Shown here: positions 1-64,000 of the stretch, piece by piece
How the letters are laid out: the number at the start of each line of letters is the position of its first letter
How positions within the stretch are numbered: the stretch's first letter is position 1
Virus record (IMG/VR): IMGVR_UViG_3300044673_000327
Coordinates: 21,289 to 85,288 of that record
Source: a virus
Length of the DNA stretch: 64,000 nt
Strand: one strand, 5' to 3'
Notes under the pieces: model-generated
Databases searched by the model: none
Seen by the model: the letters and a program-made list of their open reading frames with translations, nothing else
What the model was told of the DNA's origin: nothing
Translations under genes and position numbers: made by a program

Positions 1-35
1 TTGTTTTGGAATCATGAACTGGATAGAGTTTTGAC

Positions 36-548
36 ATGGAGACTATCGAACTAACACCGAAAAGATTTAACGAGGTGGTCGGTGAATACGATCTCGAACC
101 CGAGACCGTTAAAGTCGAAATCACTCTCGGGGTAGCCGATCACGTCAGAAACGAGATACCCGATCGGGAAGACTCCGCCCCGATCCCCTGCATCGTTTAC
201 GAGATCACGGATAAAAACACCCTGCTCGGTACTGGCTCTCATCCCGGTTATATTTACGCCCTGACGTGGGACGAGGTACAGGAGTTGTGGGGTGAAAATT
301 ATAATGGTGACTGGATTTACCTCAACGTCTTCGGGGCTAACAGGGGAACCCATCTCGATATGGAACACGATAACGATCCTATCTGTGAAGACTGTATCGC
401 GGCAGGTTCCGCCGAATCTTTCGAGTACGATAAAAACCCCGAAAGCGATAAAGCCTGTTGGTCTTGCTGTCAGATGATCGATGAAGGACTCGAACAGAAA
501 GACGAAGAACGGCAATACCGAAACCTCAAGGCGGGAGAGTATCGTTAA
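36..548 (+). CDS. hypothetical protein with two Cys pairs
   Basis: I do not recognise this 170-residue protein. The C-terminal third has a CEDC pair and a CWSCC cluster about 25 residues apart, preceded by an acidic stretch (HLDMEHDNDP), so a small structural zinc site is possible. The N-terminal part is an unremarkable alpha/beta sequence. No clear Shine-Dalgarno precedes the ATG, as for many genes in this window. It is the first of several small (+) accessory genes and is followed 8 nt later by a class B leader element that belongs to the next gene. Confidence 0.75.
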   Translation: METIELTPKRFNEVVGEYDLEPETVKVEITLGVADHVRNEIPDREDSAPIPCIVYEITDKNTLLGTGSHPGYIYALTWDEVQELWGENYNGDWIYLNVFGANRGTHLDMEHDNDPICEDCIAAGSAESFEYDKNPESDKACWSCCQMIDEGLEQKDEERQYRNLKAGEYR

Positions 549-555
549 TTGATAG

Positions 556-568
556 GATAGCTACGCTC
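556..568 (+). promoter_or_regulatory. class B leader element
   Basis: GATAGCTACGCTC lies 35 nt before the ATG at 604. It is one of six copies of GATAGCTACGCTA in the window. The inverted arms TAGC/GCTA allow a small hairpin around TAC. Whether it is a promoter or a 5'-UTR structure cannot be told from sequence. Confidence 0.5.
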
Positions 569-603
569 AAGAGATAATGAATAATTAGCGTTCAAGGAGA
601 ACT

Positions 604-810
604 ATGTTAACCAAAACCGTAACCTATTACCTAGAGCTTGATGGAGTCACCTACGGGCTAAAAATAGGCCCGAGCGGTGAACCTTTTACGGGATGGAAAT
701 ACGATGATGAAACCGTAGAAACATCTCTTGAAGAAAGTTGGAAACCGGTAAGAGATCCAGCTTTACAAATCAAGCTCTATGAAGCTCTCGTGAAAGAGTT
801 GATAAAATAA
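604..810 (+). CDS. hypothetical protein, 68 aa
   Basis: Not recognised. It has an N-terminal beta-rich half (TYYLELDGVTYGLKIG) and an amphipathic C-terminal helix. The start is supported by a strong Shine-Dalgarno (AAGGAG) six bases before the ATG and by the class B element upstream. A rho-independent terminator follows at 841-867, so it looks like a one-gene transcript. Confidence 0.72.
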   Translation: MLTKTVTYYLELDGVTYGLKIGPSGEPFTGWKYDDETVETSLEESWKPVRDPALQIKLYEALVKELIK

Positions 811-840
811 TCGCTCTAGAATCACGCGCTGAATTAAACA

Positions 841-867
841 CCCGATCCTAATCGATCGGGTTTTATT
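841..867 (+). terminator. rho-independent terminator
   Basis: CCCGATC and GATCGGG form a 7-bp stem followed by TTTTATT. It ends the 604-810 transcript. Confidence 0.65.
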
Positions 868-878
868 ACAGGAGTTAT

Positions 879-1274
879 ATGATCTTCGACAAAGACAAAA
901 TATCCGAACAACTGGAAGCGAACAAAGATCTACTCCTCGAAAAGTTTCCAGCTTTCTCTCATTACGTGGAAAAGAAAAGCCATCAGTACCTATTCTGTCC
1001 CTACAGTATCGAATCGTTCAACGCCGAGATTCAATTGTTATGGGAGGTTGGAAACAAGCCGAAGGGAATGGCTATCTATAACTACTCTCTCAAGTACGAT
1101 AGAGAGCGGGGGGGATATTGGGAGCTTCTTAAAGAAGCCCTGCTCTCTCAGTTGGAGATGGAATCGAAGGCCGAGATTAATCCCGATGTTGTCTATCCCG
1201 ATACGGGAATTCCCCTACGCAAAGGGTTCGCCGATGACCTCACGGGAATGTTGAAAGGGATTATCGATCTCTAA
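879..1274 (+). CDS. hypothetical protein, 131 aa
   Basis: Not recognised. It is predicted soluble and mostly helical, with aromatic-rich central segments (YLFCPYSIESF, YNYSLKYDRERGGYWELL). Start is the ATG preceded by ACAGGAGTTAT, a good ribosome binding site. It is monocistronic by position, lying between a terminator and the CRISPR-like repeats at 1334-1442. Confidence 0.72.
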   Translation: MIFDKDKISEQLEANKDLLLEKFPAFSHYVEKKSHQYLFCPYSIESFNAEIQLLWEVGNKPKGMAIYNYSLKYDRERGGYWELLKEALLSQLEMESKAEINPDVVYPDTGIPLRKGFADDLTGMLKGIIDL

Positions 1275-1333
1275 ATACACGGACACTTTATCTCCCCGAT
1301 CCCTTCTCTCCGTCGGGGATGTCCACTAGAATA

Positions 1334-1442
1334 GATCTAGCGCGAATAAAACCCTATCAGGGATTGAAACGAATAAGTCTGCGCTTAATGCCGTAAGCTA
1401 TTTGTTTACCGCGCTCTCTAAATCCCTATTAGGGATACCCCG
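1334..1442 (+). CRISPR. two CRISPR-repeat-like units around one spacer-sized gap
   Basis: Positions 1351-1370 read ACCCTATCAGGGATTGAAAC, matching in form the 3' part of cyanobacterial CRISPR repeats: a CCCTAT/AGGG stem and the ATTGAAAC crRNA 5' tag. A second, degenerate copy of the core (CCCTATTAGGGAT, 1424-1436) starts 72 nt after the first core (1352), and both are preceded by GCGC and an A-rich stretch. A 37-nt repeat plus a 35-nt spacer would give that period. The second copy lacks the ATTGAAAC tail, as terminal repeats often do. No cas gene is present in the window. It could be a mini-array or a solitary-repeat decoy. Confidence 0.5.
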
Positions 1443-1469
1443 AATACGAGTAGGGGAAAGTTTTAAATC

Positions 1470-1859
1470 ATGGTCTTTAATATCGATAATGAACGTCCCG
1501 ACATTCAGCGCGCCTATCACGCCAGCGAGGACGAAAAACGTGAAGCCTATTACGAATCTCTCCGAATCGACATCCCGATCGCCCGTTGTGCCAAAAGCGA
1601 AGAGGGCGCAGTAAGGTTATCCGATGCTGTTCGAGAATTAGTAGAAAACGGAGGTGGCAGAAGATTATTCTTCAAAGAGAATCTTTATCTCGATGTCGAC
1701 TGGGATGAATTACCAGAACTGATCACGACACGATTGATAACCCCCGAGGGATGGGATTATCCGCTTACCGATTCGGATAATCTAAATATCGACTGGCACG
1801 AGCCGGGTAGTCACCAGATCGAGATTTCGGTAGAGCTATTCGATCCTACCGATGATTAA
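1470..1859 (+). CDS. hypothetical acidic protein
   Basis: Not recognised. This 129-residue protein is strongly acidic (DVDWDELPEL, ELFDPTDD at the C terminus) and soluble. It lies immediately downstream of the CRISPR-repeat-like pair on the same strand, so co-transcription is plausible. A small acidic protein beside a CRISPR decoy invites the thought of an anti-CRISPR, but nothing in the sequence proves it. It converges with the EAL gene, the last four bases overlapping. Confidence 0.72.
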   Translation: MVFNIDNERPDIQRAYHASEDEKREAYYESLRIDIPIARCAKSEEGAVRLSDAVRELVENGGGRRLFFKENLYLDVDWDELPELITTRLITPEGWDYPLTDSDNLNIDWHEPGSHQIEISVELFDPTDD

Positions 1860-2692
1860 CCCCCGACGATCTCTCTGCTCGGTTTCCCGAAATAATAGCC
1901 CTGCCCCATCTCGATACCGAACGATCGGACTAATTCCAGATCCCGATCGCTCTCGATTCCCTCTGTCAGAATCGTCTTCACCCCGCTCTCTCTCAATCGC
2001 TTTACTTCCCGTTTCAATCTCTCGGGGTTAATCAGTAAGGTTCTATCGAGTTTAACGACATCGATTCCGACCCGTCTTAAATCCAATCCTTTCCGAGTTC
2101 GATCGCTCTCGGGACTCCCCCAATCATCGAGGGCGATTCTCACCCCCCGAGAACGGAACGAGTTGATAACGGCGATCTCGGATTCTCCTAGTCGATCGCC
2201 CTCGTGAATCTCGAAACAGATCGCAGTTCGGGGGAAGTTAAAACAGAACGCCGCGACCAGTTCGTGAACCGTGGGACAGGCTAATCCTATCGTGGTGACG
2301 TTGAACCAGAGAGAGGGAATCTCTTTCTTTTCTCTCTTTTCTTCCCCTACTCCAACGCCTGCGAGATCTCTCGTCACCCTCTCGAATAGGGTTCTCTTCG
2401 CCCGAATCCCTAACCCCGTATCCCAAACCTTTTTGTAGAAACCCTCGGGATCGATAACGGGATCGTCTAGCGATACCCCCGAATCCCCTTTCCGATAGCC
2501 CCGTTCGGGAAAACGACTCAATACCTCGTACCCTACTGTCTCGGTCTTTCCGTCACGATTAAGCCAAACGATCGGTTGATAAACGGGGACGAGCCGATCG
2601 AGCGCGTACCGGAGTCCGTCCATCTTGCCCGCAAGCGGGTGGGGCGAGATCTTAAATAAGTGTTTAGAAGCTATCGATCGAGAGGTAGGCAT
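1856..2692 (-). CDS. EAL-domain c-di-GMP phosphodiesterase
   Basis: A single EAL domain fills the protein. With the ATG at 2692 the catalytic set is visible: Glu56 in GYEVL (EVL in place of EAL), Asn131 in WFNVT, Glu161 in FEIHE, Asp189-Asp190 in ALDDWGS, Lys214 in VVKLD, Glu244 in TEGIE and Gln264 in GQGYYF. All metal and general-base positions of active enzymes are kept, so c-di-GMP hydrolysis to pGpG is expected. There is no sensor, GGDEF or membrane segment. The reading frame is open back to a GTG at 2803, but a class C-like element (AATACTAAGAGGGG, about 2784-2797) overlaps that part, favouring the ATG at 2692; an ATG at 2623 is also possible. A phage copy could lower host c-di-GMP or disarm a cyclic-dinucleotide defence. 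Confidence 0.85.
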   Translation of the reverse strand: MPTSRSIASKHLFKISPHPLAGKMDGLRYALDRLVPVYQPIVWLNRDGKTETVGYEVLSRFPERGYRKGDSGVSLDDPVIDPEGFYKKVWDTGLGIRAKRTLFERVTRDLAGVGVGEEKREKKEIPSLWFNVTTIGLACPTVHELVAAFCFNFPRTAICFEIHEGDRLGESEIAVINSFRSRGVRIALDDWGSPESDRTRKGLDLRRVGIDVVKLDRTLLINPERLKREVKRLRESGVKTILTEGIESDRDLELVRSFGIEMGQGYYFGKPSREIVGG

Positions 2693-2838
2693 GGCAAACT
2701 GAGGAAAGCCCCGGCACAACGGGGAATATCTTTCCTCGGTTCGCGTAACGAACGGGAATAAAAGAGGGCGATGTGAAGATCCCCTCTTAGTATTTTGTAA
2801 CACGAGCCTGAAAGATCCGTCGAAAGATAGACGAATCC

Positions 2839-3150
2839 CTATTCCTGAAAATCATCGAAACCCGCGAATCCTTCGGTCGTCGGTAAGAGTTTACGGGAGG
2901 GCGAGCGTAACGGGAAATCGGTCGGGGAGGTTCCCATCTCGCTCTCCTTCATCATAACCGCGCGGACGTGCTTGCAGATATTAAATCCCCTGACCGTGAT
3001 GCCGTCCCTACCCTCGACGGCTCTACTCGGTATTTCCTGACCCCCCGACCAATTCGAGGGCAACGACGACGAGAACCCCCGCGTGAAGATCTTGCCCGGT
3101 CGTTGACGGGTCGCGTCGGGACAGTTGCAGGTATAGACGATCTTGGGCAT
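2839..3150 (-). CDS. SWIM zinc-finger protein
   Basis: This 103-residue protein carries CNC near the N terminus (YTCNCPD) and CKHVRAVM about 50 residues later, the CxC...CxH pattern of SWIM zinc fingers, which bind nucleic acid or protein partners. The linker between the pairs is longer than usual and basic, and the C-terminal 35 residues look unstructured. It is a stand-alone finger with no helicase or transposase attached. It lies upstream of the EAL gene on the same strand, separated by about 150 nt. Confidence 0.6.
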   Translation of the reverse strand: MPKIVYTCNCPDATRQRPGKIFTRGFSSSLPSNWSGGQEIPSRAVEGRDGITVRGFNICKHVRAVMMKESEMGTSPTDFPLRSPSRKLLPTTEGFAGFDDFQE

Positions 3151-3260
3151 AGAGGGGAAAAAAGAAAGAACGAGATCTACTTTTCCGAGAATCCCGCGAA
3201 TAGGGACGAGGTTAGGAAACCTATAGGTGTCCGGAATTCAACTCCATTCAGTTCATCTAT

Positions 3261-3404
3261 ATGAAAAACATCAAAGGCATTGTTCTAACCGCCCTCGTTC
3301 TCGTTTCCGTCGCTGGTTCCGCTATCGCTCAAACCAACCCCGTCAAAGAATCGGTTAACCCCGAGATCTGCCGACTAACTACTCAGGGTTGGCGTTGCTG
3401 GTAA
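3261..3404 (+). CDS. small secreted protein with signal peptide
   Basis: This 47-codon ORF encodes a textbook signal sequence: MKNIKG, a hydrophobic core (IVLTALVLVSVAG), and a SAIAQ cleavage site, leaving a mature peptide of about 22 residues ending in RLTTQGWRCW with two cysteines. It is bounded downstream by a terminator at 3424-3452. It stands alone on the (+) strand between (-) genes. Function is unknown; a periplasmic or surface peptide, for example in superinfection exclusion, is one possibility. Confidence 0.6.
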   Translation: MKNIKGIVLTALVLVSVAGSAIAQTNPVKESVNPEICRLTTQGWRCW

Positions 3405-3423
3405 TTGGGTTCGGTTGATGTCG

Positions 3424-3452
3424 ATCGCTCTCTGAAAAGGGGGCGATTTTTG
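3424..3452 (+). terminator. terminator after the small secreted protein
   Basis: ATCGC pairs with GCGAT, followed directly by TTTTT. It lies 20 nt after the stop at 3404. Confidence 0.5.
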
Positions 3453-3453
3453 A

Positions 3454-4044
3454 TTATTGAAAAGCTCCTTCTAAAGCAATATTATCAATAAATATTTCTA
3501 CCAATCCGATAGGTGAATATGTAAATACGGAGAACCCTAATGTTTGAACAGGTATATTTTGTATCGAGAACCAAGAACCTAATAACGATCGCCATCCGAT
3601 TGTGGGTGAAGAGGTTACGGGTAATTCGGCAATTATCAGGTTATTTAAATAAAACCTAATAAACACTACTAGAGGATAAGAATTCCCAAGAGCGGCAGAA
3701 CAAGAAACCCTTATCCATCTACAGTTATTAGGGATAGAGACAGATTGAGTTAACATCATCGGATTGGTTTGTGGGCTACCAACCTGAGATCCGAACGCTT
3801 GCGCTCCGTTGGGATAGGGCGTGGGTATACCAAAATCGTTATTCCCGTTAAGGATAACTGTATTGTTGTAAATTCGATTCCATCCTGTAACAGCATTAAC
3901 GTATTGAAAGCTATTAGTCGATATGACATCACTCTCAAAACTCCCATTTGCGATCGGGATATTTGCGTTGATAAAATTGCCGACAATTGTATTAACCGAA
4001 CCAGTTCTCCTACTCCTTAACTCCATTCCTCTCATCGCTAACAT
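3454..4044 (-). CDS. putative adhesin / fibre-associated jelly-roll protein
   Basis: The 196-residue product is beta-rich and ends with a pattern typical of carbohydrate-binding jelly rolls: NGSFESDV...VTGWNRI near residues 33-57 and FIDNIALEGAFQ at the C terminus. No catalytic motif is seen. It is the last gene of the (-) fibre block and its start overlaps the stop of the next upstream gene by one base, so they are translationally linked. A receptor-binding or decoration role is inferred from context. Confidence 0.6.
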   Translation of the reverse strand: MLAMRGMELRSRRTGSVNTIVGNFINANIPIANGSFESDVISTNSFQYVNAVTGWNRIYNNTVILNGNNDFGIPTPYPNGAQAFGSQVGSPQTNPMMLTQSVSIPNNCRWIRVSCSAALGNSYPLVVFIRFYLNNLIIAELPVTSSPTIGWRSLLGSWFSIQNIPVQTLGFSVFTYSPIGLVEIFIDNIALEGAFQ

Positions 4045-4460
4045 TAGTAATCCTCCCCGATAACGATGACATTAATCTGAGTTCCAGAAGTAGCGGCACT
4101 CACTAAATTAGCCCGTAACTGAAATCCTCTTCTCAACTGCAAGATCCGATTACCCTGAGCGTCAAACGGTAATCCCGGTATTCCAGAAAGAACATCTACG
4201 GGTAGCACGGAAGTGGAGTTTCCACTACTCGCGGGGATAGTCATTCTTCTCAGGACAAAGTTGCTCGTTCCATCCGAGATATAGAATTGAATATCCTCTG
4301 GTGCTGTATCGGTTGAAGTGACGATAATCGCTTTAATATTCGAGTCATCGACCCCCGCGGTGTAACAGGTTTTGATGTTAGTTCCGTCACTGTTAGCGAA
4401 GGTTTGCGGGACTTGTGGGTTGATGTTTTGAGCGGCTGGTGAGACGTATATTTTAGGCAT
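4044..4460 (-). CDS. virion-associated beta-sandwich protein
   Basis: This 138-residue beta-rich protein has no membrane segment or catalytic motif. It is similar in size and general character (short strands rich in Thr, Val, Asn and Ile, with a C-terminal VIVIGEDY strand) to 11595-12050. It lies between the LamG-type protein and the jelly-roll protein in a tight (-) operon. A structural or decoration role is inferred from context only. Confidence 0.6.
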   Translation of the reverse strand: MPKIYVSPAAQNINPQVPQTFANSDGTNIKTCYTAGVDDSNIKAIIVTSTDTAPEDIQFYISDGTSNFVLRRMTIPASSGNSTSVLPVDVLSGIPGLPFDAQGNRILQLRRGFQLRANLVSAATSGTQINVIVIGEDY

Positions 4461-4472
4461 GGTTTTAATTAG

Positions 4473-5138
4473 CTAAATGGGTGTAAAGTTATTCGTGTAC
4501 TTAGCGTATCCTCTATAAACCCGAAGATCATCCATCTGTCCTCGCCATCTCCAGTTGGGTGTATTAGCGTCGGGGGTTCCTCCTATCTGTACTGTCGTCG
4601 TATTGTTATTGTAAGGTGTATTATTTGCTAGACTACCCGCAAAACTACCGTTTCTATAAATATTAATAACCCCGCTGTATTTAACGATAGCTATATGTGA
4701 CCATTCATTTAAAGGTATCGAGGAGTTAACAATGGTAAAGTAATTACCGTTAATTACCCATACAAGTTGTGATGCGTTCATTAAAAACATCCAACTATAT
4801 CCGGAGATAAATTGGTGTTTCGATATAACTACATTCCAATCCTGACTCCACGCTGCAGGTCTCAACCAAACCTCAATTGTAAAGTCCCGATCGGTAAAAC
4901 TAAAATCGTCACCGGCTAGGGAATTTATATTAATAAAGTTATTACCATCGGTAAATTGTCCGCTACTCGTTCCGTTTCTAAAATTGGTAGTATTTCTTGT
5001 AACACCATTGTTACTAGAAGCACTGGTTTTTGGAAATGGGGATGTATCGAGAGCGGGGTTAGCTGTCTCAAATAATAACTCGTAACTCGCTGGTGGATGA
5101 ACTATTGTACTGTACAACTCCCTTAATCCGATCGTCAT
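4473..5138 (-). CDS. LamG / concanavalin-A-like fibre protein
   Basis: Residues about 70-221 form a LamG-type jelly roll. Diagnostic stretches are FTIEVWLRP, a WSHIAIVK strand, the GVINIYRNG turn and the terminal MDDLRVYRGYAKYTNNFTPI. These domains bind glycans, so a role in host-surface recognition is likely. The N-terminal 50 residues include YSTIVHPPASYELLFE, often seen before phage LamG modules. It follows the repeat-type fibre gene by one base (5140) in the same transcript. Confidence 0.75.
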   Translation of the reverse strand: MTIGLRELYSTIVHPPASYELLFETANPALDTSPFPKTSASSNNGVTRNTTNFRNGTSSGQFTDGNNFININSLAGDDFSFTDRDFTIEVWLRPAAWSQDWNVVISKHQFISGYSWMFLMNASQLVWVINGNYFTIVNSSIPLNEWSHIAIVKYSGVINIYRNGSFAGSLANNTPYNNNTTTVQIGGTPDANTPNWRWRGQMDDLRVYRGYAKYTNNFTPI

Positions 5139-5139
5139 C

Positions 5140-6123
5140 TTAAATCCCTCCCGCTAATAACATGGCTTGAATATCGGCTAGTAAATTAATCTGTTGCGTT
5201 TCGCCTATCCCGCTAACAATACTCCACCTATTCGTATGGAAAACCAACTCAACTCCCTGTCCCCCTCGATCTAATACCAGATTCGTATTCCCGACGATAT
5301 TGTGTCCCGTATTAGCGGTAATCGTGAGAGGATTAACCCCAAATCCCGTGAGTAGAGAGGAGTTGTTAAAATCGGCTACCTCGATGACATCCCCGTTATT
5401 TGGAGAGGCGGGAAGAGTGAGAGTGAATGAACCGCTAGAGGTGTTACAGAGATAGCGGGTATTAGATACAGCCGTGGTGTTTGTGGTGATGACGGATGTG
5501 GTGAGGGAAGATCCACCCCCGGCACTTACATTCACCGTAACAGCACCACCGCTATTCGTGGCGGTTACTCCAGCACCCGTGAAGTTGAAAGATGTGGCGT
5601 TAGATGTGAGCGTTGTACCCTCGTCCTGTACGGTGATAGCGGAACCTCCACTAGATACCGTACTCCACGTACCATCTCCTCTTAGATAAGTTGTATTATT
5701 CGCTGTTCCTGTAGCGGAGAGTTTCGGAATCGTTACCGCTCCATCGGCTATTTTACTCGTGCCGATCGCCCCGTCCTGTATTTTGTCCGAAGTTACGGCG
5801 TTACTGGCTATTTTGGTTGCCGTCACCGACGCGTTGGGAATTGCCGTCAGATAATTCGCGTCGTTGGTAAAAGCCGATACGTTACTCGGGAAGTTCTCCC
5901 ACGTCGCCTGTCCGTTAGTGCTGGAGGACTTGCGGAGGTATTGCCCCGTCGTTCCCCCCGATGGCAACCCGAAGATCCCGTTGAGTATCCAATCCCTGAT
6001 CCGAGTCAGGGTGAGTTTATAGGTAGCGGTATTCTCTACCTCCGATTCCACGAGTTCGTTCCCCGAGATGGAACCGGGTAGGGCATCGTAATCGGCTATT
6101 GTTTTATAAACGGGATCGGTCAT
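5140..6123 (-). CDS. tail fibre protein
   Basis: The sequence has the hallmarks of phage fibres: an N-terminal attachment-like stretch (TIADYDALPGSISGNELVESE), collagen-like GLPSGGTTGQYLRKSS, trimeric-coil repeats (ASNAVTSDKIQDGAIGTSKI, then DGAVTIPKLS) and a glycine/threonine-rich beta region from about residue 150. The C-terminal 60 residues are beta-rich (GHNIVGNTNLVLDRGGQGVELVF). It is the first gene of the 3454-6123 fibre operon. It probably acts in adsorption with the LamG and jelly-roll proteins downstream. Confidence 0.8.
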   Translation of the reverse strand: MTDPVYKTIADYDALPGSISGNELVESEVENTATYKLTLTRIRDWILNGIFGLPSGGTTGQYLRKSSSTNGQATWENFPSNVSAFTNDANYLTAIPNASVTATKIASNAVTSDKIQDGAIGTSKIADGAVTIPKLSATGTANNTTYLRGDGTWSTVSSGGSAITVQDEGTTLTSNATSFNFTGAGVTATNSGGAVTVNVSAGGGSSLTTSVITTNTTAVSNTRYLCNTSSGSFTLTLPASPNNGDVIEVADFNNSSLLTGFGVNPLTITANTGHNIVGNTNLVLDRGGQGVELVFHTNRWSIVSGIGETQQINLLADIQAMLLAGGI

Positions 6124-6134
6124 GGCTTACTCGT

Positions 6135-6179
6135 ATGATGGAGAGACTATTCGCGAATGAAGGAAGGAAAGAGTTTTAT
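6135..6179. repeat. purine-rich dispersed repeat with TTCGCGAA palindrome
   Basis: The (+) strand reads ATTCGCGAATGAAGGAAGG and continues into AAAGAGTTTTATTT. The same unit recurs near 14417-14440 (inverted), 18280-18320 and 48345-48390, and shorter GA-rich versions occur at more than ten other sites. Confidence 0.5.
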
Positions 6180-6482
6180 TTAATTTTCTTTTTCAAAGTA
6201 TTTACACTCCCACTTTGAGTTTCTTGTTATGTCAATCATGAAAGTGTTATACATAAAGCTTTCCGCTTTACGATTAGCTTCATGAATTTCAACTCCAGCA
6301 TTGTGTAACAACATTGAAATGTTGCAATACCACGTCCAAGCCCACTCGGGGTCTGCCTTTAATCTCTCTCTAAAAAGACGAAAAGCACTAATGCCGCTAA
6401 CTCCGAATCCAAAGATCGTACAAGCCCACCCGAGAACAAAACCTAACCAGATGTAACTTAATATGTTGATTAAATTATTCAT
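6180..6482 (-). CDS. small membrane protein
   Basis: One strong transmembrane segment spans about residues 7-30 (LSYIWLGFVLGWACTIFGFGV), followed by a soluble helical tail of 70 residues. A good Shine-Dalgarno-like GGAAGGAAAG lies close to the ATG. It sits between two fibre genes. A holin or spanin-like role is conceivable but not supported by any motif, and a dedicated holin candidate exists at 14149. Confidence 0.6.
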   Translation of the reverse strand: MNNLINILSYIWLGFVLGWACTIFGFGVSGISAFRLFRERLKADPEWAWTWYCNISMLLHNAGVEIHEANRKAESFMYNTFMIDITRNSKWECKYFEKEN

Positions 6483-6511
6483 AGCTCTTTCCTTCCTATC
6501 TTTCCTTCTTT

Positions 6512-9214
6512 TTAATTGCCGATCCAGAAGTAAGAACCGGTGATCGTCTTACCCATGTCGGACGAGTTAAATGTCATCGTCCCGTTTCCGTTGAGGGTGA
6601 TCTCGTTCGGGGCTGGAGCTATACCGTCCGTTCTGAGTCTCGTTATCGGGGAACCCGCTATCAAGAACTCGTGTAGGTCGGGGCTATCGATCTCGACGCG
6701 GATAAAATCTATATCGAGACTAGCGGGAAGAGTGAGGGTATAAGGGGATGAAGACGGTATCGTTCCCGTGTAGAAAGCCTTGTTGAGGTTCTTGGTGTAA
6801 TACTGCCAAGAGATAACGATATTCTCGAAATTGGATTTGAGTAGTCCGTAGTTAAAAGGTTGGGTGAGATATTCTCCCGTCACGTAACTGTTATTGGGGA
6901 AATCCTCCCGATTCGAGAACGCTACGGTTATCCCCTCGATAAGAGGTTCTAGAACCGCGTGAGTGGTCTTCGCCCCCGATCCCCCCGCGACCCAATTAGA
7001 GCCGTTCCAACCGTAACCCGTCCACGCTTTGGTTAGAGCCACGCCATCGACGACCTGAAAGAAACTCGATACCCGTTCCGATGTATCGGTGAGTAGAAAG
7101 ATGCCCGTATCCCAATGGAGTAGGGTGGTCGATCGGTTGATCCGGGTCTGATCCGAGGGCGAGTGCAGGAGTGTCCCGTTTCTAGTGAAGATTCCCCGAG
7201 AGGTGACGACCCCGTTTTTCCAGAAACCCACCGCGAGAGTGTTAGAGGGGGGAGTTAGTTGAGGACTATCCCCGACCCCGAAGGTATAGGACGGGATAGT
7301 AACGGTAGTAGAGCCGTGGGTCAGGTATTGCAACCTTCGATCGCCCCCTCCGATCGCCACCCAGAAGTCGGCATCCTCGGGACAGTTAGCGAGAGACGCG
7401 GGGTTGGTCAGGTGAACGCTAACGAGATCCGATAGCGTTACCGTCGGGTTATCGGTCGATCGCCACGCGACCCGTCGGGTGTTCTCGTTACCCGTTACCC
7501 CATCGGAGTAGACGATCGCGAGCCTATCGCCCGCGCTATAACGATCGCCCTTGAAAAAACGAACCCGAAACCAGTTGCCCCCCGCGGTCACGGGGGAGAA
7601 CGAAAAGGGTAAAGCGTCGTTAAAATTCGAGGCACTAGAGGTCAACCGTCCATCGAGGATAGCGTAGACCGTACTTCCCGTTCCCGCCACGTCGAGTCCG
7701 AAACAGGGAAGATCGATCGGGTTCGTGACCTGATTGACCACCGCTCCGGGGTTGGAGTCATCGAAGGTGATGCGCCAGATCCCCGTCTGCCGACAACCGA
7801 CCCATATCCGGTTATTGACTCTATCGATGCAGACCTGCCCGATCGCCGTAGCCCCGAGCGCGGGGGTAGAAGAATTATTCCAAGTTCGATAGGTTCCATC
7901 CCATAGGTTCAGGAGCGTTACCCCCGTGGAATCGTACTGTACGACCCGAACCTCGTCCCACTTATGGAGATCCGCGTCGGTACTTCTCCAACCGTGAATA
8001 TCGGGACGGCTCCGATTCAGGTGCTGTCTCCACGGGATAGCGATCGGGCGGGAGTTGTAGGAGTTACCGAAAAACCCCGTGTGTCTCTTGGCGTGAACCC
8101 GATAGGTCGCCGTTCCCACCGCGCCCCCCGTCACGATCTCGATTCTCAAGATAACGGGCAGTAACCGATTCCACGTCCCGCCCCACGAGAGTTGACCCCG
8201 CTCCGATCGATTGGGGCTGGTATCCTCGAAGAAGGGACTCGTTCCGCTCGCGGTATGCCAACAACTAACCTGTCTCGGTTCGGGGGGACGGTTGTTATCG
8301 GTCGCCGTGTACCTCGTCCCCTTTCCATTACCCGTACTATCGACCCCGTGATAATAAACCCGCAACCTATCCTCGAAACTCAACCCGAAATAGAGCGAGT
8401 TGATAATCATCCCGAGACTATAAATATTGCGGTACTGGTAATTAACCGTCTTTTTATTCTTAAAGTGATCCGATACCACCACCTCGGTTCTACTGGCGCT
8501 CGCCACGTTACCCGGAAAAGGATCGGTCTCGGACGCAAAAGAAACTCCGTTCGATAGCCGTTCCGATGGCATGACCAGATCGTGATCGATGCTTGTTCCT
8601 CTTACTCCCGATACCCCGAGGTGTTTGAAAGAGTCGAAAGTCCCCGAGCCGTATCGGTAGAAGATCTGTTTCGCCATCTCCCGCAATACCCAAGGCTTAA
8701 CCCCGAATCCCGAGAGAGGAAACTTGATCTGGTAGAAGACCCGAAGGATCTCGGTCGCCTTTTGGGTGAGCGGTACATCGAGACGGGTATAGGCGAGGGC
8801 GGTAACGGTGCTATCGGTCGAGATAATACTCCCCGAGTTGGTAAGCAGTACCGTTCGGAAGGTTCTATCGCTCCCCGCGAACTCGATCGTCGAGGCTATT
8901 TCTCCGAAGATCGGATCTTCGGTATCGATGAACGTCGGGGCGCTATTATTCGGCACTCCCGAGGGACGGAACCCGATGGCGATCGTGTTAGGTATATCCG
9001 AAACACCGAACGCGGGAAGAGATGAATAGGTCGAGATACCGACGTTGGTATCGGTCGTGAAAAGAAAAGGTAGATCGTTGAGAAGTTGCAGTAACGCGGC
9101 GTTGGTGATGAGATTCGATTTCGTTATCTCTCTCGTTCTACCCGTCTCTCTATCGATAAAGATTAAACGGATCTCTCCCTCTAATCGGGGGAACGGGATT
9201 TGAATATCCTTCAT
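6512..9214 (-). CDS. large tail / receptor-binding protein
   Basis: A 900-residue beta-rich structural protein. The N-terminal 200 residues resemble an assembly domain (LEGEIRLIFIDRETGRTREITKSNLITNAALLQLL). The middle has repeated short strands like a beta-propeller (RVNNRIWVGCRQTGIWRITF, then DLPCFGLDVAG). The C-terminal 150 residues contain an INSD-type finish ending in GKTITGSYFWIGN. No catalytic residues are evident. Its size and its position in the fibre block make it a candidate major tail spike or receptor-binding protein. The start is weakly supported because the leader is pyrimidine-rich with no Shine-Dalgarno. Confidence 0.7.
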   Translation of the reverse strand: MKDIQIPFPRLEGEIRLIFIDRETGRTREITKSNLITNAALLQLLNDLPFLFTTDTNVGISTYSSLPAFGVSDIPNTIAIGFRPSGVPNNSAPTFIDTEDPIFGEIASTIEFAGSDRTFRTVLLTNSGSIISTDSTVTALAYTRLDVPLTQKATEILRVFYQIKFPLSGFGVKPWVLREMAKQIFYRYGSGTFDSFKHLGVSGVRGTSIDHDLVMPSERLSNGVSFASETDPFPGNVASASRTEVVVSDHFKNKKTVNYQYRNIYSLGMIINSLYFGLSFEDRLRVYYHGVDSTGNGKGTRYTATDNNRPPEPRQVSCWHTASGTSPFFEDTSPNRSERGQLSWGGTWNRLLPVILRIEIVTGGAVGTATYRVHAKRHTGFFGNSYNSRPIAIPWRQHLNRSRPDIHGWRSTDADLHKWDEVRVVQYDSTGVTLLNLWDGTYRTWNNSSTPALGATAIGQVCIDRVNNRIWVGCRQTGIWRITFDDSNPGAVVNQVTNPIDLPCFGLDVAGTGSTVYAILDGRLTSSASNFNDALPFSFSPVTAGGNWFRVRFFKGDRYSAGDRLAIVYSDGVTGNENTRRVAWRSTDNPTVTLSDLVSVHLTNPASLANCPEDADFWVAIGGGDRRLQYLTHGSTTVTIPSYTFGVGDSPQLTPPSNTLAVGFWKNGVVTSRGIFTRNGTLLHSPSDQTRINRSTTLLHWDTGIFLLTDTSERVSSFFQVVDGVALTKAWTGYGWNGSNWVAGGSGAKTTHAVLEPLIEGITVAFSNREDFPNNSYVTGEYLTQPFNYGLLKSNFENIVISWQYYTKNLNKAFYTGTIPSSSPYTLTLPASLDIDFIRVEIDSPDLHEFLIAGSPITRLRTDGIAPAPNEITLNGNGTMTFNSSDMGKTITGSYFWIGN

Positions 9215-9278
9215 AGATCCGAAAGTGATAAGGAAAGGACATTGACTATTGACTATCTACTATTTTATCACTTCCGAT

Positions 9279-10901
9279 CTACCCGATCACGTTCGGTAAA
9301 AGATCGATGTACTCGTATTTCTGCCCCGAGAAAACCATCACCCCGAAATTCTGGTAGCGGGGATTATCTCCAGAGGCGTTCCCGAAAACCACCGTACCGA
9401 GGGTGACGCGGATACTCCTCTCGGTCGTCGCGGTGAACGTTCCCCGAATACTACCGTCTACCCCGACCCGAACACTACCGTCTACCGCCTTTCTCGCCGA
9501 CGCGAAGATCGCCGCGGGTTGAATCCCTACCCGGATACTGCCGTCCACCCCTTCGCGTCTCGCCCTGACGAACGATCGAACTAGGGTATCGGAGAAGGTC
9601 AATCGACGTTGGGAGACATCGAGGGAGGTTATCGAGCCGGTATGGGGACTTAGGGAAAGGGAATCGATGGTATCTTCTAGATCGATTCTCCGATTGGATA
9701 GATCTAGGGTTTGTGATGACGAGGTATTGCTGTAACTATCGAGAGGAGAGAAAGGTTCCTCGATAAACCCGTAAGAGAGAGAATCGGATGGAGCTTCGAT
9801 AACGACATCGGGGCTGTAATGACGGTAGGGTTCACTCCCCCCGTACTCCCATTCGGTGAGGGGACGGTAACGGGTTCCTCCCGAAAGCGATACTACCCGA
9901 CGGTTCGGAAAAACGTGGGTAACATCGGGGAGATAGGTTCCCGTCGTGTTGATCGTCCAGTAAGTACGGGTTATCTTCTCCCGATCCCGTATCGGTAACT
10001 GCCAGTAAACCCATTGACGATCGCTTGCGTTAGGGGTTCTCCACCAATAGGTATTAGCGATCGAGGGATCGAGTTGTCGGGGAAAGAACGTGAGTTTCCC
10101 GATCCAGTAATCGGGGTTATCGCCGTAGCCCCCGACGATACCCGTCCCGGTGAAGAAAGACGTGGGAATGGTATAGATGAGAAGTTCATCGAATAACAGT
10201 TCATCTCCCACGGGTGTCGCCTTGACGATGATGGGTTTACTTCTCTCGATCGCCCCACCCCCGGAAGCGGAGGAAGGCAATACCAATTTCGGTAGAGCGG
10301 TATTGTCGGAGAAGAAAATCTGACGGAATCCCGAGATCTGTTTCCACTCGAACTCGTCCTCATCGGGTATCCAGTTCGAGGATAGGTCGATCGCTCTCTC
10401 TTCTCCCTCGGGCAATTCGGGATAGATAGCCTCGCCCCGCTCGGTGTTCTCGTCCCCGATTAGTTGATAGATCGCACCTCCGAAGATCGTTAGGGTTCTC
10501 AAAAACTTGATATTGACGTTCCGAACGGTACGAACCACCTTCCAGAAGTTATCGGGGGAGTTGTTCGTCACGAAGAAATATTCCGTCTCCCCTACCAATC
10601 GAATCTCATCGTAGGGCTTCTCGTCGATACGGGCGATGAAGGTGTTATAGATAGCCCGCTCGTACCGCGCCTGTTGGCTATCCCGGTTATATTGCTGGTT
10701 CGGGGTATCGGGATCTTGCCGACGGAACAATAGGGGAGATGGATTCTCCACCACCCGCTCGGGCATACCCCCGAGTGCTTTCTGCTCGCTATACGGACTC
10801 GGCTCTACCTTGAAAGAGGTTTTATTCCCTTGCCCCGTCTGCCATACCGATTTAATCTTGCCCCGGTTCTTGCCCGTGTTCCCGTTAAAACTACTGCCCA
10901 T
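9279..10901 (-). CDS. virion structural protein with VDGSIRVG repeats
   Basis: A 540-residue protein with a low-complexity basic N terminus (GSSFNGNTGKNRGK) and a beta-rich body. Its C-terminal 120 residues carry three degenerate copies of an octapeptide close to VDGSIRVG (REGVDGSIRVGIQ, KAVDGSVRVGVDGSIRGT). It is the first gene of the (-) fibre block and is preceded by a pyrimidine-rich leader instead of a Shine-Dalgarno. A neck or tail-assembly function is likely by position; no family is recognised. Confidence 0.65.
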   Translation of the reverse strand: MGSSFNGNTGKNRGKIKSVWQTGQGNKTSFKVEPSPYSEQKALGGMPERVVENPSPLLFRRQDPDTPNQQYNRDSQQARYERAIYNTFIARIDEKPYDEIRLVGETEYFFVTNNSPDNFWKVVRTVRNVNIKFLRTLTIFGGAIYQLIGDENTERGEAIYPELPEGEERAIDLSSNWIPDEDEFEWKQISGFRQIFFSDNTALPKLVLPSSASGGGAIERSKPIIVKATPVGDELLFDELLIYTIPTSFFTGTGIVGGYGDNPDYWIGKLTFFPRQLDPSIANTYWWRTPNASDRQWVYWQLPIRDREKITRTYWTINTTGTYLPDVTHVFPNRRVVSLSGGTRYRPLTEWEYGGSEPYRHYSPDVVIEAPSDSLSYGFIEEPFSPLDSYSNTSSSQTLDLSNRRIDLEDTIDSLSLSPHTGSITSLDVSQRRLTFSDTLVRSFVRARREGVDGSIRVGIQPAAIFASARKAVDGSVRVGVDGSIRGTFTATTERSIRVTLGTVVFGNASGDNPRYQNFGVMVFSGQKYEYIDLLPNVIG

Positions 10902-10984
10902 AAAAGAAAGAAAAGAGAGAAGAGGAGAGAGTTGATTTATCTTTTTCTCTTTATCCCCGAGTATTTTTCCTTCCCCCTAGACCG

Positions 10985-10999
10985 TAGGAAAACTAAAGG
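10985..10999 (+). promoter_or_regulatory. class C promoter-like element
   Basis: TAGGAAAACTAAAGG starts 45 nt before the ATG at 11030 and is followed by a pyrimidine-rich leader. The leader at 54006 (TAGGAAGACTAAAGG plus pyrimidine tract plus ATG) has the same architecture and the same spacing of 30 nt from motif end to ATG. Confidence 0.6.
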
Positions 11000-11029
11000 A
11001 TTTGAAATTCATTCATTCCTTCCTCTCCT

Positions 11030-11530
11030 ATGGTCGCCTTATCCCCCCTCGACAAAGAACGCGCCCGGTTCCATCTCGGACTATCCTCGACCGCCAATAT
11101 AGACTCGGGAGACATCGCCCGTTTCGAGGACGGGGTCAAACAGATCCCCTCGGACTATATCAAAACCAAGATCAAAGAACTTCTCGATCGCCTCGACAAG
11201 ACTTACGAGAATCTCGACCTCATCACCAACGACGGTCGAAGTGTCTCGGAAATCTACGCGGGGGATATTAACCGAACGGTCATCCGTAAAGAAGAACGCG
11301 AGCAACAACAGATCTGGTGGGCGGAGTACATGAAACTCACCGACAGGTTAGCCCAAACCCTCGCCTGTGCCAACTATAATCACGAGGGGATGGATCGCTA
11401 TAAGCATAGTGCCTTCCCCACGGGTGTGACCGTCTCTACCATGCCCGGAGCGGCGGATACCTCGATAGCCTCCCGAGTGGTAGCCAAGAGAATATTCCCC
11501 GCTCTCAGTTGTGATTTCGGGTATTTGTAG
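11030..11530 (+). CDS. putative head-tail connector / virion protein
   Basis: A 166-residue, mostly helical protein (residues 1-95 form three amphipathic helices) with a short beta tail. It is expressed from a class C leader, the class used by virion genes, although it lies on the opposite strand to most of them. Size and helical layout suit a head-completion or connector protein, but no family is recognised. The ATG is preceded by CCTTCCTCTCCT rather than by a Shine-Dalgarno. Confidence 0.6.
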   Translation: MVALSPLDKERARFHLGLSSTANIDSGDIARFEDGVKQIPSDYIKTKIKELLDRLDKTYENLDLITNDGRSVSEIYAGDINRTVIRKEEREQQQIWWAEYMKLTDRLAQTLACANYNHEGMDRYKHSAFPTGVTVSTMPGAADTSIASRVVAKRIFPALSCDFGYL

Positions 11531-11594
11531 AGTCAGGAACGAGATCGGATTCAAGATAGAATATAGTCAATCTATTATTCTTTTTGGCTTATAC

Positions 11595-12050
11595 ATGTCT
11601 CTCAACGTCCCGAATACAGAACCGATCTTTCCCGATAAGGTATTGGAGTGGAACGCTACCCTAACGACAGAGGTAGCCCCCCGCGTTATCACGACACAGA
11701 CCCCGAAACAACTCGGGACGATGGGAGCTAACGGGGGATTCATTCACTCGATCGTTCTCACCCCCCGCGGTAACTGTGCCGCTACCGTGTTCCGTCTCTA
11801 CAAATCGATGCAGGAGAATAACGCCACGGTTTATAAGCTCCTGCTGGAGACGACCCTACCCGAGATCACCAACGCCTCCGAAGCGGCGGGATTGGCGAGC
11901 GTCAACGTCACCCTACCCGAGGTCAAGACGGGAGGGGCGACCCAGAACAAGATCGATTGTCCGAGTGACGCGGTTTACTTTTGCGCCCTCGGTACGGCGA
12001 CCAACGCCAACACCGGCTATAACGTTTGGGTTAGAGGGGGGATGTATTGA
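11595..12050 (+). CDS. virion-associated beta-rich protein
   Basis: The frame is open upstream to 11511, but the ATG at 11595 (MSLNVPN) clears the preceding gene and matches a normal N terminus. The 151-residue product is beta-rich with a threonine-rich middle (KLLLETTLPEIT, NVTLPEVKTGG) and ends in YNVWVRGGMY. It is similar in character to 4044-4460 and lies after the putative connector gene. A structural role is inferred from context. Confidence 0.6.
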   Translation: MSLNVPNTEPIFPDKVLEWNATLTTEVAPRVITTQTPKQLGTMGANGGFIHSIVLTPRGNCAATVFRLYKSMQENNATVYKLLLETTLPEITNASEAAGLASVNVTLPEVKTGGATQNKIDCPSDAVYFCALGTATNANTGYNVWVRGGMY

Positions 12051-12129
12051 TCCGCGATCATTCCGTAACATACGGATAGATAGAAGGTAGATCGTAGCGT
12101 TACTATCGGGTATCCACTCTCCGATATCC

Positions 12130-12219
12130 ATGCGTTACGACCCTACACCCGACGAGTATATCCTGACTATTCTGGTAATCTTAATGGAGATCTCGATCGT
12201 CATCCTGTTATTGACTTAA
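12130..12219 (+). CDS. 29-aa membrane microprotein
   Basis: The ORF encodes MRYDPTPDEY followed by a single hydrophobic helix (ILTILVILMEISIVILLLT) and stops at once. A 29-residue single-pass peptide in a region otherwise empty of genes could be a small holin or membrane effector, but coding is supported only by its amphipathic layout. No Shine-Dalgarno is evident. Confidence 0.35.
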   Translation: MRYDPTPDEYILTILVILMEISIVILLLT

Positions 12220-12230
12220 TCGATCGAGTA

Positions 12231-12374
12231 GGGCGATAGGCTGGAATCGAACCAGCGCGGGTATTTAATCCCTCGCATCTTTTAGCGATAGCTCCGAAAC
12301 CGATCGCACACCGCATCAAGATTAAGCTTACAGATCCATTCTGCTCTACGCCAATTCTATAGTAGCATATACCC
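12231..12374 (-). tRNA. abnormal tRNA-like element
   Basis: On the (-) strand a perfect T-arm (GCTGG-TTCGATT-CCAGC, 12256-12240) is followed by acceptor-like CTATCGCCC. About 90 nt upstream lies a D-arm-like segment, TTGGCGTAGAGC, with CTAC/GTAG able to pair. The distance between them is roughly twice that of a normal tRNA, and no standard anticodon arm with a 5-bp stem can be drawn. A further stem (GCGAGGG/CCCGCGC) precedes the T-arm. It may be a tRNA with an insertion, two fused remnants, or a tRNA mimic. Confidence 0.4.
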
Positions 12375-12419
12375 TTCGGCAAAGCTTATAATTATTAAAA
12401 AGGTTGGAGCCTTTCAGTG

Positions 12420-12638
12420 ATGTTAAAACGATTGATTCGGCTACTCGGTAATATTTTTTACCCATTATACAAATCGCAAGAGAACGAGCTAGAAGATATA
12501 TCGAATTATATCTCCATCGATCCTATTGAAGACCGATTTCGAGAACTGGAAAGAGAATTTACTTCACGAAAACCAGAAACCTACAGGGGTGATATAAATA
12601 GAGAACCCTTAAAAAAGATCGACAAGGATAATGTATAA
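12420..12638 (+). CDS. hypothetical protein, 72 aa
   Basis: Not recognised. It has a basic hydrophobic N terminus (MLKRLIRLLGNIFYPLY), possibly a membrane-associated amphipathic helix, then a charged acidic/basic tail. A GGAG lies 10 nt before the ATG at 12420; a GTG at 12417 is the alternative. It overlaps the next gene by 8 nt, so the two form an operon. Confidence 0.6.
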   Translation: MLKRLIRLLGNIFYPLYKSQENELEDISNYISIDPIEDRFRELEREFTSRKPETYRGDINREPLKKIDKDNV

Positions 12639-12924
12639 AATAACTCACACATCTTTGCGATACGGAGAAGTTTCGGATGAAACCGAATATTACGCTAGAG
12701 ATGAATCGGAACGAGACGAGATCGTGACCCACCTTCTCGATCGCGCTAAAAACGCGGGAGACATAGAGTATTCACTGGAAGATAAACCCTGTAAACCTAC
12801 CGATCGATGGGATAGAGTTTACTGGACTTTTGAAACAATAGACTTACCGAAATGGGGATATACTATTCGTGTAAAAACGATTCACTTCGGATTAAATAGA
12901 AATGAGTTGAGTTTTAATCTATAG
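12631..12924 (+). CDS. hypothetical protein, 97 aa
   Basis: Not recognised. It is an alpha/beta soluble protein with a helical acidic centre (DESERDEIVTHLLDRAKNAGD) and a C-terminal beta segment (GYTIRVKTIHFG). Its start lies inside the preceding gene. The last 11 bases overlap the C5-methyltransferase gene on the opposite strand. Confidence 0.62.
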   Translation: MYKITHTSLRYGEVSDETEYYARDESERDEIVTHLLDRAKNAGDIEYSLEDKPCKPTDRWDRVYWTFETIDLPKWGYTIRVKTIHFGLNRNELSFNL

Positions 12925-14056
12925 GCAACCATCCCTCGGGAAAACCCATCATCATCCGAACGAATTCGGGATTGAGTTTATCGTTATGTTTACGATCGGT
13001 GTAGGGTACTCTCCAAGGTACGAGAGCGTGGGGGAGGTGTTTATTATTACCGGGTTTCCAACTCCTATGACCGGGATGAATCGAATTACAGGAGAGAGGG
13101 GTCGGTAAATAAAATTTATCCTTGACCCGAACGGGATCGCCCCATTTGGAGGATTGAAAGATAGGAAATTGTCCGAACACGGGACTTAATACACCTTCGG
13201 ATGGCATTAATCCGAGGTCGCTTAAGCGATGTGTTTGAATAAAACTCGCCCTGTAAAATACCTCTTCTCGATCGTGTAGATGTTTGTGAAATCTCTTCCA
13301 TACCCGACTCGCCACCCGCGGGACGATCGCGTTACCGTAGGCTTTCAGATGCGCTTTACGGTAGGGTTTATCCTCGGTATCGCAGGAGATGGGCAAGTAG
13401 TTCTCTAATCCCTCGTGGGTTAGCAGAGACCTCTCGATAAGAGGAGAGGAAGGAAGGAAAGAGTTTTTATTTTTCTCTTTAGTCGTGGGTAGCGCGGTTC
13501 TCGGGGTAGTGTCCGCGCGGTATCCCAGAACCCAGAATCGTTTTCTCAAGTGAACCGCCCCCACCTGAGCGGCGCTGTAATGCCCCCACTCGATCACGTA
13601 GGGCGTATCGAGGGCGCACAGCTTTCTAAGAAAGTTCTTAAAATATTGTCCTTTCTCGGAAGTACGGAACCCGGCGACGTTCTCCAAGAGGAATCCAGAA
13701 GGCTTACATTCTCCGACCAGACGGATAAACTCGTCACCGAGATCCCGTTCGTCCCCGCTCCCCTTGCGGTAACTGCCCGACGCTTGAGAGTGGGGCTGAC
13801 AGGGGATAGAGGCTTGAATGATGTCGTATTCCCCCTCGGATAGGGATACCTGTCGCACGTCCCCGAGGACGGGTTTCTTGAAGTTCTCGGACAAAACACG
13901 AGAGCAGAACGGGTCGTTATCGCAATAGGTCGTGACCTCGTAGCGATCGTCCAGACCGGAGTGAATCAGTCCGAGGGTAAAACCGCCGATACCGGAGGCG
14001 AGATCGAGAACGCGGTAGGGCTGGTGGAGAGAGGGATTGGAGCGGGGAGACGGCAT
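12914..14056 (-). CDS. C5-cytosine DNA methyltransferase, rearranged motif order
   Basis: Motif I is DLASGIGGFTLGL (18-30), motif IV has the catalytic Cys in IPCQPHSQ (84-91), motif VI is LENV (124-127), and motif VIII is HLRKRFWVL (169-177). Motif X (AYGNAIVPRVA, 239-249) comes before the target-recognition region and before the LNPEFVRMMMGFPEGW block (361-376); in most family members that order is reversed. The segment at 193-210 (NKNSFLPSSPL) is encoded by a copy of the purine-rich dispersed repeat. A class C element ends 21 nt before the ATG, so it is expressed like virion genes. Likely role: protecting phage DNA from host restriction. The target site cannot be read from sequence; CGATCG within the abundant GCGATCGC octamer is a reasonable guess. 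Confidence 0.9.
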   Translation of the reverse strand: MPSPRSNPSLHQPYRVLDLASGIGGFTLGLIHSGLDDRYEVTTYCDNDPFCSRVLSENFKKPVLGDVRQVSLSEGEYDIIQASIPCQPHSQASGSYRKGSGDERDLGDEFIRLVGECKPSGFLLENVAGFRTSEKGQYFKNFLRKLCALDTPYVIEWGHYSAAQVGAVHLRKRFWVLGYRADTTPRTALPTTKEKNKNSFLPSSPLIERSLLTHEGLENYLPISCDTEDKPYRKAHLKAYGNAIVPRVASRVWKRFHKHLHDREEVFYRASFIQTHRLSDLGLMPSEGVLSPVFGQFPIFQSSKWGDPVRVKDKFYLPTPLSCNSIHPGHRSWKPGNNKHLPHALVPWRVPYTDRKHNDKLNPEFVRMMMGFPEGWLPID

Positions 14057-14077
14057 AACGGGGAGGCAAGAGCGCGA

Positions 14078-14095
14078 CCCCGTTAATTCTTCCTA
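14078..14095 (-). promoter_or_regulatory. class C promoter-like element
   Basis: On the (-) strand TAGGAAGAATTAACGGGG, 21 nt before the methyltransferase start. It is a variant copy, with AATTAA replacing ACTAAT. Confidence 0.5.
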
Positions 14096-14148
14096 TGTTT
14101 ATCCGAACCCTCGGAAGAATAGATCGGGTAGTTCCCGATCGATAAACC

Positions 14149-14388
14149 ATGCCCTATATCCCCGATCGCTCCGAAGCTTCAGCTAACGATCGCTATTCCA
14201 CGACTCTCGGGTTCGCCTCTCAGGTGATCGGTTGGCTCGTTCTCGGACTCTCTTTCTTTACCCCCGTATCCGATGCGACGAGGATCGCTATCTCCCAAGC
14301 CGTCATCGGTCAATCGATCGGTGGGGGAATCCTCGCCCGATCGAATAAGTTCACGAATTCCTCCCAGAACCCCGACCCTAACCCCTAG
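14149..14388 (+). CDS. holin candidate
   Basis: A 79-residue protein with a polar N terminus (residues 1-20), a hydrophobic segment (ASQVIGWLVLGLSFFTPV, about 23-41), a second weaker glycine-rich segment (AVIGQSIGGGIL, about 51-63) and a polar tail. The size, membrane layout and position 68 nt before a cell-wall enzyme gene fit a small class II-like holin that triggers lysis. No family signature is seen. Confidence 0.55.
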   Translation: MPYIPDRSEASANDRYSTTLGFASQVIGWLVLGLSFFTPVSDATRIAISQAVIGQSIGGGILARSNKFTNSSQNPDPNP

Positions 14389-14456
14389 AGAAATAAATAA
14401 ATCTCTTTCCTTCCTTCCTTCGCGAATAATCTCTCCATCACACGAGTAACCTAATC

Positions 14457-15146
14457 ATGAAGATTACAGCCACCACCCCGACCTTTCTCAAGAAAAAGCC
14501 CATCCAATCTACCGAATTACCCGATAGTCAGAAAGTCGAGGTAGAGAAGGACAAGACCTACCCGATACTCAAGATCTCCGACGAGAGAGAGGGACATCGA
14601 TTCGTAGAACTGGAACACTCCGCGGGCAGTTGGTGGATCTTCTCTAATCACTGGAAGATCGAGAACGAGGACGATAAACCCGAGACTCCCGACGGACAGT
14701 TCACGGGTATCGTCACCGCTACCTTCACGATGAATCTCAAAAAAACCCGATCGCTCGTAGAGGGATTACTGACTTTCAAACGGGGGAATATCAAACTCCT
14801 TGAGGTGGTCGCCACATCGGGAGCGCCGGGTTTTCAGTACGAGGGCGCGTGGACTATCAAGGGAAGAGGTTGTATCCCCCCAGCTAAAGACTGGAAGATC
14901 TCGACCAACGGTTACTATCTCCCGACGAAAGGGATCGAGGGACAGTTCTACCACATCACTCCCGACCCCCGATTCGGCAGAAGTCAACTCGGACTGCATC
15001 GCGATTCCAACTACGATCGCTCCCCCGGTTCCGCTGGTTGTATCGTGGTTATCGATAGCGACATCTTTAACCGTCGGGTCGTTCCCCTGTTCGATGGGTT
15101 AAAGAAAACTCAAGCGAACGTGAACCTCTCGGTGGTTTACTCGTGA
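14457..15146 (+). CDS. L,D-transpeptidase-fold cell-wall enzyme (lysis)
   Basis: A 229-residue protein. Residues 1-70 look like an SH3-type wall-binding domain (KKKPIQSTELPDSQKVEVEKDKTYPI). The C-terminal half contains LGLHRDSNYDRSPGSAGCIVV, the His...S-x-GC arrangement of L,D-transpeptidase-like catalytic domains, where the Cys is the nucleophile. Phage members of such folds can act as peptidoglycan peptidases. It follows the holin candidate on the same strand, making it the probable endolysin. No signal peptide is seen, consistent with holin-dependent release. Confidence 0.65.
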   Translation: MKITATTPTFLKKKPIQSTELPDSQKVEVEKDKTYPILKISDEREGHRFVELEHSAGSWWIFSNHWKIENEDDKPETPDGQFTGIVTATFTMNLKKTRSLVEGLLTFKRGNIKLLEVVATSGAPGFQYEGAWTIKGRGCIPPAKDWKISTNGYYLPTKGIEGQFYHITPDPRFGRSQLGLHRDSNYDRSPGSAGCIVVIDSDIFNRRVVPLFDGLKKTQANVNLSVVYS

Positions 15147-15189
15147 GTCTACCGATCGCCGTAATCTCTTTCGAGGTGAGATGAAATTA

Positions 15190-15909
15190 TTAAAGTCTTC
15201 GCAAAAAACCTAACCCGTTTAATTCAAAATATACTTCATTAACTTCGTCTTCACTAACCAAGCCTTGTCGATGTAGCTCTATCAGCCTATCGAAGGGAGT
15301 TAAGTCATCTTGGGACTGGTTTACTACTCGATCGTAAATAGATTGTACCCGATCTTCTCGCGTTGCCTTATTTTGGTACACTTTCTCCGATTCCTCGCTT
15401 CCCTTAAACCGAATTCCCTCGATAGAACCTATCGGCACTTCCCGACCGGGATTCATATAGGGTAAGGTATGTTGGTTGAAATAGGGATCGGAGGCGAGTG
15501 GTTCGGGAAGAATGAATAGATCGGCGGAAGCCACCTTATATTTTTCTTGGTAGGGAAGAATAGAATTTTCCCCATAATATCTTTTATCAATTCTCCGCAC
15601 TTGTGAAGCGATATTCGATAATCTTTTATGAGAGGTCGGTAGATCTGAAGAGTTCGCAAGAATTTGTTCTTGTAAATAATTTAATACCTCTCCGTTGTGT
15701 TTATAAATATTTCTACCCGAGGGAGGTTGGAAAGCCATACCGAAAGCGGGAACTTTTACAGCCTCGTAACTATTCGCGGGAACCGTCACCGCGTTATCGG
15801 CTTGCATCTTGAGAATATCGACGGCGTTGGGATCTTCAACGATAAAGGCGCGGGCTGTCGGTTCGATATGTTCTAGAGTCTGGTTTAATAATCGGAGTTT
15901 AGGGTTCAT
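15190..15909 (-). CDS. hypothetical virion-associated protein, 239 aa
   Basis: I do not recognise this protein. It is soluble and mixed alpha/beta, with a central YQEKYKVASADLFILPEP stretch and an acidic helical C terminus. A class C element ends 19 nt before the ATG, so it belongs to the same expression class as the ADP-ribosyltransferase and capsid-region genes. It is the last gene of the 15190-20879 (-) cluster. Confidence 0.62.
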   Translation of the reverse strand: MNPKLRLLNQTLEHIEPTARAFIVEDPNAVDILKMQADNAVTVPANSYEAVKVPAFGMAFQPPSGRNIYKHNGEVLNYLQEQILANSSDLPTSHKRLSNIASQVRRIDKRYYGENSILPYQEKYKVASADLFILPEPLASDPYFNQHTLPYMNPGREVPIGSIEGIRFKGSEESEKVYQNKATREDRVQSIYDRVVNQSQDDLTPFDRLIELHRQGLVSEDEVNEVYFELNGLGFLRRL

Positions 15910-15928
15910 CGGGGGAAAAGATAATCGA

Positions 15929-15946
15929 CCCCGATTAGTATTCCTA
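15929..15946 (-). promoter_or_regulatory. class C promoter-like element (canonical)
   Basis: The (-) strand reads TAGGAATACTAATCGGGG and abuts the T-run of the preceding terminator. This is the reference copy of the class: TAGGAA-N-ACTA, two or three variable bases, CGGGG, then the start codon about 20 nt on. Confidence 0.65.
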
Positions 15947-15947
15947 A

Positions 15948-15978
15948 AGAAAAAACCGGACGGGTTAAATCGTCCGGG
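15948..15978 (-). terminator. rho-independent terminator
   Basis: On the (-) strand CCGGACG and CGTCCGG form the stem, followed by TTTTTTC. It ends the 16006-17367 transcript just before the class C element of the next gene. Confidence 0.75.
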
Positions 15979-16005
15979 TGTAGAGGTTAAACGGTGGTGA
16001 AAACT

Positions 16006-16152
16006 TTAGGGGGGAGAGGAAAATTCTTTCCGTTTATCTCTCCACGCTTTTGTCGGACTGTAGCCCAACTCTTCGAGGGTGTTTCGGACGCGAGGATCTA
16101 ACTCCGTCCATAACTTCATTCTCTCTATTTCCTCCACGAGTTTTTCTTTCAC
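16006..16152 (-). CDS. small helical protein, 48 aa
   Basis: A GTG start overlaps the TGA of the preceding gene in a GTGA arrangement. The product begins MKEKLVEEIERMKLW and is mostly one charged helix followed by a basic tail ending in SSPP. The stop lies just before the terminator at 15948-15978, which supports it as the last gene of the operon. Function unknown. Confidence 0.55.
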   Translation of the reverse strand: MKEKLVEEIERMKLWTELDPRVRNTLEELGYSPTKAWRDKRKEFSSPP

Positions 16153-16682
16153 GATCCCCCCGAAAAAGTAAGACGATCCTTAACTAACTCCCATCGAATA
16201 TTCTGACGGATCTTGGAACTGACGATCTCCTGTAACTGCTCGAACGAGGTATATCCTCCCTCGGGTTTGTTCTCGATTATCGCCCGAATACTCTGACGAC
16301 CCAAACCGGGTAAGGATTTAGCGATCGCCTCGATCTGCTTGATCGTGATGGTATTGGGATCGATCTTCGGGGTTAGATCGGGCAACGGTTGACTCGGGGG
16401 TAAGGCGGGACGGCTCGGGGCGGGATCGATCGATTGACGTTCTTCCACGATCTCCGCGTCGATAACATCCCCCACCCCGATCCGAACGGTTAACTCCCCG
16501 CTAGTGGGGTAAGGACTCATCGCGGGAGGGACATCGGGAAGATCGGAAAACTCCCCGAGCGGTCTTCCCTCGATCAGCCCCGTGTGAGGATGACGGAAGT
16601 TGATATGACTGGAGTAGATAGCCAGTACCTCTACCGCCATCCCGTTCCAGTATTTGATAATTTGCCCCTGTCCCTCGCTCAT
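16149..16682 (-). CDS. helix-hairpin-helix protein
   Basis: The C-terminal third holds a helix-hairpin-helix pair: IKQIEAIAKSLPGLGRQS followed by an IIENKPEGGYTSFEQLQEI arm, a fold that binds DNA without sequence specificity or joins proteins. The N-terminal 60 residues are an independent beta-rich part, and a proline-rich linker lies between. It is the second gene in the 17367-16006 cluster. A role in DNA packaging or in the virion is possible. Confidence 0.6.
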   Translation of the reverse strand: MSEGQGQIIKYWNGMAVEVLAIYSSHINFRHPHTGLIEGRPLGEFSDLPDVPPAMSPYPTSGELTVRIGVGDVIDAEIVEERQSIDPAPSRPALPPSQPLPDLTPKIDPNTITIKQIEAIAKSLPGLGRQSIRAIIENKPEGGYTSFEQLQEIVSSKIRQNIRWELVKDRLTFSGGS

Positions 16683-16719
16683 CGATCGCTCCCGTTAATA
16701 GATACACCCCGATCTCGAT

Positions 16720-17367
16720 CTACGACCAAAGAATCCCCTCGTTACGCCGGGTGACTTCTGCCGGGTTGGGAACCCTCCGGATCTTACCCGCGATCCAGAC
16801 GACGATCTCTAGATCTCCCCCGGTCACGCTCACCGAGGACGCGGCGGAACTAGCCTCGGTCGCGTTGCCGTCGGTGGCGAATAGTTGATACGTCACGTCG
16901 CTACTGCCTACCGATACGGGGGTGACATTCCATACCCCGTTCGTCAGGGTCGTGGAAAACGGAATATTCGCGAGGACATTAGAGGAAGCGGCGGGGGACG
17001 AGAGAAATATCCCCGCGGTGTTGGTGGTTAACGTCGGGGCGAGCTTGAGTTTTCCCGCCGCCGTGGTGTGAGTGAGCGATCGGTTATTGCGGGCTTTATT
17101 CGCGCTATCGGGAGCGTCATCGAAATAGAAACCGAGAGAGGTGATCAGGGTATTGGCGGGAACGATTAGAGCGCGGTTAGCCTCGACCCGTCCCTGACTA
17201 TCGAATCGGTGGATGTTAAAGGTAGCGGTAGCGGCGGAAGTGATCCGACAACGACCGCACCACTCGAAATACTCGAACCCATCGAATCCCCTGACGACGG
17301 GATTACGGATAGACGCGTCCATCGCGCCCGTATCCGAGGGATTAATAGATAAACCAAATGCTCCCAT
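16720..17367 (-). CDS. virion-associated beta-rich protein
   Basis: A 215-residue beta-sandwich-like protein rich in Ala, Thr, Ser and Asn, with the stretches AATATFNIHRFDSQGRVEANRA and LEIVVWIAGKIRRV. In character it resembles phage decoration or head-fibre proteins. A short gap of 37 nt separates it from the HhH gene. No motif gives a definite function. Confidence 0.6.
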   Translation of the reverse strand: MGAFGLSINPSDTGAMDASIRNPVVRGFDGFEYFEWCGRCRITSAATATFNIHRFDSQGRVEANRALIVPANTLITSLGFYFDDAPDSANKARNNRSLTHTTAAGKLKLAPTLTTNTAGIFLSSPAASSNVLANIPFSTTLTNGVWNVTPVSVGSSDVTYQLFATDGNATEASSAASSVSVTGGDLEIVVWIAGKIRRVPNPAEVTRRNEGILWS

Positions 17368-17549
17368 AGCTTTTGTCCGGTGGTAGAAAAGATAATCGAT
17401 TGACTACCTACCATCATACCCCACCGATCGCCGAAGGTTCACGGGAAAAGAGAGAGTAGAGAAACAGAACTCTCTACCCTCTCTACGATCTATTCAATAA
17501 TTTAAATTAACCTCTCCTCTCCTCTCTTTCCTTCCTCCCTAATCGATGT

Positions 17550-18032
17550 TTAGAGTAAACCCTGTTTCTTGAGGGCGAGTTGACGCATCAGTTCGGGATC
17601 GAGGGAACGCTCGGGATTCTCTACCCGGTTTAGATAGGACTCCAGAAAAGCCAGTTTGGTATCGAGGGGATCGACGGGGGTGGATTCGACGACAACGGGA
17701 TTAGAGTTGGATTTCCAATCCTCGTCGGGAAAATAATTAATCGCCATCTCCTCGCGGGGAATAGCCACGGCACGGGAGACGGTTCTCTCTTCGGTAGGGG
17801 CTACCATCACCGCTCGGGTGGTTCCCGATACGGTGCTAGGATTAACGATCCCCTTCTCGATGAGGCGTTGCCGACGGGGGTAATAATCGGCGGGCAGGGG
17901 TTTGGCGGGGATATAACCCCCGTCCATACGTTTATTGACGATGAGAGCGTCGTCGGTACGGGCGACGGCTCCCGTAGCGAGAAGTTCGTCTAGGGTCTGG
18001 GGACGGAAGCGGACATTCGGGAAGAAGGACAT
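17550..18032 (-). CDS. hypothetical virion-associated protein, 160 aa
   Basis: Not recognised. It is low-complexity with basic and proline-rich stretches in the first half and a helical C terminus (DTKLAFLESYLNRVENPERSLDPELMRQLALKKQGLL). A class C element lies 27 nt before the start. The leader also has an ACTCGGG/CCCGAGT inverted repeat around the palindrome GTTATCGATAAC, just upstream of the ATG. Confidence 0.62.
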   Translation of the reverse strand: MSFFPNVRFRPQTLDELLATGAVARTDDALIVNKRMDGGYIPAKPLPADYYPRRQRLIEKGIVNPSTVSGTTRAVMVAPTEERTVSRAVAIPREEMAINYFPDEDWKSNSNPVVVESTPVDPLDTKLAFLESYLNRVENPERSLDPELMRQLALKKQGLL

Positions 18033-18059
18033 GGGATTACTCGGGAGTGTTATCGATAA

Positions 18060-18077
18060 CCCCGAGTAGTTTTCCTA
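18060..18077 (-). promoter_or_regulatory. class C promoter-like element
   Basis: The (-) strand reads TAGGAAAACTACTCGGGG, 27 nt before the start at 18032. Confidence 0.55.
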
Positions 18078-18106
18078 TGTCTTTTCGATTCCCTCTAGAT
18101 CTTTTC

Positions 18107-18250
18107 CTACGCTTTCGGAACCGCCACGTTAAAACGGGGAACCGTAGCGGCGGACGGGGGAGGCGATACCGTATCGAGTACCTGACGGGGGATCAGGGGA
18201 TTGGTGAAGTTCTGGGCTTCTACCTTGAGTTTTAGATCTTTGGCTTTCAT
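18107..18250 (-). CDS. small protein, 47 aa
   Basis: The ORF encodes MKAKDLKLKVEAQNFTNPLI with a proline-rich centre and ends in RFNVAVPKA. It fits the gap upstream of 17550-18032 on the same strand. No family is recognised and no clear Shine-Dalgarno precedes the ATG, so coding is probable rather than certain. Confidence 0.45.
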   Translation of the reverse strand: MKAKDLKLKVEAQNFTNPLIPRQVLDTVSPPPSAATVPRFNVAVPKA

Positions 18251-18390
18251 GGGGGTTATCGGTGGGGTGGAAAGATTATTCGCGAATGAAGGAGAGGAGA
18301 GGAAGGAAAGAGTTTTTCTTTCTTTATTAGGGGTGGGGTTTAAGATCTAGGGTGTAGCTCTTGCCTCTCCCGTGTGTTGGAGAGATAGGG

Positions 18391-18405
18391 GATAGCTACG
18401 CTATA
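18391..18405 (+). promoter_or_regulatory. class B leader element
   Basis: GATAGCTACGCTATA, 38 nt before the ATG at 18444, followed by the GAGAGAGTGA variant of the G-rich/TGAGT tail. Confidence 0.5.
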
Positions 18406-18443
18406 GAGAGAGTGAATCGGTATTTAGTTTTCCTAGAGGTAAT

Positions 18444-18659
18444 ATGAACGAGAACAAGCGGGGATTCACGGTAGAGGAATACGATCGCCTCGGTCAGGAG
18501 TTTATCGATTCCCTGAACGATACCCAGAAACGGCAGTTGTTCGAGATGTTGGCTCACGATAACGCGATGGAACGGATAGCGGGTTATACTCCCTGTTTCA
18601 ATCACCTATTCCGTACCCTCAAGGATGAGGGAGTGGAGCCGTTACATCAACATTGGTAG
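18444..18659 (+). CDS. hypothetical helical protein, 71 aa
   Basis: Not recognised. It is mostly helical (VEEYDRLGQEFIDSLNDTQKRQLFEMLAHD) with a His-rich C terminus (PLHQHW). It is a (+) gene inserted between (-) late genes and carries its own class B leader and AGAGG ribosome binding site, so it behaves as an independent module. It converges with the ADP-ribosyltransferase gene with one base between them. Confidence 0.68.
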   Translation: MNENKRGFTVEEYDRLGQEFIDSLNDTQKRQLFEMLAHDNAMERIAGYTPCFNHLFRTLKDEGVEPLHQHW

Positions 18660-18660
18660 A

Positions 18661-19989
18661 CTAGAACCCGAGTAGTTCCTGTAACTCCTTACTCCCCTGT
18701 TCGTCTAACTTGAGTCGGGAGAAGTCTACCCCGTTCCCATCACTTTCGGCGAGGAGTTCATCGAGACTCTTTTTCCCGAATCGTTTATTGAATTTGTCGC
18801 GTTCTTTCTGTCGCTTTTGTTGGATACGGTAATCGTAGGAGTTCGGGGTAATAGAGCGGTGAATTCTAGCGGCTCTCGGATCATCGTATCGGGCTTGTAG
18901 TTTCAATCGCTCCACGTCTCCCTCTCTCCACGTATCTAAAACCTCGAACCATGTATCGGGAGGGTAGATCGATTCCGATTCGGCATCGTTAAACGTCGTA
19001 TTAGGATAACGGGTCGAGGTATCGTAATCGATGACGACCGGGTACTCCCCGTTCCGTTTCGAGAAAAAGTCTACCCGACCCGGATCGGTCGTCACCGAAT
19101 GAAAAGCGGGATCTTGCCAGTAAGAAGTATTCTCGTCGGTATAGCCACCAAAGAGTACATCATCGAGAAACTTCTGGCGATCGCCCTCGGTAGAGAAGTG
19201 CATCCCCCGTTGAATTCGAGAGCCATCGAGATCCGCCGATACCTCTTCGGGTAATTGACGAAGAGTTTTATCGATAGAGAGAATGTCTTTCTTTACGGTA
19301 GGCTCGATCTTCTCGTTAACTTGATTTAGCAAGTTAGCTCGTTGTACCGATCGTTTCTGTAATTCGGGATAGTAAGAATCAAGGTTGTCAATTAGATCTT
19401 TTACCTGTTCTCGATAAACGGGTAGATCCGAGTATCTAACACTCTCGGGAATATCGACTATTCCCATCTCTTTTAAACGTGGATAACTATTTAACGAATC
19501 GATAGGTACACTCGGATCGACTTTATCCCATAACTTTTCTTCTAACATTCTCGCCATCGGAATAGCGGACTCATCTCCTCCTACAGCCTCTTTATAAACG
19601 TCGGCGAGTTGTTGTTTGTCTCGGGTATTGTCAACGGGGCTAAAGTTTAACTCATCTAAAAAAGAGTTTAAAAATCTTCCGACCTTATCTTTAGAACGTT
19701 CGTCTACAACGTTATCGAATTCTTTGTATATAGATTTTAATTCGGGGATTTCGTTCTCGAAGGATTGTCTCGATACCGCTGTATCCGCCGCTTTCTCTTT
19801 TCCGAACCGGAGGTAGTCGTTATAAACCTTATATTCATAATCCCCCGCGTATTTCTGCAACTCGATACGGATCTGTTCTTCGGTTAGAGGTTTAGCGAAA
19901 CGTACCGATCGCCCCTCTTGATACACGTTCTGGGGTTTACCGAGATCGGCTTGACGGGCTTCTTTAATTAATCTGGCGAATACACTCAT
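18661..19989 (-). CDS. ADP-ribosyltransferase, R-S-E type (virion-associated)
   Basis: The C-terminal domain carries the ART signature: Arg261 in RIQRGMHFS, the S-T region in AFHSVTTDP (298-300) followed by FFSKRNGEYPVVIDYD, and an ExE motif (Glu337-Ser-Glu339) running into SIYPPDTWFEVLD. The ExE form usually modifies arginine with ADP-ribose from NAD. The N-terminal 250 residues are helical and unassigned. A class C element 21 nt upstream and its place among virion genes suggest packaging and injection into the host, as for T4 Alt, which modifies host RNA polymerase; the target here is unknown. It sits directly downstream of a second possible ART. Confidence 0.72.
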   Translation of the reverse strand: MSVFARLIKEARQADLGKPQNVYQEGRSVRFAKPLTEEQIRIELQKYAGDYEYKVYNDYLRFGKEKAADTAVSRQSFENEIPELKSIYKEFDNVVDERSKDKVGRFLNSFLDELNFSPVDNTRDKQQLADVYKEAVGGDESAIPMARMLEEKLWDKVDPSVPIDSLNSYPRLKEMGIVDIPESVRYSDLPVYREQVKDLIDNLDSYYPELQKRSVQRANLLNQVNEKIEPTVKKDILSIDKTLRQLPEEVSADLDGSRIQRGMHFSTEGDRQKFLDDVLFGGYTDENTSYWQDPAFHSVTTDPGRVDFFSKRNGEYPVVIDYDTSTRYPNTTFNDAESESIYPPDTWFEVLDTWREGDVERLKLQARYDDPRAARIHRSITPNSYDYRIQQKRQKERDKFNKRFGKKSLDELLAESDGNGVDFSRLKLDEQGSKELQELLGF

Positions 19990-20010
19990 CGGGGTAGAGG
20001 GAGAACAAGA

Positions 20011-20028
20011 CCCCGAGTAGTATTCCTA
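20011..20028 (-). promoter_or_regulatory. class C promoter-like element
   Basis: The (-) strand reads TAGGAATACTACTCGGGG, 21 nt before the ART start. The following leader (TCTTGTTCTCC) is nearly the same as at 20901. Confidence 0.65.
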
Positions 20029-20033
20029 GATCG

Positions 20034-20879
20034 CTAGAATATCGAACGTATCGGTAGTATCTTGGCTATCCGATTCTTATTGTCGAGAGGAAGATATTCT
20101 TTGGAATAAAGATTTCTCTGTACCTCGGGCATAAAACCACCGGAAACCTTTCGTTCCCGATCGCCCATCTCGTCCCATTTCAAAACCGTACCCGATCTTT
20201 TAGCGTTTTCTATCTCTTCATCCGTGGGTTTCGACTTAAGTTGCACCGATTCGATCGTGTAGAAAGGATTTCGTTCATCTCCCCAATATTGGAATTCTAC
20301 GAATGGAGAGGTCACGCGGTTTTTCTCCATCCCCCGCCCGGTATGAAATCTATCCCAGAGATCTCGAACGTTCTCGGGATCGGCGGAAACCAAAGGAACT
20401 TTCCCCCAATCGCGGATCGAATCCCCGATCGAAAGAGTGCTTTTTTCTAGAATAGCGGGGTTCATTTTAATAACCGATGTCTCTACTAACTCGCCCCCGA
20501 TCGAACCGTTATTGCCGATAATATCGGGTCTAGCGTAGGGTTGGTTATTTTTTTCGGGGGCGATAAACCCGTAAATCGGGGAAACGTCGGGGTTCGCCCA
20601 CTCGGGTCGCCAGTAATCGTAGTACACGAATTTTCTAGTATTCATCGCCCCTTTTCGCTCTCCCGCCCCCGGTCGATAGCCCTCTTTTAAGATCGAGCTA
20701 ACGTGTTGACGGGGAGCTATGATATAGGGAACCAACGCGCCGCTCTCTCCCGATAAAAAGCGATCGAGTAGAGCGAGACGTTTATTATAATTCCCCGAAG
20801 AGATCTCGTCATAACTCCCTAAAGGATAACGAGCATCATAATCCTGTTGACGGTAAAGATCGGCGAGATTGGAAGACAT
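20034..20879 (-). CDS. possible second ADP-ribosyltransferase-like protein
   Basis: A 281-residue protein. Features consistent with an ART fold are RQHVSSILKEGYRPG near residues 57-71, a Ser-Pro-Ile-Tyr-Gly-Phe strand, and SPFVEFQYWGD (an E-x-Q pair) followed by a YTIESVQL strand, as in toxin-like ARTs where the E-x-Q loop holds the catalytic glutamate. The match is looser than in the downstream gene and could be wrong. It has its own class C element and terminator context. It may act with the neighbouring ART on host proteins early in infection. Confidence 0.45.
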   Translation of the reverse strand: MSSNLADLYRQQDYDARYPLGSYDEISSGNYNKRLALLDRFLSGESGALVPYIIAPRQHVSSILKEGYRPGAGERKGAMNTRKFVYYDYWRPEWANPDVSPIYGFIAPEKNNQPYARPDIIGNNGSIGGELVETSVIKMNPAILEKSTLSIGDSIRDWGKVPLVSADPENVRDLWDRFHTGRGMEKNRVTSPFVEFQYWGDERNPFYTIESVQLKSKPTDEEIENAKRSGTVLKWDEMGDRERKVSGGFMPEVQRNLYSKEYLPLDNKNRIAKILPIRSIF

Positions 20880-20900
20880 GACGGGGCATGGAAAACAAGA

Positions 20901-20918
20901 CCCCGATTAGTATTCCTA
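20901..20918 (-). promoter_or_regulatory. class C promoter-like element (canonical)
   Basis: The (-) strand reads TAGGAATACTAATCGGGG, 21 nt before the start at 20879 and directly downstream of the terminator at 20922-20961. Confidence 0.65.
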
Positions 20919-20921
20919 ACC

Positions 20922-20961
20922 GAAAGAAATCGGTACGATCGCCCGAAGGAAATGTACCGAT
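20922..20961 (-). terminator. terminator, ancestral end of the capsid gene
   Basis: ATCGGTAC pairs with GTACCGAT, followed on the (-) strand by TTCTTTCG. It lies 53 nt past the displaced capsid 3' end, so it was probably the original capsid terminator. Confidence 0.65.
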
Positions 20962-21013
20962 AATTTACTTGAGGTTATGTCCCTAGTCTTGAAACTCGAA
21001 TCGGGTCAACGAT

Positions 21014-21061
21014 CTAGTTCTGGAACGAACGAACGATCGTGCAGAAACGTTCATCGACAAG
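21014..21061 (-). pseudogene. displaced 3' end of the major capsid gene
   Basis: On the (-) strand this reads LVDERFCTIVRSFQN and a stop, in frame with the stop of the HNH gene that abuts it. The intact capsid gene ends LIDERFCTIVRSFQN. The two 48-nt tracts differ at 12 positions, nearly all third codon positions, giving 14 of 15 identical residues. This is the original capsid 3' end, cut off by insertion of the HNH element. Confidence 0.8.
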
Positions 21062-22009
21062 TTACCCGTCTTTATTAGTATTCCTGTGTTTGCCCGTGGC
21101 GATTAAACCGACCGTCGCTCTAGACACCCCGTAAAGTTTGGCGATCGCCCCCTGTGTCATCGCTCGGGCTTCCCATATCTTGCGAATTTCTTCTACCTGT
21201 TCGTCTGTCAACTTGCACCGAGGATTGTTCTCTCCCGCTAGTAACCCCTTTCGGACTTGTTTGTTTCGTTCGATAACTTTATCCGGGCGGGAAACTCCTT
21301 TCGCTCGAAGAATTCTTTCTACAGTTCCGATCGATAATCCCACCACATCGGCTATTTCTCTACTAAAACAGCCATCTTGCCGCATCGAGATTATTGTTTC
21401 AGCGATCGCTTCATTAGTTCTAACACCTGTATTGAAATGCTCTTTAACTTTCTTGTTCAGGATTCGCTCGAAATAGTCACGGCTATTATCCTGATGGGTT
21501 CCGATTTCGAGGTGGTCGGGATTAATGCAAAGTTTATTGTCGCATTTGTGACGTATTAGCTTTTCTTTAGGAACTGGTTCTTTAAAAACCTCGTAGCTTA
21601 ATCTATGGGCTTGCCATATCTTGCCGTGATAACCGATGCTTCCATATCCCGCGCTGGTAACTCCACCAATCCAATTCCAACAATCGGTTTCACGATCGAT
21701 TACTCGTTTCTGTTTTAGTCGAACTTGAATAGATTCTCCTCGGTGACGTGGGCGATCACCTAAAACTAAATGCTCTGGGTTAACACAATGATTATTTTTA
21801 CAGGTATGGTTGACGATCTTTCCCTCGGGAATAGATTCAAGTTCGTTATAAATGCAATACGAGAGACGATGAGCCATTACCGTTTTTCTGTTGATATGCG
21901 TCGTTCCAAACCCATCCCAATTGATAGCGGCTATCCAAAGCCAGCATCCATCGGGATCGGAACGCTTGTCGATCTTGGAATGAAACCGATCTACAATTTC
22001 CTGTTTCAT
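21062..22009 (-). CDS. HNH homing endonuclease, tandem HNH plus HTH
   Basis: Two similar HNH_3-type units are seen. Unit 1 has CWLWIAAINWDGFG, AHRLSY, NHTCKNNHCVNPEHL (about residues 22-82). Unit 2 has CWNWIGGVTSAGYGS, AHRLSYEVF, RHKCDNKLCINPDHLEIGTH (about 109-171). Two helix-turn-helix segments follow (SREIADVVGLSIGTVERIL and TQGAIAKLYGVSRATVGLI). It makes a double-strand break at its target and spreads by repair. It is inserted at the capsid 3' end: its stop abuts the displaced capsid fragment, and the current capsid gene ends in a recoded copy of that fragment. The G+C-poorer flanks and a separate terminator mark a transferred element. Confidence 0.88.
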   Translation of the reverse strand: MKQEIVDRFHSKIDKRSDPDGCWLWIAAINWDGFGTTHINRKTVMAHRLSYCIYNELESIPEGKIVNHTCKNNHCVNPEHLVLGDRPRHRGESIQVRLKQKRVIDRETDCWNWIGGVTSAGYGSIGYHGKIWQAHRLSYEVFKEPVPKEKLIRHKCDNKLCINPDHLEIGTHQDNSRDYFERILNKKVKEHFNTGVRTNEAIAETIISMRQDGCFSREIADVVGLSIGTVERILRAKGVSRPDKVIERNKQVRKGLLAGENNPRCKLTDEQVEEIRKIWEARAMTQGAIAKLYGVSRATVGLIATGKHRNTNKDG

Positions 22010-22089
22010 AGAATCATCTCATTGTCGTGTCTCTTTATTATGCCATGTATCGAGCGTAATCAGCAATCTATATGATTATGTAGCTTATA

Positions 22090-22126
22090 ATAGAAATAAG
22101 CCTCTTGGAATTATCCAAAAGGCTTA
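22090..22126 (-). terminator. terminator after the present capsid gene
   Basis: AAGCC pairs with GGCTT and TTGG with CCAA, followed on the (-) strand by ATTTCTATT. It arrived with the HNH element. Confidence 0.55.
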
Positions 22127-22151
22127 CTGTGTCTAAAATCTAGTTGTTGTT

Positions 22152-23351
22152 CTAGTTTTGGAAAGAGCGTACAATTGTACAAAAACGTTCGTCAATTAGC
22201 TCGAACGACCCGAAGATCTGCCAAATGCAGATAATGAACCGTTGGAAGTCATCGTTGGAGTTCATGAGGATACGCGGGCCATCTCCACCGATACCGACCC
22301 CGATACACTGCGGGCCGAAAACGATCCCGAGTTCGGCGGTACGAGCGGCGGAACCACCGGTCACACCCGCGGGTTGGTTGGAGTAGTTCACCGTGACGGT
22401 AGCTTTAGGCATATTGGTCGTGGTGAAGTAGCGGATACCGTTGAACACGAAACCGGAGGGCATCGTTTGAGCGCCGAGCATATCGATCATCTGACCACCG
22501 GCGAGACCCGCGAACCAAGTCGAGCTAGACTGACCGACGGGCATACCACCACCACCGATCTGCGGGATAGACATCGGTTCGGCTCCGACTCCCATACTGG
22601 AGACGGGGATATTACCGGGGTAGCGGGTGATCTCGCGGAAGTCTTTATCGGCGCGGAGATCTTGCAGGAAACGGGGGGAGCAGAGACACCAGTAGTTACC
22701 GTCCTCGAAACGGGGTACTAACCGTTCGGACATACGGGTGTTCACCTCTTCCATGAAGTTGACGGTGATCTTGGGAACCTTCGATCCGTAGACGGTGCTA
22801 GAACCGATGTCCACGGTCGCGCCATCGGCGAAACCACCGGGGTTGTAGACGAAGGTGGATTTCAACATCTCGTTGATGTAAACCCGATCTTCCCAACGAC
22901 GGTAATCGTCGAGGAGATTAGCCGAACCGATCGAATCGTGGAAAGCCTGAGCGCCGTAATCCCAATATTTCCGTTGCGCCGTCATCAATTGTTGGATAGG
23001 GATCTGGAACGTCGCGGGGGTGTTCGGGCTATCGATCGCCGACGGTCCGGTGTACTCCCGGAGGGTCATGATCACCTTGTCTTTGTCGAACCCGCGGGCG
23101 TTACCCACACCGATCGTTTGGGTCTGACTACGTTCGCGAGCCGTTTTGGTTAGACTCTGCTCGCGGTTGGCGGAACTGAGTTCTTTATCCGCCCAGAACG
23201 CGGGACGATCGAGTTGCACCGAATCACCCGGGCCTTTGGTGTGGTCGTACATGACGCGGGGACGGGTGATCAGTTTAGAGATATAGGTCGGGACGGGGCG
23301 GAATAATTCAGCGCCGAGAATTAACGGAACATCATTATCGATAAAGCTCAC
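22152..23351 (-). CDS. major capsid protein (HK97-fold candidate)
   Basis: A 399-residue protein downstream of portal and scaffold candidates, the usual place and size for a major capsid protein. Features are an N-terminal FRPVPTYISKLITRPRVMYD, a long central helix region (NLLDDYRRWEDRVYINEMLKS) and a C-terminal beta region ending LIDERFCTIVRSFQN. No single catalytic motif applies. It starts at GTG with the strong Shine-Dalgarno AGGAG eight bases upstream, and that site is inside an 8-bp inverted repeat (23356-23390). The last 15 codons are a recoded copy supplied by the HNH element next door. Confidence 0.75.
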   Translation of the reverse strand: MSFIDNDVPLILGAELFRPVPTYISKLITRPRVMYDHTKGPGDSVQLDRPAFWADKELSSANREQSLTKTARERSQTQTIGVGNARGFDKDKVIMTLREYTGPSAIDSPNTPATFQIPIQQLMTAQRKYWDYGAQAFHDSIGSANLLDDYRRWEDRVYINEMLKSTFVYNPGGFADGATVDIGSSTVYGSKVPKITVNFMEEVNTRMSERLVPRFEDGNYWCLCSPRFLQDLRADKDFREITRYPGNIPVSSMGVGAEPMSIPQIGGGGMPVGQSSSTWFAGLAGGQMIDMLGAQTMPSGFVFNGIRYFTTTNMPKATVTVNYSNQPAGVTGGSAARTAELGIVFGPQCIGVGIGGDGPRILMNSNDDFQRFIICIWQIFGSFELIDERFCTIVRSFQN

Positions 23352-23355
23352 GGTT

Positions 23356-23390
23356 TTGACTCCTAGCTAGGAAGAATAGGTTGGAGTCAA
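23356..23390 (-). promoter_or_regulatory. hairpin enclosing the capsid Shine-Dalgarno
   Basis: TTGACTCC (on the (-) strand) and GGAGTCAA form a perfect 8-bp inverted repeat separated by 19 nt. The GGAG of the downstream arm is the capsid ribosome binding site, so the hairpin would hide it. Confidence 0.5.
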
Positions 23391-23599
23391 GTGGTAGTTA
23401 CCAATCCCTCACCGTTGTTTTTTCCGAAAAGCGGTGGGGGATTTCCCTTTGAAAGACTTTGTAGAGAGGAGAGGAAGGAATGAAAGAGTAGATAAAGCGT
23501 TTTGGTAGAGAGTTGTTATCGGTAGTGGTTGTCGATCGCTCTATCGATTGAAAAGAGAAATTGAAAATTCATTCATTCCTTCCTTCCTCTTATCGAACG

Positions 23600-23614
23600 G
23601 AGTAGAGTATTCCT
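23600..23614 (-). promoter_or_regulatory. class C promoter-like element for the capsid gene
   Basis: The (-) strand reads TAGGAATACTCTACT, a variant with ACTCT for ACTAA and without the CGGGG block. The leader to the capsid start is long (about 250 nt) and includes the purine-rich repeat. Confidence 0.5.
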
Positions 23615-23640
23615 AGATACGATCGCTATCGAGAGATCTA

Positions 23641-23684
23641 TCAAAAAGAAATCGATACGGATTCCCGAATAGAACCGTATCGAT
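23641..23684 (-). terminator. strong terminator upstream of the capsid promoter
   Basis: ATCGATACGG pairs perfectly with CCGTATCGAT, followed on the (-) strand by TTCTTTTTG. Confidence 0.75.
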
Positions 23685-23740
23685 GAACCATCTATATGAA
23701 CAAACCGTTTGGAAGAACCCGAGTGCTGTCGTGTTCGGAA
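23641..23740 (-). ncRNA. candidate small RNA between promoter and terminator
   Basis: A class C element (23741-23753) is followed within about 60 nt by the strong terminator at 23641-23684, with no credible ORF between. The result would be a transcript of about 100 nt ending in a 10-bp hairpin, located just upstream of the capsid transcription unit. Confidence 0.4.
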
Positions 23741-23753
23741 ATTAGTATTCCTC
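23741..23753 (-). promoter_or_regulatory. class C promoter-like element without a gene
   Basis: The (-) strand reads GAGGAATACTAAT. It lies between two terminators and has no ORF downstream. Confidence 0.5.
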
Positions 23754-23769
23754 GATCGCCCGAGAAGGC

Positions 23770-23800
23770 AAAGAAAAGAACACGGGGTTTAATCCGTGTT
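23770..23800 (-). terminator. terminator after the scaffold gene
   Basis: AACACGG pairs with CCGTGTT, followed on the (-) strand by CTTTTCTTT, about 50 nt after the stop at 23853. Confidence 0.65.
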
Positions 23801-23852
23801 CCACGCTCGCACGACCACTTGGCAAAACCGATTGTCTATTCCCGTCCGATCG

Positions 23853-25334
23853 CTATCGGATCATCGCCCCTTTAGCGGTTCCGATCTTGCCCGCGCTCTC
23901 TAGGGCGGTGAGGGCGAGGTATCGTTTCGAGGGATCGATCGCCGATATGCCACCTCGGGGAACCGCGTTCGTCCCGTAGGGAGCGGCTTGACCCGAGGGT
24001 AATTCGGGACGGGTGACGTTGATAGAGTTCGTCGGGAGTTCGTTGCCGATACCCTCGGGGAAAACGGTACGGGGATCGATACCCTTGCGGGCGAGATGTT
24101 TGGCGTAGCTCGCCTTATCCGCGGGCGATAGGGCTTTCGGATCGATGCCGACGATCGAATTATTCGGGTTCGGGGGAGTGGCGGGAGGTAACGCCGCTCT
24201 CTCGGGTTGACCGCCCATCGGGATCGCTTGTTGCTGTCCCCGAACGGGTTGTTGCCCCCTCCGTTGCATCTCGATACCGTACTGCCGCTCGATGAGGGCT
24301 TTCTGTACCTCGGGTTGTTGTAATCGGGGGTCGTTAGGATCGATACCGTTCTCGGAGATCGCCGCGCCTAAAAGAGCGCCCATGAGTTGTTGTTGCTTCT
24401 CCACCTGAACGAGGTTAGCGAAATACTCGTTGAGTTGTTTCGGATCGGTGAGAAGATCTTGCATCTTATCGTGACGTTTCTCTAGTTGTTCGTACCGCTC
24501 GACGTGGAGAACGAGATCCTTGAGGAATTCCTGATGCGAGATAAAGTATTTCACGTACTCGACGATCGCCGCCGCCTGACGTTGATTGAGATCTTCGAGC
24601 TTGGCGTGGGACTCGTTGAGAAGTTCGGCGATCTGGGCGATCGGGAGGTTGAACGCTTTCTCCAGTTCGATCGCCGAAGCGAAACCCTCCGAGGAGATTT
24701 TACTTACGGGTTGACTTTGACTTTGACTTTGATTTAGGTTTTGAGCCTGTTCTTGAATTCCGTTGCTGTTTAAACTGGGTGTAGGTTGGGAAAAGCTGGG
24801 TTGCTGTTGTCGCGGATAGGTCGGGTGGTACTGGTGCGAGGGAGTCACGTAATCCGGGGCTAAACCGTTGGAGTTCGGGTAAGCTACCGGAACCGTCCCC
24901 GGTTGTCGATTGACCAACATCTGAGCCTGGTACGGGTAATCCGGCGAGGTATTCTGGGCGGATCGAATTCCCTCCTGCATAAACCCCTGCACCTCCCGAT
25001 AGCCCATCGGACGGAGATCCCGCGCCTGTCCCCAAGGTTCCGAGTATTGTGGCGTTGGGATATATTCCTGTTGCCTGTAATGGGGTGTAATTGTAGGCGG
25101 GGTTGATACCGGGGTTTGTAGATACCCCGTATTTTGTACCGGTGAGGTATTCGAGTATTGCGGGATCTGATAGGTTTGTTGCGGCTGGTACGGAACCATT
25201 TGCGCCGTTTGCACCGGTTGTAGGTTCAGCGTCTGGACTTGCTGAGGATAGTCCGGCGATATAGTCATCGTAGGCGCTGGAGCCGGTTGGGAAGGGGTTA
25301 TCGGTTGGAGTTGCGGGTTCGATAGGTCTGACAT
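23853..25334 (-). CDS. scaffold-like protein overlapping the portal gene
   Basis: The N-terminal 210 residues are Gln/Pro/Tyr-rich and disordered. Residues about 215-370 are a long charged helical region (IELEKAFNLPIAQIAELLNES, then VEYVKYFISHQEFLKDLVLHVERYEQLEKRHDK) followed by a Gly/Pro-rich tail, which fits a phage scaffolding protein acting between portal and capsid genes. The ATG at 25334 lies 635 nt before the portal stop in another frame. No usable start exists between the portal stop and the helical core, so translation must begin inside the portal gene. No strong Shine-Dalgarno precedes the ATG; an internal ATG or a ribosomal frameshift from the portal frame are alternatives. Confidence 0.65.
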   Translation of the reverse strand: MSDLSNPQLQPITPSQPAPAPTMTISPDYPQQVQTLNLQPVQTAQMVPYQPQQTYQIPQYSNTSPVQNTGYLQTPVSTPPTITPHYRQQEYIPTPQYSEPWGQARDLRPMGYREVQGFMQEGIRSAQNTSPDYPYQAQMLVNRQPGTVPVAYPNSNGLAPDYVTPSHQYHPTYPRQQQPSFSQPTPSLNSNGIQEQAQNLNQSQSQSQPVSKISSEGFASAIELEKAFNLPIAQIAELLNESHAKLEDLNQRQAAAIVEYVKYFISHQEFLKDLVLHVERYEQLEKRHDKMQDLLTDPKQLNEYFANLVQVEKQQQLMGALLGAAISENGIDPNDPRLQQPEVQKALIERQYGIEMQRRGQQPVRGQQQAIPMGGQPERAALPPATPPNPNNSIVGIDPKALSPADKASYAKHLARKGIDPRTVFPEGIGNELPTNSINVTRPELPSGQAAPYGTNAVPRGGISAIDPSKRYLALTALESAGKIGTAKGAMIR

Positions 25335-26970
25335 AGCCGAGTTCGTTAAATATAGTTTCTAGGGAACGCTGGATCATCGGAACCACCGGCAGACTCGCCG
25401 ATAGCGGTAAACCGGGGTTAGCCTGATCGGGAAGTTGGAGAAGGTTTTGGTAGATCCCGAGCAATTGTTGTGTCGTACCCGCGACCGCGTTGAGATAGCG
25501 GAACGGATACCCACCACTTAACATTCCTATCTTTTCCTTCTCCGTCTTCTCGGGGAAAAGGAAAGTCAGGGCATCGAGCGATCGCACACCCAACTCCTGA
25601 AGGTTACGGGTAACGATAGATTTCTTCTGGAGATCGTCGGGACTATCCTCGAATACAGAACCTTTCCATCGCCACTCGATCGTTCTCTTACCGAGGGGGG
25701 GCAAGCCGAAAACACCCTCGGGTAGGGGAGTACCCGCTTGCATCATGGCGTTAAACTCCTCGACCGATACGGGTTCGGTATTCGGATCTCTACCGAGGGC
25801 GATCGTCAGACTTCTCAGGAATAGATCTTCCTCGATCGCTAGAATCTTCTCTAAAACCTTACAGATACCGTGGGTGTAGATAGCGACGGCTTTTTTCTTC
25901 GCGGTCGTGGCGACCTTACCGTACACCGTCTTCATCTCGTAAGCGGTAGCGGACGCGTGAATCCCCCGCTCGTCGATACCCCCGAGGGCGAAGTGGATAG
26001 CCTCCCGCTCCTGTTGGACGTGATTGAACTGATCGGGACTCACGGGATCGGGGGTGATAAAAGCGAATCGCTCATCCGCCCCGACGTTACCGATCACCTG
26101 CTTGAGTCGGAATCCCTTCGAGGTCATTCCCCCGCGTCTGGGATCGCCCTTACGGGTGGAGAACGAGTTATTGCCGTACCATCCCGAGTTAGCGGCGACG
26201 GTATTGGCGCGGTTGAGATTGCGGGAACCCCATCCCCCCGCTTCCTGTAGTTCGGAGGGAGATCGGGTACTGACTAAAATGGGATGACCGAAGAAGGCGA
26301 GGTTCTCCTGAATCGCCACGACATCGGCGTTGTGCGCCTCGATCTGGGAGCGGAACGGCTCGAAGTCCCCCGTACCCGGTTGACCCTTCCCTTTCGAGTT
26401 ATTCTTGATCACCACCACGGGGATAAACCCGAGGGAGTTCTTGAAGGTCTGTCTATTGGGTGTCTGGATCTCGGAATCGAACGAGGGTCGGGATTCGTAC
26501 TCCTCCTGATAGACGAGATCTTTGGTGAGGATTAATTTAATCCACGATTCTTTCTTCCAGTTATCGGTTTTGCCTACCTTGTTAAAAGGGTAGATCACGA
26601 TCGCCCGCTCTATTTCCCCATCGCGATCGTAGTAAACGCGATACTGTCCCCTCTCGTAGAAATAGATGTCGTAGGTGGCTTTCTTATTAGGACGAAAGTA
26701 GACGAGTTGTTCGCCCTTACAGATATGGATCTGCCAGATCCGTTCCATCTGTAAATCGAGTTGATTGTGCTTTACGATGTCCTCGATAAAACCCTTACGA
26801 GTCCCCCGATCGTCATCTTGAGTGGGGTAATATTCTACCCCGGCTCTCAATCCGAACATGGTCATTTGAGAGACGTGGTTCTGCACCACCATCGTCCGCG
26901 CCTCTTCCTCGTTCGGGAAAGACTCGGGGTAGAGGTAACTATTAACGAGATCGTCTAGGGTCGCTGACAT
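24700..26970 (-). CDS. portal protein
   Basis: A 756-residue protein. Residues 1-540 have the layout of a phage portal: an N-terminal helical segment, a beta wing (WQIHICKGEQLVYFRPNKKATYDIYFYERGQYRVYYDRDGEIERAIVIYP), a helical stem region (FRSQIEAHNADVVAIQENLAFFGHPI) and a clip/crown. It is the largest gene between terminase-type and capsid genes. The last 210 residues are a Gly/Pro/Thr-rich disordered extension ending in a Ser-Lys repeat, encoded where the scaffold ORF overlaps in another frame. It would form the dodecameric DNA entry ring at one capsid vertex. Confidence 0.72.
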   Translation of the reverse strand: MSATLDDLVNSYLYPESFPNEEEARTMVVQNHVSQMTMFGLRAGVEYYPTQDDDRGTRKGFIEDIVKHNQLDLQMERIWQIHICKGEQLVYFRPNKKATYDIYFYERGQYRVYYDRDGEIERAIVIYPFNKVGKTDNWKKESWIKLILTKDLVYQEEYESRPSFDSEIQTPNRQTFKNSLGFIPVVVIKNNSKGKGQPGTGDFEPFRSQIEAHNADVVAIQENLAFFGHPILVSTRSPSELQEAGGWGSRNLNRANTVAANSGWYGNNSFSTRKGDPRRGGMTSKGFRLKQVIGNVGADERFAFITPDPVSPDQFNHVQQEREAIHFALGGIDERGIHASATAYEMKTVYGKVATTAKKKAVAIYTHGICKVLEKILAIEEDLFLRSLTIALGRDPNTEPVSVEEFNAMMQAGTPLPEGVFGLPPLGKRTIEWRWKGSVFEDSPDDLQKKSIVTRNLQELGVRSLDALTFLFPEKTEKEKIGMLSGGYPFRYLNAVAGTTQQLLGIYQNLLQLPDQANPGLPLSASLPVVPMIQRSLETIFNELGYVRPIEPATPTDNPFPTGSSAYDDYIAGLSSASPDAEPTTGANGANGSVPAATNLSDPAILEYLTGTKYGVSTNPGINPAYNYTPLQATGIYPNATILGTLGTGAGSPSDGLSGGAGVYAGGNSIRPEYLAGLPVPGSDVGQSTTGDGSGSLPELQRFSPGLRDSLAPVPPDLSATTATQLFPTYTQFKQQRNSRTGSKPKSKSKSKSTRK

Positions 26971-26973
26971 GAT

Positions 26974-27489
26974 CTACTCGGATAGATTAGAGGGGAGGGT
27001 CGCGGGGGCGGGAAAGATATTCGGTTTGGGTTTCTGTACCCGAGACACCAGATCGTTATGCTTGGCGTGGATCTCCTTGAGGGCGATCTGACAGGTTCCG
27101 AGTTGTTGTTGGAGTTTGGAGATGTACTCGTCCCGTTCGGCGATCGCTTTATCCTTCTCGGCGATAACCCGATTAGCCTGAACGCGATAGGTATCGAGTT
27201 GGTATTCGAGGTTATAGATCCTCTCCTGTAATTGCCGCTCTCTCGATTCGAGTTCGTTGATACGGGTATTGAGTCGGATACGATCGTTCTCTAGCGCTTC
27301 CCAGAAAAGTTTTTTCTCGGACTCGAACATCTTGGAGAGTTCGCCCTGCACGAACTTGTCGTACTCCAGATCGATCTCCCGAGAGCTTTTACGATCGCGG
27401 AAACGACCCGTGACGTAGGCGGAAGCGAACCCGGTGATCGTGCCGATAACACCGGTAATAACTTGAGGGTTGAGTAGGGATTCGAGCAT
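26974..27489 (-). CDS. membrane-anchored coiled-coil protein
   Basis: An N-terminal hydrophobic segment (VITGVIGTITGFASAYVTG, about residues 9-27) is followed by a long coiled coil (about 45-145, e.g. INELESRERQLQERIYNLEYQLD) and a proline-rich tail. This is the plan of inner-membrane spanins, but its place three bases before the portal gene argues for a virion or assembly role instead. Both remain possible. Confidence 0.6.
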   Translation of the reverse strand: MLESLLNPQVITGVIGTITGFASAYVTGRFRDRKSSREIDLEYDKFVQGELSKMFESEKKLFWEALENDRIRLNTRINELESRERQLQERIYNLEYQLDTYRVQANRVIAEKDKAIAERDEYISKLQQQLGTCQIALKEIHAKHNDLVSRVQKPKPNIFPAPATLPSNLSE

Positions 27490-27545
27490 GGTAGATAACG
27501 GGGTGAAAGGAATGAGAGAAGGGGAGAGGAGAGAGGAGAAAAGAT

Positions 27546-27821
27546 TTATAGCGTGTTCGGAGACGGTTCGTAGTATTCCTTACCCGCGACCTGTCCGTTA
27601 TTCCAAGCGTAAGAAGATAGGGGAAGAGACGGGGGAGTGGCGACGGGTTGTGGTTTAGGCTTTTTCCGATTAGCGGACGAGGGATCGATCGCTAAAAGTT
27701 CTTGTCGTAATACTTGAGCCTTGTCTAAACCCTCGTCCTCGATTAGAGCTTTTAAACGAGGGGAGAATATTACATCCATCGGGTAATACTCGGTACGCTT
27801 GATTTTTCGATCGCCGTTCAT
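27546..27821 (-). CDS. hypothetical protein with C-terminal AGKEYYEPS motif
   Basis: A 91-residue basic protein whose C terminus (SYAWNNG, then VAGKEYYEPSPNTL) recurs, with small changes, inside the gene just upstream (27896-28594). The DNA for KEYYEP contains AGGAATACTA, the core of the class C element, 80 nt before the next gene. Function unknown; it is the second gene in the portal operon. Confidence 0.6.
   Translation of the reverse strand: MNGDRKIKRTEYYPMDVIFSPRLKALIEDEGLDKAQVLRQELLAIDPSSANRKKPKPQPVATPPSLPLSSYAWNNGQVAGKEYYEPSPNTL
27571..27580 (-). promoter_or_regulatory. class C core inside a coding region
   Basis: The (-) strand reads AGGAATACTA within the codons for KEYY, 80 nt upstream of the start at 27489. 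It may be an internal promoter or chance identity through codon choice. Confidence 0.3.
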
Positions 27822-27895
27822 GATCTTGAGAGAAGAGGAATGAGAGGAGAGGAAAGATTAATTAATCGATCGATTAATCAATGCGATGGAGAGAT

Positions 27896-28594
27896 CTAGG
27901 GATTCCAGAAGTCGGGATAATCGCCCTCGGTGTAATCGTCCTTGGGGTATTCCTCGGGATTATTCTTGGGAATCGCCGAATTAAAACCCTGTAATGTATT
28001 CGCGGACGGTTCGTAGTATTCCTTGCCGGCGGGAGTTCCATCACTCCACGAGTAAGAGGCGATCGGCTCGGGTTCTTTGGGAGTCTCGGGAGCGGGCGCG
28101 GGAGTAGACTTCGGGGCTTTGAGAGAACGGATTTCTTTTTGAAGTTCGGCGATCATCTCGGCGAGGTGATTACCCTCTAGAGGTTTCTCGATCGCTTTAG
28201 GTACGAGATCGGGATAGTCGGGTTCTCGATCGGGGGAATCAAATATCCGACGACCGGTCATCGGATCGAACGGGGGAAATTTTAATAACTCTCGATCTTT
28301 ATTGATAGGGGAAGCGATCGCCTTACTCTTTCTGGTAACGCTAGGTTGACCGGGTTTACGGCGACGCTTGGGTTTGGTCTCGGGTTCGGGGGAGGGGAAA
28401 GGAATTAGCCTTCCGTCCGCGCTCTCGATGGGAGTAAAAGGTTGTCGGAGGTTAGCGATCGCTTTGGATAGGGACTCGATCGCCCGGGCGGAGTGGTACA
28501 TATCCTCGAACGTATCGAGGTAGGGAAGTTCGGTGACGAGGTTAGCGATAGTCAACCGGAGGGTTTTATCGAGATCGACGGGGAAAGAGGTCAC
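27896..28594 (-). CDS. hypothetical proline-rich protein
   Basis: A 232-residue protein. The N-terminal 60 residues are helical (LRLTIANLVTELPYLDTFEDMYHSARAIESLSKAIANL). The centre is basic and proline-rich (KPKRRRKPGQPSVTRKSK), and the C-terminal part repeats the SYSWSDG/AGKEYYEPSANTL motif of the next gene before a distinct acidic tail. A class C variant lies 27 nt upstream of the start. It is the first gene of the portal operon. No family is recognised. Confidence 0.6.
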   Translation of the reverse strand: MTSFPVDLDKTLRLTIANLVTELPYLDTFEDMYHSARAIESLSKAIANLRQPFTPIESADGRLIPFPSPEPETKPKRRRKPGQPSVTRKSKAIASPINKDRELLKFPPFDPMTGRRIFDSPDREPDYPDLVPKAIEKPLEGNHLAEMIAELQKEIRSLKAPKSTPAPAPETPKEPEPIASYSWSDGTPAGKEYYEPSANTLQGFNSAIPKNNPEEYPKDDYTEGDYPDFWNP

Positions 28595-28621
28595 GATCGT
28601 TCGGGGTTTCGGGAACGATCG

Positions 28622-28633
28622 CTAGTCTTCCTA
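28622..28633 (-). promoter_or_regulatory. class C promoter-like element for the portal operon
   Basis: The (-) strand reads TAGGAAGACTAG, 27 nt before the start at 28594. Confidence 0.5.
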
Positions 28634-28810
28634 TGTTCGAGTCGATTAAAAGGAATTTTCCGGTAGGGTTTTATCGGAAATTGTCTGGAGTTCTGGAGGG
28701 GGGGAAAGAGATCGCTATCTCCGGAGCGGGAGGCGATCGCCTAAAAGGTTATCGGTGGGATTCGATCGCCGTCGGGGAGATCGCCGGGGGATGGGTGAGA
28801 GACGATCCCT

Positions 28811-28831
28811 TTTTTAGGTAAGCCCTTCGGG
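28811..28831 (+). promoter_or_regulatory. class A leader element
   Basis: TTTTTAGGTAAGCCCTTCGGG, 32 nt before the ATG at 28864. The class consensus is a T-run, AGGT[AT]AG, then a CCC-TTCG-GGG tetraloop hairpin. Ten copies occur, all on the (+) strand. Some copies also have ATCGGTGGG about 10-15 nt further upstream. Confidence 0.65.
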
Positions 28832-28863
28832 TTATTCGAGGATGTAATCATTCAGGAAATTTT

Positions 28864-29076
28864 ATGACCACTTATGAATACCCGAGAGGGTATCAGATCA
28901 CCCATCACGATAACGGTCAACGATCGATCTCGGTCGTTGACGAGAATGGAAACACGCTATTAGACGCGAGCCTTCCCGCTCGCGACGAATTCGATCGAGA
29001 GTTCACCCGAGACTTCATTCTTTTCTTTTCGGGGATGGTAAGTCCTGAAATATTCGACTTTCACTTCCCCTTTTAA
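28864..29076 (+). CDS. hypothetical protein, 70 aa
   Basis: Not recognised. The N-terminal half is a beta-rich stretch (YQITHHDNGQRSISVVDENGNTLL) and the C-terminal half is hydrophobic and Phe-rich (FILFFSGMVSPEIFDFHFPF). It is the first class A single-gene module, with its own leader and terminator. Confidence 0.65.
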   Translation: MTTYEYPRGYQITHHDNGQRSISVVDENGNTLLDASLPARDEFDREFTRDFILFFSGMVSPEIFDFHFPF

Positions 29077-29082
29077 TTTATT

Positions 29083-29118
29083 CCCCTCTTCGGAGGGGAT
29101 TTCTTTTTGTCACGGGCT
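29083..29118 (+). terminator. terminator followed by CACGGGCT
   Basis: CCCCTC-TTCG-GAGGGG then ATTTCTTTTT. The CACGGGCT element follows the T-run by 2 nt. Confidence 0.75.
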
Positions 29119-29185
29119 GAGGGATGGGTGAGTATCGATCGCCTTCCTTTCATAGCGATCGCCTATCGGTGGGAGACCACGACTC

Positions 29186-29207
29186 TTTTTAGGTAAGCCC
29201 TTCGGGG
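29186..29207 (+). promoter_or_regulatory. class A leader element
   Basis: It begins TTTTTAGGTAAGCCC and ends TTCGGGG, 43 nt before the ATG at 29251, with TATCGGTGGGA upstream. Confidence 0.65.
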
Positions 29208-29250
29208 AGATGGTCGGTGAATATTCAGCCTTTAAGGAGGCACTTCTATC

Positions 29251-29862
29251 ATGACTACCGTAACCAGCACCACCGTTTCCGCTTCCGTTGCCGTTTCCGT
29301 AGCTCAGTCGTATCCGTATATGACTTTCTACGCGAACGGGAAACGCGCGCGCGTGCAGTTATTCATCGGGTTCGATTGTGGACGTGAACGCGCGGAAGCG
29401 ATCGTGAACTCGATCGTTGCCAAGTATCCCACCGCTTCTTTAGCGAAGTGGGAGGACGGTAGCAAGGTCTTCACCGAACGCTACTGGTGCAATACCCAGA
29501 AGCGTCTCGTGCGTAGCGATCGCAAGGGATTCGTCTTGAATATCCCGATGGGCGACATGGTTGTTCCCTCGGAATCCAAGCCCGGTTTCCGCAAGCTCGA
29601 CGTGTTGCGCGCTTGGGTTAATGCGACCCAGAAGCCCCGCCTTGTCGGGCAACTGGAAGCGAATCTCGCCACGTCAGCGTCGGGTTCGGGCGCGGAAGTG
29701 GACGTGACCGCGGGAACTCAACCCCCCGCGAGCGATCGCCGTTCCGAGTTAGAGGCTATGGCATGGTCTGACCTTCTGAAACTCGCCCAATCGCTCAATA
29801 AGCCTAAGTCTCTCAAGAAGAAAGCTGAACTCGTAGCCTTCATCCTAGAGAACGAATTCTAA
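29251..29862 (+). CDS. protein with C-terminal SAP/HeH-type DNA-binding motif
   Basis: A 203-residue protein. Residues 20-150 are a soluble alpha/beta domain of unknown type. A Ser/Gly/Pro-rich linker is followed by a C-terminal helix-extension-helix (ELEAMAWSDLLKLAQSLNKP, then KKKAELVAFIL), typical of SAP or Rho-N modules that bind nucleic acid. It has a strong Shine-Dalgarno (AAGGAGG) and is a class A module, so it is probably an abundant early or middle DNA/RNA-binding protein. Confidence 0.7.
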   Translation: MTTVTSTTVSASVAVSVAQSYPYMTFYANGKRARVQLFIGFDCGRERAEAIVNSIVAKYPTASLAKWEDGSKVFTERYWCNTQKRLVRSDRKGFVLNIPMGDMVVPSESKPGFRKLDVLRAWVNATQKPRLVGQLEANLATSASGSGAEVDVTAGTQPPASDRRSELEAMAWSDLLKLAQSLNKPKSLKKKAELVAFILENEF

Positions 29863-29880
29863 TCTCTTTCCTCTCTTCTC

Positions 29881-29922
29881 CTTCCTCCTCTTCCGGGGGA
29901 AGGTTTCTTTTTGCCACGGGCT
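29881..29922 (+). terminator. terminator followed by CCACGGGCT
   Basis: CTTCC and GGAAG arms with an inner CC/GG extension, then GTTTCTTTTT and CCACGGGCT. Confidence 0.6.
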
Positions 29923-29973
29923 GAGAGTACGGGAAGGGAATATGCCGCGTCCTCCCGTCACGAACCATGACTC

Positions 29974-29994
29974 TTTTTAGGTAAGCCCTTCGGG
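29974..29994 (+). promoter_or_regulatory. class A leader element
   Basis: It ends AGGTAAGCCCTTCGGG, 39 nt before the ATG at 30034. Its 3' flank (TTATTCGAGGGTGTAA) nearly repeats that at 28832. Confidence 0.65.
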
Positions 29995-30033
29995 TTATTC
30001 GAGGGTGTAACTTACCACTAAGGTACTTCTATC

Positions 30034-30213
30034 ATGACTACCAAATCTGTTCGTCGCATCATCTTAACCGCTCATGTCGTTGGTTATAAACCAGTGACCA
30101 CCACGGCTAAGAACGATAAAGAAGTTCAACTCAGAATCGTACAATCCCTCGAACATTTCTCGAAACTCGGTGTTCAATCCGATAAAGTAGAAATTCAACG
30201 CGCTTATCTATAA
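30034..30213 (+). CDS. small basic protein, 59 aa
   Basis: The product begins MTTKSVRRIILTAHVVGYKP and ends VEIQRAYL; it is basic, with a beta-helix-beta feel. It sits between a class A leader and a terminator, the same module format as its neighbours, which supports it as a real gene. Function unknown. Confidence 0.65.
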   Translation: MTTKSVRRIILTAHVVGYKPVTTTAKNDKEVQLRIVQSLEHFSKLGVQSDKVEIQRAYL

Positions 30214-30226
30214 TCCATCTCCCTAT

Positions 30227-30271
30227 CCTTCCCTCATCTCGGGGGAAGGATTTCTTTTTTACCACGGGCTT
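30227..30271 (+). terminator. terminator followed by CCACGGGCTT
   Basis: TCCTTCCC pairs with GGGGAAGGA, then TTTCTTTTTT and CCACGGGCTT. Confidence 0.75.
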
Positions 30272-30357
30272 TCGTTTTATTCCTATTACTAACACCTCAT
30301 CCCTGTAGTATGTCGCGTTAGAATATAAGGGTAGTATTTGTATTCCTTGAAAGATAC

Positions 30358-30933
30358 ATGGACGTTACGATTAAGCTGATTACTAGCGTTTCTCAACGGG
30401 ACAGTTTACAGGCGATCGCCGATCGCTACCGAGCCGCGAGGGAATGGTTGGACGAGACGGCAGATCCGAGGCTTATCAGTTACTCGGGGATCTACCAACT
30501 CTATTACGGGGAGTTACGGGAACGTTTCGGATTAGGAGCGCACCAATCCCAACAGGTCTGTCAGGAGGTTTCGATCGCGAGGGGGGTGGCTCGAAAGAAC
30601 GATGGGGTCGTAACTTTCGAGCGGGATTCGTTCACCCTACATAGCGGGGGTTTTAGCGTCTTCGTGGGGAAGTCGTCCAAACAGAACCTATCCCTCAGTA
30701 TAACCGGGCTATCGGGGCGGGAGTATTACGCCCTCAAGTCGGGAGTCCGTTACTACAGTGTCTTCGTCAAGAAGGGAACGATCGCCAAGAAAGCGCGGGT
30801 GTTCCTCGGCGATGACGGTATCTGGCGAGTGACCGTGACCCTCGCCGATCGTCCCGCGGGGAAAGAGCCGAATCACAAGGAGGCGATCCGAACCTTTAAC
30901 GCGGATTGCGTGAGTCGGAAGATCGGGATCTAG
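30358..30933 (+). CDS. TnpB/OrfB N-terminal-domain-like protein without RuvC
   Basis: The 191-residue sequence resembles the N-terminal half of IS605-type OrfB/TnpB: a short beta start (TIKLITSVSQRDSLQAIADRYRAAREWL), a tyrosine-rich segment and helix (LYYGELRERFGLGAHQSQQVCQEVSIARGVARK), then paired beta strands (FVKKGTIAKKARVFLGDDGIWRVTVTL). In TnpB these wrap the guide RNA. The RuvC nuclease and zinc ribbon that should follow are absent, and the stop at 30933 is followed by non-coding sequence. It could be a domesticated RNA-binding fragment or a decayed transposase. No insertion-sequence ends are visible. The start has no clear Shine-Dalgarno. Confidence 0.55.
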   Translation: MDVTIKLITSVSQRDSLQAIADRYRAAREWLDETADPRLISYSGIYQLYYGELRERFGLGAHQSQQVCQEVSIARGVARKNDGVVTFERDSFTLHSGGFSVFVGKSSKQNLSLSITGLSGREYYALKSGVRYYSVFVKKGTIAKKARVFLGDDGIWRVTVTLADRPAGKEPNHKEAIRTFNADCVSRKIGI

Positions 30934-31189
30934 TACATCGGGGGTGGAAAGTTTTTCTTCACCCCCGTTCTCGATCGCGCGACGACCTTTCCTAACCGCG
31001 CGACAGGCTGTTGAAATAGTTAGAATCACCAAAATTTTTTTCTCATGCAGAGCGGGGTTTCCACGAAATCGCTAGATATATTATTAGATATTTTTTAAAT
31101 TCTTCTTTCTTCTCCCGAACACCTGTACTGTACGAGGAACTTAGTACGATCGGGGGAGGGGAAAGGGAGAGGAGAGGAAGGAATGAGTT

Positions 31190-31500
31190 TTTATTTTCTT
31201 TTTCAGTCGTGGGATGGATAGACCCCCGAGTGTTAGCGAGGGGATGGGGGTGATGGAGAGATGGTAGACGGGAGCGAACGCTATCCCCCTCCCGCGGGAC
31301 GGAGAGACTAGGGCGAGGTTTAAATCCCCTCTAGTAGGCTTCGGGATAGTCGGCTATCTCTTTACCCCACTCGTGGGATTCAAGACCTTTAAGCGAGGTT
31401 TATAACCCACTAGAGAGGGCTAAGGACTAGGATTATCCTCTCGTGTTAACCCAAGTCTTTTCGAGGGGAAGAGATCGCCCGCCCCGTGTAGTATGTTTGT
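31190..31500 (+). ncRNA. candidate structured RNA region
   Basis: No convincing ORF occurs from 30934 to 31796. Inside it, two related blocks occur: GCGAGGTTTAAATCCCCTCTAG near 31313 (shown to 20 bases as GCGAGGTTTAAATCCCCTCT) and GCGAGGTTTATAACCCACTA near 31393, both followed by an AGGGCT-like segment. Short hairpins such as CCCAC-TC-GTGGG lie between them. Repeated structured blocks beside a TnpB-like gene suggest a non-coding RNA. Strand is a guess. Confidence 0.3.
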
Positions 31501-31595
31501 AGTTCACTTATCAAGAGCGTTGACGTTCCCCGATCGCCCCGTTATTAAACATCGCAACTATGCTACGTCCTCTATAGTTGCTGTTAGAATTAAAG

Positions 31596-31610
31596 GATAG
31601 CTACGCTATA
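31596..31610 (+). promoter_or_regulatory. class B leader element
   Basis: GATAGCTACGCTATA followed by GGGTATGAGTT. It lies 186 nt before the SSB start, with a class A element in between. Confidence 0.45.
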
Positions 31611-31733
31611 TAGGGTATGAGTTAATTCGTTGGGGTAATTAACTCTATCTTCTTCTTTCATAGAGCTTTCGGTATTAGTAGATCGTTCTAGGAAGGGAAA
31701 GATATTTCCGAACTTGTCGTCTACCCCCGACTC

Positions 31734-31756
31734 TTTTTTAGGTAAGCCCTTCGGGG
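31734..31756 (+). promoter_or_regulatory. class A leader element
   Basis: It ends AGGTAAGCCCTTCGGGG, 40 nt before the SSB ATG at 31797. Confidence 0.65.
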
Positions 31757-31796
31757 TAATAGTAATTGTAATCAACTCAACTTGAGGTTTAATTCT

Positions 31797-32285
31797 ATGC
31801 GTAGCATGAACGTCCATATCATCTCGGGCAACATCGGCGGATATATCACCAAAGTTCGCAACGAACAAGGTGAACTCGAACGTAAGTTCTTCGACCGTCC
31901 AGTGATGAGCAAGACTTCTTCTGGCAAGAAGCTTATCATCCTGACCGTCGCCGTGACCGTCGGTGTCAAGAAAGGTGACGAGTGGACGAACGAAACCCTC
32001 TGGAAGGAATTCCGCTTCTGGGATAACGATGCCTCTTTCCTCGCGGAGTATTCCGCTCAGGGAAATTTCATCGAGATCCAGTACGAGGAAATCCCGAACG
32101 TTTGGATGGACGAGAACGGCAAGAAACGCTACGGCGATCCCGATCTCCGCGTCGTCCGGTTCGTTCTTCCTAAGATGAATCGTTCTGCCAAACCCTCGAA
32201 CGGTGACGATGACTTCGAGGCGATGACCGTCCCGACCGAGGCTCCCGAACTAACTGCCGAAGAGTTAGCCGACATCCCCATGTAA
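31797..32285 (+). CDS. ssb: single-stranded DNA-binding protein
   Basis: An OB-fold SSB: MNVHIISGNIGGYITKVRNE at the start, then the KKLIILTVAVTVGVKKGDEW and WKEFRFWDN strands, and a disordered acidic tail finishing EELADIPM, the tip that in bacterial SSBs docks partner proteins (usually D-D-I-P-F). It coats ssDNA during replication and recombination. The open frame extends to a TTG at 31782, but ATG 31797 or 31806 fits the family N terminus and the GAGG ribosome binding site. It is a class A module with its own terminator. Confidence 0.85.
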   Translation: MRSMNVHIISGNIGGYITKVRNEQGELERKFFDRPVMSKTSSGKKLIILTVAVTVGVKKGDEWTNETLWKEFRFWDNDASFLAEYSAQGNFIEIQYEEIPNVWMDENGKKRYGDPDLRVVRFVLPKMNRSAKPSNGDDDFEAMTVPTEAPELTAEELADIPM

Positions 32286-32312
32286 TCCCGATTTCAATCT
32301 CCTAATCCGGCT

Positions 32313-32360
32313 CCCTAGTCCTCTTCGGAAGACTAGGGATTTTCTTCTTTCCACGGGCTT
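32313..32360 (+). terminator. terminator followed by CCACGGGCTT
   Basis: CCCTAGTC pairs with GACTAGGG, then ATTTTCTTCTTT and CCACGGGCTT. Confidence 0.75.
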
Positions 32361-32387
32361 TCCCCCAACTCTCAACAGGTTATCCCC

Positions 32388-32654
32388 ATGAGCTACGAAT
32401 ACCAGTACGACACCGATCGCTATCCCGTTCCCGCCTATCCCGAGAACGAACACCTGGACGAACCGACCCTCACTCCCTACGACAAGGGGCTATTCGACGG
32501 AGTGACCTATAACCTTTCCGAGGAATTGATCCGGCACATCGACGATGCCGATTACGTTCGGGGATACCTCGATGGAGTGCGGGAGGCGATCGCTTCCAAG
32601 AGATACCTTCTCTCCCTACAGGGGAAGGTTAAACCCCATCCCGATAGCTTCTGA
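32388..32654 (+). CDS. hypothetical protein, 88 aa
   Basis: Not recognised. It has a Tyr/Pro-rich N terminus (YEYQYDTDRYPVPAYPENEH) and a helical C-terminal half (YVRGYLDGVREAIASKRYLL). It follows the SSB terminator by 28 nt and has no class A leader of its own, so it may be expressed by read-through. Confidence 0.62.
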   Translation: MSYEYQYDTDRYPVPAYPENEHLDEPTLTPYDKGLFDGVTYNLSEELIRHIDDADYVRGYLDGVREAIASKRYLLSLQGKVKPHPDSF

Positions 32655-32812
32655 ACGCGGTACGCTACGCTCGAACTACAATTCGGGGAAGTAGGATTGA
32701 CCCGGTTCTCTCCGTTCCCCGTCAATCCCCCGCGTACCCTCTAGAATATTTTCGGGGTAGCCTTTTCCATCCCCCCGAATATCTCTTTTCCCTACACGCG
32801 CGGGTATTATAT

Positions 32813-32836
32813 CTCTATTAGGTTAGCCCTTCGGGG
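32813..32836 (+). promoter_or_regulatory. class A leader element
   Basis: It ends AGGTTAGCCCTTCGGGG, 34 nt before the ATG at 32871; the T-run is reduced to CTCTATT. Confidence 0.6.
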
Positions 32837-32870
32837 CGTTCGGCAGTTGTAATTCCACTTGAGGTTTATT

Positions 32871-33074
32871 ATGCGATTAATAACGATTGTCGGTGATGCG
32901 GTTCCCCGTGGCGGGACATATCACGCGGTAGCCGTGTACGAAACTTCTGCGGGTCGTCGTACCAAGACCGTAACTATTCCGGGATTTACCGGAACCTATC
33001 GAGGGTTTTGGGATCGACAACCTTTCGATGAAGTATTGAACATCGACGAAGTTCCTAGTTGGCTATTGAAATAA
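32871..33074 (+). CDS. hypothetical beta-rich protein, 67 aa
   Basis: Not recognised. It is a small beta-rich domain (RLITIVGDAVPRGGTYHAVAVY, then RRTKTVTIPGFTGTYRGFW) with an acidic C terminus. The ATG at 32871 is preceded by CTTGAGG, the same ribosome binding site as SSB; a TTG at 32859 is the alternative. Confidence 0.62.
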   Translation: MRLITIVGDAVPRGGTYHAVAVYETSAGRRTKTVTIPGFTGTYRGFWDRQPFDEVLNIDEVPSWLLK

Positions 33075-33088
33075 TTCTTTTATCTCTT

Positions 33089-33134
33089 TCCTTCTCTCAT
33101 CTCGGGGGAAGGATTTCTTTTTTGTCGCGGGCTT
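33089..33134 (+). terminator. terminator followed by TCGCGGGCTT
   Basis: CCTTC pairs with GAAGG around a TCTCATCTCGGGG loop, then ATTTCTTTTTT; the 3' element is TCGCGGGCTT. The last bases enter the terminase gene on the other strand. Confidence 0.65.
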
Positions 33135-34743
33135 AATTCCTCGCGTGGAATTCCTCCATCGCAGTCTCCAGTCTCCGACGTACACCCAATCCCTTGAAGG
33201 CGAGGGCGAGGGAATCCACACAATCGTTATAGGCAACGGAACCGAATTGGGTTAGCTCGTTAATCCACGGACTCCAATCGATATACCGATTGAAGTAGAC
33301 TAACCCGTTGTGGAATAGACCCGTCATGCCGAGAAGATGACTCAGCTTATCGCCCCCGAGTTTGATGCCGTACACCTGCATCGAGTACAGTCCCTTCTCG
33401 TTGTGGATGTATTGAGTGAAGTCCATGACAAGGGATGCCTGATACGCCACGTCCTCGATGTAAACACGCCACGGGGTAACGCCATCGTCCCATTCCTCGT
33501 ATAGTTCCAATATCACCTCGCACTTATCGAGGTTGGATACCCACTTCCCGCGTCTACCATCGAGAACGTAGAAATGATCGCCTCTTTTCCCGAGTAGGGT
33601 GATGACGGTATAACAGGCTTTTTCTTTCTCCGATACGGCGAGATCGATACCGATAGCGAAGGAATCGAACGCGGTTCCGAGGGGGATGTCTTTGTAGAGA
33701 ATCCACGAGGGATCGATGCTCATCCCCTCGACTCGAACGACAACGTTCTGGTACTGGAACGAGAAGCCGAAGGGGTCTTCCCTCTGGAGTGTCTTGAGCT
33801 TTTCTGTCGGCCACCAATCGGGCCAGTAGGAAACGAGATTCCCCGAACCGTCATCGATAAGCGCCGATTGCTCGATAACCTTCCAGCCCTTTTCGGTCGT
33901 AAAGTCGGTGCAGTATATGTCATCGGGACGCATCCGAGTCCCTACACAGATCATCCGACCCCCATCGAGTAGGGTCGGTTTGATAACCGAATGGAACTTG
34001 GTTTGAATCTTCTCTCTCGTCTTGAGACTGGCGATGTCATCGGGAGATTTGATGATGTCGTCGAAGATAATAAGATGAGTACGCTTACCGACAATGGAAC
34101 CGGTGATACCCGTCGCGAGCATCGTGTAATCCTCGCCCCCCGTGTTATCGATTCCCGCCCACTTGCGATCGATCGTCCAGTAAGTATCGCTCCATTTATT
34201 CCCCTTGCGAATACAGGGAAAGACTTTCCGGTATTCTTCCCCGGTGAGGGTGTCTTTGATGATACCGCTTCTAGCTAGAGCGATCGCTTGAGAGGCGGAA
34301 GCGTAAAGAATCTGTAAGGCGATACCTTCGAGGGCGTGAGTACCGATCGCCCATGCCACGAACATATCGATGCGGGTACTCTTCGCCGAACCGCGAGGGC
34401 TGAGGATCAGGATATTATCCCCAGCTATCCCTCGAAGGTGTCGGCTATCGTTGCCCGTGACGAGGTGTTCGTCCCATCTCTTGTGATGCTCCGCCCCCGC
34501 GAGAGATTTATCGGGGGGTAGATTACGGGTGACATACCAACAGAAGTAATCGAAGTCTTTCCTCGCCCGAAGAATCTCCTCGTCGTCGGTATGCCATCGA
34601 TTCTCTTTTGCGATCGCCCCCTGCCGTTCTAGTTCTCTCTCCTCGGCGCGGGCGATCTCTATATCCACGAGAGCGCGACGGTATCGGTTCTTCTTGCCCG
34701 TACCGCTCGACCTGTTCCCCCTCGTTCCCGTCCTCGATGCCAC
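33133..34743 (-). CDS. terL: terminase large subunit
   Basis: The 536-residue protein has the ATPase Walker A SPRGSAKST (115-123), Walker B HLIIFDD (223-229) with catalytic acidic residues, and the coupling motif ICVGTR (265-270). The RNase H-like nuclease follows, with Asp in FAIGIDLAVSEKEKA, YIEDVAYQ and a final Asp in NDCVDSLALA. It pumps DNA into the prohead and cuts concatemers. It lies on the (-) strand between (+) class A modules, about 900 nt from the small-subunit candidate. No class C element was found within 200 nt upstream, so its promoter is unclear. Confidence 0.93.
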   Translation of the reverse strand: MASRTGTRGNRSSGTGKKNRYRRALVDIEIARAEERELERQGAIAKENRWHTDDEEILRARKDFDYFCWYVTRNLPPDKSLAGAEHHKRWDEHLVTGNDSRHLRGIAGDNILILSPRGSAKSTRIDMFVAWAIGTHALEGIALQILYASASQAIALARSGIIKDTLTGEEYRKVFPCIRKGNKWSDTYWTIDRKWAGIDNTGGEDYTMLATGITGSIVGKRTHLIIFDDIIKSPDDIASLKTREKIQTKFHSVIKPTLLDGGRMICVGTRMRPDDIYCTDFTTEKGWKVIEQSALIDDGSGNLVSYWPDWWPTEKLKTLQREDPFGFSFQYQNVVVRVEGMSIDPSWILYKDIPLGTAFDSFAIGIDLAVSEKEKACYTVITLLGKRGDHFYVLDGRRGKWVSNLDKCEVILELYEEWDDGVTPWRVYIEDVAYQASLVMDFTQYIHNEKGLYSMQVYGIKLGGDKLSHLLGMTGLFHNGLVYFNRYIDWSPWINELTQFGSVAYNDCVDSLALAFKGLGVRRRLETAMEEFHARN

Positions 34744-34857
34744 TAAAGATCGCCCCCGTCTCTACACGGGTCTTATCTTTCCTACATCGGGGGACTCGGG
34801 GTACAATCTAACGAATTCAGGTTTCATGATAGAAGGCTCGGGTGTTCCATCTCTTCA

Positions 34858-34900
34858 GCGCGAGCGAAGCGCTGGCGTAGCCAGTTCGCCCCACCTTTTT
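34858..34900. repeat. palindromic GC-rich repeat of cyanobacterial type
   Basis: AGCGCGAGCGAAGCGCTGGC is followed by GTAGCCAGTTCGCC. AGCGC/GCGCT and TGGC/GCCA pair. Sequences of this kind are dispersed in cyanobacterial genomes. It lies in the 458-nt gap upstream of the terminase gene, where I see no gene. Confidence 0.4.
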
Positions 34901-34964
34901 CCTATTCCGATCGCGTACAATGAAGAAGTACACCGAGACGGTCGGTAAATTGTACTAGGTTCGG

Positions 34965-34997
34965 AGAGGGGGCGATCGTGGATCACCCCCTCTCTTT
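34965..34997 (+). terminator. hairpin, possible terminator
   Basis: AGAGGGGG pairs with CCCCCTCT around a 13-nt loop, followed by CTTTATG. The T-run is weak. Confidence 0.4.
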
Positions 34998-35112
34998 ATG
35001 GTTGGATTATTTGTTTTTAGAATCACCATTCTGCACACCGAATAATATTCCTGATAGTAATCCTTTTGAATCGGGAAAGACGATCGCTAATCCCTTCTTT
35101 CGAGTATCGAGT

Positions 35113-35136
35113 CTTTTTTTAGGTTAGCCCTTCGGG
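35113..35136 (+). promoter_or_regulatory. class A leader element
   Basis: CTTTTTTTAGGTTAGCCC then TTCGGG, 66 nt before the ATG at 35203, the longest spacing of the class. Confidence 0.65.
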
Positions 35137-35202
35137 TTGATCTGTAATGTAAACCACCCCACTCTCTTCACGGGGTATTTTCAACCAAAGGATTAATCGA
35201 TC

Positions 35203-35523
35203 ATGAATACTTTCCATCACATCATTGACCTCTGCATTATTCTCTCCGCTTTATCTTTAACCCTTCTCTCCTTTCTTCCTCTCCTCTTTAAAGGGATTAT
35301 CTGCCTCCAGAAGTTCCCGAGCAAAGTCCGTCAATGCCGAGCCGACAAACGACAAGCTCTCTACCGTCAAGCTGTTGCTCGTGAGTTCGATGCGTTGATG
35401 AAACATCCCTATCACGATCTCAAGAAGTACGTTCGACATCTCGCCCTACCGACCGACGATATGAAGAAGCCTACGATAGCGTGGGCGATCGCTAACTATC
35501 ACGTTCAGAGTTACGGTCTCTAG
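35203..35523 (+). CDS. membrane protein with SAP-like C terminus
   Basis: An N-terminal transmembrane helix (about residues 8-32, LCIILSALSLTLLSFLPLLF) precedes a basic helical domain. The C-terminal 40 residues (HDLKKYVRHLALP, then DDMKKPTIAWAIANYHV) resemble the helix-extension-helix at the end of 29251-29862, so a membrane-tethered DNA-binding protein is possible. It is a class A module with its own terminator. Confidence 0.6.
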   Translation: MNTFHHIIDLCIILSALSLTLLSFLPLLFKGIICLQKFPSKVRQCRADKRQALYRQAVAREFDALMKHPYHDLKKYVRHLALPTDDMKKPTIAWAIANYHVQSYGL

Positions 35524-35532
35524 TCTCTTCCC

Positions 35533-35571
35533 CCCCTCCCATCGGAGGGGATTGTCTTTTCCCACGGGCTT
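35533..35571 (+). terminator. terminator followed by CCACGGGCTT
   Basis: CCCCTCC-CATC-GGAGGGG, then ATTGTCTTTT and CCACGGGCTT. Confidence 0.75.
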
Positions 35572-35660
35572 TCGATAGAATCCCCGGTTAGTCTCGCACT
35601 AACATCTCGACCTTTGACGGACTGCTTTAACTTTAAGCTACGGGGAGCGTGACTATTCTA

Positions 35661-36254
35661 TCACCCTTCCTTCGCCTCGATCAAGATCGTCTCGATCGCT
35701 TTCTCTAAAGCCTCCTCGAAAGAACTCCCCTTGAAGATCTCCCGTAACCCATCCGCCATGCGCATCATCCCCGCTTTCTCGAACTCCTCTTTCTCTTGAA
35801 GATTGCCGATGCGGATGAAGGTATCGATCGCCTTGACCGCGCTGTTACGGAGGTGCGGGAGAACCTGTAGGAACTTCTCGTCGGGGATGGAATCCTGCCC
35901 GGCTTTCACTCTCATGGTCGCCATGTCCAGATCCTCTACCGTATCCACGATCAACTTCTGTATCGTGCCGATAGGATCGAATCCCCGATAGTCCGCTAAC
36001 TTCTCGTTGAGGGCTAAAGCTCTGGCTCCCGCGGTCTTATATCTCTCGTACCAATTACTCACCCCGTCGATCGATACCTTGAACTCGGGACTGAGATCGA
36101 GAAGGTATCTCTGGATGTCCGATAGTCGCGGGTTAGGACGGTTGGCGATCGCCAGTAATCCCGCGTCCTGATCGGGAGTTAGCATCTCGCGGAACCTATC
36201 GATCTTTGTCGGGGGAGATTTACGGGGTTTGAGTATCGGTTTAGCGTCAGCCAT
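35661..36254 (-). CDS. terminase small subunit candidate
   Basis: A 197-residue helical protein. The N-terminal 90 residues look like a DNA-binding helix-turn-helix domain (MLTPDQDAGLLAIANRPNPRL, then VSIDGVSNWYERYK), and the rest is a helical oligomerisation-like region. This resembles small terminases of the Mu gp27/DUF3486 style, which recognise the packaging site. It sits near terL on the same strand and has a class C-like element about 70 nt upstream. The identification is by layout, not by a definite motif. Confidence 0.55.
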   Translation of the reverse strand: MADAKPILKPRKSPPTKIDRFREMLTPDQDAGLLAIANRPNPRLSDIQRYLLDLSPEFKVSIDGVSNWYERYKTAGARALALNEKLADYRGFDPIGTIQKLIVDTVEDLDMATMRVKAGQDSIPDEKFLQVLPHLRNSAVKAIDTFIRIGNLQEKEEFEKAGMMRMADGLREIFKGSSFEEALEKAIETILIEAKEG

Positions 36255-36324
36255 AATAGAGGAGAGGAAGGAATGAATGAATGAATTAATTTATTTTTCC
36301 GTTCTTAATCGGGGTAATTAAGAC

Positions 36325-36341
36325 GGGGGATTAGTATTCCT
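36325..36341 (-). promoter_or_regulatory. class C promoter-like element
   Basis: The (-) strand reads AGGAATACTAATCCCCC, about 70 nt before the small terminase start. CCCC replaces GGGG. Confidence 0.5.
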
Positions 36342-36376
36342 TTCTTTCTAGGTTTCGTTATAAGCCGAGGTGACAG

Positions 36377-36547
36377 ATGGTATATAAAATCGTTTGGCAA
36401 AGCAAGATAACCGGCTATCGATCGGAGGGAAGTCCGAGTGATAATTTGACAGAGCTTGAGGTGTTGACAAATAGAATGAATAAAGAATATCCAGATATAG
36501 ATCACTGGATACTCCCCGTCGATGAGTCAAATCAAAAAGGGGATTAG
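36377..36547 (+). CDS. small hypothetical protein, 56 aa
   Basis: The ORF encodes MVYKIVWQSKITGYRSEGSP and ends ILPVDESNQKGD, a beta-helix-beta-like small protein. CCGAGGTGACAG before the ATG may serve as ribosome binding site. It lies in the leader region of the small terminase gene on the other strand. Function unknown. Confidence 0.5.
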   Translation: MVYKIVWQSKITGYRSEGSPSDNLTELEVLTNRMNKEYPDIDHWILPVDESNQKGD

Positions 36548-36554
36548 TATTCCT
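36537..36554 (-). promoter_or_regulatory. class C-like element, second copy
   Basis: The (-) strand reads AGGAATACTAATCCCC, repeating the flanks of the copy at 36325-36341 (both followed by TTTCTTTCT on the (+) strand), which suggests a local duplication around the 36377-36547 ORF. Confidence 0.4.
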
Positions 36555-36581
36555 TTCTTTCTCTCTCTCCGTATCGAATCC

Positions 36582-36602
36582 TTTTTAGGTTAGCCCTTCG
36601 GG
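36582..36602 (+). promoter_or_regulatory. class A leader element
   Basis: TTTTTAGGTTAGCCCTTCGG plus G, 33 nt before the ATG at 36636. Confidence 0.65.
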
Positions 36603-36635
36603 TTATAAGTAGGTGTAGTTAATCGAGATTGAATT

Positions 36636-36818
36636 ATGTATATCGCTTTTCAATGCGCCGGTGAAGAACTCTACTGGAAGTCGGGTGGTAAGCGCGAGCC
36701 ATTGGTTCTGACTCTTGAAAAAGAGAAAGCCACTCGAATTACGTTGGGTGTGTTTCCTAAAAACTGGTGGTATCGAATGAATGACAAAGTTCAAGATCTG
36801 GATTTTCAGATCGTTTAA
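36636..36818 (+). CDS. hypothetical protein, 60 aa
   Basis: Not recognised. It is a small beta-rich protein (MYIAFQCAGEELYWKSGGKR, then TRITLGVFPKNWWYRM). It is the first of two genes in a class A module. GAGATTGAATT precedes the ATG. Confidence 0.6.
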   Translation: MYIAFQCAGEELYWKSGGKREPLVLTLEKEKATRITLGVFPKNWWYRMNDKVQDLDFQIV

Positions 36819-36830
36819 TTGGAGGAGTTT

Positions 36831-36980
36831 ATGTATATCAGAATCAAAGACTATCTTCCCGATGCGAACATCTCTCCCGAAGTTCAAGTACGGGTCGATG
36901 ATAACTTCAACCCGAAAGATAAATACACTCTAGACTGGCTAGAGTATTTGGTCTTACTCTGGAACTCAAGAGAAAAATAA
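36831..36980 (+). CDS. small hypothetical protein, 49 aa
   Basis: The product begins MYIRIKDYLPDANISPEVQV and ends WLEYLVLLWNSREK. A strong GGAGG lies close to the ATG, 12 nt after the preceding stop, so it is co-translated with 36636-36818. A terminator follows. Confidence 0.6.
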   Translation: MYIRIKDYLPDANISPEVQVRVDDNFNPKDKYTLDWLEYLVLLWNSREK

Positions 36981-37004
36981 TTAATTCATTCCTCTCCTTC
37001 CTCT

Positions 37005-37049
37005 CCTTCCTCTCTTATCGAGGGGAAGGATTCTTTTTTCCACGGGCTT
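37005..37049 (+). terminator. terminator followed by CCACGGGCTT
   Basis: TCCTTCCTC arm and GAGGGGAAGGA arm, then TTCTTTTTT and CCACGGGCTT. Confidence 0.7.
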
Positions 37050-37052
37050 TAT

Positions 37053-37793
37053 CTATACCCCTCTCCACAACTTACGGGATTCGGCGCGGTTGACATTATC
37101 GAGTCGGATCTGTTGACCGATTCTATTACTCTCGATCTCCATCGTCTGATCGGCCGCTTGACGTTGTAGTCTCTCGCGGTTTTGGGCTTGCGTTCCCTCG
37201 AACCGGACATTCTGATCGCCCTGCGCCCCGATCTGGGCGATGTTATACCCCGATTGCTCTCTCGCCAATCGGGATCTATTCTCGGTATCGACACCCATCC
37301 TCTGGATCTGATTGGTATTATCGACGTTCATACGTTGGATCTGATTGCCGTTATCGACGTTCATCCTCTGGATAGTCTGGTCGCTACCCTCGCGTTGGAT
37401 GCGGGATGTACTCTCGGTATTCGCCCCGATCTCCCCGAGTCGGTACTGATTGGCGAGTCCCATTAATTCCCTCTGGTTCGCCTGTTGTTGGGTGATGAGG
37501 GCAGAATAATCGGAAGAACCCGAACCCGTCGATGAACCGGAAGAATCGGGATTGAAAGATGGATTAGAACCACCACCTCCCGAACCTCCCCCGTTACGGA
37601 GGGCGTTTAATCGTTGGTTTAATTCCTCTTCGGCTATCTGTTCCTGTAGTTTCTTCTGGCGGATCTGGCTATCGTTGAGCATCGAGGCGCCACCTCTTCC
37701 GTAACTAGCCTGTCCCCCCCCGCCCCCAGAACCGAACGGACCGTAAGATTTACCCGGCCCACCTATCTCGATCGGACTCCAACTGATACTCAT
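37053..37793 (-). CDS. low-complexity internal virion protein with QRMNVDN repeats
   Basis: A 246-residue Gly/Ser/Gln/Asn-rich protein. Residues about 130-170 hold a decapeptide repeat (IQRMNVDNGNQ, IQRMNVDNTNQ, IQRMGVDTENR). The first half is Gly-rich and disordered and the second half is charged and helical. It is the last gene of an eight- to ten-gene (-) cluster of similar proteins. Such clusters often encode ejection proteins that leave the capsid with the DNA; this is inference from composition and context. Confidence 0.55.
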   Translation of the reverse strand: MSISWSPIEIGGPGKSYGPFGSGGGGGQASYGRGGASMLNDSQIRQKKLQEQIAEEELNQRLNALRNGGGSGGGGSNPSFNPDSSGSSTGSGSSDYSALITQQQANQRELMGLANQYRLGEIGANTESTSRIQREGSDQTIQRMNVDNGNQIQRMNVDNTNQIQRMGVDTENRSRLAREQSGYNIAQIGAQGDQNVRFEGTQAQNRERLQRQAADQTMEIESNRIGQQIRLDNVNRAESRKLWRGV

Positions 37794-37813
37794 ACTCTTT
37801 CTCTCCTATAGAT

Positions 37814-38881
37814 TTACCAATAACTGAAGTTCGGGGTAGACCCGAAGGCGATCGCCGCTTGCAGTTGACGGTTACGCTCGTTACTCCGACTATCTCTCGC
37901 CATCGCTTCCCGTTGTAATCCGAGGTTGGCGTAGAACCGGTTCTGTTCCGCCGATAGATTATTCCGAGAGATCTCCGCTTGCAGTTCCTGCCCGCGTCGG
38001 GTAGTATCGTTACTCATCCGATTGGCTTCCCGTTGCGCCTCGATGTTATTGTTCTGTAATCCCGCCTCGATACGGATACGGGCGGCGTTCTGGGCGAGGG
38101 TCAGTTGATTGTTCGCCTGACTCGCCGCTAGTTGGTTAGCCGCGGCGGTAGAGGCGGCGTTGATCTGTTGACCCTGTAGAAAAGATTGATAGTTGAAACC
38201 CTCGCGTTGGAACTGGCGATCGTCCTGAGACGCGATCCGATTGACCTCGTTCTCCCGTCCCCAAGCCTGACCCGCGTTGAATCTCCCCTCTTGGAGTAAT
38301 CGGTTATCTCTCCGTGTCTCGTACTCCTCGATCGCCCGTTGCGCCGCCTCGATAGCGGTCTGCTGTTGATCCATCACTCCCGCTACCTCGTTACCCACTC
38401 CCGCCCCGGTCAGGGATCGGAAACCTCCCTGAAGATCCTTGAGGGAGGTGGTCGTGAACATCGAGGGAGTCTTCGGGGTGTTATCGATAGTGATACTCGG
38501 GGCTACGGTAGAGGTGGTGGACGTTCCCCCCGTTCGGGCGATGTTACCCACGGGATTGGACGAGAGGGATACCCCGCTCCCCCCGTAGATGGTGTTCCGT
38601 TTCTCGTTATCGTTCTTGACGGAGTTCATGAAACTGACTCCTCCCTTGCCCGAGGGATCGACGGTCGGGACTTGGAGATCGAACCCCCCGCTTCCCCCGC
38701 TACCGACGTTACCGAAACTGCCCGCGTTACCGAGAAGGGTAGAGCGGGACGGATTGAAGTTACCGACCGAGGAAATGGAATTCGATCGCGAACTACCGGT
38801 CTTGTTCCCGAACTCCCCGATATTATCCCGTACCCTCTTACCGAGGTCGGAAGCCTTGCCGATCTGATTGACCTTCGCCAT
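37814..38881 (-). CDS. low-complexity internal virion protein
   Basis: A 355-residue protein. Residues 1-150 are Gly/Ser/Asn-rich and disordered (SRSTLLGNAGSFGNVGSGGSGGF), and residues 165-350 form a Gln/Asn/Arg-rich helical region (QQTAIEAAQRAIEEYETRRDN, then LAASQANNQLTLAQNAARIR). It ends with FGSTPNFSYW. It shares its composition with 37053-37793 and 38896-39762, suggesting a set of related ejection or core proteins. Confidence 0.55.
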   Translation of the reverse strand: MAKVNQIGKASDLGKRVRDNIGEFGNKTGSSRSNSISSVGNFNPSRSTLLGNAGSFGNVGSGGSGGFDLQVPTVDPSGKGGVSFMNSVKNDNEKRNTIYGGSGVSLSSNPVGNIARTGGTSTTSTVAPSITIDNTPKTPSMFTTTSLKDLQGGFRSLTGAGVGNEVAGVMDQQQTAIEAAQRAIEEYETRRDNRLLQEGRFNAGQAWGRENEVNRIASQDDRQFQREGFNYQSFLQGQQINAASTAAANQLAASQANNQLTLAQNAARIRIEAGLQNNNIEAQREANRMSNDTTRRGQELQAEISRNNLSAEQNRFYANLGLQREAMARDSRSNERNRQLQAAIAFGSTPNFSYW

Positions 38882-38895
38882 AATTCTTTACTCCT

Positions 38896-39762
38896 CTATC
38901 GTCTCCGAATCCAGTTGTAGTTAGGTTGTCCCTGCCCGAGGATGTTTTGTACCGCCTCGTTACTACGGGCGGAAGCGGTACTGAAAGCGTTCATCTGCTC
39001 GCGTAGGTTAGCGGCGGAGTAGTTGAGTAACCCCGCTTCCCGGTTCTGTTGGGCGATGATATTCGCCTTCATCACCGTATCTCGATCCTCGACTTGGTTC
39101 CGACGAACGTAGTCTTGGAACTGGAGATCGGAAGAGAAGGTCGCCGCTCTTTTATCCCGCTCTAGATTCTTGTCGCGATTGGACTGATCGAGATTGTTAC
39201 GGAAGCTTAGATGGCTTTCCCCGAGAGCCTTGAGTTGTTCGGGAGAACGGTATCGTCTTTCGTTTCTCTCCGCTTCCTTATCGGTGAGTTCTTTAAAGAA
39301 ATTGAACTCGTTTTGCCGATCGGTTCGGGTCTGATTGTACTGAGTCTCTTGCTGTTTGATATAGCGATCGTAGAACGATTGTGCCTCTTGCTGTTTCTGT
39401 TTCTCTCCCCGCTCGATCTCTTTACCCGTTATCGCCACACCAATAACATCGGGGTGCAGTGGCTGACTCGAATCAGAAGGGAGTCCCGCCGCCCGGTAAG
39501 CCGCGGGGGATGTGGGATTGAATAATTTGTTCGCCTCGGGGTTATTGGCTCGAACCTTTTGTTTCTCCTGTTCGTTGAGGCGATCGTACTCGACACGGGC
39601 GCGGTTAGGATTCTTGCGAACCCAATCGGGGTTGTTGATACCCCCTCCCGTAGGATCGAGCATCGTCCCGAGTTGGGAGTAGGTATCCCCCCGAAATAGT
39701 TCGTTTAACGACTCGGGGCTGAAGGAATTAAAGTAATTTCCGAAAGCTTCAAAAAGTGACAT
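38896..39762 (-). CDS. charged helical internal virion protein
   Basis: A 288-residue, highly charged Gln/Arg/Asn-rich helical protein (RYDRYIKQQETQYNQTRTDRQ-type stretches; REQMNAFSTASARSNEAVQN near the C terminus) ending NYNWIRRR. It has a short hydrophobic N terminus (SLFEAFGNYFNSF). It lies in the middle of the (-) cluster with a gap of 14 nt to the next gene. No family is recognised. Confidence 0.55.
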   Translation of the reverse strand: MSLFEAFGNYFNSFSPESLNELFRGDTYSQLGTMLDPTGGGINNPDWVRKNPNRARVEYDRLNEQEKQKVRANNPEANKLFNPTSPAAYRAAGLPSDSSQPLHPDVIGVAITGKEIERGEKQKQQEAQSFYDRYIKQQETQYNQTRTDRQNEFNFFKELTDKEAERNERRYRSPEQLKALGESHLSFRNNLDQSNRDKNLERDKRAATFSSDLQFQDYVRRNQVEDRDTVMKANIIAQQNREAGLLNYSAANLREQMNAFSTASARSNEAVQNILGQGQPNYNWIRRR

Positions 39763-39780
39763 GGCTTTTTATCTCTCCCC

Positions 39781-40929
39781 CTATAGTCTTTGATTGAGGA
39801 TATTGGCTACCGTATCGTTCGTGACTTGCATCGCGGCGAGTTGATTACTCACCCGATTCGCCATCATCCCTACCTGAGCGTTGCGTAACCCCGCGAGGGA
39901 TTGGTACTCCAGTTGGTTCTTCGCCGCCCATTGTGCCTGTTCCCTACCCATCACCATCTGTTGTTGAGGGGTGGGCATATAGGGCAACATCCGATTCCAT
40001 TCACGATCGGCTTCTTCCCGTAGACGTTGCCGCTCGATAGCGAGACGGGCGTTGTCGCTCTCACCGGGGAGAATATCTTGAACCAACTCTTTACCGTCCG
40101 CACCGAGCATTTGATAAACTCCCGTCCCGACCGCGGCGGTTCCCCCGACGATCGCCCCACCGACTAGAGCGGCTTTACCGAACTTACCACCTCCACTCTT
40201 GAGGTTGTTGCCAACTTCTCCCGCTTTCCCCCATACCTTAGCGGCGGTTTCCTTGGTTCGATCGATTTGATTTCCAACACGCGCACGAAATCCCGAAGCT
40301 TTCTTTTCTGGTTCCGTTCCATTGGCGACGGGTTCGAGGATGGTGGAATCTTCCGAACCGATACCCGTTCTCGGAGGAGGTTCGAGTATTGCTACCGAAT
40401 TGCCCGCTACCGTTCCCGCCGATCGCATCGGATCGGTGAAGTCATTATCGATCGGGATCATTCTCCCGTTTCGATCGCGGACAAAGTTTCCCTGAGAGGT
40501 TTGGATAATCGAGTAATCTCCGTCCTCGACAACTCGACCGGATAGATCGTTGGTGGCGGGCGGATTGGTTCTACCCACCGTGTTTCCCGTGGTCGCCCAC
40601 GGATCTACCATAGCGCTATAGCCCGCGCTATCTAATGGATTATCGAAAGAGATCTCGGGAAGTTTATTAATGGAAGCAATAGGTTTTGAATTGGTATTTC
40701 TCGTCCAATCATTACCCCACGTTATCGAGGAATCTGTCCACTCACCGACATCGGGAGTGCCGAGTACCGCATTAGAGGTTAATCGATTGAAACCACCTCC
40801 GTAAAAATCCTTGTAACGATTAACGATATTCCCCGCGGAGTCGATGACGTAATCGATACCTCGTTTGGCGGAATCGCTAGGTTCGGTTTTTCCGAATCTA
40901 CTCGCTATGTATAATTCGTAATCGTTCAT
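39781..40929 (-). CDS. internal virion protein with glycine-rich membrane segment
   Basis: A 382-residue protein. The N-terminal 230 residues are mixed. A glycine/alanine-rich hydrophobic segment (KAALVGGAIVGGTAAVGTGVYQML, about 248-271) could insert into membranes, and the C-terminal 90 residues are helical and Gln-rich. A membrane-active segment fits an ejection protein that crosses the cell envelope. Its start overlaps the stop of the next upstream gene by four bases. Confidence 0.55.
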   Translation of the reverse strand: MNDYELYIASRFGKTEPSDSAKRGIDYVIDSAGNIVNRYKDFYGGGFNRLTSNAVLGTPDVGEWTDSSITWGNDWTRNTNSKPIASINKLPEISFDNPLDSAGYSAMVDPWATTGNTVGRTNPPATNDLSGRVVEDGDYSIIQTSQGNFVRDRNGRMIPIDNDFTDPMRSAGTVAGNSVAILEPPPRTGIGSEDSTILEPVANGTEPEKKASGFRARVGNQIDRTKETAAKVWGKAGEVGNNLKSGGGKFGKAALVGGAIVGGTAAVGTGVYQMLGADGKELVQDILPGESDNARLAIERQRLREEADREWNRMLPYMPTPQQQMVMGREQAQWAAKNQLEYQSLAGLRNAQVGMMANRVSNQLAAMQVTNDTVANILNQRL

Positions 40930-41957
40930 AATAATTGCGGGGGGGATAGATACTCGTTTCCTTGAGAGCGGATCTGTTTTACCTTCTCTCGGGTACGCTC
41001 TCTAATATTCCTTAGTTGTTCGGCGTAGTCGGAAGATGCTACCCCTCCACCCGAAGGAAAAGAATTAACTCTTTCCTCTCCTCTCCTTCCTCCGAATTGA
41101 TTCTGTAAATCCTCAACGGAATACCCCTGACGTTCCAACTCTTTTACTTGATCGGGTGATACTCCGATCCCGTTCTCCTGTAACTTGCGGGCTTTCTCGA
41201 AAGCGTCTTCCGTTACCGATTCATAAGCTTTGGTCGTCGCGAGATCTCCTAATCCCGCGCCTACCATACTCCCGATGATGCCGACGATAGGGGCGGCCGG
41301 TCCGAGCGGTGCGCCCAACGCCATGCCCGCGGTGAACCCGAGTTGCGCTCCGGCGATCGAACCGGCAGTACCCGCTCCGGCGCGAACCACGTTCTGCCCC
41401 GAACCTACCCGAGAGGTGAAATCGAGAACATCCCCGATCGCTCCCGCCGATTGGAGTACCTTACCCGGTACGTTAGCCGCTACCTGTAGGGCTTTACCCG
41501 CTCTCTCCCCCCCGAGGTTCTTGGTTCCCCAATCTCGTACTCCCTCGAACGCGTCGTAGTTGGTAGGGTTCCATGTATTGAGAGCCATATCCCACTGCTC
41601 GATGTACTGGTTGAGAGAGTTCTTGAGGATAGCCGAGGGGGTTCCTTTGAAACCTAAACCCTGACGGTTAGAATGGGCTTTATCTATTTCATCCTTGAAG
41701 ACATCCCATTTAGTCCGTCCGTCTTGCACTCCCGCCATCGCCTGTAAACCGCGGGCGAAACCACCACCACCGTACTCGGTGAGTTGTTGGTACTTCTGAT
41801 TGCCCGCTTCCCCGAGATCCCAACCGAGATAATCGGGAGTACTGATGTCGAGATAGTCGGTATTGTCGGTGAGGGTTGTCGGCAACTTCCACCATCCCCA
41901 AGCTCGGGAGCGATCCGGGGACGCGGTAGACGCGGGAGAGTAGGGAGTAGCGGTCAT
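40926..41957 (-). CDS. internal virion protein with glycine zipper
   Basis: A 343-residue protein with a prominent glycine-zipper region (about residues 198-245: AGTAGSIAGAQLGFTAGMAL, then APIVGIIGSMVGAGLGDLA) able to form membrane pores or channels. The flanks are charged and helical. Part of the C-terminal region (GRRGEERVNSFPSGGG) is encoded by a copy of the purine-rich dispersed repeat. It overlaps both neighbouring genes by four bases. Confidence 0.58.
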   Translation of the reverse strand: MTATPYSPASTASPDRSRAWGWWKLPTTLTDNTDYLDISTPDYLGWDLGEAGNQKYQQLTEYGGGGFARGLQAMAGVQDGRTKWDVFKDEIDKAHSNRQGLGFKGTPSAILKNSLNQYIEQWDMALNTWNPTNYDAFEGVRDWGTKNLGGERAGKALQVAANVPGKVLQSAGAIGDVLDFTSRVGSGQNVVRAGAGTAGSIAGAQLGFTAGMALGAPLGPAAPIVGIIGSMVGAGLGDLATTKAYESVTEDAFEKARKLQENGIGVSPDQVKELERQGYSVEDLQNQFGGRRGEERVNSFPSGGGVASSDYAEQLRNIRERTREKVKQIRSQGNEYLSPPQLL

Positions 41958-42523
41958 CGGTAATCCTCCATCGCGTTCTGTTGGTACTCGATCAACCTCG
42001 CCCTCTGCATAGCGGAGTTACGACGTTTCTGTAACTCGTTCTGAATACGGTAGTATTCTTCGGGGGTCATAGTCCGATCCCCCCCGTTATTAAACATTCT
42101 TTTTTGAAGAGCGTTCGTATCGATAGGTCGATTATCTTCGGGGGGTTTAGGCTCGCTCATCTTTTTCTCGACTAACGCTTTGGCTTCATCGGCGGGAATC
42201 CCGCTACTGACCAATTCGTTATAAAGAGATTCGGCGTAATCGTTCGGGAGATCCGATCTTAAATTCCAAGCGTTTCCCGTCACCGTATCGATCGCCCCAC
42301 CGAGGGGATTTCCTAGAGCGGTATTGGCGACGATGCCTAATCCCGTCGAGACGGGGATAGAGACGAGGGGATTATCGATCATCGCGTTAGCGGTAGCGAT
42401 CATCGGTTTGGAAACGATACCTACCCCTACAGCATCGGCTACACTACCGATCATTCCCGGAACCAGGGAGGCTACCCGAGAGGGCATGGTACTTACAAAA
42501 TAAGCTCCGTCTAATTTACTCAT
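41954..42523 (-). CDS. internal virion protein with hydrophobic N-terminal half
   Basis: A 189-residue protein with several moderately hydrophobic segments up to residue 90 (GMIGSVADAVGVGIVSKPMI, NPLVSIPVSTGLGIVANTAL) and a charged helical C-terminal half. The family is unknown. The start overlaps the stop of 42523-43083 by one base, continuing the tight operon. Confidence 0.55.
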   Translation of the reverse strand: MSKLDGAYFVSTMPSRVASLVPGMIGSVADAVGVGIVSKPMIATANAMIDNPLVSIPVSTGLGIVANTALGNPLGGAIDTVTGNAWNLRSDLPNDYAESLYNELVSSGIPADEAKALVEKKMSEPKPPEDNRPIDTNALQKRMFNNGGDRTMTPEEYYRIQNELQKRRNSAMQRARLIEYQQNAMEDYR

Positions 42524-43083
42524 TACCGTACCGCTCCTTCATTCTGCATGGATTGTAATTGTCGGAGGGTGATCATCTTACTGGCGATGTCCCTCTGTAA
42601 TCTATCGATCTCCCGACTAGCATCCTCCGCGCTGAGGGGGGGAACGGTTCCCGCGACGGGTACGGGAGTGTCCATCCCCCGACGATCTTCATCGGGTCTA
42701 AGGTTCAGGGTATTGAACGTGGCGAGATCGATAATCCCCTCGACGGGTTTATTCAACATCTGATCGACGACGTAAGCCCCTCCCGCGATAGCGGCGCTAC
42801 GTCCGGGGTAACGGGCGATGTAAGCGGTAGGGCGATCTCCGAATCGAGGTTCACTATTCGCGTTAAGAGAGATCGGTGTATTCTTAACCCCGAAGGTCGG
42901 GTTAACCCCACCGATGACCGTTCGATAGGTATCTTCGGTTGAAGGATCTACATAGGATCGTCCGAATTCATCGACGATACCGACCTTCGATCCTTTGGTA
43001 TTCCAGTTCTCTAGGTTATTGCCGACGATGGCGGAAGTGCGATTCCACTGATCGGCGATGGCGTTCTTTAAGTTATTCAGCAT
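42523..43083 (-). CDS. internal virion protein
   Basis: A 186-residue protein with an Ala/Gly hydrophobic stretch (ARYPGRSAAIAGGAYVVDQML, about 92-112) and a C-terminal coiled-coil-like helix (ASREIDRLQRDIASKMITLRQL). It resembles the preceding gene in layout. The leader is pyrimidine-rich on the coding strand (CCTCTCCTCTCC) with no Shine-Dalgarno. Confidence 0.55.
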   Translation of the reverse strand: MLNNLKNAIADQWNRTSAIVGNNLENWNTKGSKVGIVDEFGRSYVDPSTEDTYRTVIGGVNPTFGVKNTPISLNANSEPRFGDRPTAYIARYPGRSAAIAGGAYVVDQMLNKPVEGIIDLATFNTLNLRPDEDRRGMDTPVPVAGTVPPLSAEDASREIDRLQRDIASKMITLRQLQSMQNEGAVR

Positions 43084-43127
43084 GGCGGTAGGGGAGAGGA
43101 GAGGAGAGGAAAGGAAAGAGATTTAAA

Positions 43128-43367
43128 TTAATCCAATCGAATGTAAAACCATTCGATAATAGATAAGGAGCAAGAGACAACACCTATTAGAGTGCTTAAA
43201 ATATTGCCACTGAAAGCGGCACTAGCGATTAACGCGATGGCGGAAGCCCCACCAAGAATAATACTCTTACTCGATCGACGGGGATACCTAAACGACGACA
43301 CCACGAGAGCGATAGATAACACGGAAAAAAGACTACCGATAAACCCGAAACAATCTATCAATGACAT
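43128..43367 (-). CDS. small membrane protein, three hydrophobic segments
   Basis: A 79-residue protein with three hydrophobic stretches (about residues 5-25, 36-53, 55-75) separated by a basic turn (RYPRRSSKS). The ribosome binding site GGGAGG lies within a 23-bp repeat also found before the next gene upstream (43651-43673). A small transporter, holin or exclusion protein is possible. Confidence 0.55.
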   Translation of the reverse strand: MSLIDCFGFIGSLFSVLSIALVVSSFRYPRRSSKSIILGGASAIALIASAAFSGNILSTLIGVVSCSLSIIEWFYIRLD

Positions 43368-43369
43368 TA

Positions 43370-43392
43370 TTTAATCCTCCCGAGATGTTGAT
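43370..43392. repeat. 23-bp direct repeat, copy 1 (copy 2 at 43651-43673)
   Basis: Both copies contain TTTAATCCTCCCGAGATGTT plus GAT on the (+) strand. On the coding strand this carries the GGGAGG ribosome binding site used by the two small genes. Confidence 0.6.
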
Positions 43393-43652
43393 GTGGATAA
43401 TGGTTTATTAAGCGAGTAGAATCGATTCTTCAATTGCTTCACTCTTTCTTGATAAGAGAGATGAGTTTTAGATCCTGCGGTGATAACATCTTCCGAAGTT
43501 TCCATCCACGGCTCTACCCACTTACCTCGATCGCTATCCGGGTAAACGAGTACGGCATCCTCCCAATCATCATCGAAGGGCAGGGCATCGGGATCGGATA
43601 AAGCGTTCCGTTCGATTTCCTCTTCGGTCATACGTTCATTGTTGTCCATCAT
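43371..43652 (-). CDS. hypothetical acidic protein, 93 aa
   Basis: Not recognised. It is acidic (ERMTEEEIERNALSDPDALP, then FDDDWEDAVLVYPDSD). Its ATG overlaps the stop of the preceding gene (ATGATG at 43652). It is flanked by 23-bp direct copies of the ribosome-binding region, so it looks like an inserted gene. Confidence 0.58.
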   Translation of the reverse strand: MMDNNERMTEEEIERNALSDPDALPFDDDWEDAVLVYPDSDRGKWVEPWMETSEDVITAGSKTHLSYQERVKQLKNRFYSLNKPLSTSTSRED

Positions 43653-44890
43653 TTAATCCTCCCGAGATGTTGATTGAGTAAACGGAAAGCGGTAGCGGTT
43701 CCCCCGAGAGCGACGAGTCCGGTCGGGGTGACGTTGTACCCCACGAACTGCACCTCGGGTTGATTCTGGATACCGTCGGGGTTGAACTTGAGAACCCCGA
43801 GCGTAGCCTGACCGATCGGGTCGGGGGTCTTGCCCGATTGCCAATTGCGATAGGCTCGGTATTTCTCGTAGCTGACATCGGGACGCTCTTGGCTGAACTC
43901 GTCCCAATCGAGAATCCTTCCCCTTCTCCCGAGAAAGTATCTCTGGGCGATGTCGATCGGCGCGTTGAGGGATTTCGTCGGGTCGTCCTCGTCGGGGGTG
44001 ATCGCTTGAAATCCCGCGGGACGATTCCCCTCCATCGGATTGAGAAGGTTCTGGTTCCCCGAGAACTGTCCCATGAGTTCTGTCGCGAGGAAAGCCCCAC
44101 CCGTGGCTACCGCTCCCGCCGCTAGACTATCGCGGGGTAATCCGCCGGGGGGACTGGCGATAAACTCGTACCCTTTGGTGAACCCGAGATCGGCGGGATG
44201 CCATCTCCAATAGTTATGACGCATACCGCTACCCGCGATGTCCGCGCCCACCCGTCCTAATCGATAGCCCACCATCCCCGCGTCGGTTAGATCGGCGACG
44301 GATAGGGGATCGGTCGGTTTGTAGGCGGGTAGCGACCAACGGGGGTAAACTCTCTCCTCGCTATCGATACCCGGCTTCTGTTGTCCCTGAAGGTAGCCCC
44401 GCTTGAGTCCCCCGAAGAAACCGACGTTCGGTTCGGGGAGAGCGTCCATAAAACCGGGGATGATATCGGGGGTCTGTTCGGGTAACTTCGGGGGATCGTA
44501 ATCCTCCCCGATATAGCCCTGTAGGATCTCTAGAGGATCGCCCCCTTTCCCCTTGTACTTAGGATCGGCGCGATGGGCGGGAAGTTCTTTAGATAGATCC
44601 CGATCGACATCGTTACTCGGATTACTCGCTTCCCCGATCGCCATCCGTTGACTCGTTGTATCCCGAACGATACGGGCGTTACGTCTCGCCTCCTGTAAAG
44701 AAACGGGGATCTCGTAACCCCCGACACCCTCTAAAAACTCGGCTATCTGGAGGGGGGTTAGAGTATCGGGATTAACCCCGCTCGCCCCGAATCCCCGTTC
44801 CAAACTACGGGTAAGCCAATCGAGATCCGTGATAAGCGGATCGTGATCTCTTCGGTAAGCTTCGGCGATTCGGAAGAATCGGGAGTTCAT
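43649..44890 (-). CDS. internal virion protein, 413 aa
   Basis: A 413-residue protein, first gene of the (-) internal-protein operon. It has a helical N terminus (FRIAEAYRRDHDPLITDLDWLTRSLERGF), a proline-rich centre and a hydrophobic segment (RDSLAAGAVATGGAFLATELM, about 255-275) plus a C-terminal hydrophobic strand-helix (TPTGLVALGGTATAFRLL). A class C element lies 37 nt upstream and the leader is pyrimidine-rich. An ejection or core role is inferred. Confidence 0.58.
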   Translation of the reverse strand: MNSRFFRIAEAYRRDHDPLITDLDWLTRSLERGFGASGVNPDTLTPLQIAEFLEGVGGYEIPVSLQEARRNARIVRDTTSQRMAIGEASNPSNDVDRDLSKELPAHRADPKYKGKGGDPLEILQGYIGEDYDPPKLPEQTPDIIPGFMDALPEPNVGFFGGLKRGYLQGQQKPGIDSEERVYPRWSLPAYKPTDPLSVADLTDAGMVGYRLGRVGADIAGSGMRHNYWRWHPADLGFTKGYEFIASPPGGLPRDSLAAGAVATGGAFLATELMGQFSGNQNLLNPMEGNRPAGFQAITPDEDDPTKSLNAPIDIAQRYFLGRRGRILDWDEFSQERPDVSYEKYRAYRNWQSGKTPDPIGQATLGVLKFNPDGIQNQPEVQFVGYNVTPTGLVALGGTATAFRLLNQHLGRIK

Positions 44891-44926
44891 AGGAGGAAGG
44901 AGAGGAGAGGAAAGATATTTCTAGGG

Positions 44927-44940
44927 TTAGAGTATTCCTA
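44927..44940 (-). promoter_or_regulatory. class C promoter-like element for the internal-protein operon
   Basis: The (-) strand reads TAGGAATACTCTAA, 37 nt before the start at 44890. Confidence 0.55.
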
Positions 44941-44963
44941 TTTCTTTTCCCTTTCCGTTCCGA

Positions 44964-45722
44964 TCACCCCGCGACTTTCTCCAATCGCTCGATCACTCTC
45001 TCCACCCTCGGATCGATCTGTGACGGGGGAGTGAAAAAGCGATCGCCCGTGAAGGTGTTGTAGTCTTTCGAGAGTTTATCCGTCCACGTTCTCTCTTTTC
45101 TGTCGTCGTCGGAACTATCCATCTCGTGAATAACCCTACGGCACGAGGAATAAAGAACCGCGTCCTCCACCCAACGATCGAAAGTGAGGGCTTTATCTTT
45201 CGGGTTGGATAGACGGGCTTTCGCTTCCTCGAATAATTTCTCTAGGGCGGGAAGACTGTTATCGAAATCCACCCGATCGATCGATACGTTCAATCCCTTC
45301 AACCTCGCCATCATCTTCCAATAACGCACCACCCTCTCGGATTTGACCTGAGAGAATCGGATCGGGTGATGTTTATCGCGGACGTACTGGAGGATAGCCC
45401 CTCGAATACAGGGATAGGCGAAGGTAGAGAAACGATTACCCGTACTCGGATCGTATCTCTCGATCGCTTTGGTTAATCCCATCACTCCCTCGTGGATAGC
45501 GTCGGTCTCGTTTCCTTTGAGACAGTTGAACGCCTCTCCTTTAAAGGAATGGAATACCTTGAGAACGAGGTTGTAGTTATTCATCAGGATCGTCTCTCTC
45601 ATGTCGAGGGGACGATCTCGATCGATATATTCTTTCCAATATTCTAGATCCGTTCCCGATTTAGAGATCTGGATTAGATCTATTTCTCTTAAGCCACTAT
45701 GTAAACCCTTCGGTGATGGCAT
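44964..45722 (-). CDS. phage RNA polymerase sigma factor (region 2)
   Basis: Residues about 42-130 form sigma-70 region 2: LMNNYNLVLKVFHSFKGEAF (2.1), AIHEGVMGLTKAIERYDPST with GNRFSTFAYPCIRGAILQYV (2.2-2.4, which bind core polymerase and melt the -10 region). A recognisable region 4 is not obvious; the C-terminal 110 residues are helical and charged and end in RVERVIERLEKVAG. It should redirect the host polymerase to phage promoters. It has an AGGA ribosome binding site and lies upstream of the class C-driven virion operon on the same strand, but has no class C element itself, as expected for a gene needed before late transcription. Confidence 0.82.
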   Translation of the reverse strand: MPSPKGLHSGLREIDLIQISKSGTDLEYWKEYIDRDRPLDMRETILMNNYNLVLKVFHSFKGEAFNCLKGNETDAIHEGVMGLTKAIERYDPSTGNRFSTFAYPCIRGAILQYVRDKHHPIRFSQVKSERVVRYWKMMARLKGLNVSIDRVDFDNSLPALEKLFEEAKARLSNPKDKALTFDRWVEDAVLYSSCRRVIHEMDSSDDDRKERTWTDKLSKDYNTFTGDRFFTPPSQIDPRVERVIERLEKVAG

Positions 45723-45777
45723 GGTATATCCTGTTAAAATAGAGTAGATGGATAATAGATCTTCTAATGAATCGAGA

Positions 45778-45966
45778 TCACGAACAGACGGAAACGATCC
45801 AGTTCTTTTCCTTTCTTCTCAAGGTAGAAAACAATCCCCGACATACACGGGTGTACTCTTTATCGGGAAGGTATTGAGCTAGTGCCGTATTAACCTCTCG
45901 GAATCCATCCGCGTCCCGAGCGTTTAATCTATCGTACAAATGGGCGATAAGAGAGAAGGTTTCCAT
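45778..45966 (-). CDS. hypothetical protein, 62 aa
   Basis: Not recognised. The frame is open to 46065, but the upstream extension is hydrophobic and unlike the rest; ATG 45966 (METFSLIAHLYDRLNARDAD) gives a compact helical basic protein ending WIVSVCS. It lies upstream of the sigma gene on the same strand. Confidence 0.45.
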   Translation of the reverse strand: METFSLIAHLYDRLNARDADGFREVNTALAQYLPDKEYTRVCRGLFSTLRRKEKNWIVSVCS

Positions 45967-46208
45967 TAGTATCACCGAGAGCTTCACTAACAGTATGCCC
46001 GATTCTTCAAGAATTATCTTCAGGGTTATTAATAAATTATGTAGAAGAAATATTCGGGATTTCAATCAATAGCTTCGGTGTTTTCCCTCATGCTAGTTCG
46101 TTATCCCTATGCTAGACCCCGATCGCTCTCGGTATTTATCCGAATATTTCTTCTCTTAACTAAAACCCTTTCCTCTCTTTCCTTCCTTCCTATGTACGGA
46201 GACTCGGG

Positions 46209-46222
46209 GATAGCTACGCTAC
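46209..46222 (+). promoter_or_regulatory. class B leader element
   Basis: GATAGCTACGCTAC followed by GGGGGGGGTGAGT, 33 nt before the ATG at 46256. The same G-run and TGAGT follow the copy at 58641. Confidence 0.5.
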
Positions 46223-46255
46223 GGGGGGGGTGAGTCTTATTCGTGGGGGTCAACT

Positions 46256-46723
46256 ATGGTAGAAGGAAAAAGCAAAGTCGGTAAGATCGTTATCGGCAAT
46301 ATCCGGAACCTCTCCCCGCTCGTGGGGGTAGAAGACGTGTATATGGAGCGGGAGAACAAAGGGATTCTCGCCAATCCGTTCGTGTTGATCGGTGATAACC
46401 CGAGCGATCGGGATACGGTGATCGACGCGTTCCGGTTGTACTTTAACGGGGTGTTATCGATAACACCCGAGGATCGGGGATGGGATCTTCAGATCGATTT
46501 CATGAAACTCGCTAAAGACATGACTGAAAGACTCAATCCCGAGAGAGCTTTTCGATTAGCCCGAATGGGTATCACGACCCCGAAGTTAATTCACGAGGCG
46601 TTAGATATCCTAGAGGTTAAACTAAAAGCGGGGCAGGATCTGCGGTTCGTGTGCTGGTGCGATCCATTGCCGTGCCATACCCATATCGTTCGGGATTATT
46701 TACTTAAAAGGTTGGAGAAATGA
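46256..46723 (+). CDS. DUF4326 family protein
   Basis: The 155-residue protein has the family's hallmarks: an N-terminal NIRNLSPLVGVEDVYMEREN stretch with ANPFVLI, and near the C terminus the CWCDPLPCHTHIVRDYL motif (CWC-x-P-x-PCH). The conserved Cys/His set suggests metal binding or catalysis; the biochemical role of the family is not established. It starts a run of small overlapping (+) genes and is the first gene after a class B leader. Confidence 0.78.
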   Translation: MVEGKSKVGKIVIGNIRNLSPLVGVEDVYMERENKGILANPFVLIGDNPSDRDTVIDAFRLYFNGVLSITPEDRGWDLQIDFMKLAKDMTERLNPERAFRLARMGITTPKLIHEALDILEVKLKAGQDLRFVCWCDPLPCHTHIVRDYLLKRLEK

Positions 46724-46998
46724 GAGAAGAATCCAAGTCATTAGGGAACAGTACCACGAAACTATTTATCGATCGATGGATAGTCGAGTGTATTCAAGAC
46801 ACGGGGGTTATTTTATTCGAGCTTGAACCCGATAACTGGAAATGGAAGTATACCGCTTGCGGTACTACCTTTCAGTGTCATGGCGACTTCGATACCGCGC
46901 TCGATGCTCTACACGATTTTCTATCTCTTCTGGTTTGCAACACTCGGGATGTAGAAATGTTTAATATCCTTTGTTCTCAAGAGGAGAGCGGAAAATAA
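46720..46998 (+). CDS. hypothetical protein, 92 aa
   Basis: Not recognised. It is a small alpha/beta protein (VECIQDTGVILFELEPDNWK, then DTALDALHDFLSLLV). The ATG overlaps the TGA of the DUF4326 gene (ATGA), so the two are translationally coupled. Confidence 0.62.
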   Translation: MREESKSLGNSTTKLFIDRWIVECIQDTGVILFELEPDNWKWKYTACGTTFQCHGDFDTALDALHDFLSLLVCNTRDVEMFNILCSQEESGK

Positions 46999-47048
46999 AA
47001 CTGAATCGATAACGACCGCGCTAGAAGCTTTCGAGGAGTTTTGATCCT

Positions 47049-47375
47049 ATGACACAATTTCGCTTAATCGGTAACGCTACATGGATATACGAGTTATGTT
47101 ACTCGGTAAAAAAGGTAGCAGAGGATGAACACGGACGCGTCAACGATATATTGGAGGACAATCTTACTTTCACTAATACGGTTGTCGGGGACTGGAGTTC
47201 TTCCAAGTTCGAGGCTCTTAATAGTTACAATATCGGATTCTCTAAATCGGGTGATAAATGTTTGGCACTCGCTAAAAAGCGACGGGATTTTATAGAAACC
47301 GAATTCGGAAGTATTCTTGTTTTCCGAATTACCGGTATTACTGTACATTACACGGAGATAGAGGAAAGAGAATAA
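47049..47375 (+). CDS. hypothetical protein, 108 aa
   Basis: Not recognised. It is a mixed alpha/beta protein with a C-terminal FRITGITVHYTEIEERE strand-helix. CGAGGAG precedes the ATG with good spacing. It sits in the same small-gene operon. Confidence 0.62.
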   Translation: MTQFRLIGNATWIYELCYSVKKVAEDEHGRVNDILEDNLTFTNTVVGDWSSSKFEALNSYNIGFSKSGDKCLALAKKRRDFIETEFGSILVFRITGITVHYTEIEERE

Positions 47376-47376
47376 A

Positions 47377-47826
47377 ATGATCACCGTATACATCGGCTTC
47401 AAAGAAACGGGACTATCCCCGTATAACTTTCAAGATTGGTTTAGAAAATATCGAAGCCTCTTCAGCGACATCGAGGATAAACCCGTCGAGTTTCCAGAAG
47501 AGATGACGTTCGACGAGAAGATGATCTGTCGGGTGATTCATTTCTATGTAGGGAAGATAAAACTCGTCCGAACCTCTTCTCCCGCGATAAGTGGATTGCT
47601 CGATATGTTATCCCCCGAAGCGATCGCTTTCATCGTTCGATCGCTCGTGGAAATAAATAACCTGACGATCTATACTAATAATCCTACGGTTGTCACTTGG
47701 TTTTTGGTTAGAGCGAATAACGTAACGGTATTCGATAAAGGCAAAGAATACTCGAAAGAGGTTATCGAGTCCGTCTATCACGGATGTATAGACCTATCTA
47801 TCGGAGAGATCGATATTAACCCATGA
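47377..47826 (+). CDS. hypothetical protein, 149 aa
   Basis: Not recognised. The C-terminal half (DMLSPEAIAFIVRSLVEINN, then LTIYTNNPTVVTWFLVRANN) faintly recalls the end of ABC/SMC-type ATPase domains, but no Walker motif is present, so this may be chance. The start follows the previous stop by one base and the end overlaps the next gene by four. Confidence 0.6.
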   Translation: MITVYIGFKETGLSPYNFQDWFRKYRSLFSDIEDKPVEFPEEMTFDEKMICRVIHFYVGKIKLVRTSSPAISGLLDMLSPEAIAFIVRSLVEINNLTIYTNNPTVVTWFLVRANNVTVFDKGKEYSKEVIESVYHGCIDLSIGEIDINP

Positions 47827-48230
47827 ACAAATACACGCTCTACTGGAAAGCGGGGAAGAAGGAAACGATAGAGGGGAACGATCTACGTGACGCTCTCGAA
47901 CGGGCGGGATACCCCGAAACGGTACTCGTATCGATAAGTCATGTATCTTTGGACGAGAACGATTACTGGTGGGATTCGGAACGGAAATGTTGGTCGCTTA
48001 ATAATCCCGAGTCTAAACCCCCGATCGATCTCAAAACGATCAAGCGGGTCGAGTACGTGTACGAAGAAATCCGTCGGTATAAGTTTATTACCGAGGTTCC
48101 TTTCTCGATGGAGACCGAAGAGATGGAAGATCATTTCGAGAACCTATTCGCCAACAATAAAGAGTTGTTTAAGAGCGCGGAGTTTATCGAATCCTCTACC
48201 CAACTCGATAATTTCTCGGTATTCGATTAA
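47823..48230 (+). CDS. hypothetical protein, 135 aa
   Basis: Not recognised. It is a charged soluble protein; residues 1-40 are beta-rich (YTLYWKAGKKETIEGNDLRD) and the C-terminal half is helical and acidic (MEDHFENLFANNKELFKSAE). It ends the 46256-48230 operon. Confidence 0.6.
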   Translation: MNKYTLYWKAGKKETIEGNDLRDALERAGYPETVLVSISHVSLDENDYWWDSERKCWSLNNPESKPPIDLKTIKRVEYVYEEIRRYKFITEVPFSMETEEMEDHFENLFANNKELFKSAEFIESSTQLDNFSVFD

Positions 48231-48282
48231 TCTCGGGAGGGGGAACGGTTTCTTTTTACCCTCTCGTGGGTATCATGACCCC

Positions 48283-48302
48283 GTTGGGTTAGCCCTTCGG
48301 GG
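48283..48302 (+). promoter_or_regulatory. degenerate class A element
   Basis: GTTGGGTTAGCCCTTCGGGG, lacking the T-run. It lies 110 nt upstream of an intact copy and has no gene directly after it. Confidence 0.45.
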
Positions 48303-48344
48303 TGTGATTTTATTTCTCTCTCTTTCAGTCCCCCCGTTTGTTGG

Positions 48345-48390
48345 CGTAGATTATTCGCGAATGAAGGAAGGAAAGAATTTATTTTTTTCT
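48345..48390. repeat. purine-rich dispersed repeat with TTCGCGAA palindrome
   Basis: GATTATTCGCGAATGAAGGA continues into AGGAAAGAATTTATTTTTTT, closely matching 6135-6179 and 18280-18320. Confidence 0.5.
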
Positions 48391-48412
48391 TCTTATCGGT
48401 GGGTGGCGTAAC

Positions 48413-48435
48413 TTTTTTAGGTTAGCCCTTCGGGG
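48413..48435 (+). promoter_or_regulatory. class A leader element
   Basis: It ends AGGTTAGCCCTTCGGGG, 33 nt before the ATG at 48469, with TTATCGGTGGGTGG upstream. Confidence 0.65.
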
Positions 48436-48468
48436 GGTATAGGAATAATTGAAGATAAAGAGGTGATT

Positions 48469-50136
48469 ATGAATCGTATCGCTAATTTAATCCCGAGGGG
48501 GGCGAATGTTTATTCGAGAAATCCGGTCGCCGCGGTTTTAACCAACCCGACGGAACTCGCCCGATCGCTCGGCACGATCTCCCATCCGTACCCTCTGTAT
48601 AGTACGGATGGGCGTTTATTTCTCGATGTGGATACGGCTTATATCGATACTCTCAAACCCCGTTTCACTCAACCTTACGACGATCGTATGGTGAACGGGA
48701 TGGCGAGATTGAACGCCGCCAAGTTTCGGAGTAACCCCGAGTTATTAGAAATGGTTGAAGCTTCGGCGGGACAAGCTGGATTAGACCCGGAATCCTTTTT
48801 GCGATCGCTCCGGCACGAGGTAGTCGGCAACAAGTTCTGGGAAACCCCATCCCGTAAAGCTCCCGATGGAATGTCGGGGGCGATCGAGGCTTTAGCGAGA
48901 GGGTACGGTATGGCGAGACAAAACCCCGATTTATCCCTGCCATCCGGCAAGGTCATCTCGGTTCATCTTCCTCAGCCCCAGCATCCCGTGAATCGGGCGA
49001 AACAGAAACCGCTCGGTGTAGACGAAGGTGTAGCCGATTGGATAGCGAATCGTGACCCCGAGGGTTTGATTTTATTCGGGGATAACTATATCGGTAAGGG
49101 GAAAGCGGGTCAGGCGATTATCCGGGATAAGGATATAGCCGTAGGGATACCGACCAAGAAACTCCCCGCGATGAGTCCCGATTCCTTTCTCTACGATGAA
49201 GATCTCGACGAGTATATCCGACGGGTCAGCCCGACAATCGAGCGCTTACAACAGCATCTCGATCGCGGGGGGAGATTGTACTTCCTCTCCACCGGTATCG
49301 GTACGGGGTTAGCCGTAGCCCGTAACGGACGCTCTCAGAAACGGGTAGGGGATTGGTTGGCTAACCGTCTATACGAACTCGGAGTACCCGAATCGATTAT
49401 CGGTAATCCCCTCGGTGGTTCACTATCCCGTCAGCCCGTCGTCGCGAGTCACGTCGTGTCTTTCGCTAGTCCCAAGATGGAGAGTAATTCCGTGAATAGA
49501 ACGGCTAATATTAGCATCCCCGAATGGAATCCCGAACCCTATTTATCGGGGGGTAAGGTGCTGATGGGAACGGGTCATCGTCCCGACAAACTGGGAGGCT
49601 ACGATATTTATCCCTCGACCCTTAACAAGCTCACCGATCTGGCGGGCAATTATCTAGAAGAACTCGAACCCGATCGGGTGGTATCGGGCATGGCTCAGGG
49701 ATGGGATAGCGCGTTGGCGATCGCCGCTATCCGTAAGGGTATCCCGTTGACCGCGGCTGTCGCTTTCGATGGGGTCGAGAAACGTTGGACTCCCGACGCT
49801 CAACGATTATTCCACCGTATTCTCGACAAGTCCGATAACGTGCGGGTTGTCGGTAATACGGGAAGCGGTCGGAGCGCGGGGCAACTACTTAACGATCGCA
49901 ATCTCTGGATGATCGATAACTCTTCCGGGGTTCTCGCCCTCTGGAACGGGACATCGGGGGGAACGGCTAATGCGGTTCGAGACGCTATCGGTCGCGATAA
50001 GCCTATCCTCAATCTCTGGGATGAGTGGCGGGGAAAACCTACCCCGATCGTCGCTAATCCGATCGCTCCCACTCCTACCGATTCCCGTCCCGGTTTCGGT
50101 AACTGGCAAGTCACCTATTACGGGAAACCGAAATAG
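48469..50136 (+). CDS. macro-like / SLOG fusion, predicted nucleotide binding
   Basis: Three parts are visible. Residues 1-160 are a helical unknown domain. Residues about 195-300 hold LILFGDNYIGKGKAGQAIIR, DIAVGIPTKKLP and FLSTGIGTGLAVARN, a macro-like Rossmannoid domain of the kind that binds ADP-ribose-type ligands. Residues about 365-530 are a SLOG (DprA/YspA-like) domain: MGTGHRPDKLGGYDIYP, VVSGMAQGWDSALAIAA, a W-x-P-D-A-Q-R-L-F-H segment, RNLWMIDNSSGVLALW and GTSGGTANAV. SLOG domains bind nucleotides or ADP-ribose derivatives. It is a class A early-type gene. Binding or removing a host signalling nucleotide is a testable guess. The start is ATG 48469 with AAAGAGG upstream; a GTG lies two codons earlier. 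Confidence 0.65.
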   Translation: MNRIANLIPRGANVYSRNPVAAVLTNPTELARSLGTISHPYPLYSTDGRLFLDVDTAYIDTLKPRFTQPYDDRMVNGMARLNAAKFRSNPELLEMVEASAGQAGLDPESFLRSLRHEVVGNKFWETPSRKAPDGMSGAIEALARGYGMARQNPDLSLPSGKVISVHLPQPQHPVNRAKQKPLGVDEGVADWIANRDPEGLILFGDNYIGKGKAGQAIIRDKDIAVGIPTKKLPAMSPDSFLYDEDLDEYIRRVSPTIERLQQHLDRGGRLYFLSTGIGTGLAVARNGRSQKRVGDWLANRLYELGVPESIIGNPLGGSLSRQPVVASHVVSFASPKMESNSVNRTANISIPEWNPEPYLSGGKVLMGTGHRPDKLGGYDIYPSTLNKLTDLAGNYLEELEPDRVVSGMAQGWDSALAIAAIRKGIPLTAAVAFDGVEKRWTPDAQRLFHRILDKSDNVRVVGNTGSGRSAGQLLNDRNLWMIDNSSGVLALWNGTSGGTANAVRDAIGRDKPILNLWDEWRGKPTPIVANPIAPTPTDSRPGFGNWQVTYYGKPK

Positions 50137-50317
50137 AGAGAAGAGAAAGAGAGAAGGGGATTAATTACTTTTTAAAAGAGGGTAATTAATTCTCTCCGTA
50201 TCCGATCGCCCCTCTATAAATTAATAACCTCTCCTTCATTCCTTCCTTCTCTCTCTAGGGTATAGAGATAGTCGGGAGGAATTGTTGTAGATGGGTTACT
50301 CGTGGTGGTAATTCAAT

Positions 50318-50340
50318 TTCTTTAGGTTAGCCCTTCGGGG
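50318..50340 (+). promoter_or_regulatory. class A leader element
   Basis: TTTAGGTTAGCCCTTCGGGG, 39 nt before the ATG at 50380. Confidence 0.65.
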
Positions 50341-50379
50341 TATCGGTGGGTGTAATTAATTTATTCAAAGTAGCCAATT

Positions 50380-50658
50380 ATGCTTTACGTTGTTGAACGC
50401 TGGAGACAACTTTCCGATAACAGTTGGGTGTTTCAATGCTTCGATGTTTATCAGAACGAAAAGACCGCGCGACGTATCGCCAAGATGTTTCATGACGCGG
50501 ATAAAGAATGGTTCCCAACTCGCACTCCTCGCAAGGTTAAACGTTCTGAAGTATCGACCTTTCTTCGTGCCGCTCGGAAAATCAAAGTAACCCTTAGCCT
50601 GTATCCCGACTTCTCTATGGGATGTTGGGGAGTGAACTTCCTAGAGGGAAGAAATTAA
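50380..50658 (+). CDS. hypothetical basic protein, 92 aa
   Basis: Not recognised. It is a basic, aromatic-rich protein (VVERWRQLSDNSWVFQCFDV, then KMFHDADKEWFPTRTPRKVK). It lies just upstream of the RNA polymerase gene and is separated from it by a long hairpin, so polymerase expression could depend on read-through from this class A promoter. Confidence 0.62.
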   Translation: MLYVVERWRQLSDNSWVFQCFDVYQNEKTARRIAKMFHDADKEWFPTRTPRKVKRSEVSTFLRAARKIKVTLSLYPDFSMGCWGVNFLEGRN

Positions 50659-50678
50659 TCGGAAATCATTTAATCAAA

Positions 50679-50741
50679 AACCTATCGGGGTTGGGTTAGT
50701 AGGTACTGCAATACCTCTTATCACTAACTTCCCGATAGGTT
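50679..50741 (+). promoter_or_regulatory. long three-tier hairpin in the RNA polymerase leader
   Basis: AACCTATCGGG and CCCGATAGGTT form an 11-bp outer stem. Inside it GTTAGT pairs with ACTAAC, and AGGTA with TACCT around a CTGCAA loop. It ends 28 nt before the polymerase ATG. There is no T-run after it, so it is more likely an RNA control or processing element than a simple terminator. Confidence 0.6.
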
Positions 50742-50769
50742 CCTGTTCACTCAACAAGGTAATTCTATC

Positions 50770-53397
50770 ATGAGCCAAGCCAAATACGTTCCGACCGAGA
50801 AGTTTATTCCCCGTCGGTTCCGATTCAACTCGTCTACAGAAGGCGAGTTCGTGGATCTCCCCGTGGAATTATGCACTCAATACCGCCACACTCTCTTTCA
50901 GGCGATGCACGGGAACGTGGATGACGTGATTCTCGTCGATTGTTCCAAGCTCACCTCCGATGACAAGGGACGGGAGATTAACCCCGACCTTGTTACTCAA
51001 GCACTGACCGACAACCTACCCGATGGATACCGCCTAGACGGGGCTACGGGTAGCCGGAAGAAAGGTCAGGTATTCGCTACCTCCCGTAAGGGAAAGACCT
51101 ACTCCGAACTCTACCTATCCGGTTCCAAGCGGGTATCCCATTATTCGATGCTCTGGAGCGAGAACCGGGCGATCGTTAACCTCTCGAATGTCCGTGTCGT
51201 GGTTCTCGATGATGCCGATTACGAACTGCAAGTAGAAATTGGAGTCGGTGATTGTCACGGTCTAATCGGTCACTCTCTTCATCAAGCGATCGTCGAAGCA
51301 TCAGATCCTTTTCTCAAGTCCCCGATCGATCCTCGGGGGATGCTCCAGTTCCGTCTAGCCCTCAAGTCCAAATGGTGCGCGAAGGGTACGACTCTACCCC
51401 TCGGTGGTGAGTTGGAATTCAAGGGGGAACCCGTCGATCTGATTCTGCCCGCTTCCTCGTTCAAGGGTTCATGTCCGAAGCTCGGTAAGGTTCACGAGTA
51501 CAAATCTCTGTACTTCGGGATCTATAAAGTCTCCCGCACCACCCGGTACTCTACCTCCCATACCGTGACGGGTTGGTTTCAATCCGAGGACTCCAAGAAG
51601 TTTCTTCTCGACGCGGCTCGCGAGGAGATGGAAACCCTGATCGAGAAACGCAAGGATGTCCGCAAGTTAGCCGTTCACTACCTCGATCGCACCGTGGGAA
51701 CGGTTGACGGGGAACTGTCCGACGACCCCGAAGAACGTATCGAACAGGAGAAGAAACTAGCCTTCTGCTCTTACGCCCGTATCTTGAGTAAGGACACTTA
51801 CAACCAACTCGCCCTACACCCGAAAACGAAGCAGTGGGCGAACCAGATTACCGCTAATCTAGTCAAGGATATAGCCCTCGGATCGTTCATTCGCGCCAAG
51901 GGTTCGATGTTAGCCCCATTGCCTTTCCTCAAGGGCGATACGGTTATCTCTCACGATTTACCGACGGGACAGTACGTCTATTGGCGATACCCGATCAGGG
52001 CTTACAACGACATCTTTAAGGTGTACGTTATCAACACAAGAGATTTGCGTTGTCGTCTCGAACGCTATCTCGGGTACTTTACCGATCTCAATCTTCTCGA
52101 CTCGATTTATTTTCAATCTCTCGTCAACTCCGATCTAACGGGAACGGCTTGGGTTTCTCCCTCCGTCGCCCGTAAATCAGCCGCCGATTATGACGGTGAT
52201 TACGGTTGTTTCATTCCCTGTAGCGAGATCCGTCCTCTTGCTGACGAGATCGATACTTGGCAGGAATTACCCGAACCGGTCAAACCCCCGAAGAATCCGA
52301 TTAACGGTTCCCTCGAATCCATCGCCGCCAAGTCGATGTCTAACAAGGTAGGTCTGATTTCCTACATCATCACCTGTTGCCGTATCCTCGGGTGGAAGTT
52401 TCATTACCCCAAGTTAGCGGAGGCTTTACAGACGGAAGTAGACGGTCTAAAATCCGAGAACCCCGTGGATTGGGCTTACGTTAACGATGTTCTAAAACGA
52501 ACGGGTAGCGCGTTTAAAGAAGCGGAGAAGAAGGGAATTCAGGCGTGGGTACGTTGTTACAAGCATCCCGATCTCTATACCCAACGCCCCCTTGTCTCCC
52601 ACTACGACGATATAATCTCCAAACTCTGCAATCTAACATCGGAGATGTGGGAAAAAGGAATCGACCCCGATGACATCTCCCCGTTCCAGTGTCGTTCTAC
52701 TCACGACTTCCGTTGTCTATTCGATCCCCTCGTTCCCTACGAATCGATTCCTAAAGAGTGGTTTCATCGGGCGGGCGATTGGGTTTACGAGTACAAGAAG
52801 ATGTTAGGAGGTGTCCTAAGAATCAAGAAAGAACGCATGACAGTGACCGAGATCGAGGAGTTCCGTCAGGGACTCAAGGAGATAGGCGACCACTTTAAAC
52901 GCAAAGCCGATTCGATCACCAATCCCGCGTCCAAGCTTAAGTTCGCCGCCGCCATGCACCGTGTCCTGCACGATCGCCCCAAGCCCGGCGAGGACAATTC
53001 GGAACGGATCTGCTCTCTGGTTTTTCAGATATTCCCCGACGAGTATATTCGAGCGCTCTCGACCCCTCCCAACTATCAATTCCGGTTGTGGAGAAATTGC
53101 GAGAAAGCACCTTCCGATCTAGGGGATAAGGTATTCAATAACGAGATCGTTCCCGTCAAGATCACTAATACCCGATTCACCGTTAACGGTCAGGAGGTGG
53201 ACGCGCTCTATATGGTCGAACTGCACACGGGTAAGAAGGTAGCCCGTGTTGTCACCGATAACATGGCGGGGTACGTCTCCCTGCCCCTACCCGAGACCCG
53301 TCTCGTGGTCAAGGTCAACTCGGTATTCAGCCCGAGTAAGAAGACCTATACTTATCACGAAGCTCGTGTAGTTCCCGAAGAAGCTCTAGAGTTCTAA
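50770..53397 (+). CDS. single-chain double-psi-beta-barrel RNA polymerase
   Basis: An 875-residue protein. The catalytic loop of the beta'-like barrel is SAADYDGDYGCF, with DYDGD at 473-477, matching the D-x-D-G-D of multisubunit RNA polymerase beta' (NADFDGD) and of single-chain relatives (YonO, QDE-1). About 65 residues before it lies YWRYPIRAYND (404-413), the equivalent of the barrel's R-x-P strand; after it comes SMSNKVGLISYIITCC, matching the G-x-I helix that follows the barrel in that family. A Lys-rich segment (LALKSKWCAKGTTLP, 196-210) may be the second barrel. The size is close to that of YonO. It should make RNA from phage DNA without host subunits. Start ATG has AAGG upstream. Confidence 0.78.
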   Translation: MSQAKYVPTEKFIPRRFRFNSSTEGEFVDLPVELCTQYRHTLFQAMHGNVDDVILVDCSKLTSDDKGREINPDLVTQALTDNLPDGYRLDGATGSRKKGQVFATSRKGKTYSELYLSGSKRVSHYSMLWSENRAIVNLSNVRVVVLDDADYELQVEIGVGDCHGLIGHSLHQAIVEASDPFLKSPIDPRGMLQFRLALKSKWCAKGTTLPLGGELEFKGEPVDLILPASSFKGSCPKLGKVHEYKSLYFGIYKVSRTTRYSTSHTVTGWFQSEDSKKFLLDAAREEMETLIEKRKDVRKLAVHYLDRTVGTVDGELSDDPEERIEQEKKLAFCSYARILSKDTYNQLALHPKTKQWANQITANLVKDIALGSFIRAKGSMLAPLPFLKGDTVISHDLPTGQYVYWRYPIRAYNDIFKVYVINTRDLRCRLERYLGYFTDLNLLDSIYFQSLVNSDLTGTAWVSPSVARKSAADYDGDYGCFIPCSEIRPLADEIDTWQELPEPVKPPKNPINGSLESIAAKSMSNKVGLISYIITCCRILGWKFHYPKLAEALQTEVDGLKSENPVDWAYVNDVLKRTGSAFKEAEKKGIQAWVRCYKHPDLYTQRPLVSHYDDIISKLCNLTSEMWEKGIDPDDISPFQCRSTHDFRCLFDPLVPYESIPKEWFHRAGDWVYEYKKMLGGVLRIKKERMTVTEIEEFRQGLKEIGDHFKRKADSITNPASKLKFAAAMHRVLHDRPKPGEDNSERICSLVFQIFPDEYIRALSTPPNYQFRLWRNCEKAPSDLGDKVFNNEIVPVKITNTRFTVNGQEVDALYMVELHTGKKVARVVTDNMAGYVSLPLPETRLVVKVNSVFSPSKKTYTYHEARVVPEEALEF

Positions 53398-53454
53398 TCT
53401 AGAGTACGAACATCGATGTAGTTTATCGGGAGGGCGATCGCTCTCCCTGGTTCT

Positions 53455-53772
53455 ATGACCTTTAAATTACAAATTGAATTGAGCAATCCAAGAACACTAT
53501 CAGATGTTGCTGTGATAGCGCAACTGTTGGAAGCTTACGAGGAATCAGAGGATCTTATTGTAGATTCGGAATTTCTTGTTAATGCTATCTACCAATTTTT
53601 CTTCGCCTTGAGAAGACAACTAATCGACTACGTGGAGCCGAGTGAACGGCTCAAAGAACTTAATTCCTATATCGAGGACTCTGGCGCAAGCTCGCACAAG
53701 CAAAAGTTCGTCCTAGACATCCTGCTAAGGCTATACGATTTGGAGTTGAAGAAAGAAGAAAGGAAGGAATAA
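53455..53772 (+). CDS. hypothetical helical protein, 105 aa
   Basis: Not recognised. It is an acidic, nearly all-helical protein (SDVAVIAQLLEAYEESEDLI, then FVLDILLRLYDLELKKEERK). It follows the RNA polymerase gene by 57 nt on the same strand and may be co-transcribed; a partner or accessory role is possible but unsupported. Base composition is A+T-richer than its neighbours. A terminator follows at 53800. Confidence 0.6.
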   Translation: MTFKLQIELSNPRTLSDVAVIAQLLEAYEESEDLIVDSEFLVNAIYQFFFALRRQLIDYVEPSERLKELNSYIEDSGASSHKQKFVLDILLRLYDLELKKEERKE

Positions 53773-53799
53773 TTATTAGTCTCGATTTTTAGGTTGATA

Positions 53800-53840
53800 A
53801 CTCCCCCGATGTGGGGGAGTTTTTCTTTTACCACGGGCTT
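53800..53840 (+). terminator. terminator followed by CCACGGGCTT
   Basis: ACTCCCCC pairs with GGGGGAGT, then TTTTCTTTTA and CCACGGGCTT. TTTTTAGGTT just upstream resembles the start of a class A element. Confidence 0.75.
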
Positions 53841-53852
53841 TAAAATAAACGA

Positions 53853-53979
53853 GGGAGTCAAGGTAAGGTAGACGGTTCGATTCCGTCATCGGATGGTTCC
53901 GTGTGAGGTTCGATTCCTCTTAACTACGGTAGCGAATAGGGTAATCCCCGCCGAGTAGGTTCGAGTCCTACAACTCCCA
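53853..53979 (+). tRNA. tRNA-like element with three T-arm-like hairpins
   Basis: GGGAGTC (from 53853) can pair with AACTCCC near the 3' end (six of seven), closing a tRNA-like acceptor stem with a proper T-arm (GTAGG-TTCGAGT-CCTAC) next to it. Between them lie two more T-arm-like hairpins (GACGG-TTCGATT-CCGTC and GAGG-TTCGATT-CCTC) plus small stems (GGA/TCC, CTA/TAG, GGG/CCC). The 127-nt length and missing standard anticodon arm exclude a normal tRNA. Fused remnants of a tRNA cluster or a tRNA mimic are the options. Confidence 0.45.
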
Positions 53980-54005
53980 CTAATCGGTTGAATAACCTTA
54001 ACGAC

Positions 54006-54020
54006 TAGGAAGACTAAAGG
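54006..54020 (+). promoter_or_regulatory. class C promoter-like element
   Basis: TAGGAAGACTAAAGG, 30 nt before the ATG at 54051 with a pyrimidine tract between, matching the layout at 10985. Confidence 0.6.
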
Positions 54021-54050
54021 AATTGAAAACTCTTTCTTTCCTTTCTTCCT

Positions 54051-57000
54051 ATGTCCGATCCCCTCACCCGTATTCTCCGCGTCGTTTCCCGCGACGGTAC
54101 TGAAGACATCGTACCGATCGGGGCTTTCGGTATCCCCGATTTTCAAGGGGATCTACCGCCGCTCACCCGTTCGAGTCAGTTAGTCGATTTCGCCCTACCC
54201 CATAATCAGAAGTACGGATCTGGGGAGTGGAGAGTTAACGAGAAGACGGGACAGCCTTATTTCGTCAAGATAGACTACGGGATCGAGGGGGATAAGTTCG
54301 ATCGACTGGTGGCGGGATTAAGAACTCAGACTACCCGTAAAGATAACTTCACCGGTCGGGCGTTAGGCAGGAGCGGGGGTAGGATCGGGAATCCCGATGT
54401 TCGTCCGATGCGGATCGTGACCTACGATAACCCCGATCTTAACGAGGGAACGGGGCAGATATTAGAGGTGACGGGGGTTAGTACCCTCGGGGAGAAGTAC
54501 CCCGCGCTGACCGGCAGGGATTGGAGCGGGGACATCTGGAGCGATCGGGATGGAGATGAACTGAAAGCCTTAAGCGATGAACAGAAAGAACGGGTAAAAC
54601 AACAGGCTACCGATTACGCCAGAGCGGAAGGGGCTGTACGCCCGGATGGAACGGTGGTTGGTCGGTACACGGGGGATACCCTCGGCGATCGCCGTAATTA
54701 CTTCGTCGATGGCGATACCCGCTATTCCAAACCGGGTTACTCCCCCTACTACTCCGACGCGAACGTTATCGATTTCAAGCCCGTGGGGGAACCTTTCCCT
54801 CTCTCGCGATCCCCGCGAAATATTCTCGACAAGATCGCCCTAGAACGGAGAGCGAACGCGGAATCGAAGATCGTTAACCCCGATGGCTCTATCATCCATA
54901 CCTCCCGTCAACCGATCGACGGGGTGGTGACGGATAGCGAGGGCAACGAGATCCTTTACCCCTCTCTCAACGACGCGGGATTAGAGAGTCTCGGGATCTA
55001 TAACAAGACGGGGGGATTCGTCTCTGGAGGGGAACGACAGAACGGTATCAAGTACGAGGGGATCGATATGCCTAAAAATCCCCTCAAGTTCGTGATACCG
55101 GGTGACGAGGATAATTATAACGCGGCGTTGAATTACCCGATGGACGGACAACCGGGGCGGAATATCGTACCGGTACGGGTCGGGGGATTACGGTATCAAC
55201 TCGGGTTGGCGGACAATAAACCCGATACGAATCAGTTCTCCGAGTTGGTCAAGCGGTACGCGGGGGGAGATTTCGATCCTCAAGACCTACCCGATTTCAT
55301 TCTGAACGCTCCCCCCGGCTCCATCCCGACCGACGGACGGGGTAAACCTTTCCACGGGGCGAGTAACCCGAGTATGAACAGTCTCGCCTACCGGATAGCG
55401 GAACAGGTAAAACTGAACCGACAGTTACGGGAAGCGAGTCAAGCCTTCAGCGAGAGTACCCTATTCCCCCGTAACCAACTGGAGACGCTGGACGGGACGG
55501 TAGCGGAGATCGATCGTACCCAGAAAGCTTATCTCTCCAGTAGTAAGAACCCCGTCGATCTATTACAGGGACACGCCAAGTTTTATCTTCAAGACGAGAA
55601 CACGAAAGATAACTTCGATTACGAACCCGCTATGAGCCACGAGGCGCGGGAGATCTTGAGCGATAACCCCAACTACGGCAAGACGATCACCACGGGCAAT
55701 ATTCCCCTCGTCGATAATCTATACCGTCAGGAGTTGAGGGAATCCAGGCCGAATGGGGGATTGGGGGTAAGAGGATTCGGTTCTGATTCCCGCGGTTTCT
55801 ACGCCGATTATTTCGGAAGGTTCGAGAATAAGAGAGTGGACGAGAACGGGAATCTTATTCGGACATTCGTTCAGAAACCCCTCTTTAAAACCGAGGCGGA
55901 TCGACAGTATGTCGATAGTCGATTAGTTGGAAAACGATTCGAGGACGAGAACTATCAACCGTTCGTGACGTGGGGGATGAAAGATGGCAAGCGAGTGGTG
56001 ATCGATGATGGTTCCCCGATCGGGCCGTATCTCCCCAGAGCTTACGAGCCGAAGGTAAATTCATCGTCCCCCCTAAACCCGATCGATTCGGTTATCACCT
56101 CGCTTCCCTCGGCTAACCTCTGGCTCGATGGGGGGAATCAATACCCCCTCGCGAGAACGGTCAAATGGATTAACGAGTATTGGCGACCGAATAATCCGAA
56201 AGCGGCGGGACTCGATCTCTCCAGAATGACCGAACCCGAGAAGTTCGAGTTAGATCGCGCCCTCGGACTCGTGACCGATGAACCGTTACCGATCGAACTG
56301 GCTTCCCTCTCAGATCCGAGAGCGGTAGCGGAAGGTGGGGTATCGAGCAGACCCCTGACCGATGAAGAGATTCGGGGACGGGGCGAGGGAAGAGAGAGCG
56401 ATCGGGTTTACGAGTGGAGTGCCAAAGCACCTGAATCCCAACTCGAACAGGTTTTCTTAGACTCGATGGATAACCCTCGAACCGGTGGGGTTCGACTCGG
56501 GGAAGTTCTCGGGTTGCCTTTTGTTAACCCCTCCACCCGAAAGGATGGAGTGAAATACTCTCTCTCTTCTATTATCGGGGGGGGTGATTCTTCTCCTAAT
56601 ACGACGGGAAATTTGGAAGATACTTTATCGCTCAAGGGAACCGGCTACAACCCCGAGAATCAAGACCTCTCGATCTTCGATCTTCCCGATAACGTGTTCG
56701 TTCTCGATTCCCCTCGTGAAACTCCAAAAATCCTGAGTGTTCAGGGGACGAAATCCGATAGCTACGACGGGGCGAGAGTACCGGGTTTTCTCAATCAACT
56801 ACGGGGTATGAGACAAGATCCCAAGACGGGACAGATGACCTACTCCGACAGGGCGAATATCGTCGGGGTTAACCCTCCCGAAGAAGTTCCCGCCAACGCC
56901 GACGAGATCGTGCAAGGTATGGGTTACGAGAACTACGCCCATTACCTTAACGAAAATCGATTCCTACACCCGAACCAGAATAAAGCGAAGGTGAAAGTCG

Positions 57001-58616
57001 ATCGCAAGAAGTTGTTCGTGACCGATACAAGTTACGACTTTAACGATCCTCTCGTACAAGACGCGGCTTTCGTTCCGTTTAAAGAGATCGCTAAGAATTC
57101 CGATGGAACGATTAACGATAAATATCTATTCGCTCCCGCTCGGTACTCTACTGGCGAGATGCCAGAGAAAGGATTGATGTACCCCTCCGCCGAAGACGAG
57201 TTCACGATTCTCGACGATCTACTCGGGAGAACCTATATCGAGTTCAACGGGAAGAAATATCCCATCGAACCGACCCCGATAGATCCGAAAGATCCCCTGC
57301 TCGAAGGAGCGATGACCCCGACGATCGAGAACGCGATTCAGGAGGGCAAGAGAAAGATCGCCATGATTAAATCGGAGTTGGGATTACGGAGAGGCAGAAG
57401 CCCGGCGCGGATCGAGAAGGAACTTAACCCCAAACTCGAACCGTGGGAAAGACCCGACCCGTCGGCGCGACAACAAGCCGTGGGCGCTCCGATTGTCTCG
57501 AACACACCGCTATGGGTAGACGAGAGCGTGACGGGACTCGCCGCCCCCTCGCTCGCCGATCTACCGCGGTTAACTCCCGAGATTAAGAACACCGTCTATC
57601 GCGAGCATTTCCCCAATACCAACTCGGGAGACTTCAACCCGAACCGAACGGATTTTCTCTCTTCCGATCGGGTAATCCCGAACGAGAAAGAGGCGACTAA
57701 ACCCTTCACCTTCTACGATGACATCATCCCCGTGGGCGAGTTGGACGACACGACCCTTAACGATCTGATCGCCCATTACGAGAAAGAGATCGCCCGCGCC
57801 GAGTTAGCCCGAGAGAAGGTGTACGGGTTACAGGAGGTTGACCCTATCGATCTCAAGGTGCGTTCCGTTGTCACCCCCGTAGCCGATAGAGATTCGTTCA
57901 AAAGCGTAGCCCGTCCATCCGTAGAGTTAACCCCCGAAGAGGTGGAAGAACTGCAACGACCGGGTAAAGAGCGAGCGGTCTCTAATCTCTCCGCTTTACT
58001 AGAGGAGATCAAGAAAACGAGAACCGCCCCGAGAATCCCGCTACCCGCGCCGATACCGAGAACCGAACGGGTCAGAGTTCCCGCCCCCGTACTCGCCCCC
58101 GAACGTGAACCATTACCGCCCCCGACCCTCGCCTCTATATTCGGCAACGAACCGGTGATCGATGTTCCCGCGGTCGAAGTACCCGAGACTCCCGTTCCCG
58201 CCGCTCCCGCTACCCCGAACAAGTCGGTATGGTTCGAGCCGGTAGAGGAGAGGAAGGAAAGAGAGGAGGTTTTAAATTCTCTTCTCGGGGGGAGTAGTCA
58301 ATTTGTCGGGGCAACTCCGAACACTCTCGATGAGTTATTGAACCAACCGATAATCTCTAGCCCTGTCGCTACCGCTACGAGACCCACCCCGGAAGAGAAT
58401 ATACAAACTCTTTCCTCTCCTTCCTCTCCTCCGAACGCCCCGATCGAGAACCCGAACGGGTTAGTTCGATTGCCCGATGGTCGGGTCGTACCCCGATGGA
58501 TGATCGCCCTCGGACTCGGGGGTGTGGCTCTCGGGGGATTGGCGGTAGGACGGGAACTGAGTCGGGATAATCGAGACGATCGCTCTAGTCGGGTCAGGGA
58601 TTGGTACGGGTACTAG
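54051..58616 (+). CDS. giant virion-associated protein, 1521 aa
   Basis: A very long, Pro/Asp/Gly-rich protein without a recognised enzymatic motif. Residues 1-1150 are mixed with many short GDTRY- or DNPD-like turns. Residues about 1330-1480 are Pro-rich and disordered (RIPLPAPIPRTERVRVPAPV, then PETPVPAAPATPNKSV). Residues 1486-1505 form a hydrophobic helix (WMIALGLGGVALGGLAVGRE) followed by a basic tail ending WYGY. Two stretches (ERKEREEV and LSSPSSPPN) are encoded by copies of the purine-rich repeat. Class C expression implies a virion protein, probably an ejected one. No Shine-Dalgarno; the ATG follows CTTTCTTCCT. Confidence 0.65.
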   Translation: MSDPLTRILRVVSRDGTEDIVPIGAFGIPDFQGDLPPLTRSSQLVDFALPHNQKYGSGEWRVNEKTGQPYFVKIDYGIEGDKFDRLVAGLRTQTTRKDNFTGRALGRSGGRIGNPDVRPMRIVTYDNPDLNEGTGQILEVTGVSTLGEKYPALTGRDWSGDIWSDRDGDELKALSDEQKERVKQQATDYARAEGAVRPDGTVVGRYTGDTLGDRRNYFVDGDTRYSKPGYSPYYSDANVIDFKPVGEPFPLSRSPRNILDKIALERRANAESKIVNPDGSIIHTSRQPIDGVVTDSEGNEILYPSLNDAGLESLGIYNKTGGFVSGGERQNGIKYEGIDMPKNPLKFVIPGDEDNYNAALNYPMDGQPGRNIVPVRVGGLRYQLGLADNKPDTNQFSELVKRYAGGDFDPQDLPDFILNAPPGSIPTDGRGKPFHGASNPSMNSLAYRIAEQVKLNRQLREASQAFSESTLFPRNQLETLDGTVAEIDRTQKAYLSSSKNPVDLLQGHAKFYLQDENTKDNFDYEPAMSHEAREILSDNPNYGKTITTGNIPLVDNLYRQELRESRPNGGLGVRGFGSDSRGFYADYFGRFENKRVDENGNLIRTFVQKPLFKTEADRQYVDSRLVGKRFEDENYQPFVTWGMKDGKRVVIDDGSPIGPYLPRAYEPKVNSSSPLNPIDSVITSLPSANLWLDGGNQYPLARTVKWINEYWRPNNPKAAGLDLSRMTEPEKFELDRALGLVTDEPLPIELASLSDPRAVAEGGVSSRPLTDEEIRGRGEGRESDRVYEWSAKAPESQLEQVFLDSMDNPRTGGVRLGEVLGLPFVNPSTRKDGVKYSLSSIIGGGDSSPNTTGNLEDTLSLKGTGYNPENQDLSIFDLPDNVFVLDSPRETPKILSVQGTKSDSYDGARVPGFLNQLRGMRQDPKTGQMTYSDRANIVGVNPPEEVPANADEIVQGMGYENYAHYLNENRFLHPNQNKAKVKVDRKKLFVTDTSYDFNDPLVQDAAFVPFKEIAKNSDGTINDKYLFAPARYSTGEMPEKGLMYPSAEDEFTILDDLLGRTYIEFNGKKYPIEPTPIDPKDPLLEGAMTPTIENAIQEGKRKIAMIKSELGLRRGRSPARIEKELNPKLEPWERPDPSARQQAVGAPIVSNTPLWVDESVTGLAAPSLADLPRLTPEIKNTVYREHFPNTNSGDFNPNRTDFLSSDRVIPNEKEATKPFTFYDDIIPVGELDDTTLNDLIAHYEKEIARAELAREKVYGLQEVDPIDLKVRSVVTPVADRDSFKSVARPSVELTPEEVEELQRPGKERAVSNLSALLEEIKKTRTAPRIPLPAPIPRTERVRVPAPVLAPEREPLPPPTLASIFGNEPVIDVPAVEVPETPVPAAPATPNKSVWFEPVEERKEREEVLNSLLGGSSQFVGATPNTLDELLNQPIISSPVATATRPTPEENIQTLSSPSSPPNAPIENPNGLVRLPDGRVVPRWMIALGLGGVALGGLAVGRELSRDNRDDRSSRVRDWYGY

Positions 58617-58640
58617 ATCGTCAATCGATTCCTTTAATCG

Positions 58641-58655
58641 GAATAGCTACGCTAC
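58641..58655 (+). promoter_or_regulatory. class B leader element
   Basis: GAATAGCTACGCTAC followed by GGGGGGGGTGAGT, 36 nt before the ATG at 58692. Confidence 0.5.
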
Positions 58656-58691
58656 GGGGGGGGTGAGTTTTTTTATTCACCCTCTCTTGTT

Positions 58692-58910
58692 ATGGCTAAA
58701 GATCTAGAAACGGAAAAGAGTTTTGAAGAGATTAAGCGGGATGAAACGCTCGCTAACTTCCGCGTGTTCGCCACTCTCGTATCCCCTCGCTGTCCTATTT
58801 GCGATGGGGATGGATATACCTACGAACTGGAAGAAGCGGTGATCGATACCGAGTACGGTACTCGAATAGAGACACGGGTAAGTCGGATTCACTGTACGAA
58901 CTGCCAGTAA
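58692..58910 (+). CDS. small zinc-ribbon protein
   Basis: A 72-residue protein with CPICDGDGYTY, a DnaJ-type C-x-x-C-x-G-x-G knuckle, and a closing CTNCQ at the C terminus, about 30 residues apart, so a four-cysteine zinc site is expected. The N-terminal 30 residues are a charged helix. The leader is pyrimidine-rich. A nucleic-acid or protein adaptor role is plausible. Confidence 0.62.
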   Translation: MAKDLETEKSFEEIKRDETLANFRVFATLVSPRCPICDGDGYTYELEEAVIDTEYGTRIETRVSRIHCTNCQ

Positions 58911-58977
58911 AAAACCCGTTCGAGAACGGGGATAAATCTCAGGGTTGCGAAGTTCAAATTTACCCCTTCATTTTATC

Positions 58978-59745
58978 ATGAATACATCGACGGTTGTATC
59001 TTCCCTACAGTACGATCGATACTATGTAGAGAAGAATTATCGGGAACTTCAGAAAGTGAGTACCAAGTCCTCGATCGATCTATCGGAGTTATCCTATAAC
59101 CGACTTCGATTACTCGCCCTCAAGATCAATTCGGTCAAACAATGCCACATCATCCGGGTAGGGAAACACGATCGAGAATCCCTGATCGAGACGATACGAT
59201 CTACCCTGATACTTACCTCTCGCGCTAAATCGATGTGGAACCTAACCGATGATGATTGGGTGACTCGGGATATAGGACACCCCCATCGCGCGGCGCTCGT
59301 CGAGAATCGTTTTATCCATCGGGGTAAGGCGATACTCTGGACGACCTGTATCGGAAGGGAATCCCTCTCTAAAGCCCTTCAGTTACGGCGATGGCTGATC
59401 GATAAAGGACAGGTCAACGTCGTGGGTTTTCGGAAACGACAGAGATTACCGGCTGGTTGCGGGATGGATTGGGAACTCAAGTGTTGGGGGTTGAGAGAGG
59501 GAACCCTAGAAAAGCTCGCCGAACTAGAACTCGATCGCCAGAAGAAACTCGGTATCGAATTCCCTACCGTGGAACCTATAGATCCCCTCTCCGAATCCGA
59601 GATAAAGATCTGGAAAGAACATTTCGAGGACTTACAGAACTTCAAATCGGAAGGGTTAGACGAACTCTATCGAGAGGCGTTAAAAGAAGCGGAAGAGAAT
59701 CGGATCGTACTCGTCAACGATCGTCTCTATCGTAAGGTCGTTTAG
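58978..59745 (+). CDS. hypothetical protein, 255 aa
   Basis: Not recognised. The frame is open to 58945, but ATG 58978 (MNTSTVVSSLQYDRYYVEKN) lies after the CCCGTTC/AACGGG hairpin that follows the previous gene and gives a normal N terminus. The protein is basic in the first 180 residues (e.g. RHRGKAILW-like and FRKRQRLPAGCGMDWEL) with a long acidic helical C terminus. It may bind nucleic acid. Confidence 0.6.
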   Translation: MNTSTVVSSLQYDRYYVEKNYRELQKVSTKSSIDLSELSYNRLRLLALKINSVKQCHIIRVGKHDRESLIETIRSTLILTSRAKSMWNLTDDDWVTRDIGHPHRAALVENRFIHRGKAILWTTCIGRESLSKALQLRRWLIDKGQVNVVGFRKRQRLPAGCGMDWELKCWGLREGTLEKLAELELDRQKKLGIEFPTVEPIDPLSESEIKIWKEHFEDLQNFKSEGLDELYREALKEAEENRIVLVNDRLYRKVV

Positions 59746-59870
59746 AAGAAGAGAGGAAAGAAGGAAGGAGTGATTTATTTAATTAATTCACTTCGTTCTT
59801 TATCTTTCCAAACCCGAACGCTTTACCGTATCGGGTATTCCTATCACCGTTCTCTCACTCCCTCTCGGGG

Positions 59871-59884
59871 GAAAGCTACGCTAC
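59871..59884 (+). promoter_or_regulatory. class B leader element
   Basis: GAAAGCTACGCTAC followed by GTAGGAGATGAGT. It is 169 nt before the start at 60054, with candidate operators in between. Confidence 0.4.
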
Positions 59885-59917
59885 GTAGGAGATGAGTTAA
59901 ACCTATCGAGTGGGTAA

Positions 59918-59975
59918 CTAGATCTAGGTTTGTATTTATTTATAGATCTAGTTCTAGATCCACTTATTCGATAAA
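59918..59975 (+). promoter_or_regulatory. candidate operator/promoter region
   Basis: Three AGATCTAG-type sites lie close together: ACTAGATCTAGG (59918-59929), TAGATCTAG (59943-59951) and CTAGATC (59954-59960), followed by an A+T-rich stretch (CGATAAAATAGTAGATAGAC). The spaced palindromes look like binding sites for a dimeric regulator upstream of 60054. The rest of the 308-nt gap 59746-60053 holds a purine-rich repeat and a class B element. Confidence 0.4.
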
Positions 59976-60053
59976 ATAGTAGATAGACAATCTACTTGTC
60001 ATTTACACGACTCGACCACTTTACACGATCACACAATTTAAGGGTTCGTACCT

Positions 60054-61073
60054 ATGGCTACCGCCAATAAAACCAAGTCCGATGTTTCCGTTCCCGCTAC
60101 CGAACTGACCGTCACCGATACCGTGACCGCTCCCTCTTTGCTATCGGGTGATGATGCCCGTAAAGCGATGGAAGATTTCTTCGGTGATGACCCGAAATAT
60201 ATCGGTACGATGACCTCTTTCCCCGTGGCTATCGTTCTCAACGGCAGTGACGCGACGTTCGGTATCTTCCTCAAAGAAGACGAGATGCAACGGGCGGGAT
60301 GGAAAACCGATCTCTCTCACAACGGGGAGAAGCGGTTACACCAGTTCCGTTCGGGAAGTAAAGAGAAGAAGCCCGGTTTATTGTTCCGCGCTCCTTTTGT
60401 CCATATCATCGATCAATCCGGTCGTTGGATCGAGATTAAACGGAACGAGCGGAACGGCGATCTTCATCCCGAACTCGGTAAATCGGGAACCATCATCGGG
60501 GAGTACGCCGATCGTAACGGACGGATCGATCCGGTATACGCCGCCGCTTACGAAAAGCTGAAAGTCGATGAACTGGCTACCCTGCGGACTATCTACCTGA
60601 TCCGTTTCGTCAACGAGTCCGGTCAATCCCTACACGATATTCCTTTCGCGTTATCCATTCACGGGACTACAGCCGTGGAATTCTCGAAGGCGATCGATAC
60701 CGTTCGGGTGAGCGCGTTCAGTAAACCCCTCAGTCCCGAAGCTTTCTCGCTTCTGGTCTGGAAACCGGTATTCGCCGCGGATCTCGTCGGCAGTGGCGAT
60801 AAACAATCCTACTGCACGATTATCTCGAAAGACGATTCGGGGAAACTGCAACAGGATTTCGCGATTCCCTCGAATCCGAAAGAGTTGGAAGAAGAGTTCA
60901 ACGCCATCCGGGAAGCTAACGGTAACTTCGCTTGGCGGTTCTTCGAGTCGAACGAGTATCACCCGTTCGCGAAAGCCCTGACCGAGAGAACCAATCTGCT
61001 GGCAGTGGGATTTGATGAATACGATCTACCCATCAATCAAGACGATCCTTCTTTCGATCGGATTCCTTACTAA
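60054..61073 (+). CDS. DUF5895-like protein, possible DNA-replication factor
   Basis: A 339-residue soluble protein; the GTMTSFPVAIVLNGSDATFG start of the folded part, a FRSGSKEKKPGLLFRAPFVH strand pair and the closing region recall a cyanobacterial/cyanophage family of unknown function. The last residues, QDDPSFDRIPY, form an acidic tail with a hydrophobic tip like those of SSB proteins, which may dock replication partners. It has a long regulated leader and a strong terminator of its own, suggesting high expression. Confidence 0.5.
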   Translation: MATANKTKSDVSVPATELTVTDTVTAPSLLSGDDARKAMEDFFGDDPKYIGTMTSFPVAIVLNGSDATFGIFLKEDEMQRAGWKTDLSHNGEKRLHQFRSGSKEKKPGLLFRAPFVHIIDQSGRWIEIKRNERNGDLHPELGKSGTIIGEYADRNGRIDPVYAAAYEKLKVDELATLRTIYLIRFVNESGQSLHDIPFALSIHGTTAVEFSKAIDTVRVSAFSKPLSPEAFSLLVWKPVFAADLVGSGDKQSYCTIISKDDSGKLQQDFAIPSNPKELEEEFNAIREANGNFAWRFFESNEYHPFAKALTERTNLLAVGFDEYDLPINQDDPSFDRIPY

Positions 61074-61090
61074 CCTTATTCCGTGATCTC

Positions 61091-61121
61091 GGGGGTACTC
61101 GCTACCCCCTTTTCTTTTTAA
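61091..61121 (+). terminator. rho-independent terminator
   Basis: GGGGGTA-CTCGC-TACCCCC followed by TTTTCTTTTT. It ends the 60054 transcript. Confidence 0.8.
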
Positions 61122-61148
61122 GATCGGGATACTCTCTCCCCGTCTAGT

Positions 61149-61739
61149 ATGAACGATCCCCAACCCCGTCCCTTTACCGCCATCGACTTTATCAAGAATT
61201 TCGTTCAACTCGTCATGACCTACCCGAAAGTGTCCGTACCGTATCCCTTCGTCCTCGATGACACGACATCGAAGATTCTCGAATCCCTCGAACCTAGAAT
61301 CAAAGACGATCTCTATCACTCGATCCAGTGTCTTTATAGTGCCGCTTTACTTTATCGGGGGACGGGATTTATTCCCGTTGTTGATGAAACGTTAACCGAC
61401 GCGAGAGATCTAGAAACCATCGTGGTTCATATTGTCGAATCCCGTCTTCCGAACTCCATCCACACCCCGCTCACCGATAAAGACTCTTTCCTCACCCCCG
61501 AGGAGACGATCGGTTTAATGTCCGACGAGAGATTACGGCAGAAGATCCGCGATCTCGATAAGTCCCTCTGGCTTAAAGCGAAGAGACACCTACCCCAATT
61601 CACACCCTCGAACGGATGTCACCCCTCTTACCCGAACTGGTTGGAGAACGGGGTTAATCCTTTCACCGTGGCTCTCTACCTCGATGTTCGTACCGAACGG
61701 TGGGAACCCGTTCAACTCATTCTCAAGGAACGTCGATAA
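61149..61739 (+). CDS. hypothetical protein, 196 aa
   Basis: Not recognised. It is mostly helical in the first 130 residues (DFIKNFVQLVMTYPKVSVPY, then LYHSIQCLYSAALLYRG), with a beta C terminus (PFTVALYLDVRTERWEPVQL). Pyrimidine-rich leader without Shine-Dalgarno. It starts a (+) run leading to the adenine methyltransferase. Confidence 0.6.
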   Translation: MNDPQPRPFTAIDFIKNFVQLVMTYPKVSVPYPFVLDDTTSKILESLEPRIKDDLYHSIQCLYSAALLYRGTGFIPVVDETLTDARDLETIVVHIVESRLPNSIHTPLTDKDSFLTPEETIGLMSDERLRQKIRDLDKSLWLKAKRHLPQFTPSNGCHPSYPNWLENGVNPFTVALYLDVRTERWEPVQLILKERR

Positions 61740-61790
61740 TTCTTGTTCCCTAACCCCTAATCGATAACCTCTATACCTCACCCTAGAACT

Positions 61791-62327
61791 ATGCCGACCG
61801 ACGAATTAAAAACCAGAAACAAAACCTCTTTCCTCTCCTCTCCTTCCTCTCCTCTTGCCGAAGACTCCGATACCCCCGAGGAGGTCTTGAGATACCTCGA
61901 CCTACGGGAACAGAGAGAGGTGGTCGATGCCGCGCTCAAGGAACTAGAACCCCTCGTTATCCGATGGGGGGAAAAACAGATCCGGGAATGTCGATTAACC
62001 TCCAAGACCTTACCGATCCCCGAACTGGAAGCGAAGGGTAAGCAACTCTCGATCACCGAGAAAAAGACCCACGATAAGAACAACCCCGAACTGGTTCTTC
62101 TCGACGAGATGATCGACGAGCAGAAAGCGATCGCCGCCCGCAAGAACAAGAAAGAGATCAACCGATTGATGTCGGAGATCGGGAAACTCCAAGAAGCCCT
62201 GCAACGGGTAACGATCACCCCGCGAGGTTTCGATCTGACGCGGAAGAAAGACGAACTTCTGGAGCGGATCACCTATCGGGCTAAAGGTCTGATGGTTCGG
62301 AATATCAAGGGGAAGAGCGATCGATGA
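61791..62327 (+). CDS. coiled-coil protein, 178 aa
   Basis: Not recognised. Long charged helices dominate (DLREQREVVDAALKELEPLV, then EINRLMSEIGKLQEALQRV). The segment TSFLSSPSSPL near the N terminus is encoded by a copy of the purine-rich repeat (reverse orientation), showing that the repeat tolerates insertion in reading frames. Overlaps the next gene by four bases. Confidence 0.6.
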   Translation: MPTDELKTRNKTSFLSSPSSPLAEDSDTPEEVLRYLDLREQREVVDAALKELEPLVIRWGEKQIRECRLTSKTLPIPELEAKGKQLSITEKKTHDKNNPELVLLDEMIDEQKAIAARKNKKEINRLMSEIGKLQEALQRVTITPRGFDLTRKKDELLERITYRAKGLMVRNIKGKSDR

Positions 62328-62905
62328 ACAGAACCGGCAAACTACAGAAAGAACGGACGGCGTTAGATTTCTACGAGACTCCCGAGGAACTGACGCTTTC
62401 ACTCCTCAAACACTGCCCCGCGATTACCCGAGCGAGTTCTATTCTCGAACCCTGCAACGGTCACGGGGCTATCTCTCGGGTACTGGAACGGGAGATCAAA
62501 AAGTGCGAGATCGTCACCAATGACATCGATCCCGAGAAGCCAGCCGATTTTAATTTCGACGCGACCGGTTCTATTCATTGGAAGATGAAATTTCCCGATT
62601 GGGTGATCACCAACCCACCGTTCAATCAATCGGGTCGGATTATTTCTCTCGCTTACCGTCACGCTTTATTAGGTATCGCTTTTCTACTTCCCCTCAATTT
62701 TCTCGAACCCTGTAAGGATCGGGTGGATTTCTTGAGAGCGGCGGGCGATCCCGATCGGGTGATCGTATTTAATCCCCGCCCCCGCTTCCGCCCCGATACC
62801 GATAAGACGGATTCTAAGACCGTCGCGTGGTTCGTGTGGCACAAAGAACCGTTCAAGGTTCATTACAGTCCAACTTTTATTTACGAGACAGGATGGAGAA
62901 AATGA
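62324..62905 (+). CDS. N6-adenine DNA methyltransferase-like protein
   Basis: The 193-residue protein has AdoMet motif I as ILEPCNGHGAISRVLE, an acidic motif II/III (NDIDPE) and the catalytic NPPF in WVITNPPFNQSGRI, typical of amino-methyltransferases acting on adenine. The N-terminal DFYETPEELTLSLL is common in phage members. The start overlaps the upstream stop (ATGA), and the next gene overlaps its end. It may protect phage DNA or mark it for packaging; the target site is unknown. Confidence 0.8.
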   Translation: MNRTGKLQKERTALDFYETPEELTLSLLKHCPAITRASSILEPCNGHGAISRVLEREIKKCEIVTNDIDPEKPADFNFDATGSIHWKMKFPDWVITNPPFNQSGRIISLAYRHALLGIAFLLPLNFLEPCKDRVDFLRAAGDPDRVIVFNPRPRFRPDTDKTDSKTVAWFVWHKEPFKVHYSPTFIYETGWRK

Positions 62906-63195
62906 AACAAGAACAGATAAAACAACTCAAGAACCTGATCGATCAAACCGTGACTTGGACAAGTAGCGCGCAAGGATGCGAAAAAAAGAAAACAGGGAAA
63001 GTGATAGATTATATTCCGCCTAGTTACGACGCATACGATCTATTACCTTATGGTGCGGATCTAAGTAGCTTAAAGTTTCAGCGCGAATCCTCCGTCCCCC
63101 GTCTTCTGGTCGAGGTTCCTCGCTTTCACAAAAAGACCGGTAAAGAACTTCCCTCTTTCTATTACGCTCCGTTAGCGAGTCGTTTCCTGAAATGA
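62902..63195 (+). CDS. hypothetical protein, 97 aa
   Basis: Not recognised. The ATG at 62902 overlaps the TGA of the methyltransferase (ATGA) and is preceded by GGATGGAGA; the frame is open further upstream but inside the previous gene. The protein is helical at first (KMKQEQ-like start, IKQLKNLIDQTVTW) and then beta/proline-rich. Confidence 0.58.
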   Translation: MKQEQIKQLKNLIDQTVTWTSSAQGCEKKKTGKVIDYIPPSYDAYDLLPYGADLSSLKFQRESSVPRLLVEVPRFHKKTGKELPSFYYAPLASRFLK

Positions 63196-63410
63196 ATAAA
63201 CTCCGATTCAAAGCCCTCGAAAAGATAATCGATGCCCAAATATCGGGTGTTGAACCCTATCCATCCAAAGCACAGATTTACCTCAATATGGAAAAGGATG
63301 GGTTGGTAGAACGATCCACTACTGAACTTGGCGAGGAAGGTTGGATTCTTACCACAAAAGGAAAAGCGGATTGGATTAATAACGTGAGGATGAAAAGAAG
63401 TTATGAATAA
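63192..63410 (+). CDS. small winged-helix-like protein
   Basis: A 72-residue basic protein with a helix-turn-helix/wing feel (FKALEKIIDAQISG, then AQIYLNMEKDGLVERSTTEL, then EEGWILTTKGKADW). The ATG overlaps the previous stop by four bases. It may be a small transcription regulator; no family signature is certain. Confidence 0.55.
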   Translation: MNKLRFKALEKIIDAQISGVEPYPSKAQIYLNMEKDGLVERSTTELGEEGWILTTKGKADWINNVRMKRSYE

Positions 63411-63696
63411 ATTAATCACCGCGCTACCCGATCAAGCCCCTTGTCTTCCTTTTGATAAATCTTTTGCCGAGCAGAAGGATAGGCTAATCTCTATCCTAGA
63501 AAATGCCCTAGAAAAGATCGGGGAAGAAGAGGGATTAGATCCCGAATTAGATTTTTTCTGTCATCTGATTAACTATCTGCTCGGTGAATTACATTCGGGC
63601 AATCGAGAGGTTATTCGTCTTTGTTATTTAGTCTGTCAAGATGACCTCGATCGGAAAATCACCAAGCTCAGAGAATATGCCGAGGAGTATCTTTAA
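63403..63696 (+). CDS. hypothetical protein, 97 aa
   Basis: Not recognised. It is an acidic helical protein (DRLISILENALEKIGEEEGL, then KITKLREYAEEYL). It overlaps the preceding gene by 8 nt and is part of the same operon. Confidence 0.58.
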   Translation: MNKLITALPDQAPCLPFDKSFAEQKDRLISILENALEKIGEEEGLDPELDFFCHLINYLLGELHSGNREVIRLCYLVCQDDLDRKITKLREYAEEYL

Positions 63697-63719
63697 TCTA
63701 AACAGAGAGAAAGAAAAGA

Positions 63720-63953
63720 ATGAGTGATTCAATATTTTTTGTTTTAATCTCCCCCTACATGGACTCTATTAAAATTTGCGAGGGGGATTCCGTACAGAAC
63801 GCTCTCCGAAGCTTCCGATCTTCCGTTTGGAAACAAGGATCGGGAGCCGATGAAAGAGTTAATGAAGAGTACGGGGGGTGGGGAGTTTACGAATGGCAAG
63901 AGAGAAATTTAATTTATCTCGCTACTTTTGCGGAATTTGATTACGGGATGTAA
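63720..63953 (+). CDS. hypothetical protein, 77 aa
   Basis: Not recognised. It is an alpha/beta protein (DSIFFVLISPYMDSIKICEG, then WGVYEWQERNLIYLATFAEF). AGAGAAAG precedes the ATG. Possibly the last gene of the operon within the window; a further ATG at 63987 starts a frame cut by the window end. Confidence 0.58.
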   Translation: MSDSIFFVLISPYMDSIKICEGDSVQNALRSFRSSVWKQGSGADERVNEEYGGWGVYEWQERNLIYLATFAEFDYGM

Positions 63954-64000
63954 TTAATTTATGACGCTTATCGAAAGTAAAAGAACATGATAGATCTTAT

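Follow-up and report, generated by a model that had tools for sequence, protein, structure and literature searches.

A three-domain phage protein joining NADAR-like, DUF7831 and SLOG domains that may act on ADP-ribose derivatives

The stretch of DNA analysed here (the window) comprises bases 21,289–85,288, 64 kb, of an IMG/VR virus contig of 85,288 bases. One unbroken open reading frame (ORF) on its + strand encodes a protein of 555 residues, P0001 (Table 1). The gene is preceded by a ribosome-binding site, GAGGTG, at 48460–48465; the ORF-calling program placed the start at an in-frame GTG at 48463, and the ATG at 48469 lies further in. Profile comparisons show P0001 to be composed of three predicted domains: a NADAR-like domain, DUF7831 and a SLOG domain of the YpsA/DprA type. 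A sequence-only reading of this gene had described two domains, a Macro-like one fused to SLOG; the SLOG part is confirmed below, the middle part belongs to DUF7831, and the N-terminal NADAR relative had been missed.

The phage probably infects a cyanobacterium, since among the matches listed its terminase comes closest to the one from Synechococcus phage S-EIVl (40% identity over 91%; 25% for the next match) and since the octamer GCGATCGC, which we take to be the HIP1 repeat of cyanobacteria, is present in 26 copies where base composition predicts about 1.0. A gene for a DUF4326 protein, about 1.7 kb upstream of P0001, opens a co-directional cluster (46256–48230) that ends before the P0001 gene. 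Other genes of the window include, on the − strand, an EAL domain of the cyclic-di-GMP phosphodiesterase type, here in a phage (1856–2803; Pfam 8.7e-24), a C5 cytosine methylase (12914–14056; 3.6e-34) and an HNH endonuclease (21062–22009; 2.3e-16). Downstream of P0001, an 875-residue ORF (50770–53397, +) matches PHROG_34895 (1.4e-20), finds no match in a PDB sequence search and contains the stretch ADYDGDYG, which resembles DxDGD, a motif of one-subunit RNA polymerases. ARTs of the phage's own, invoked in the sequence-only reading, were not found by Pfam in any of the 38 window ORFs scanned; a search for ART-PolyVal gave no match anywhere, controls included, and is uninformative.

Table 1. Features of the P0001 locus (window coordinates)
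Feature	Position	Strand	Basis
DUF4326 gene	46256..46723	+	Pfam PF14216 4.8e-9, above cut-off
Ten GGTWAGCCCTTCGGGK copies	28817, 29192, 29980, 31741, 32821, 35122, 36588, 48287, 48420, 50325	+	
Gene of the predicted three-domain protein P0001	48469..50136	+	Single ORF, GAGGTG ribosome-binding site
Putative NADAR-like N-terminal domain, residues ~1–155	48469..48933	+	tblastn relatives, alignment A5, hhalign
DUF7831 domain, residues ~184–311	49018..49401	+	Pfam PF25176, match 196–283
SLOG domain (YpsA/DprA type), residues ~364–520	49558..50028	+	PHROG_289, profile against PDB

A leader ahead of the gene, as had been suggested, finds support in a repeated 16-mer. The sequence GGTTAGCCCTTCGGGG occurs exactly at 48420–48435 (+), 33 bases ahead of the P0001 ATG, and a second copy at 48287–48302 (+) is without the upstream T-run. 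With up to three mismatches allowed, the 64-kb window holds ten copies, all on the + strand, against 0.82 expected and a maximum of five in 100 shuffles. The GGTWAGCCCTTCGGGK copies are mostly preceded by a T-run and mostly followed, about 10 bases on, by TGTAAT. A TGTAAT-like hexamer (at most one mismatch) lies within 26 bases of eight of the ten, compared with 9.2% of random windows; the two copies without such a hexamer include the one nearest the P0001 gene. Of the 20 IMG/VR stretches that carry the exact 16-mer, none has a second exact copy. The 16-mer is taken here as a putative phage-specific promoter or leader element. GGTWAGCCCTTCGGGK can fold as a CCC-UUCG-GGG hairpin and may serve as promoter, leader or both; a sigma-70 region 2 protein encoded at 44964–45722 (−; 3.1e-12) is a candidate reader of the repeated 16-mer.

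The N-terminal domain escapes family searches. Pfam finds nothing in residues 1–164, even at E≤10, and the cut-off of the NADAR family (PF08719) is not reached; N-terminal queries have no relative in IMG/VR, and among phage records residues 1–164 retrieve two rows only, at E 0.7. A tblastn search of plasmids matched 11 records: four from Variovorax (~1e-9), six cyanobacterial (4e-4 to 0.1) and one from Aminobacter (0.1). The Variovorax relative itself scores E 0.093 and 13.4 bits against Pfam NADAR (cut-off 35.1). The alignment of the domain with these plasmid relatives (A5) contains the motifs SAEQAYQ..K, AKFEQHP and WEGxG...FIRAL, which recall NADAR. Compared by hhalign with a NADAR profile of ten sequences, it gives a probability of 94.7% (E 5.9e-8, score 54.7, residues 48–124 aligned), or 90.9% when the window row is left out of the profile. 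One hundred column shuffles reach a maximum of 22.4 against the real 54.7, and the Macro, SLOG and DUF7831 profiles yield 0.2–0.6%. We conclude that the N-terminal domain is, by its sequence profile, a divergent NADAR relative.

NADARs remove ADP-ribose from guanine (PMC11543638, PMC11125620, as far as the consulted text of these papers goes). The catalytic pattern applied here asks for a spacing of seven residues between Glu and Lys and for an acid or His eight residues before a Trp. P0001 has D55 where Glu is usual and K63 at +8, one residue late; H116 sits eight residues ahead of W124. The consulted parts of the same papers give this eight-residue spacing for E125 and W133 of a solved NADAR, and Glu, Asp or, in phages, His as the residue eight before the Trp. 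The NADAR-like stretch of P0001 is homologous to one in plasmid proteins of the cyanobacteria Anabaena, Calothrix, Sphaerospermopsis and Chroococcidiopsis, where, unlike in P0001, it lies inside ORFs of 1336–1552 residues or more, at the locus edge, in which Pfam finds neither DUF7831 nor SLOG. Among viral DUF7831 ORFs, the NADAR-like plasmid profile matches one (L036), at 1.7e-5.

The middle domain matches Pfam DUF7831 (PF25176) over residues 196–283 with E 6.6e-21 and 74.8 bits, above the family cut-off of 27. DUF7831 is common as a stand-alone gene of about 120–140 residues. A tblastn search with the middle part of P0001 matches 90 phage records; the DUF7831 half of P0001 as sole query found no relative in IMG/VR. 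From IMG/VR, 164 candidate stretches for DUF7831 were collected, 139 confirmed and 80 kept, and in 21 of these 80 loci the domain lies inside an ORF of at least 955 residues. A search of viral structure models (BFVD) returned DUF7831-named proteins of giant viruses and phages, as well as very large proteins of phages whose 'cr' names we take to denote crAss-like phages. A literature search for DUF7831 found no paper in the library it covered.

For DUF7831, an AlphaFold2 model from 70 sequences has a mean pLDDT of 78, with a core above 90; a model of the whole of P0001 from its single sequence was set aside (pLDDT 33.5). The conserved DUF7831 loops GDN...GxGGQA and GIGTG are reminiscent of Macro domains, as is the succession of helices and strands. 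Foldseek gave no match of the DUF7831 model to the PDB at E≤0.001, its best rows being phosphatases. In VIA-align the top Z was 4.5, and Chikungunya virus (CHIKV) macrodomains, aligned over 112 and 115 residues with rmsd 4.6 and 4.8, reached Z 3.5, level with unrelated folds such as phosphatases and transaminases; Macro is missing from the clear fold matches of either program, an absence that is no evidence against a Macro fold. Of 33 Macro matches in genomes, the ones aligned over more than 100 residues were used to build a Macro profile. Against it, hhalign gives DUF7831 a probability of 14–16% and places GIGTG on the Macro ISTG loop; the score exceeds 99 of 100 column shuffles in one run (one was higher) and all 100 in another, and the SLOG profile scores 11–12 in the same test. 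A PDB search with the DUF7831 profile returned chance-level rows only, triosephosphate isomerases first (best E 0.054). Pfam finds no Macro (PF01661) in P0001 at E≤1 and none in the whole phage record at E≤0.001, a control search being positive in 8 of 14 genomes; the whole record also holds no NADAR by Pfam. Kinship of DUF7831 to Macro is thus suggestive, not proof: structure prediction, proposed with the sequence-only reading as a check, yielded a confident DUF7831 core and left the Macro fold not established.

Conservation within the family was examined in 16 phage DUF7831 proteins fetched by tblastn. The E and P of the EPN motif are present in 12 of the 16 and the N in 15; the EPNA conservation of 98–100% in other loci is inflated because those loci were fetched by patterns that hold EPNA. 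The DUF7831 of P0001 has neither an Asn present in 15 of these 16 relatives nor a Pro present in all of them. As EPN varies among the 16, no claim of a dead domain is made.

The C-terminal part of P0001 matches PHROG_289 (4.3e-9) and stays by itself below the Pfam cut-offs for DprA (23.3 bits, 29.6 needed) and YpsA (21.6, 27.7 needed). A PDB sequence search with P0001 alone gave no match. With a profile of P0001 and nine relatives (A2), the search retrieves a structure of YpsA (2nx2, 1.9e-8) as well as chains of DprA and ShosA (about 1.5e-5), significant profile matches that place the domain in the YpsA/DprA clade of the SLOG superfamily; among the seven PDB rows of this profile (YpsA, DprA and ShosA) there is no chain of the cADPR sensor ThsA. 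By tblastn, P0001 matches 171 phage records, none spanning more than 80% of the query, and the best 60 of the 171 rows all fall on the SLOG part. A joint alignment of both halves of P0001 was set aside, its consensus showing the two domain sets misaligned.

The same domains are linked repeatedly elsewhere. In IMG/VR, a 372-residue ORF (L091) carries DUF488-N3a, DUF7831 and a YAcAr SLOG: like P0001 it has DUF7831 and then SLOG within one compact ORF, but its N-terminal partner is DUF488/DUF4326-like and its SLOG is of the YAcAr family. A 309-residue ORF (L140) fuses the same SLOG subfamily as in P0001, YpsA, to NADAR, in reversed order, without DUF7831 and with a canonical NADAR above the Pfam cut-off. 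DUF4326 and SLOG occur together in L147 and are both annotated on one protein of Myxococcus phage Mx1, and on a Deinococcus plasmid the SLOG match falls on a protein annotated as NADAR. The NADAR profile matches the DUF7831-bearing ORF itself in 5 of the 80 IMG/VR loci (L028, L034, L036, L064 and L096); Pfam NADAR is just below cut-off in L028 and finds no match in L034, L036 and L064, and the ORF of L034 holds a cpYpsA SLOG as well. NADAR pieces lie on both sides of DUF7831 in L036 and of the cpYpsA SLOG in L034, an arrangement resembling the insertion of one domain into another. In Synechococcus phage MinM2 (L294), one same-strand cluster contains DUF7831 and, a few genes further along, a DprA-like gene by annotation (3459–3863, 4983–5384). 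No DUF7831 was found in 78 viral SLOG loci, and a compact fusion like P0001 is therefore rare in these samples.

Bacterial DUF7831 loci, mostly acidobacterial, show related neighbourhoods. By raw counts over 50 loci, which are not 50 independent cases since several acidobacterial contigs share assemblies, a YAcAr-type SLOG gene is present in 11, SSB in 20 and DUF4326 in 3, and two loci (L195 and L202) have the gene order SLOG, SSB, DUF7831, DUF4326. A block of SSB, DUF7831 and a protein of about 552 residues recurs in 20 of the 50 (acidobacterial loci within L188–L224), with several copies per assembly, and has the appearance of a mobile or repeated element.

Iyer et al. (2021, PMC7824862; 2022, PMC9503650) have described phage fusions and neighbourhoods that combine Macro, NADAR, SLOG and DUF4326, and the consulted text of these papers predicts that such phage combinations counter soluble ADP-ribose derivatives or immune signals. 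There, too, the same domain superfamilies as in P0001 are joined in phage proteins and gene clusters. In contrast to the architecture of P0001, DUF7831 is not named in the consulted text of PMC9503650 (0 occurrences), and the order NADAR-like, DUF7831, SLOG is absent from that of both papers, whose figures may show it. P0001 is a new architecture of an already predicted sort. New here are the NADAR-like domain overlooked by Pfam, the joining of DUF7831 to this network and the bacterial clusters of DUF7831 with SLOG and SSB.

In the reading that we favour, with a probability of roughly 0.4, P0001, whose single chain combines a NADAR-like domain of the N-glycosidase type with DUF7831 and a SLOG domain of the YpsA/DprA type, would recognise and clear ADP-ribose-derived small molecules, immune signals or toxins made by the host, by cleavage or tight binding, and the upstream DUF4326 protein would work on the same ADP-ribose-type chemistry. 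The proposal draws on the domain calls, the recurrent linkage, the published predictions, NADAR chemistry and the H116/W124 spacing; early expression is inferred, as are the ligand, the way the domains share the work and any benefit to the phage. The ADP-ribose link drawn in the sequence-only reading has gained from the domain resembling NADAR, from the DUF4326 gene upstream and from the linkage elsewhere. Counted against a clearing role are the altered NADAR motif (D55, K63), the Asn and Pro losses in DUF7831, the lack of ThsA among the A2 profile matches, of Macro and NADAR by Pfam in the record and of an ART in the 38 ORFs, and the SSB genes of 20 of the 50 bacterial loci, which point to DNA.

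Those SSB genes bear on the main rival, in which P0001 would remove ADP-ribose from nucleic acids and so counter a DarT1-type host toxin, the NADAR-like part acting as hydrolase and the SLOG part, like DprA, recruiting it to ssDNA. NADARs undo guanine ADP-ribosylation by DarT1 on ssDNA, according to the consulted parts of PMC11543638 and PMC11125620, and the SLOG half is DprA/YpsA-like, but the NADAR-like part has Asp for the catalytic Glu and a shifted Lys, and DNA binding is not demonstrated for YpsA-like SLOG domains; we regard this activity as rather unlikely. The altered residues in both the NADAR-like and DUF7831 domains would also suit a sponge that merely binds an ADP-ribose signal, these two parts being without catalysis, and one phage family, RyDEP, has sponge-type and enzyme-type members (PMC13232231, in its consulted part). 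The changes are, however, in part conservative, and phage DUF7831 proteins vary in EPN itself; such a sponge seems distinctly improbable. Least probable of all is a helper of DNA replication or recombination with a DprA/Smf-like SLOG and regulatory remaining domains, for which the DprA and ShosA matches, the bacterial SSB neighbours and the ssDNA-binding role proposed for DprA in jumbo phages (PMC7824862, consulted part) speak, but which the NADAR and DUF4326 partners suit less well than ADP-ribose chemistry and for which no recombination gene was identified adjoining the P0001 gene in the window.

Beyond the proposed clearance of host ADP-ribose derivatives by P0001 itself, a broader and doubtful extension can be put forward: DUF7831 would be a domain for handling ADP-ribose that is widespread in phages, giant viruses, mobile elements and bacteria. 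P0001 would then be a multi-step machine on a single chain, its NADAR-like domain, DUF7831 and SLOG together dismantling or trapping an ADP-ribose-based immune signal of the host, possibly one specific to cyanobacteria.

Several independent fusions, together with bacterial clusters, tie DUF7831, an unstudied family, to NADAR, SLOG and DUF4326. As one compact protein, P0001 is a practical probe of the ligands of DUF7831 and of viral SLOG domains. To our knowledge, the host side of ADP-ribose signalling in cyanobacterial antiphage defence has been little explored. If P0001 does clear an ADP-ribose signal, that would point to a part for such signalling in the antiphage defence of cyanobacteria.

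Follow-up and report, generated by a model that had tools for sequence, protein, structure and literature searches.

The DNA analysed here, a window of 64,000 nucleotides that forms part of an 85,288-base virus record, carries an open reading frame (ORF) that very probably encodes a phage-made single-chain DNA-dependent RNA polymerase (RNAP) of the two-double-psi-barrel kind, with which this virus of cyanobacteria probably drives the expression of some of its own genes. The assignment was made by computation, from the predicted fold, the DxDGD motif, two lysines, homology to YonO, conservation in a phage lineage and on plasmids, and purifying selection. Two-barrel RNAPs are an ancient family that includes the cellular RNA polymerases. 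Their single-chain members are simple relatives of the cellular enzyme, and very few of them have been studied. The features discussed below are collected in Table 1.

Table 1. Positions of the polymerase gene, its motifs and related features in the window (position 1 is the first nucleotide of the window).
Feature	Position	Strand	Evidence or remark
Single-chain two-barrel RNAP gene (P0001)	50770..53397	+	ORF, fold match, YonO profile match
First-barrel signature, K205-G206-T207 and S229-x-x-K232-G233	51382..51468	+	invariant in 31/31 rows
RYP strand, residues 406-408	51985..51993	+	P408 invariant, R406 in 17/31; YonO has R492/P494
Catalytic loop DYDGD, residues 473-477	52186..52200	+	corresponds to YonO invariant D535/D537/D539
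Post-loop helical segment, NKVGLI (525-530) and LQTEVDGLKS	52342..52455	+	Q554, V557, D558, K561 invariant
92-aa ORF	50380..50658	+	directly 5' of polymerase; a class B element lies ahead of it
Strong RNA hairpin between the 92-aa ORF and the polymerase ATG	50679..50741	+	-30.7 kcal/mol, z -4.7 vs shuffles
Class B element TAGGTTAGCCCTTCGGG ahead of polymerase operon	50312..50359	+	9 copies in genome
Element A copies in window	18393, 31598, 46211, 58644	+	
Element B copies in window	28815, 29190, 29978, 31739, 32819, 35120, 36586, 48418, 50323	+	
Phage sigma factor	44964..45722	-	region 2 detected; PHROG sigma E 1.5e-22
Terminase large subunit	33133..34743	-	phrog_38 E 6.4e-79; places the phage
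Giant 1521-aa ORF	54051..58616	+	zero cysteine; hydrophobic segment near C terminus

The original prediction had read the ORF as a polymerase from a DYDGD loop, a preceding RYP strand and a following NKVGLI helix. The ORF proved to be intact, with an ATG start and 875 codons for 875 amino acids, with the loop at residues 473-477, as claimed, and the NKVGLI helix at residues 525-530. The RYP strand was also present, at residues 406-408, and its P408 is invariant, although R406 is not family-wide (17 of 31 rows). Shuffling this protein produced D.DGD by chance in 1.5% of cases, so the motif by itself is weak evidence and needs the support of homologues. Among homologues of about 22-27% identity, DxDGD was present in 60 of 60 related ORFs fetched by search, and in a 31-row family alignment, the members of which are 22-26% identical to the query polymerase, the invariant positions comprised D473, D475, G476, D477, K205-G206-T207, S229, K232-G233 and P408 as well as Q193, G528, Q554, V557, D558 and K561. 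Both barrel signatures lie within one 875-residue chain, unlike those of multisubunit RNAPs, in which beta and beta' are separate subunits. The loop aspartates are the metal ligands of YonO, QDE-1 and cellular RNAP, and a pair of basic residues from the other barrel contributes to catalysis (see also PMC7824862). By analogy, the DYDGD aspartates of the window enzyme would hold the metal ions, and K205 and K232, the presumed catalytic lysines, would assist catalysis. The post-loop helical segment, with G528, Q554, D558 and K561 conserved, is a candidate bridge-helix/funnel region. Upstream, the 92-aa ORF is probably the first gene of the polymerase operon, and the hairpin between it and the polymerase start may serve in processing or control. 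The gene two places upstream of the polymerase (window 48463-50136) encodes a protein with DUF7831 and a SLOG/YpsA-like domain; a SLOG protein is also encoded near the polymerase homologue on the Synechocystis B12 plasmid (L010 3728-4189).

An AlphaFold model of the window polymerase reached a mean pLDDT of 75.5 and a pTM of 0.76, with low confidence for the C-terminal 100 residues. Structure comparison, which had been proposed as a check, supported a fold with two double-psi barrels, in that all 21 PDB matches at E<=0.001 were two-barrel polymerases, with RDR2 of maize (E 1.5e-13) and QDE-1 (E 3.4e-13) ahead of the P23-45 gp64-type RNAP (1.4e-9), crAss gp66 (2e-5) and P23-45 gp96 (4e-5). Fold matches at this cut-off in a viral structure library were likewise two-barrel polymerases. 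A second model, built for the polymerase of the phage relative G004 (26% identical), was of higher confidence (pLDDT 84.3) and gave 38 PDB matches at E<=0.001, all of them two-barrel polymerases of the same kinds as before, with E down to 1.5e-17; it also picked up large subunits of multisubunit RNAPs, both cellular and viral. No match of the window polymerase to T7-like single-subunit RNAPs (palm-domain) appeared in the Pfam and fold searches, and a single-sequence search of PDB sequences returned no match.

The profile comparison with the YonO family yielded a colinear hhalign alignment of 522 columns with 95.6% probability (E 1.2e-8), compared with 0.05% for a terminase used as negative control. 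In the separately aligned YonO family, K271-G272, S313, K316, R492, P494, D535/D537/D539, G593, D625 and K628 are invariant, and the order KG, SxxK, RxP, DxDGD, G, DxxK is found in both families, the R of RxP in 17 of the 31 rows on the side of the window enzyme, with K205 and K232 agreeing in order and context with YonO K271 and K316. YonO, from Bacillus phage SPbeta, was shown experimentally to be a single-peptide DNA-dependent RNAP (PMC5467207). It resembles the window enzyme in being a phage-borne single chain of similar length, but the two share about 13% identity and belong to different phage groups with hosts of different phyla; the window phage has, besides, a sigma factor and a giant cysteine-free neighbour of the polymerase, and the activity of its enzyme is a prediction. 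The query alone matched no Pfam polymerase family and a single PHROG of unknown function (phrog_34895, E 1.4e-20); a DUF5053 match at residues 655-716 fell under its cut-off and was set aside. Across the 31 family members, Pfam RdRP (PF05183) matched seven (best E 2.3e-7; two that were inspected score slightly below the curated cut-off), RNA_pol_Rpb1_2 matched one, and the PHROG 'RNA-dependent RNA polymerase' model phrog_4291 matched 11, a model that also matched in 12 of 14 control genomes, presumably through their cellular RNAP genes.

QDE-1 and RDR2, the best fold matches, have two barrels in one chain and a DxDGD-type loop, as does the window enzyme, but they are eukaryotic RNA-silencing enzymes with 12-14% identity to it. 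Because these nearest structures are RNA-templated or dual-template polymerases, we infer DNA dependence from the phage setting. An RNA-dependent or dual-template enzyme that copies phage or host RNA, for example for double-stranded RNA or for transcript regulation, would agree with the fact that the best fold and Pfam matches are cellular RNA-dependent RNA polymerases, and with a weak RDR2 alignment that covers a common D-x-x-G-K-I-S and Q-x-R stretch. We nevertheless consider such a role very unlikely. No RNA-interference partner for it is known in cyanobacteria, which counts against this explanation. Moreover, YonO and P23-45 gp64, which are also related, are DNA-dependent RNAPs, the latter by experiment as well (PMC5467207, PMC10770324). 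The non-virion RNAP of P23-45 (gp64) and P74-26 (gp62) is a fold match with a TM of about 0.5 by target length, and the P74-26 catalytic loop TGADYDGDIGYLFP is near-identical to SAADYDGDYGCFIP of the window; it is a smaller protein, however, with sequence similarity detectable in the loop only (hhalign 0.7%), and the available text of PMC10770324 describes no sigma pairing for gp64, whereas the window phage has a sigma factor.

The window terminase large subunit is 47-50% identical to those of six of seven viral contigs, against about 40% for Synechococcus phage S-EIVl. A portal was found in five contigs, with 44-47% identity to that of the window. The seventh contig, G006 (L075), was left out of the phage relatives, as it has no terminase or portal match and its polymerase is close to the copies on Planktothrix plasmids; it may be a plasmid within the viral collection. 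That the phage has its own sigma factor, as originally claimed, was borne out by a Pfam Sigma70_r2 match (E 3.1e-12), while no region 4 was detectable in this protein. Sigma homologues of 35-42% identity were present in all six related viral contigs, and RNAP and sigma occurred together in 6/6. By eye, the sigma factors of the relatives keep a region-3-like part and have no region 4. Given that the lineage conserves both proteins, it is plausible, as had been suggested, that RNAP and sigma would give the phage two independent ways of reaching its promoters. S-EIVl is the nearest annotated phage, with terminase, portal and major capsid protein related to those of the window phage, but has neither this RNAP nor a sigma factor, indicating that the RNAP-sigma module is not required by all members of the wider group. 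Two side observations concern these genomes: the S-EIVl terminase gene (L003 14081-16621) carries a large intein-like insert relative to the window terminase, and an ORF at window 1856-2803 resembles, by eye, an EAL-type cyclic-di-GMP phosphodiesterase, which is unusual in a phage.

A single-sequence search with the window polymerase found no match in viral contigs or annotated phages, and annotated phages hold no homologue of it. By contrast with the single sequence, the family alignment retrieved 53 cyanobacterial genome loci and seven viral contigs, and a profile search located the family in 38 of 386 cyanobacterial genomes, about 10% of the sampled cyanobacterial species. It was a tblastn search of plasmids that first revealed the family. 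Of its 45 records, almost all came from cyanobacteria (Pseudanabaena with E 6e-50, Nostoc, Planktothrix, Gloeothece and others), and two Rhizobium records among them were at E 2-3; the plasmid homologues are almost all annotated 'hypothetical protein'. A defence role of the family was rejected, with no PADLOC match among 31 members. YonO-like proteins in cyanobacterial genomes were reported earlier, according to PMC5467207, which cites Ruprich-Robert and Thuriaux 2010; these may overlap the plasmid family. On a Gloeothece citriformis plasmid (L012 5818-13002), a fusion protein of about 2,800 aa combines the homologue with an RNase H domain (E 1.3e-30). A gene for an HU-type DNA-binding protein adjoins the polymerase on a Phormidium plasmid (L007 3706-4236), in SPbeta (yonN, L097 20835-21113) and in phage Perkons (L099 3680-3693).

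In the polymerase tree, the window enzyme does not group with the polymerases of its phage relatives, and a tree in which all polymerases of the lineage share one origin was rejected (AU p 2.5e-5). The window branch is very long (2.7 changes per site), so replacement of the polymerase from plasmids, or its exchange with them, is put forward from these sequences as a possibility. Such a branch might also be expected of a decayed or misread gene with an inactive product, an explanation to which we give hardly any credence: the ORF is intact, the catalytic residues are all kept, and the polymerases of the relatives are under strong purifying selection (dN/dS 0.05-0.14 in comparisons with unsaturated synonymous sites).

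Gene order was compared in four phages, namely the window phage, G003, G004 and G007. In each, the polymerase and the sigma-terminase-portal operon occupy opposite strands, with the polymerase a few kb from sigma, and the next large gene 3' of the polymerase is a giant ORF, of 1521, 1884, 1429 and 1951 aa, respectively. None of the four giants contains a cysteine; for the window giant the expectation is about 12 and the probability of none about 5e-6. Most proteins of the late-arm block (window 36603-44890) are also without cysteine. The giants of G003 and G004 are homologous (E 2e-10), and the window and G003 giants have at most a C-terminal hydrophobic stretch in common (E 0.002). The giant protein probably belongs to the virion or to the ejected material and is less likely to be a polymerase subunit. 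Its constant position downstream of the polymerase, its lack of cysteine together with a C-terminal hydrophobic segment, the nearly cysteine-free late-arm block and the presence of crAss gp66 and P23-45 gp96 among the fold matches could all be accommodated if the virion contained the polymerase and delivered it along with the DNA for the first round of transcription, as with phi14:2 gp66 or P23-45 gp96, the giant being the carrier of the polymerase. We regard this as unlikely, because the polymerase gene lies opposite the structural-gene strand and outside the late operon, the enzyme has 17 cysteines (15-17 in the relatives) where the giant has none, and the model fits the compact non-virion P23-45 enzyme better than gp96. 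The crAss-like phage protein phi14:2 gp66 is also a single-chain two-barrel phage RNAP, but it has 2,166 residues and is packaged in the virion, whereas the 875-residue window enzyme is encoded apart from the structural genes. We favour a non-virion polymerase.

The plus strand carries the polymerase, a DnaB helicase and other non-structural genes. A replication enzyme, that is, a two-barrel protein that primes or copies phage DNA as a primase or PolD-like DNA polymerase, would be in line with the helicase gene and with the fact that no primase or DNA polymerase family match was found among the scanned window and upstream proteins; PolD has the same two-barrel core (PMC10770324). However, PolD is not among the 50 fold matches listed, all named homologues are RNA polymerases, and S-EIVl has an annotated primase and PolA but no homologue of the window polymerase, showing that replication and two-barrel functions are separable in S-EIVl. 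A replication role is thus highly improbable, and transcription remains the preferred function.

Two repeated elements precede genes of the polymerase strand, mostly 40-60 bases 5' of plus-strand start codons. All nine copies of element B are on the plus strand, seven of them within 120 bases 5' of a plus-strand gene start (random mean 0.8), and element A, GATAGCTACGCTA, is likewise restricted to the plus strand with five of seven copies within 120 bases 5' of plus-strand genes (random mean 0.5). Both can form small stable hairpins, that of B with a C(UUCG)G tetraloop, so a role as mRNA leaders or dispersed repeats is as possible as one as promoters. No promoter motif common to the window phage and its relatives was found, and the relatives have other elements. 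G003 and G007 (loci L089-L096) have the element AGCAAAATAAAC, which is absent from the window. Most of its copies (9 of 11 and 8 of 10, respectively, with about 1 expected at random) lie 13-39 bases upstream of start codons, on either strand, and they include copies that flank the divergent region beside the sigma operon; the element may be a promoter or a translation signal. A separate palindrome, GGCGTTAGCC, occurs in up to about 30 copies per genome in contigs G003, G007 and G004, and its copies, with their flanks, nearly all have one orientation along the genome, whatever the gene strand.

The most likely function of the enzyme is that of a DNA-dependent RNAP for phage genes of the early/middle strand, for which we infer template, promoters and timing. 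In the mechanism that we propose, host RNAP would make the phage polymerase mRNA after entry, and the phage polymerase would then transcribe the rightward (plus-strand) phage genes, among which its own gene lies. The phage sigma factor, encoded at the head of the leftward structural-gene operon, would bring host RNAP to the late promoter. In P23-45, late genes likewise depend on host RNAP (PMC10770324).

Single-chain two-barrel phage RNAPs of the YonO/QDE-1 type and YonO-like proteins in cyanobacterial genomes are known already; what is new is their occurrence in a lineage of cyanophages, the combination with a phage sigma factor and how widely the family is spread on plasmids. Among the papers covered by a literature search, a jumbo-phage survey alone mentioned both cyanophages and YonO, and its available text describes no such cyanophage enzyme; in that text, the RNAP-bearing group 1 phages have no sigma factor and the group 2 phages carry sigma without RNAP (PMC7824862). 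As such phage RNAPs are known and none was described there in a cyanophage, the lineage with its sigma pairing is read as extending a known kind. An RNAP and a sigma factor of its own in one phage are unusual. The phage relatives offer compact, intact enzymes (about 770-880 aa) for biochemistry, and the plasmid family, present in about one in ten sampled cyanobacterial species, carries 'hypothetical protein' labels. More tentatively, and with considerable doubt, these polymerases may constitute an RNAP family of mobile elements, mostly in cyanobacteria, that gives plasmids and phages private transcription from their own promoters and is exchanged between them, joined here by a region-4-less sigma factor so that two polymerases would serve separate promoter sets. 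Taken furthest, this reading would have the plasmid enzymes copy RNA besides DNA, as is the case for their closest structural relatives. With the phage lineage, it could be put to the test whether two polymerases share the work of a single infection.
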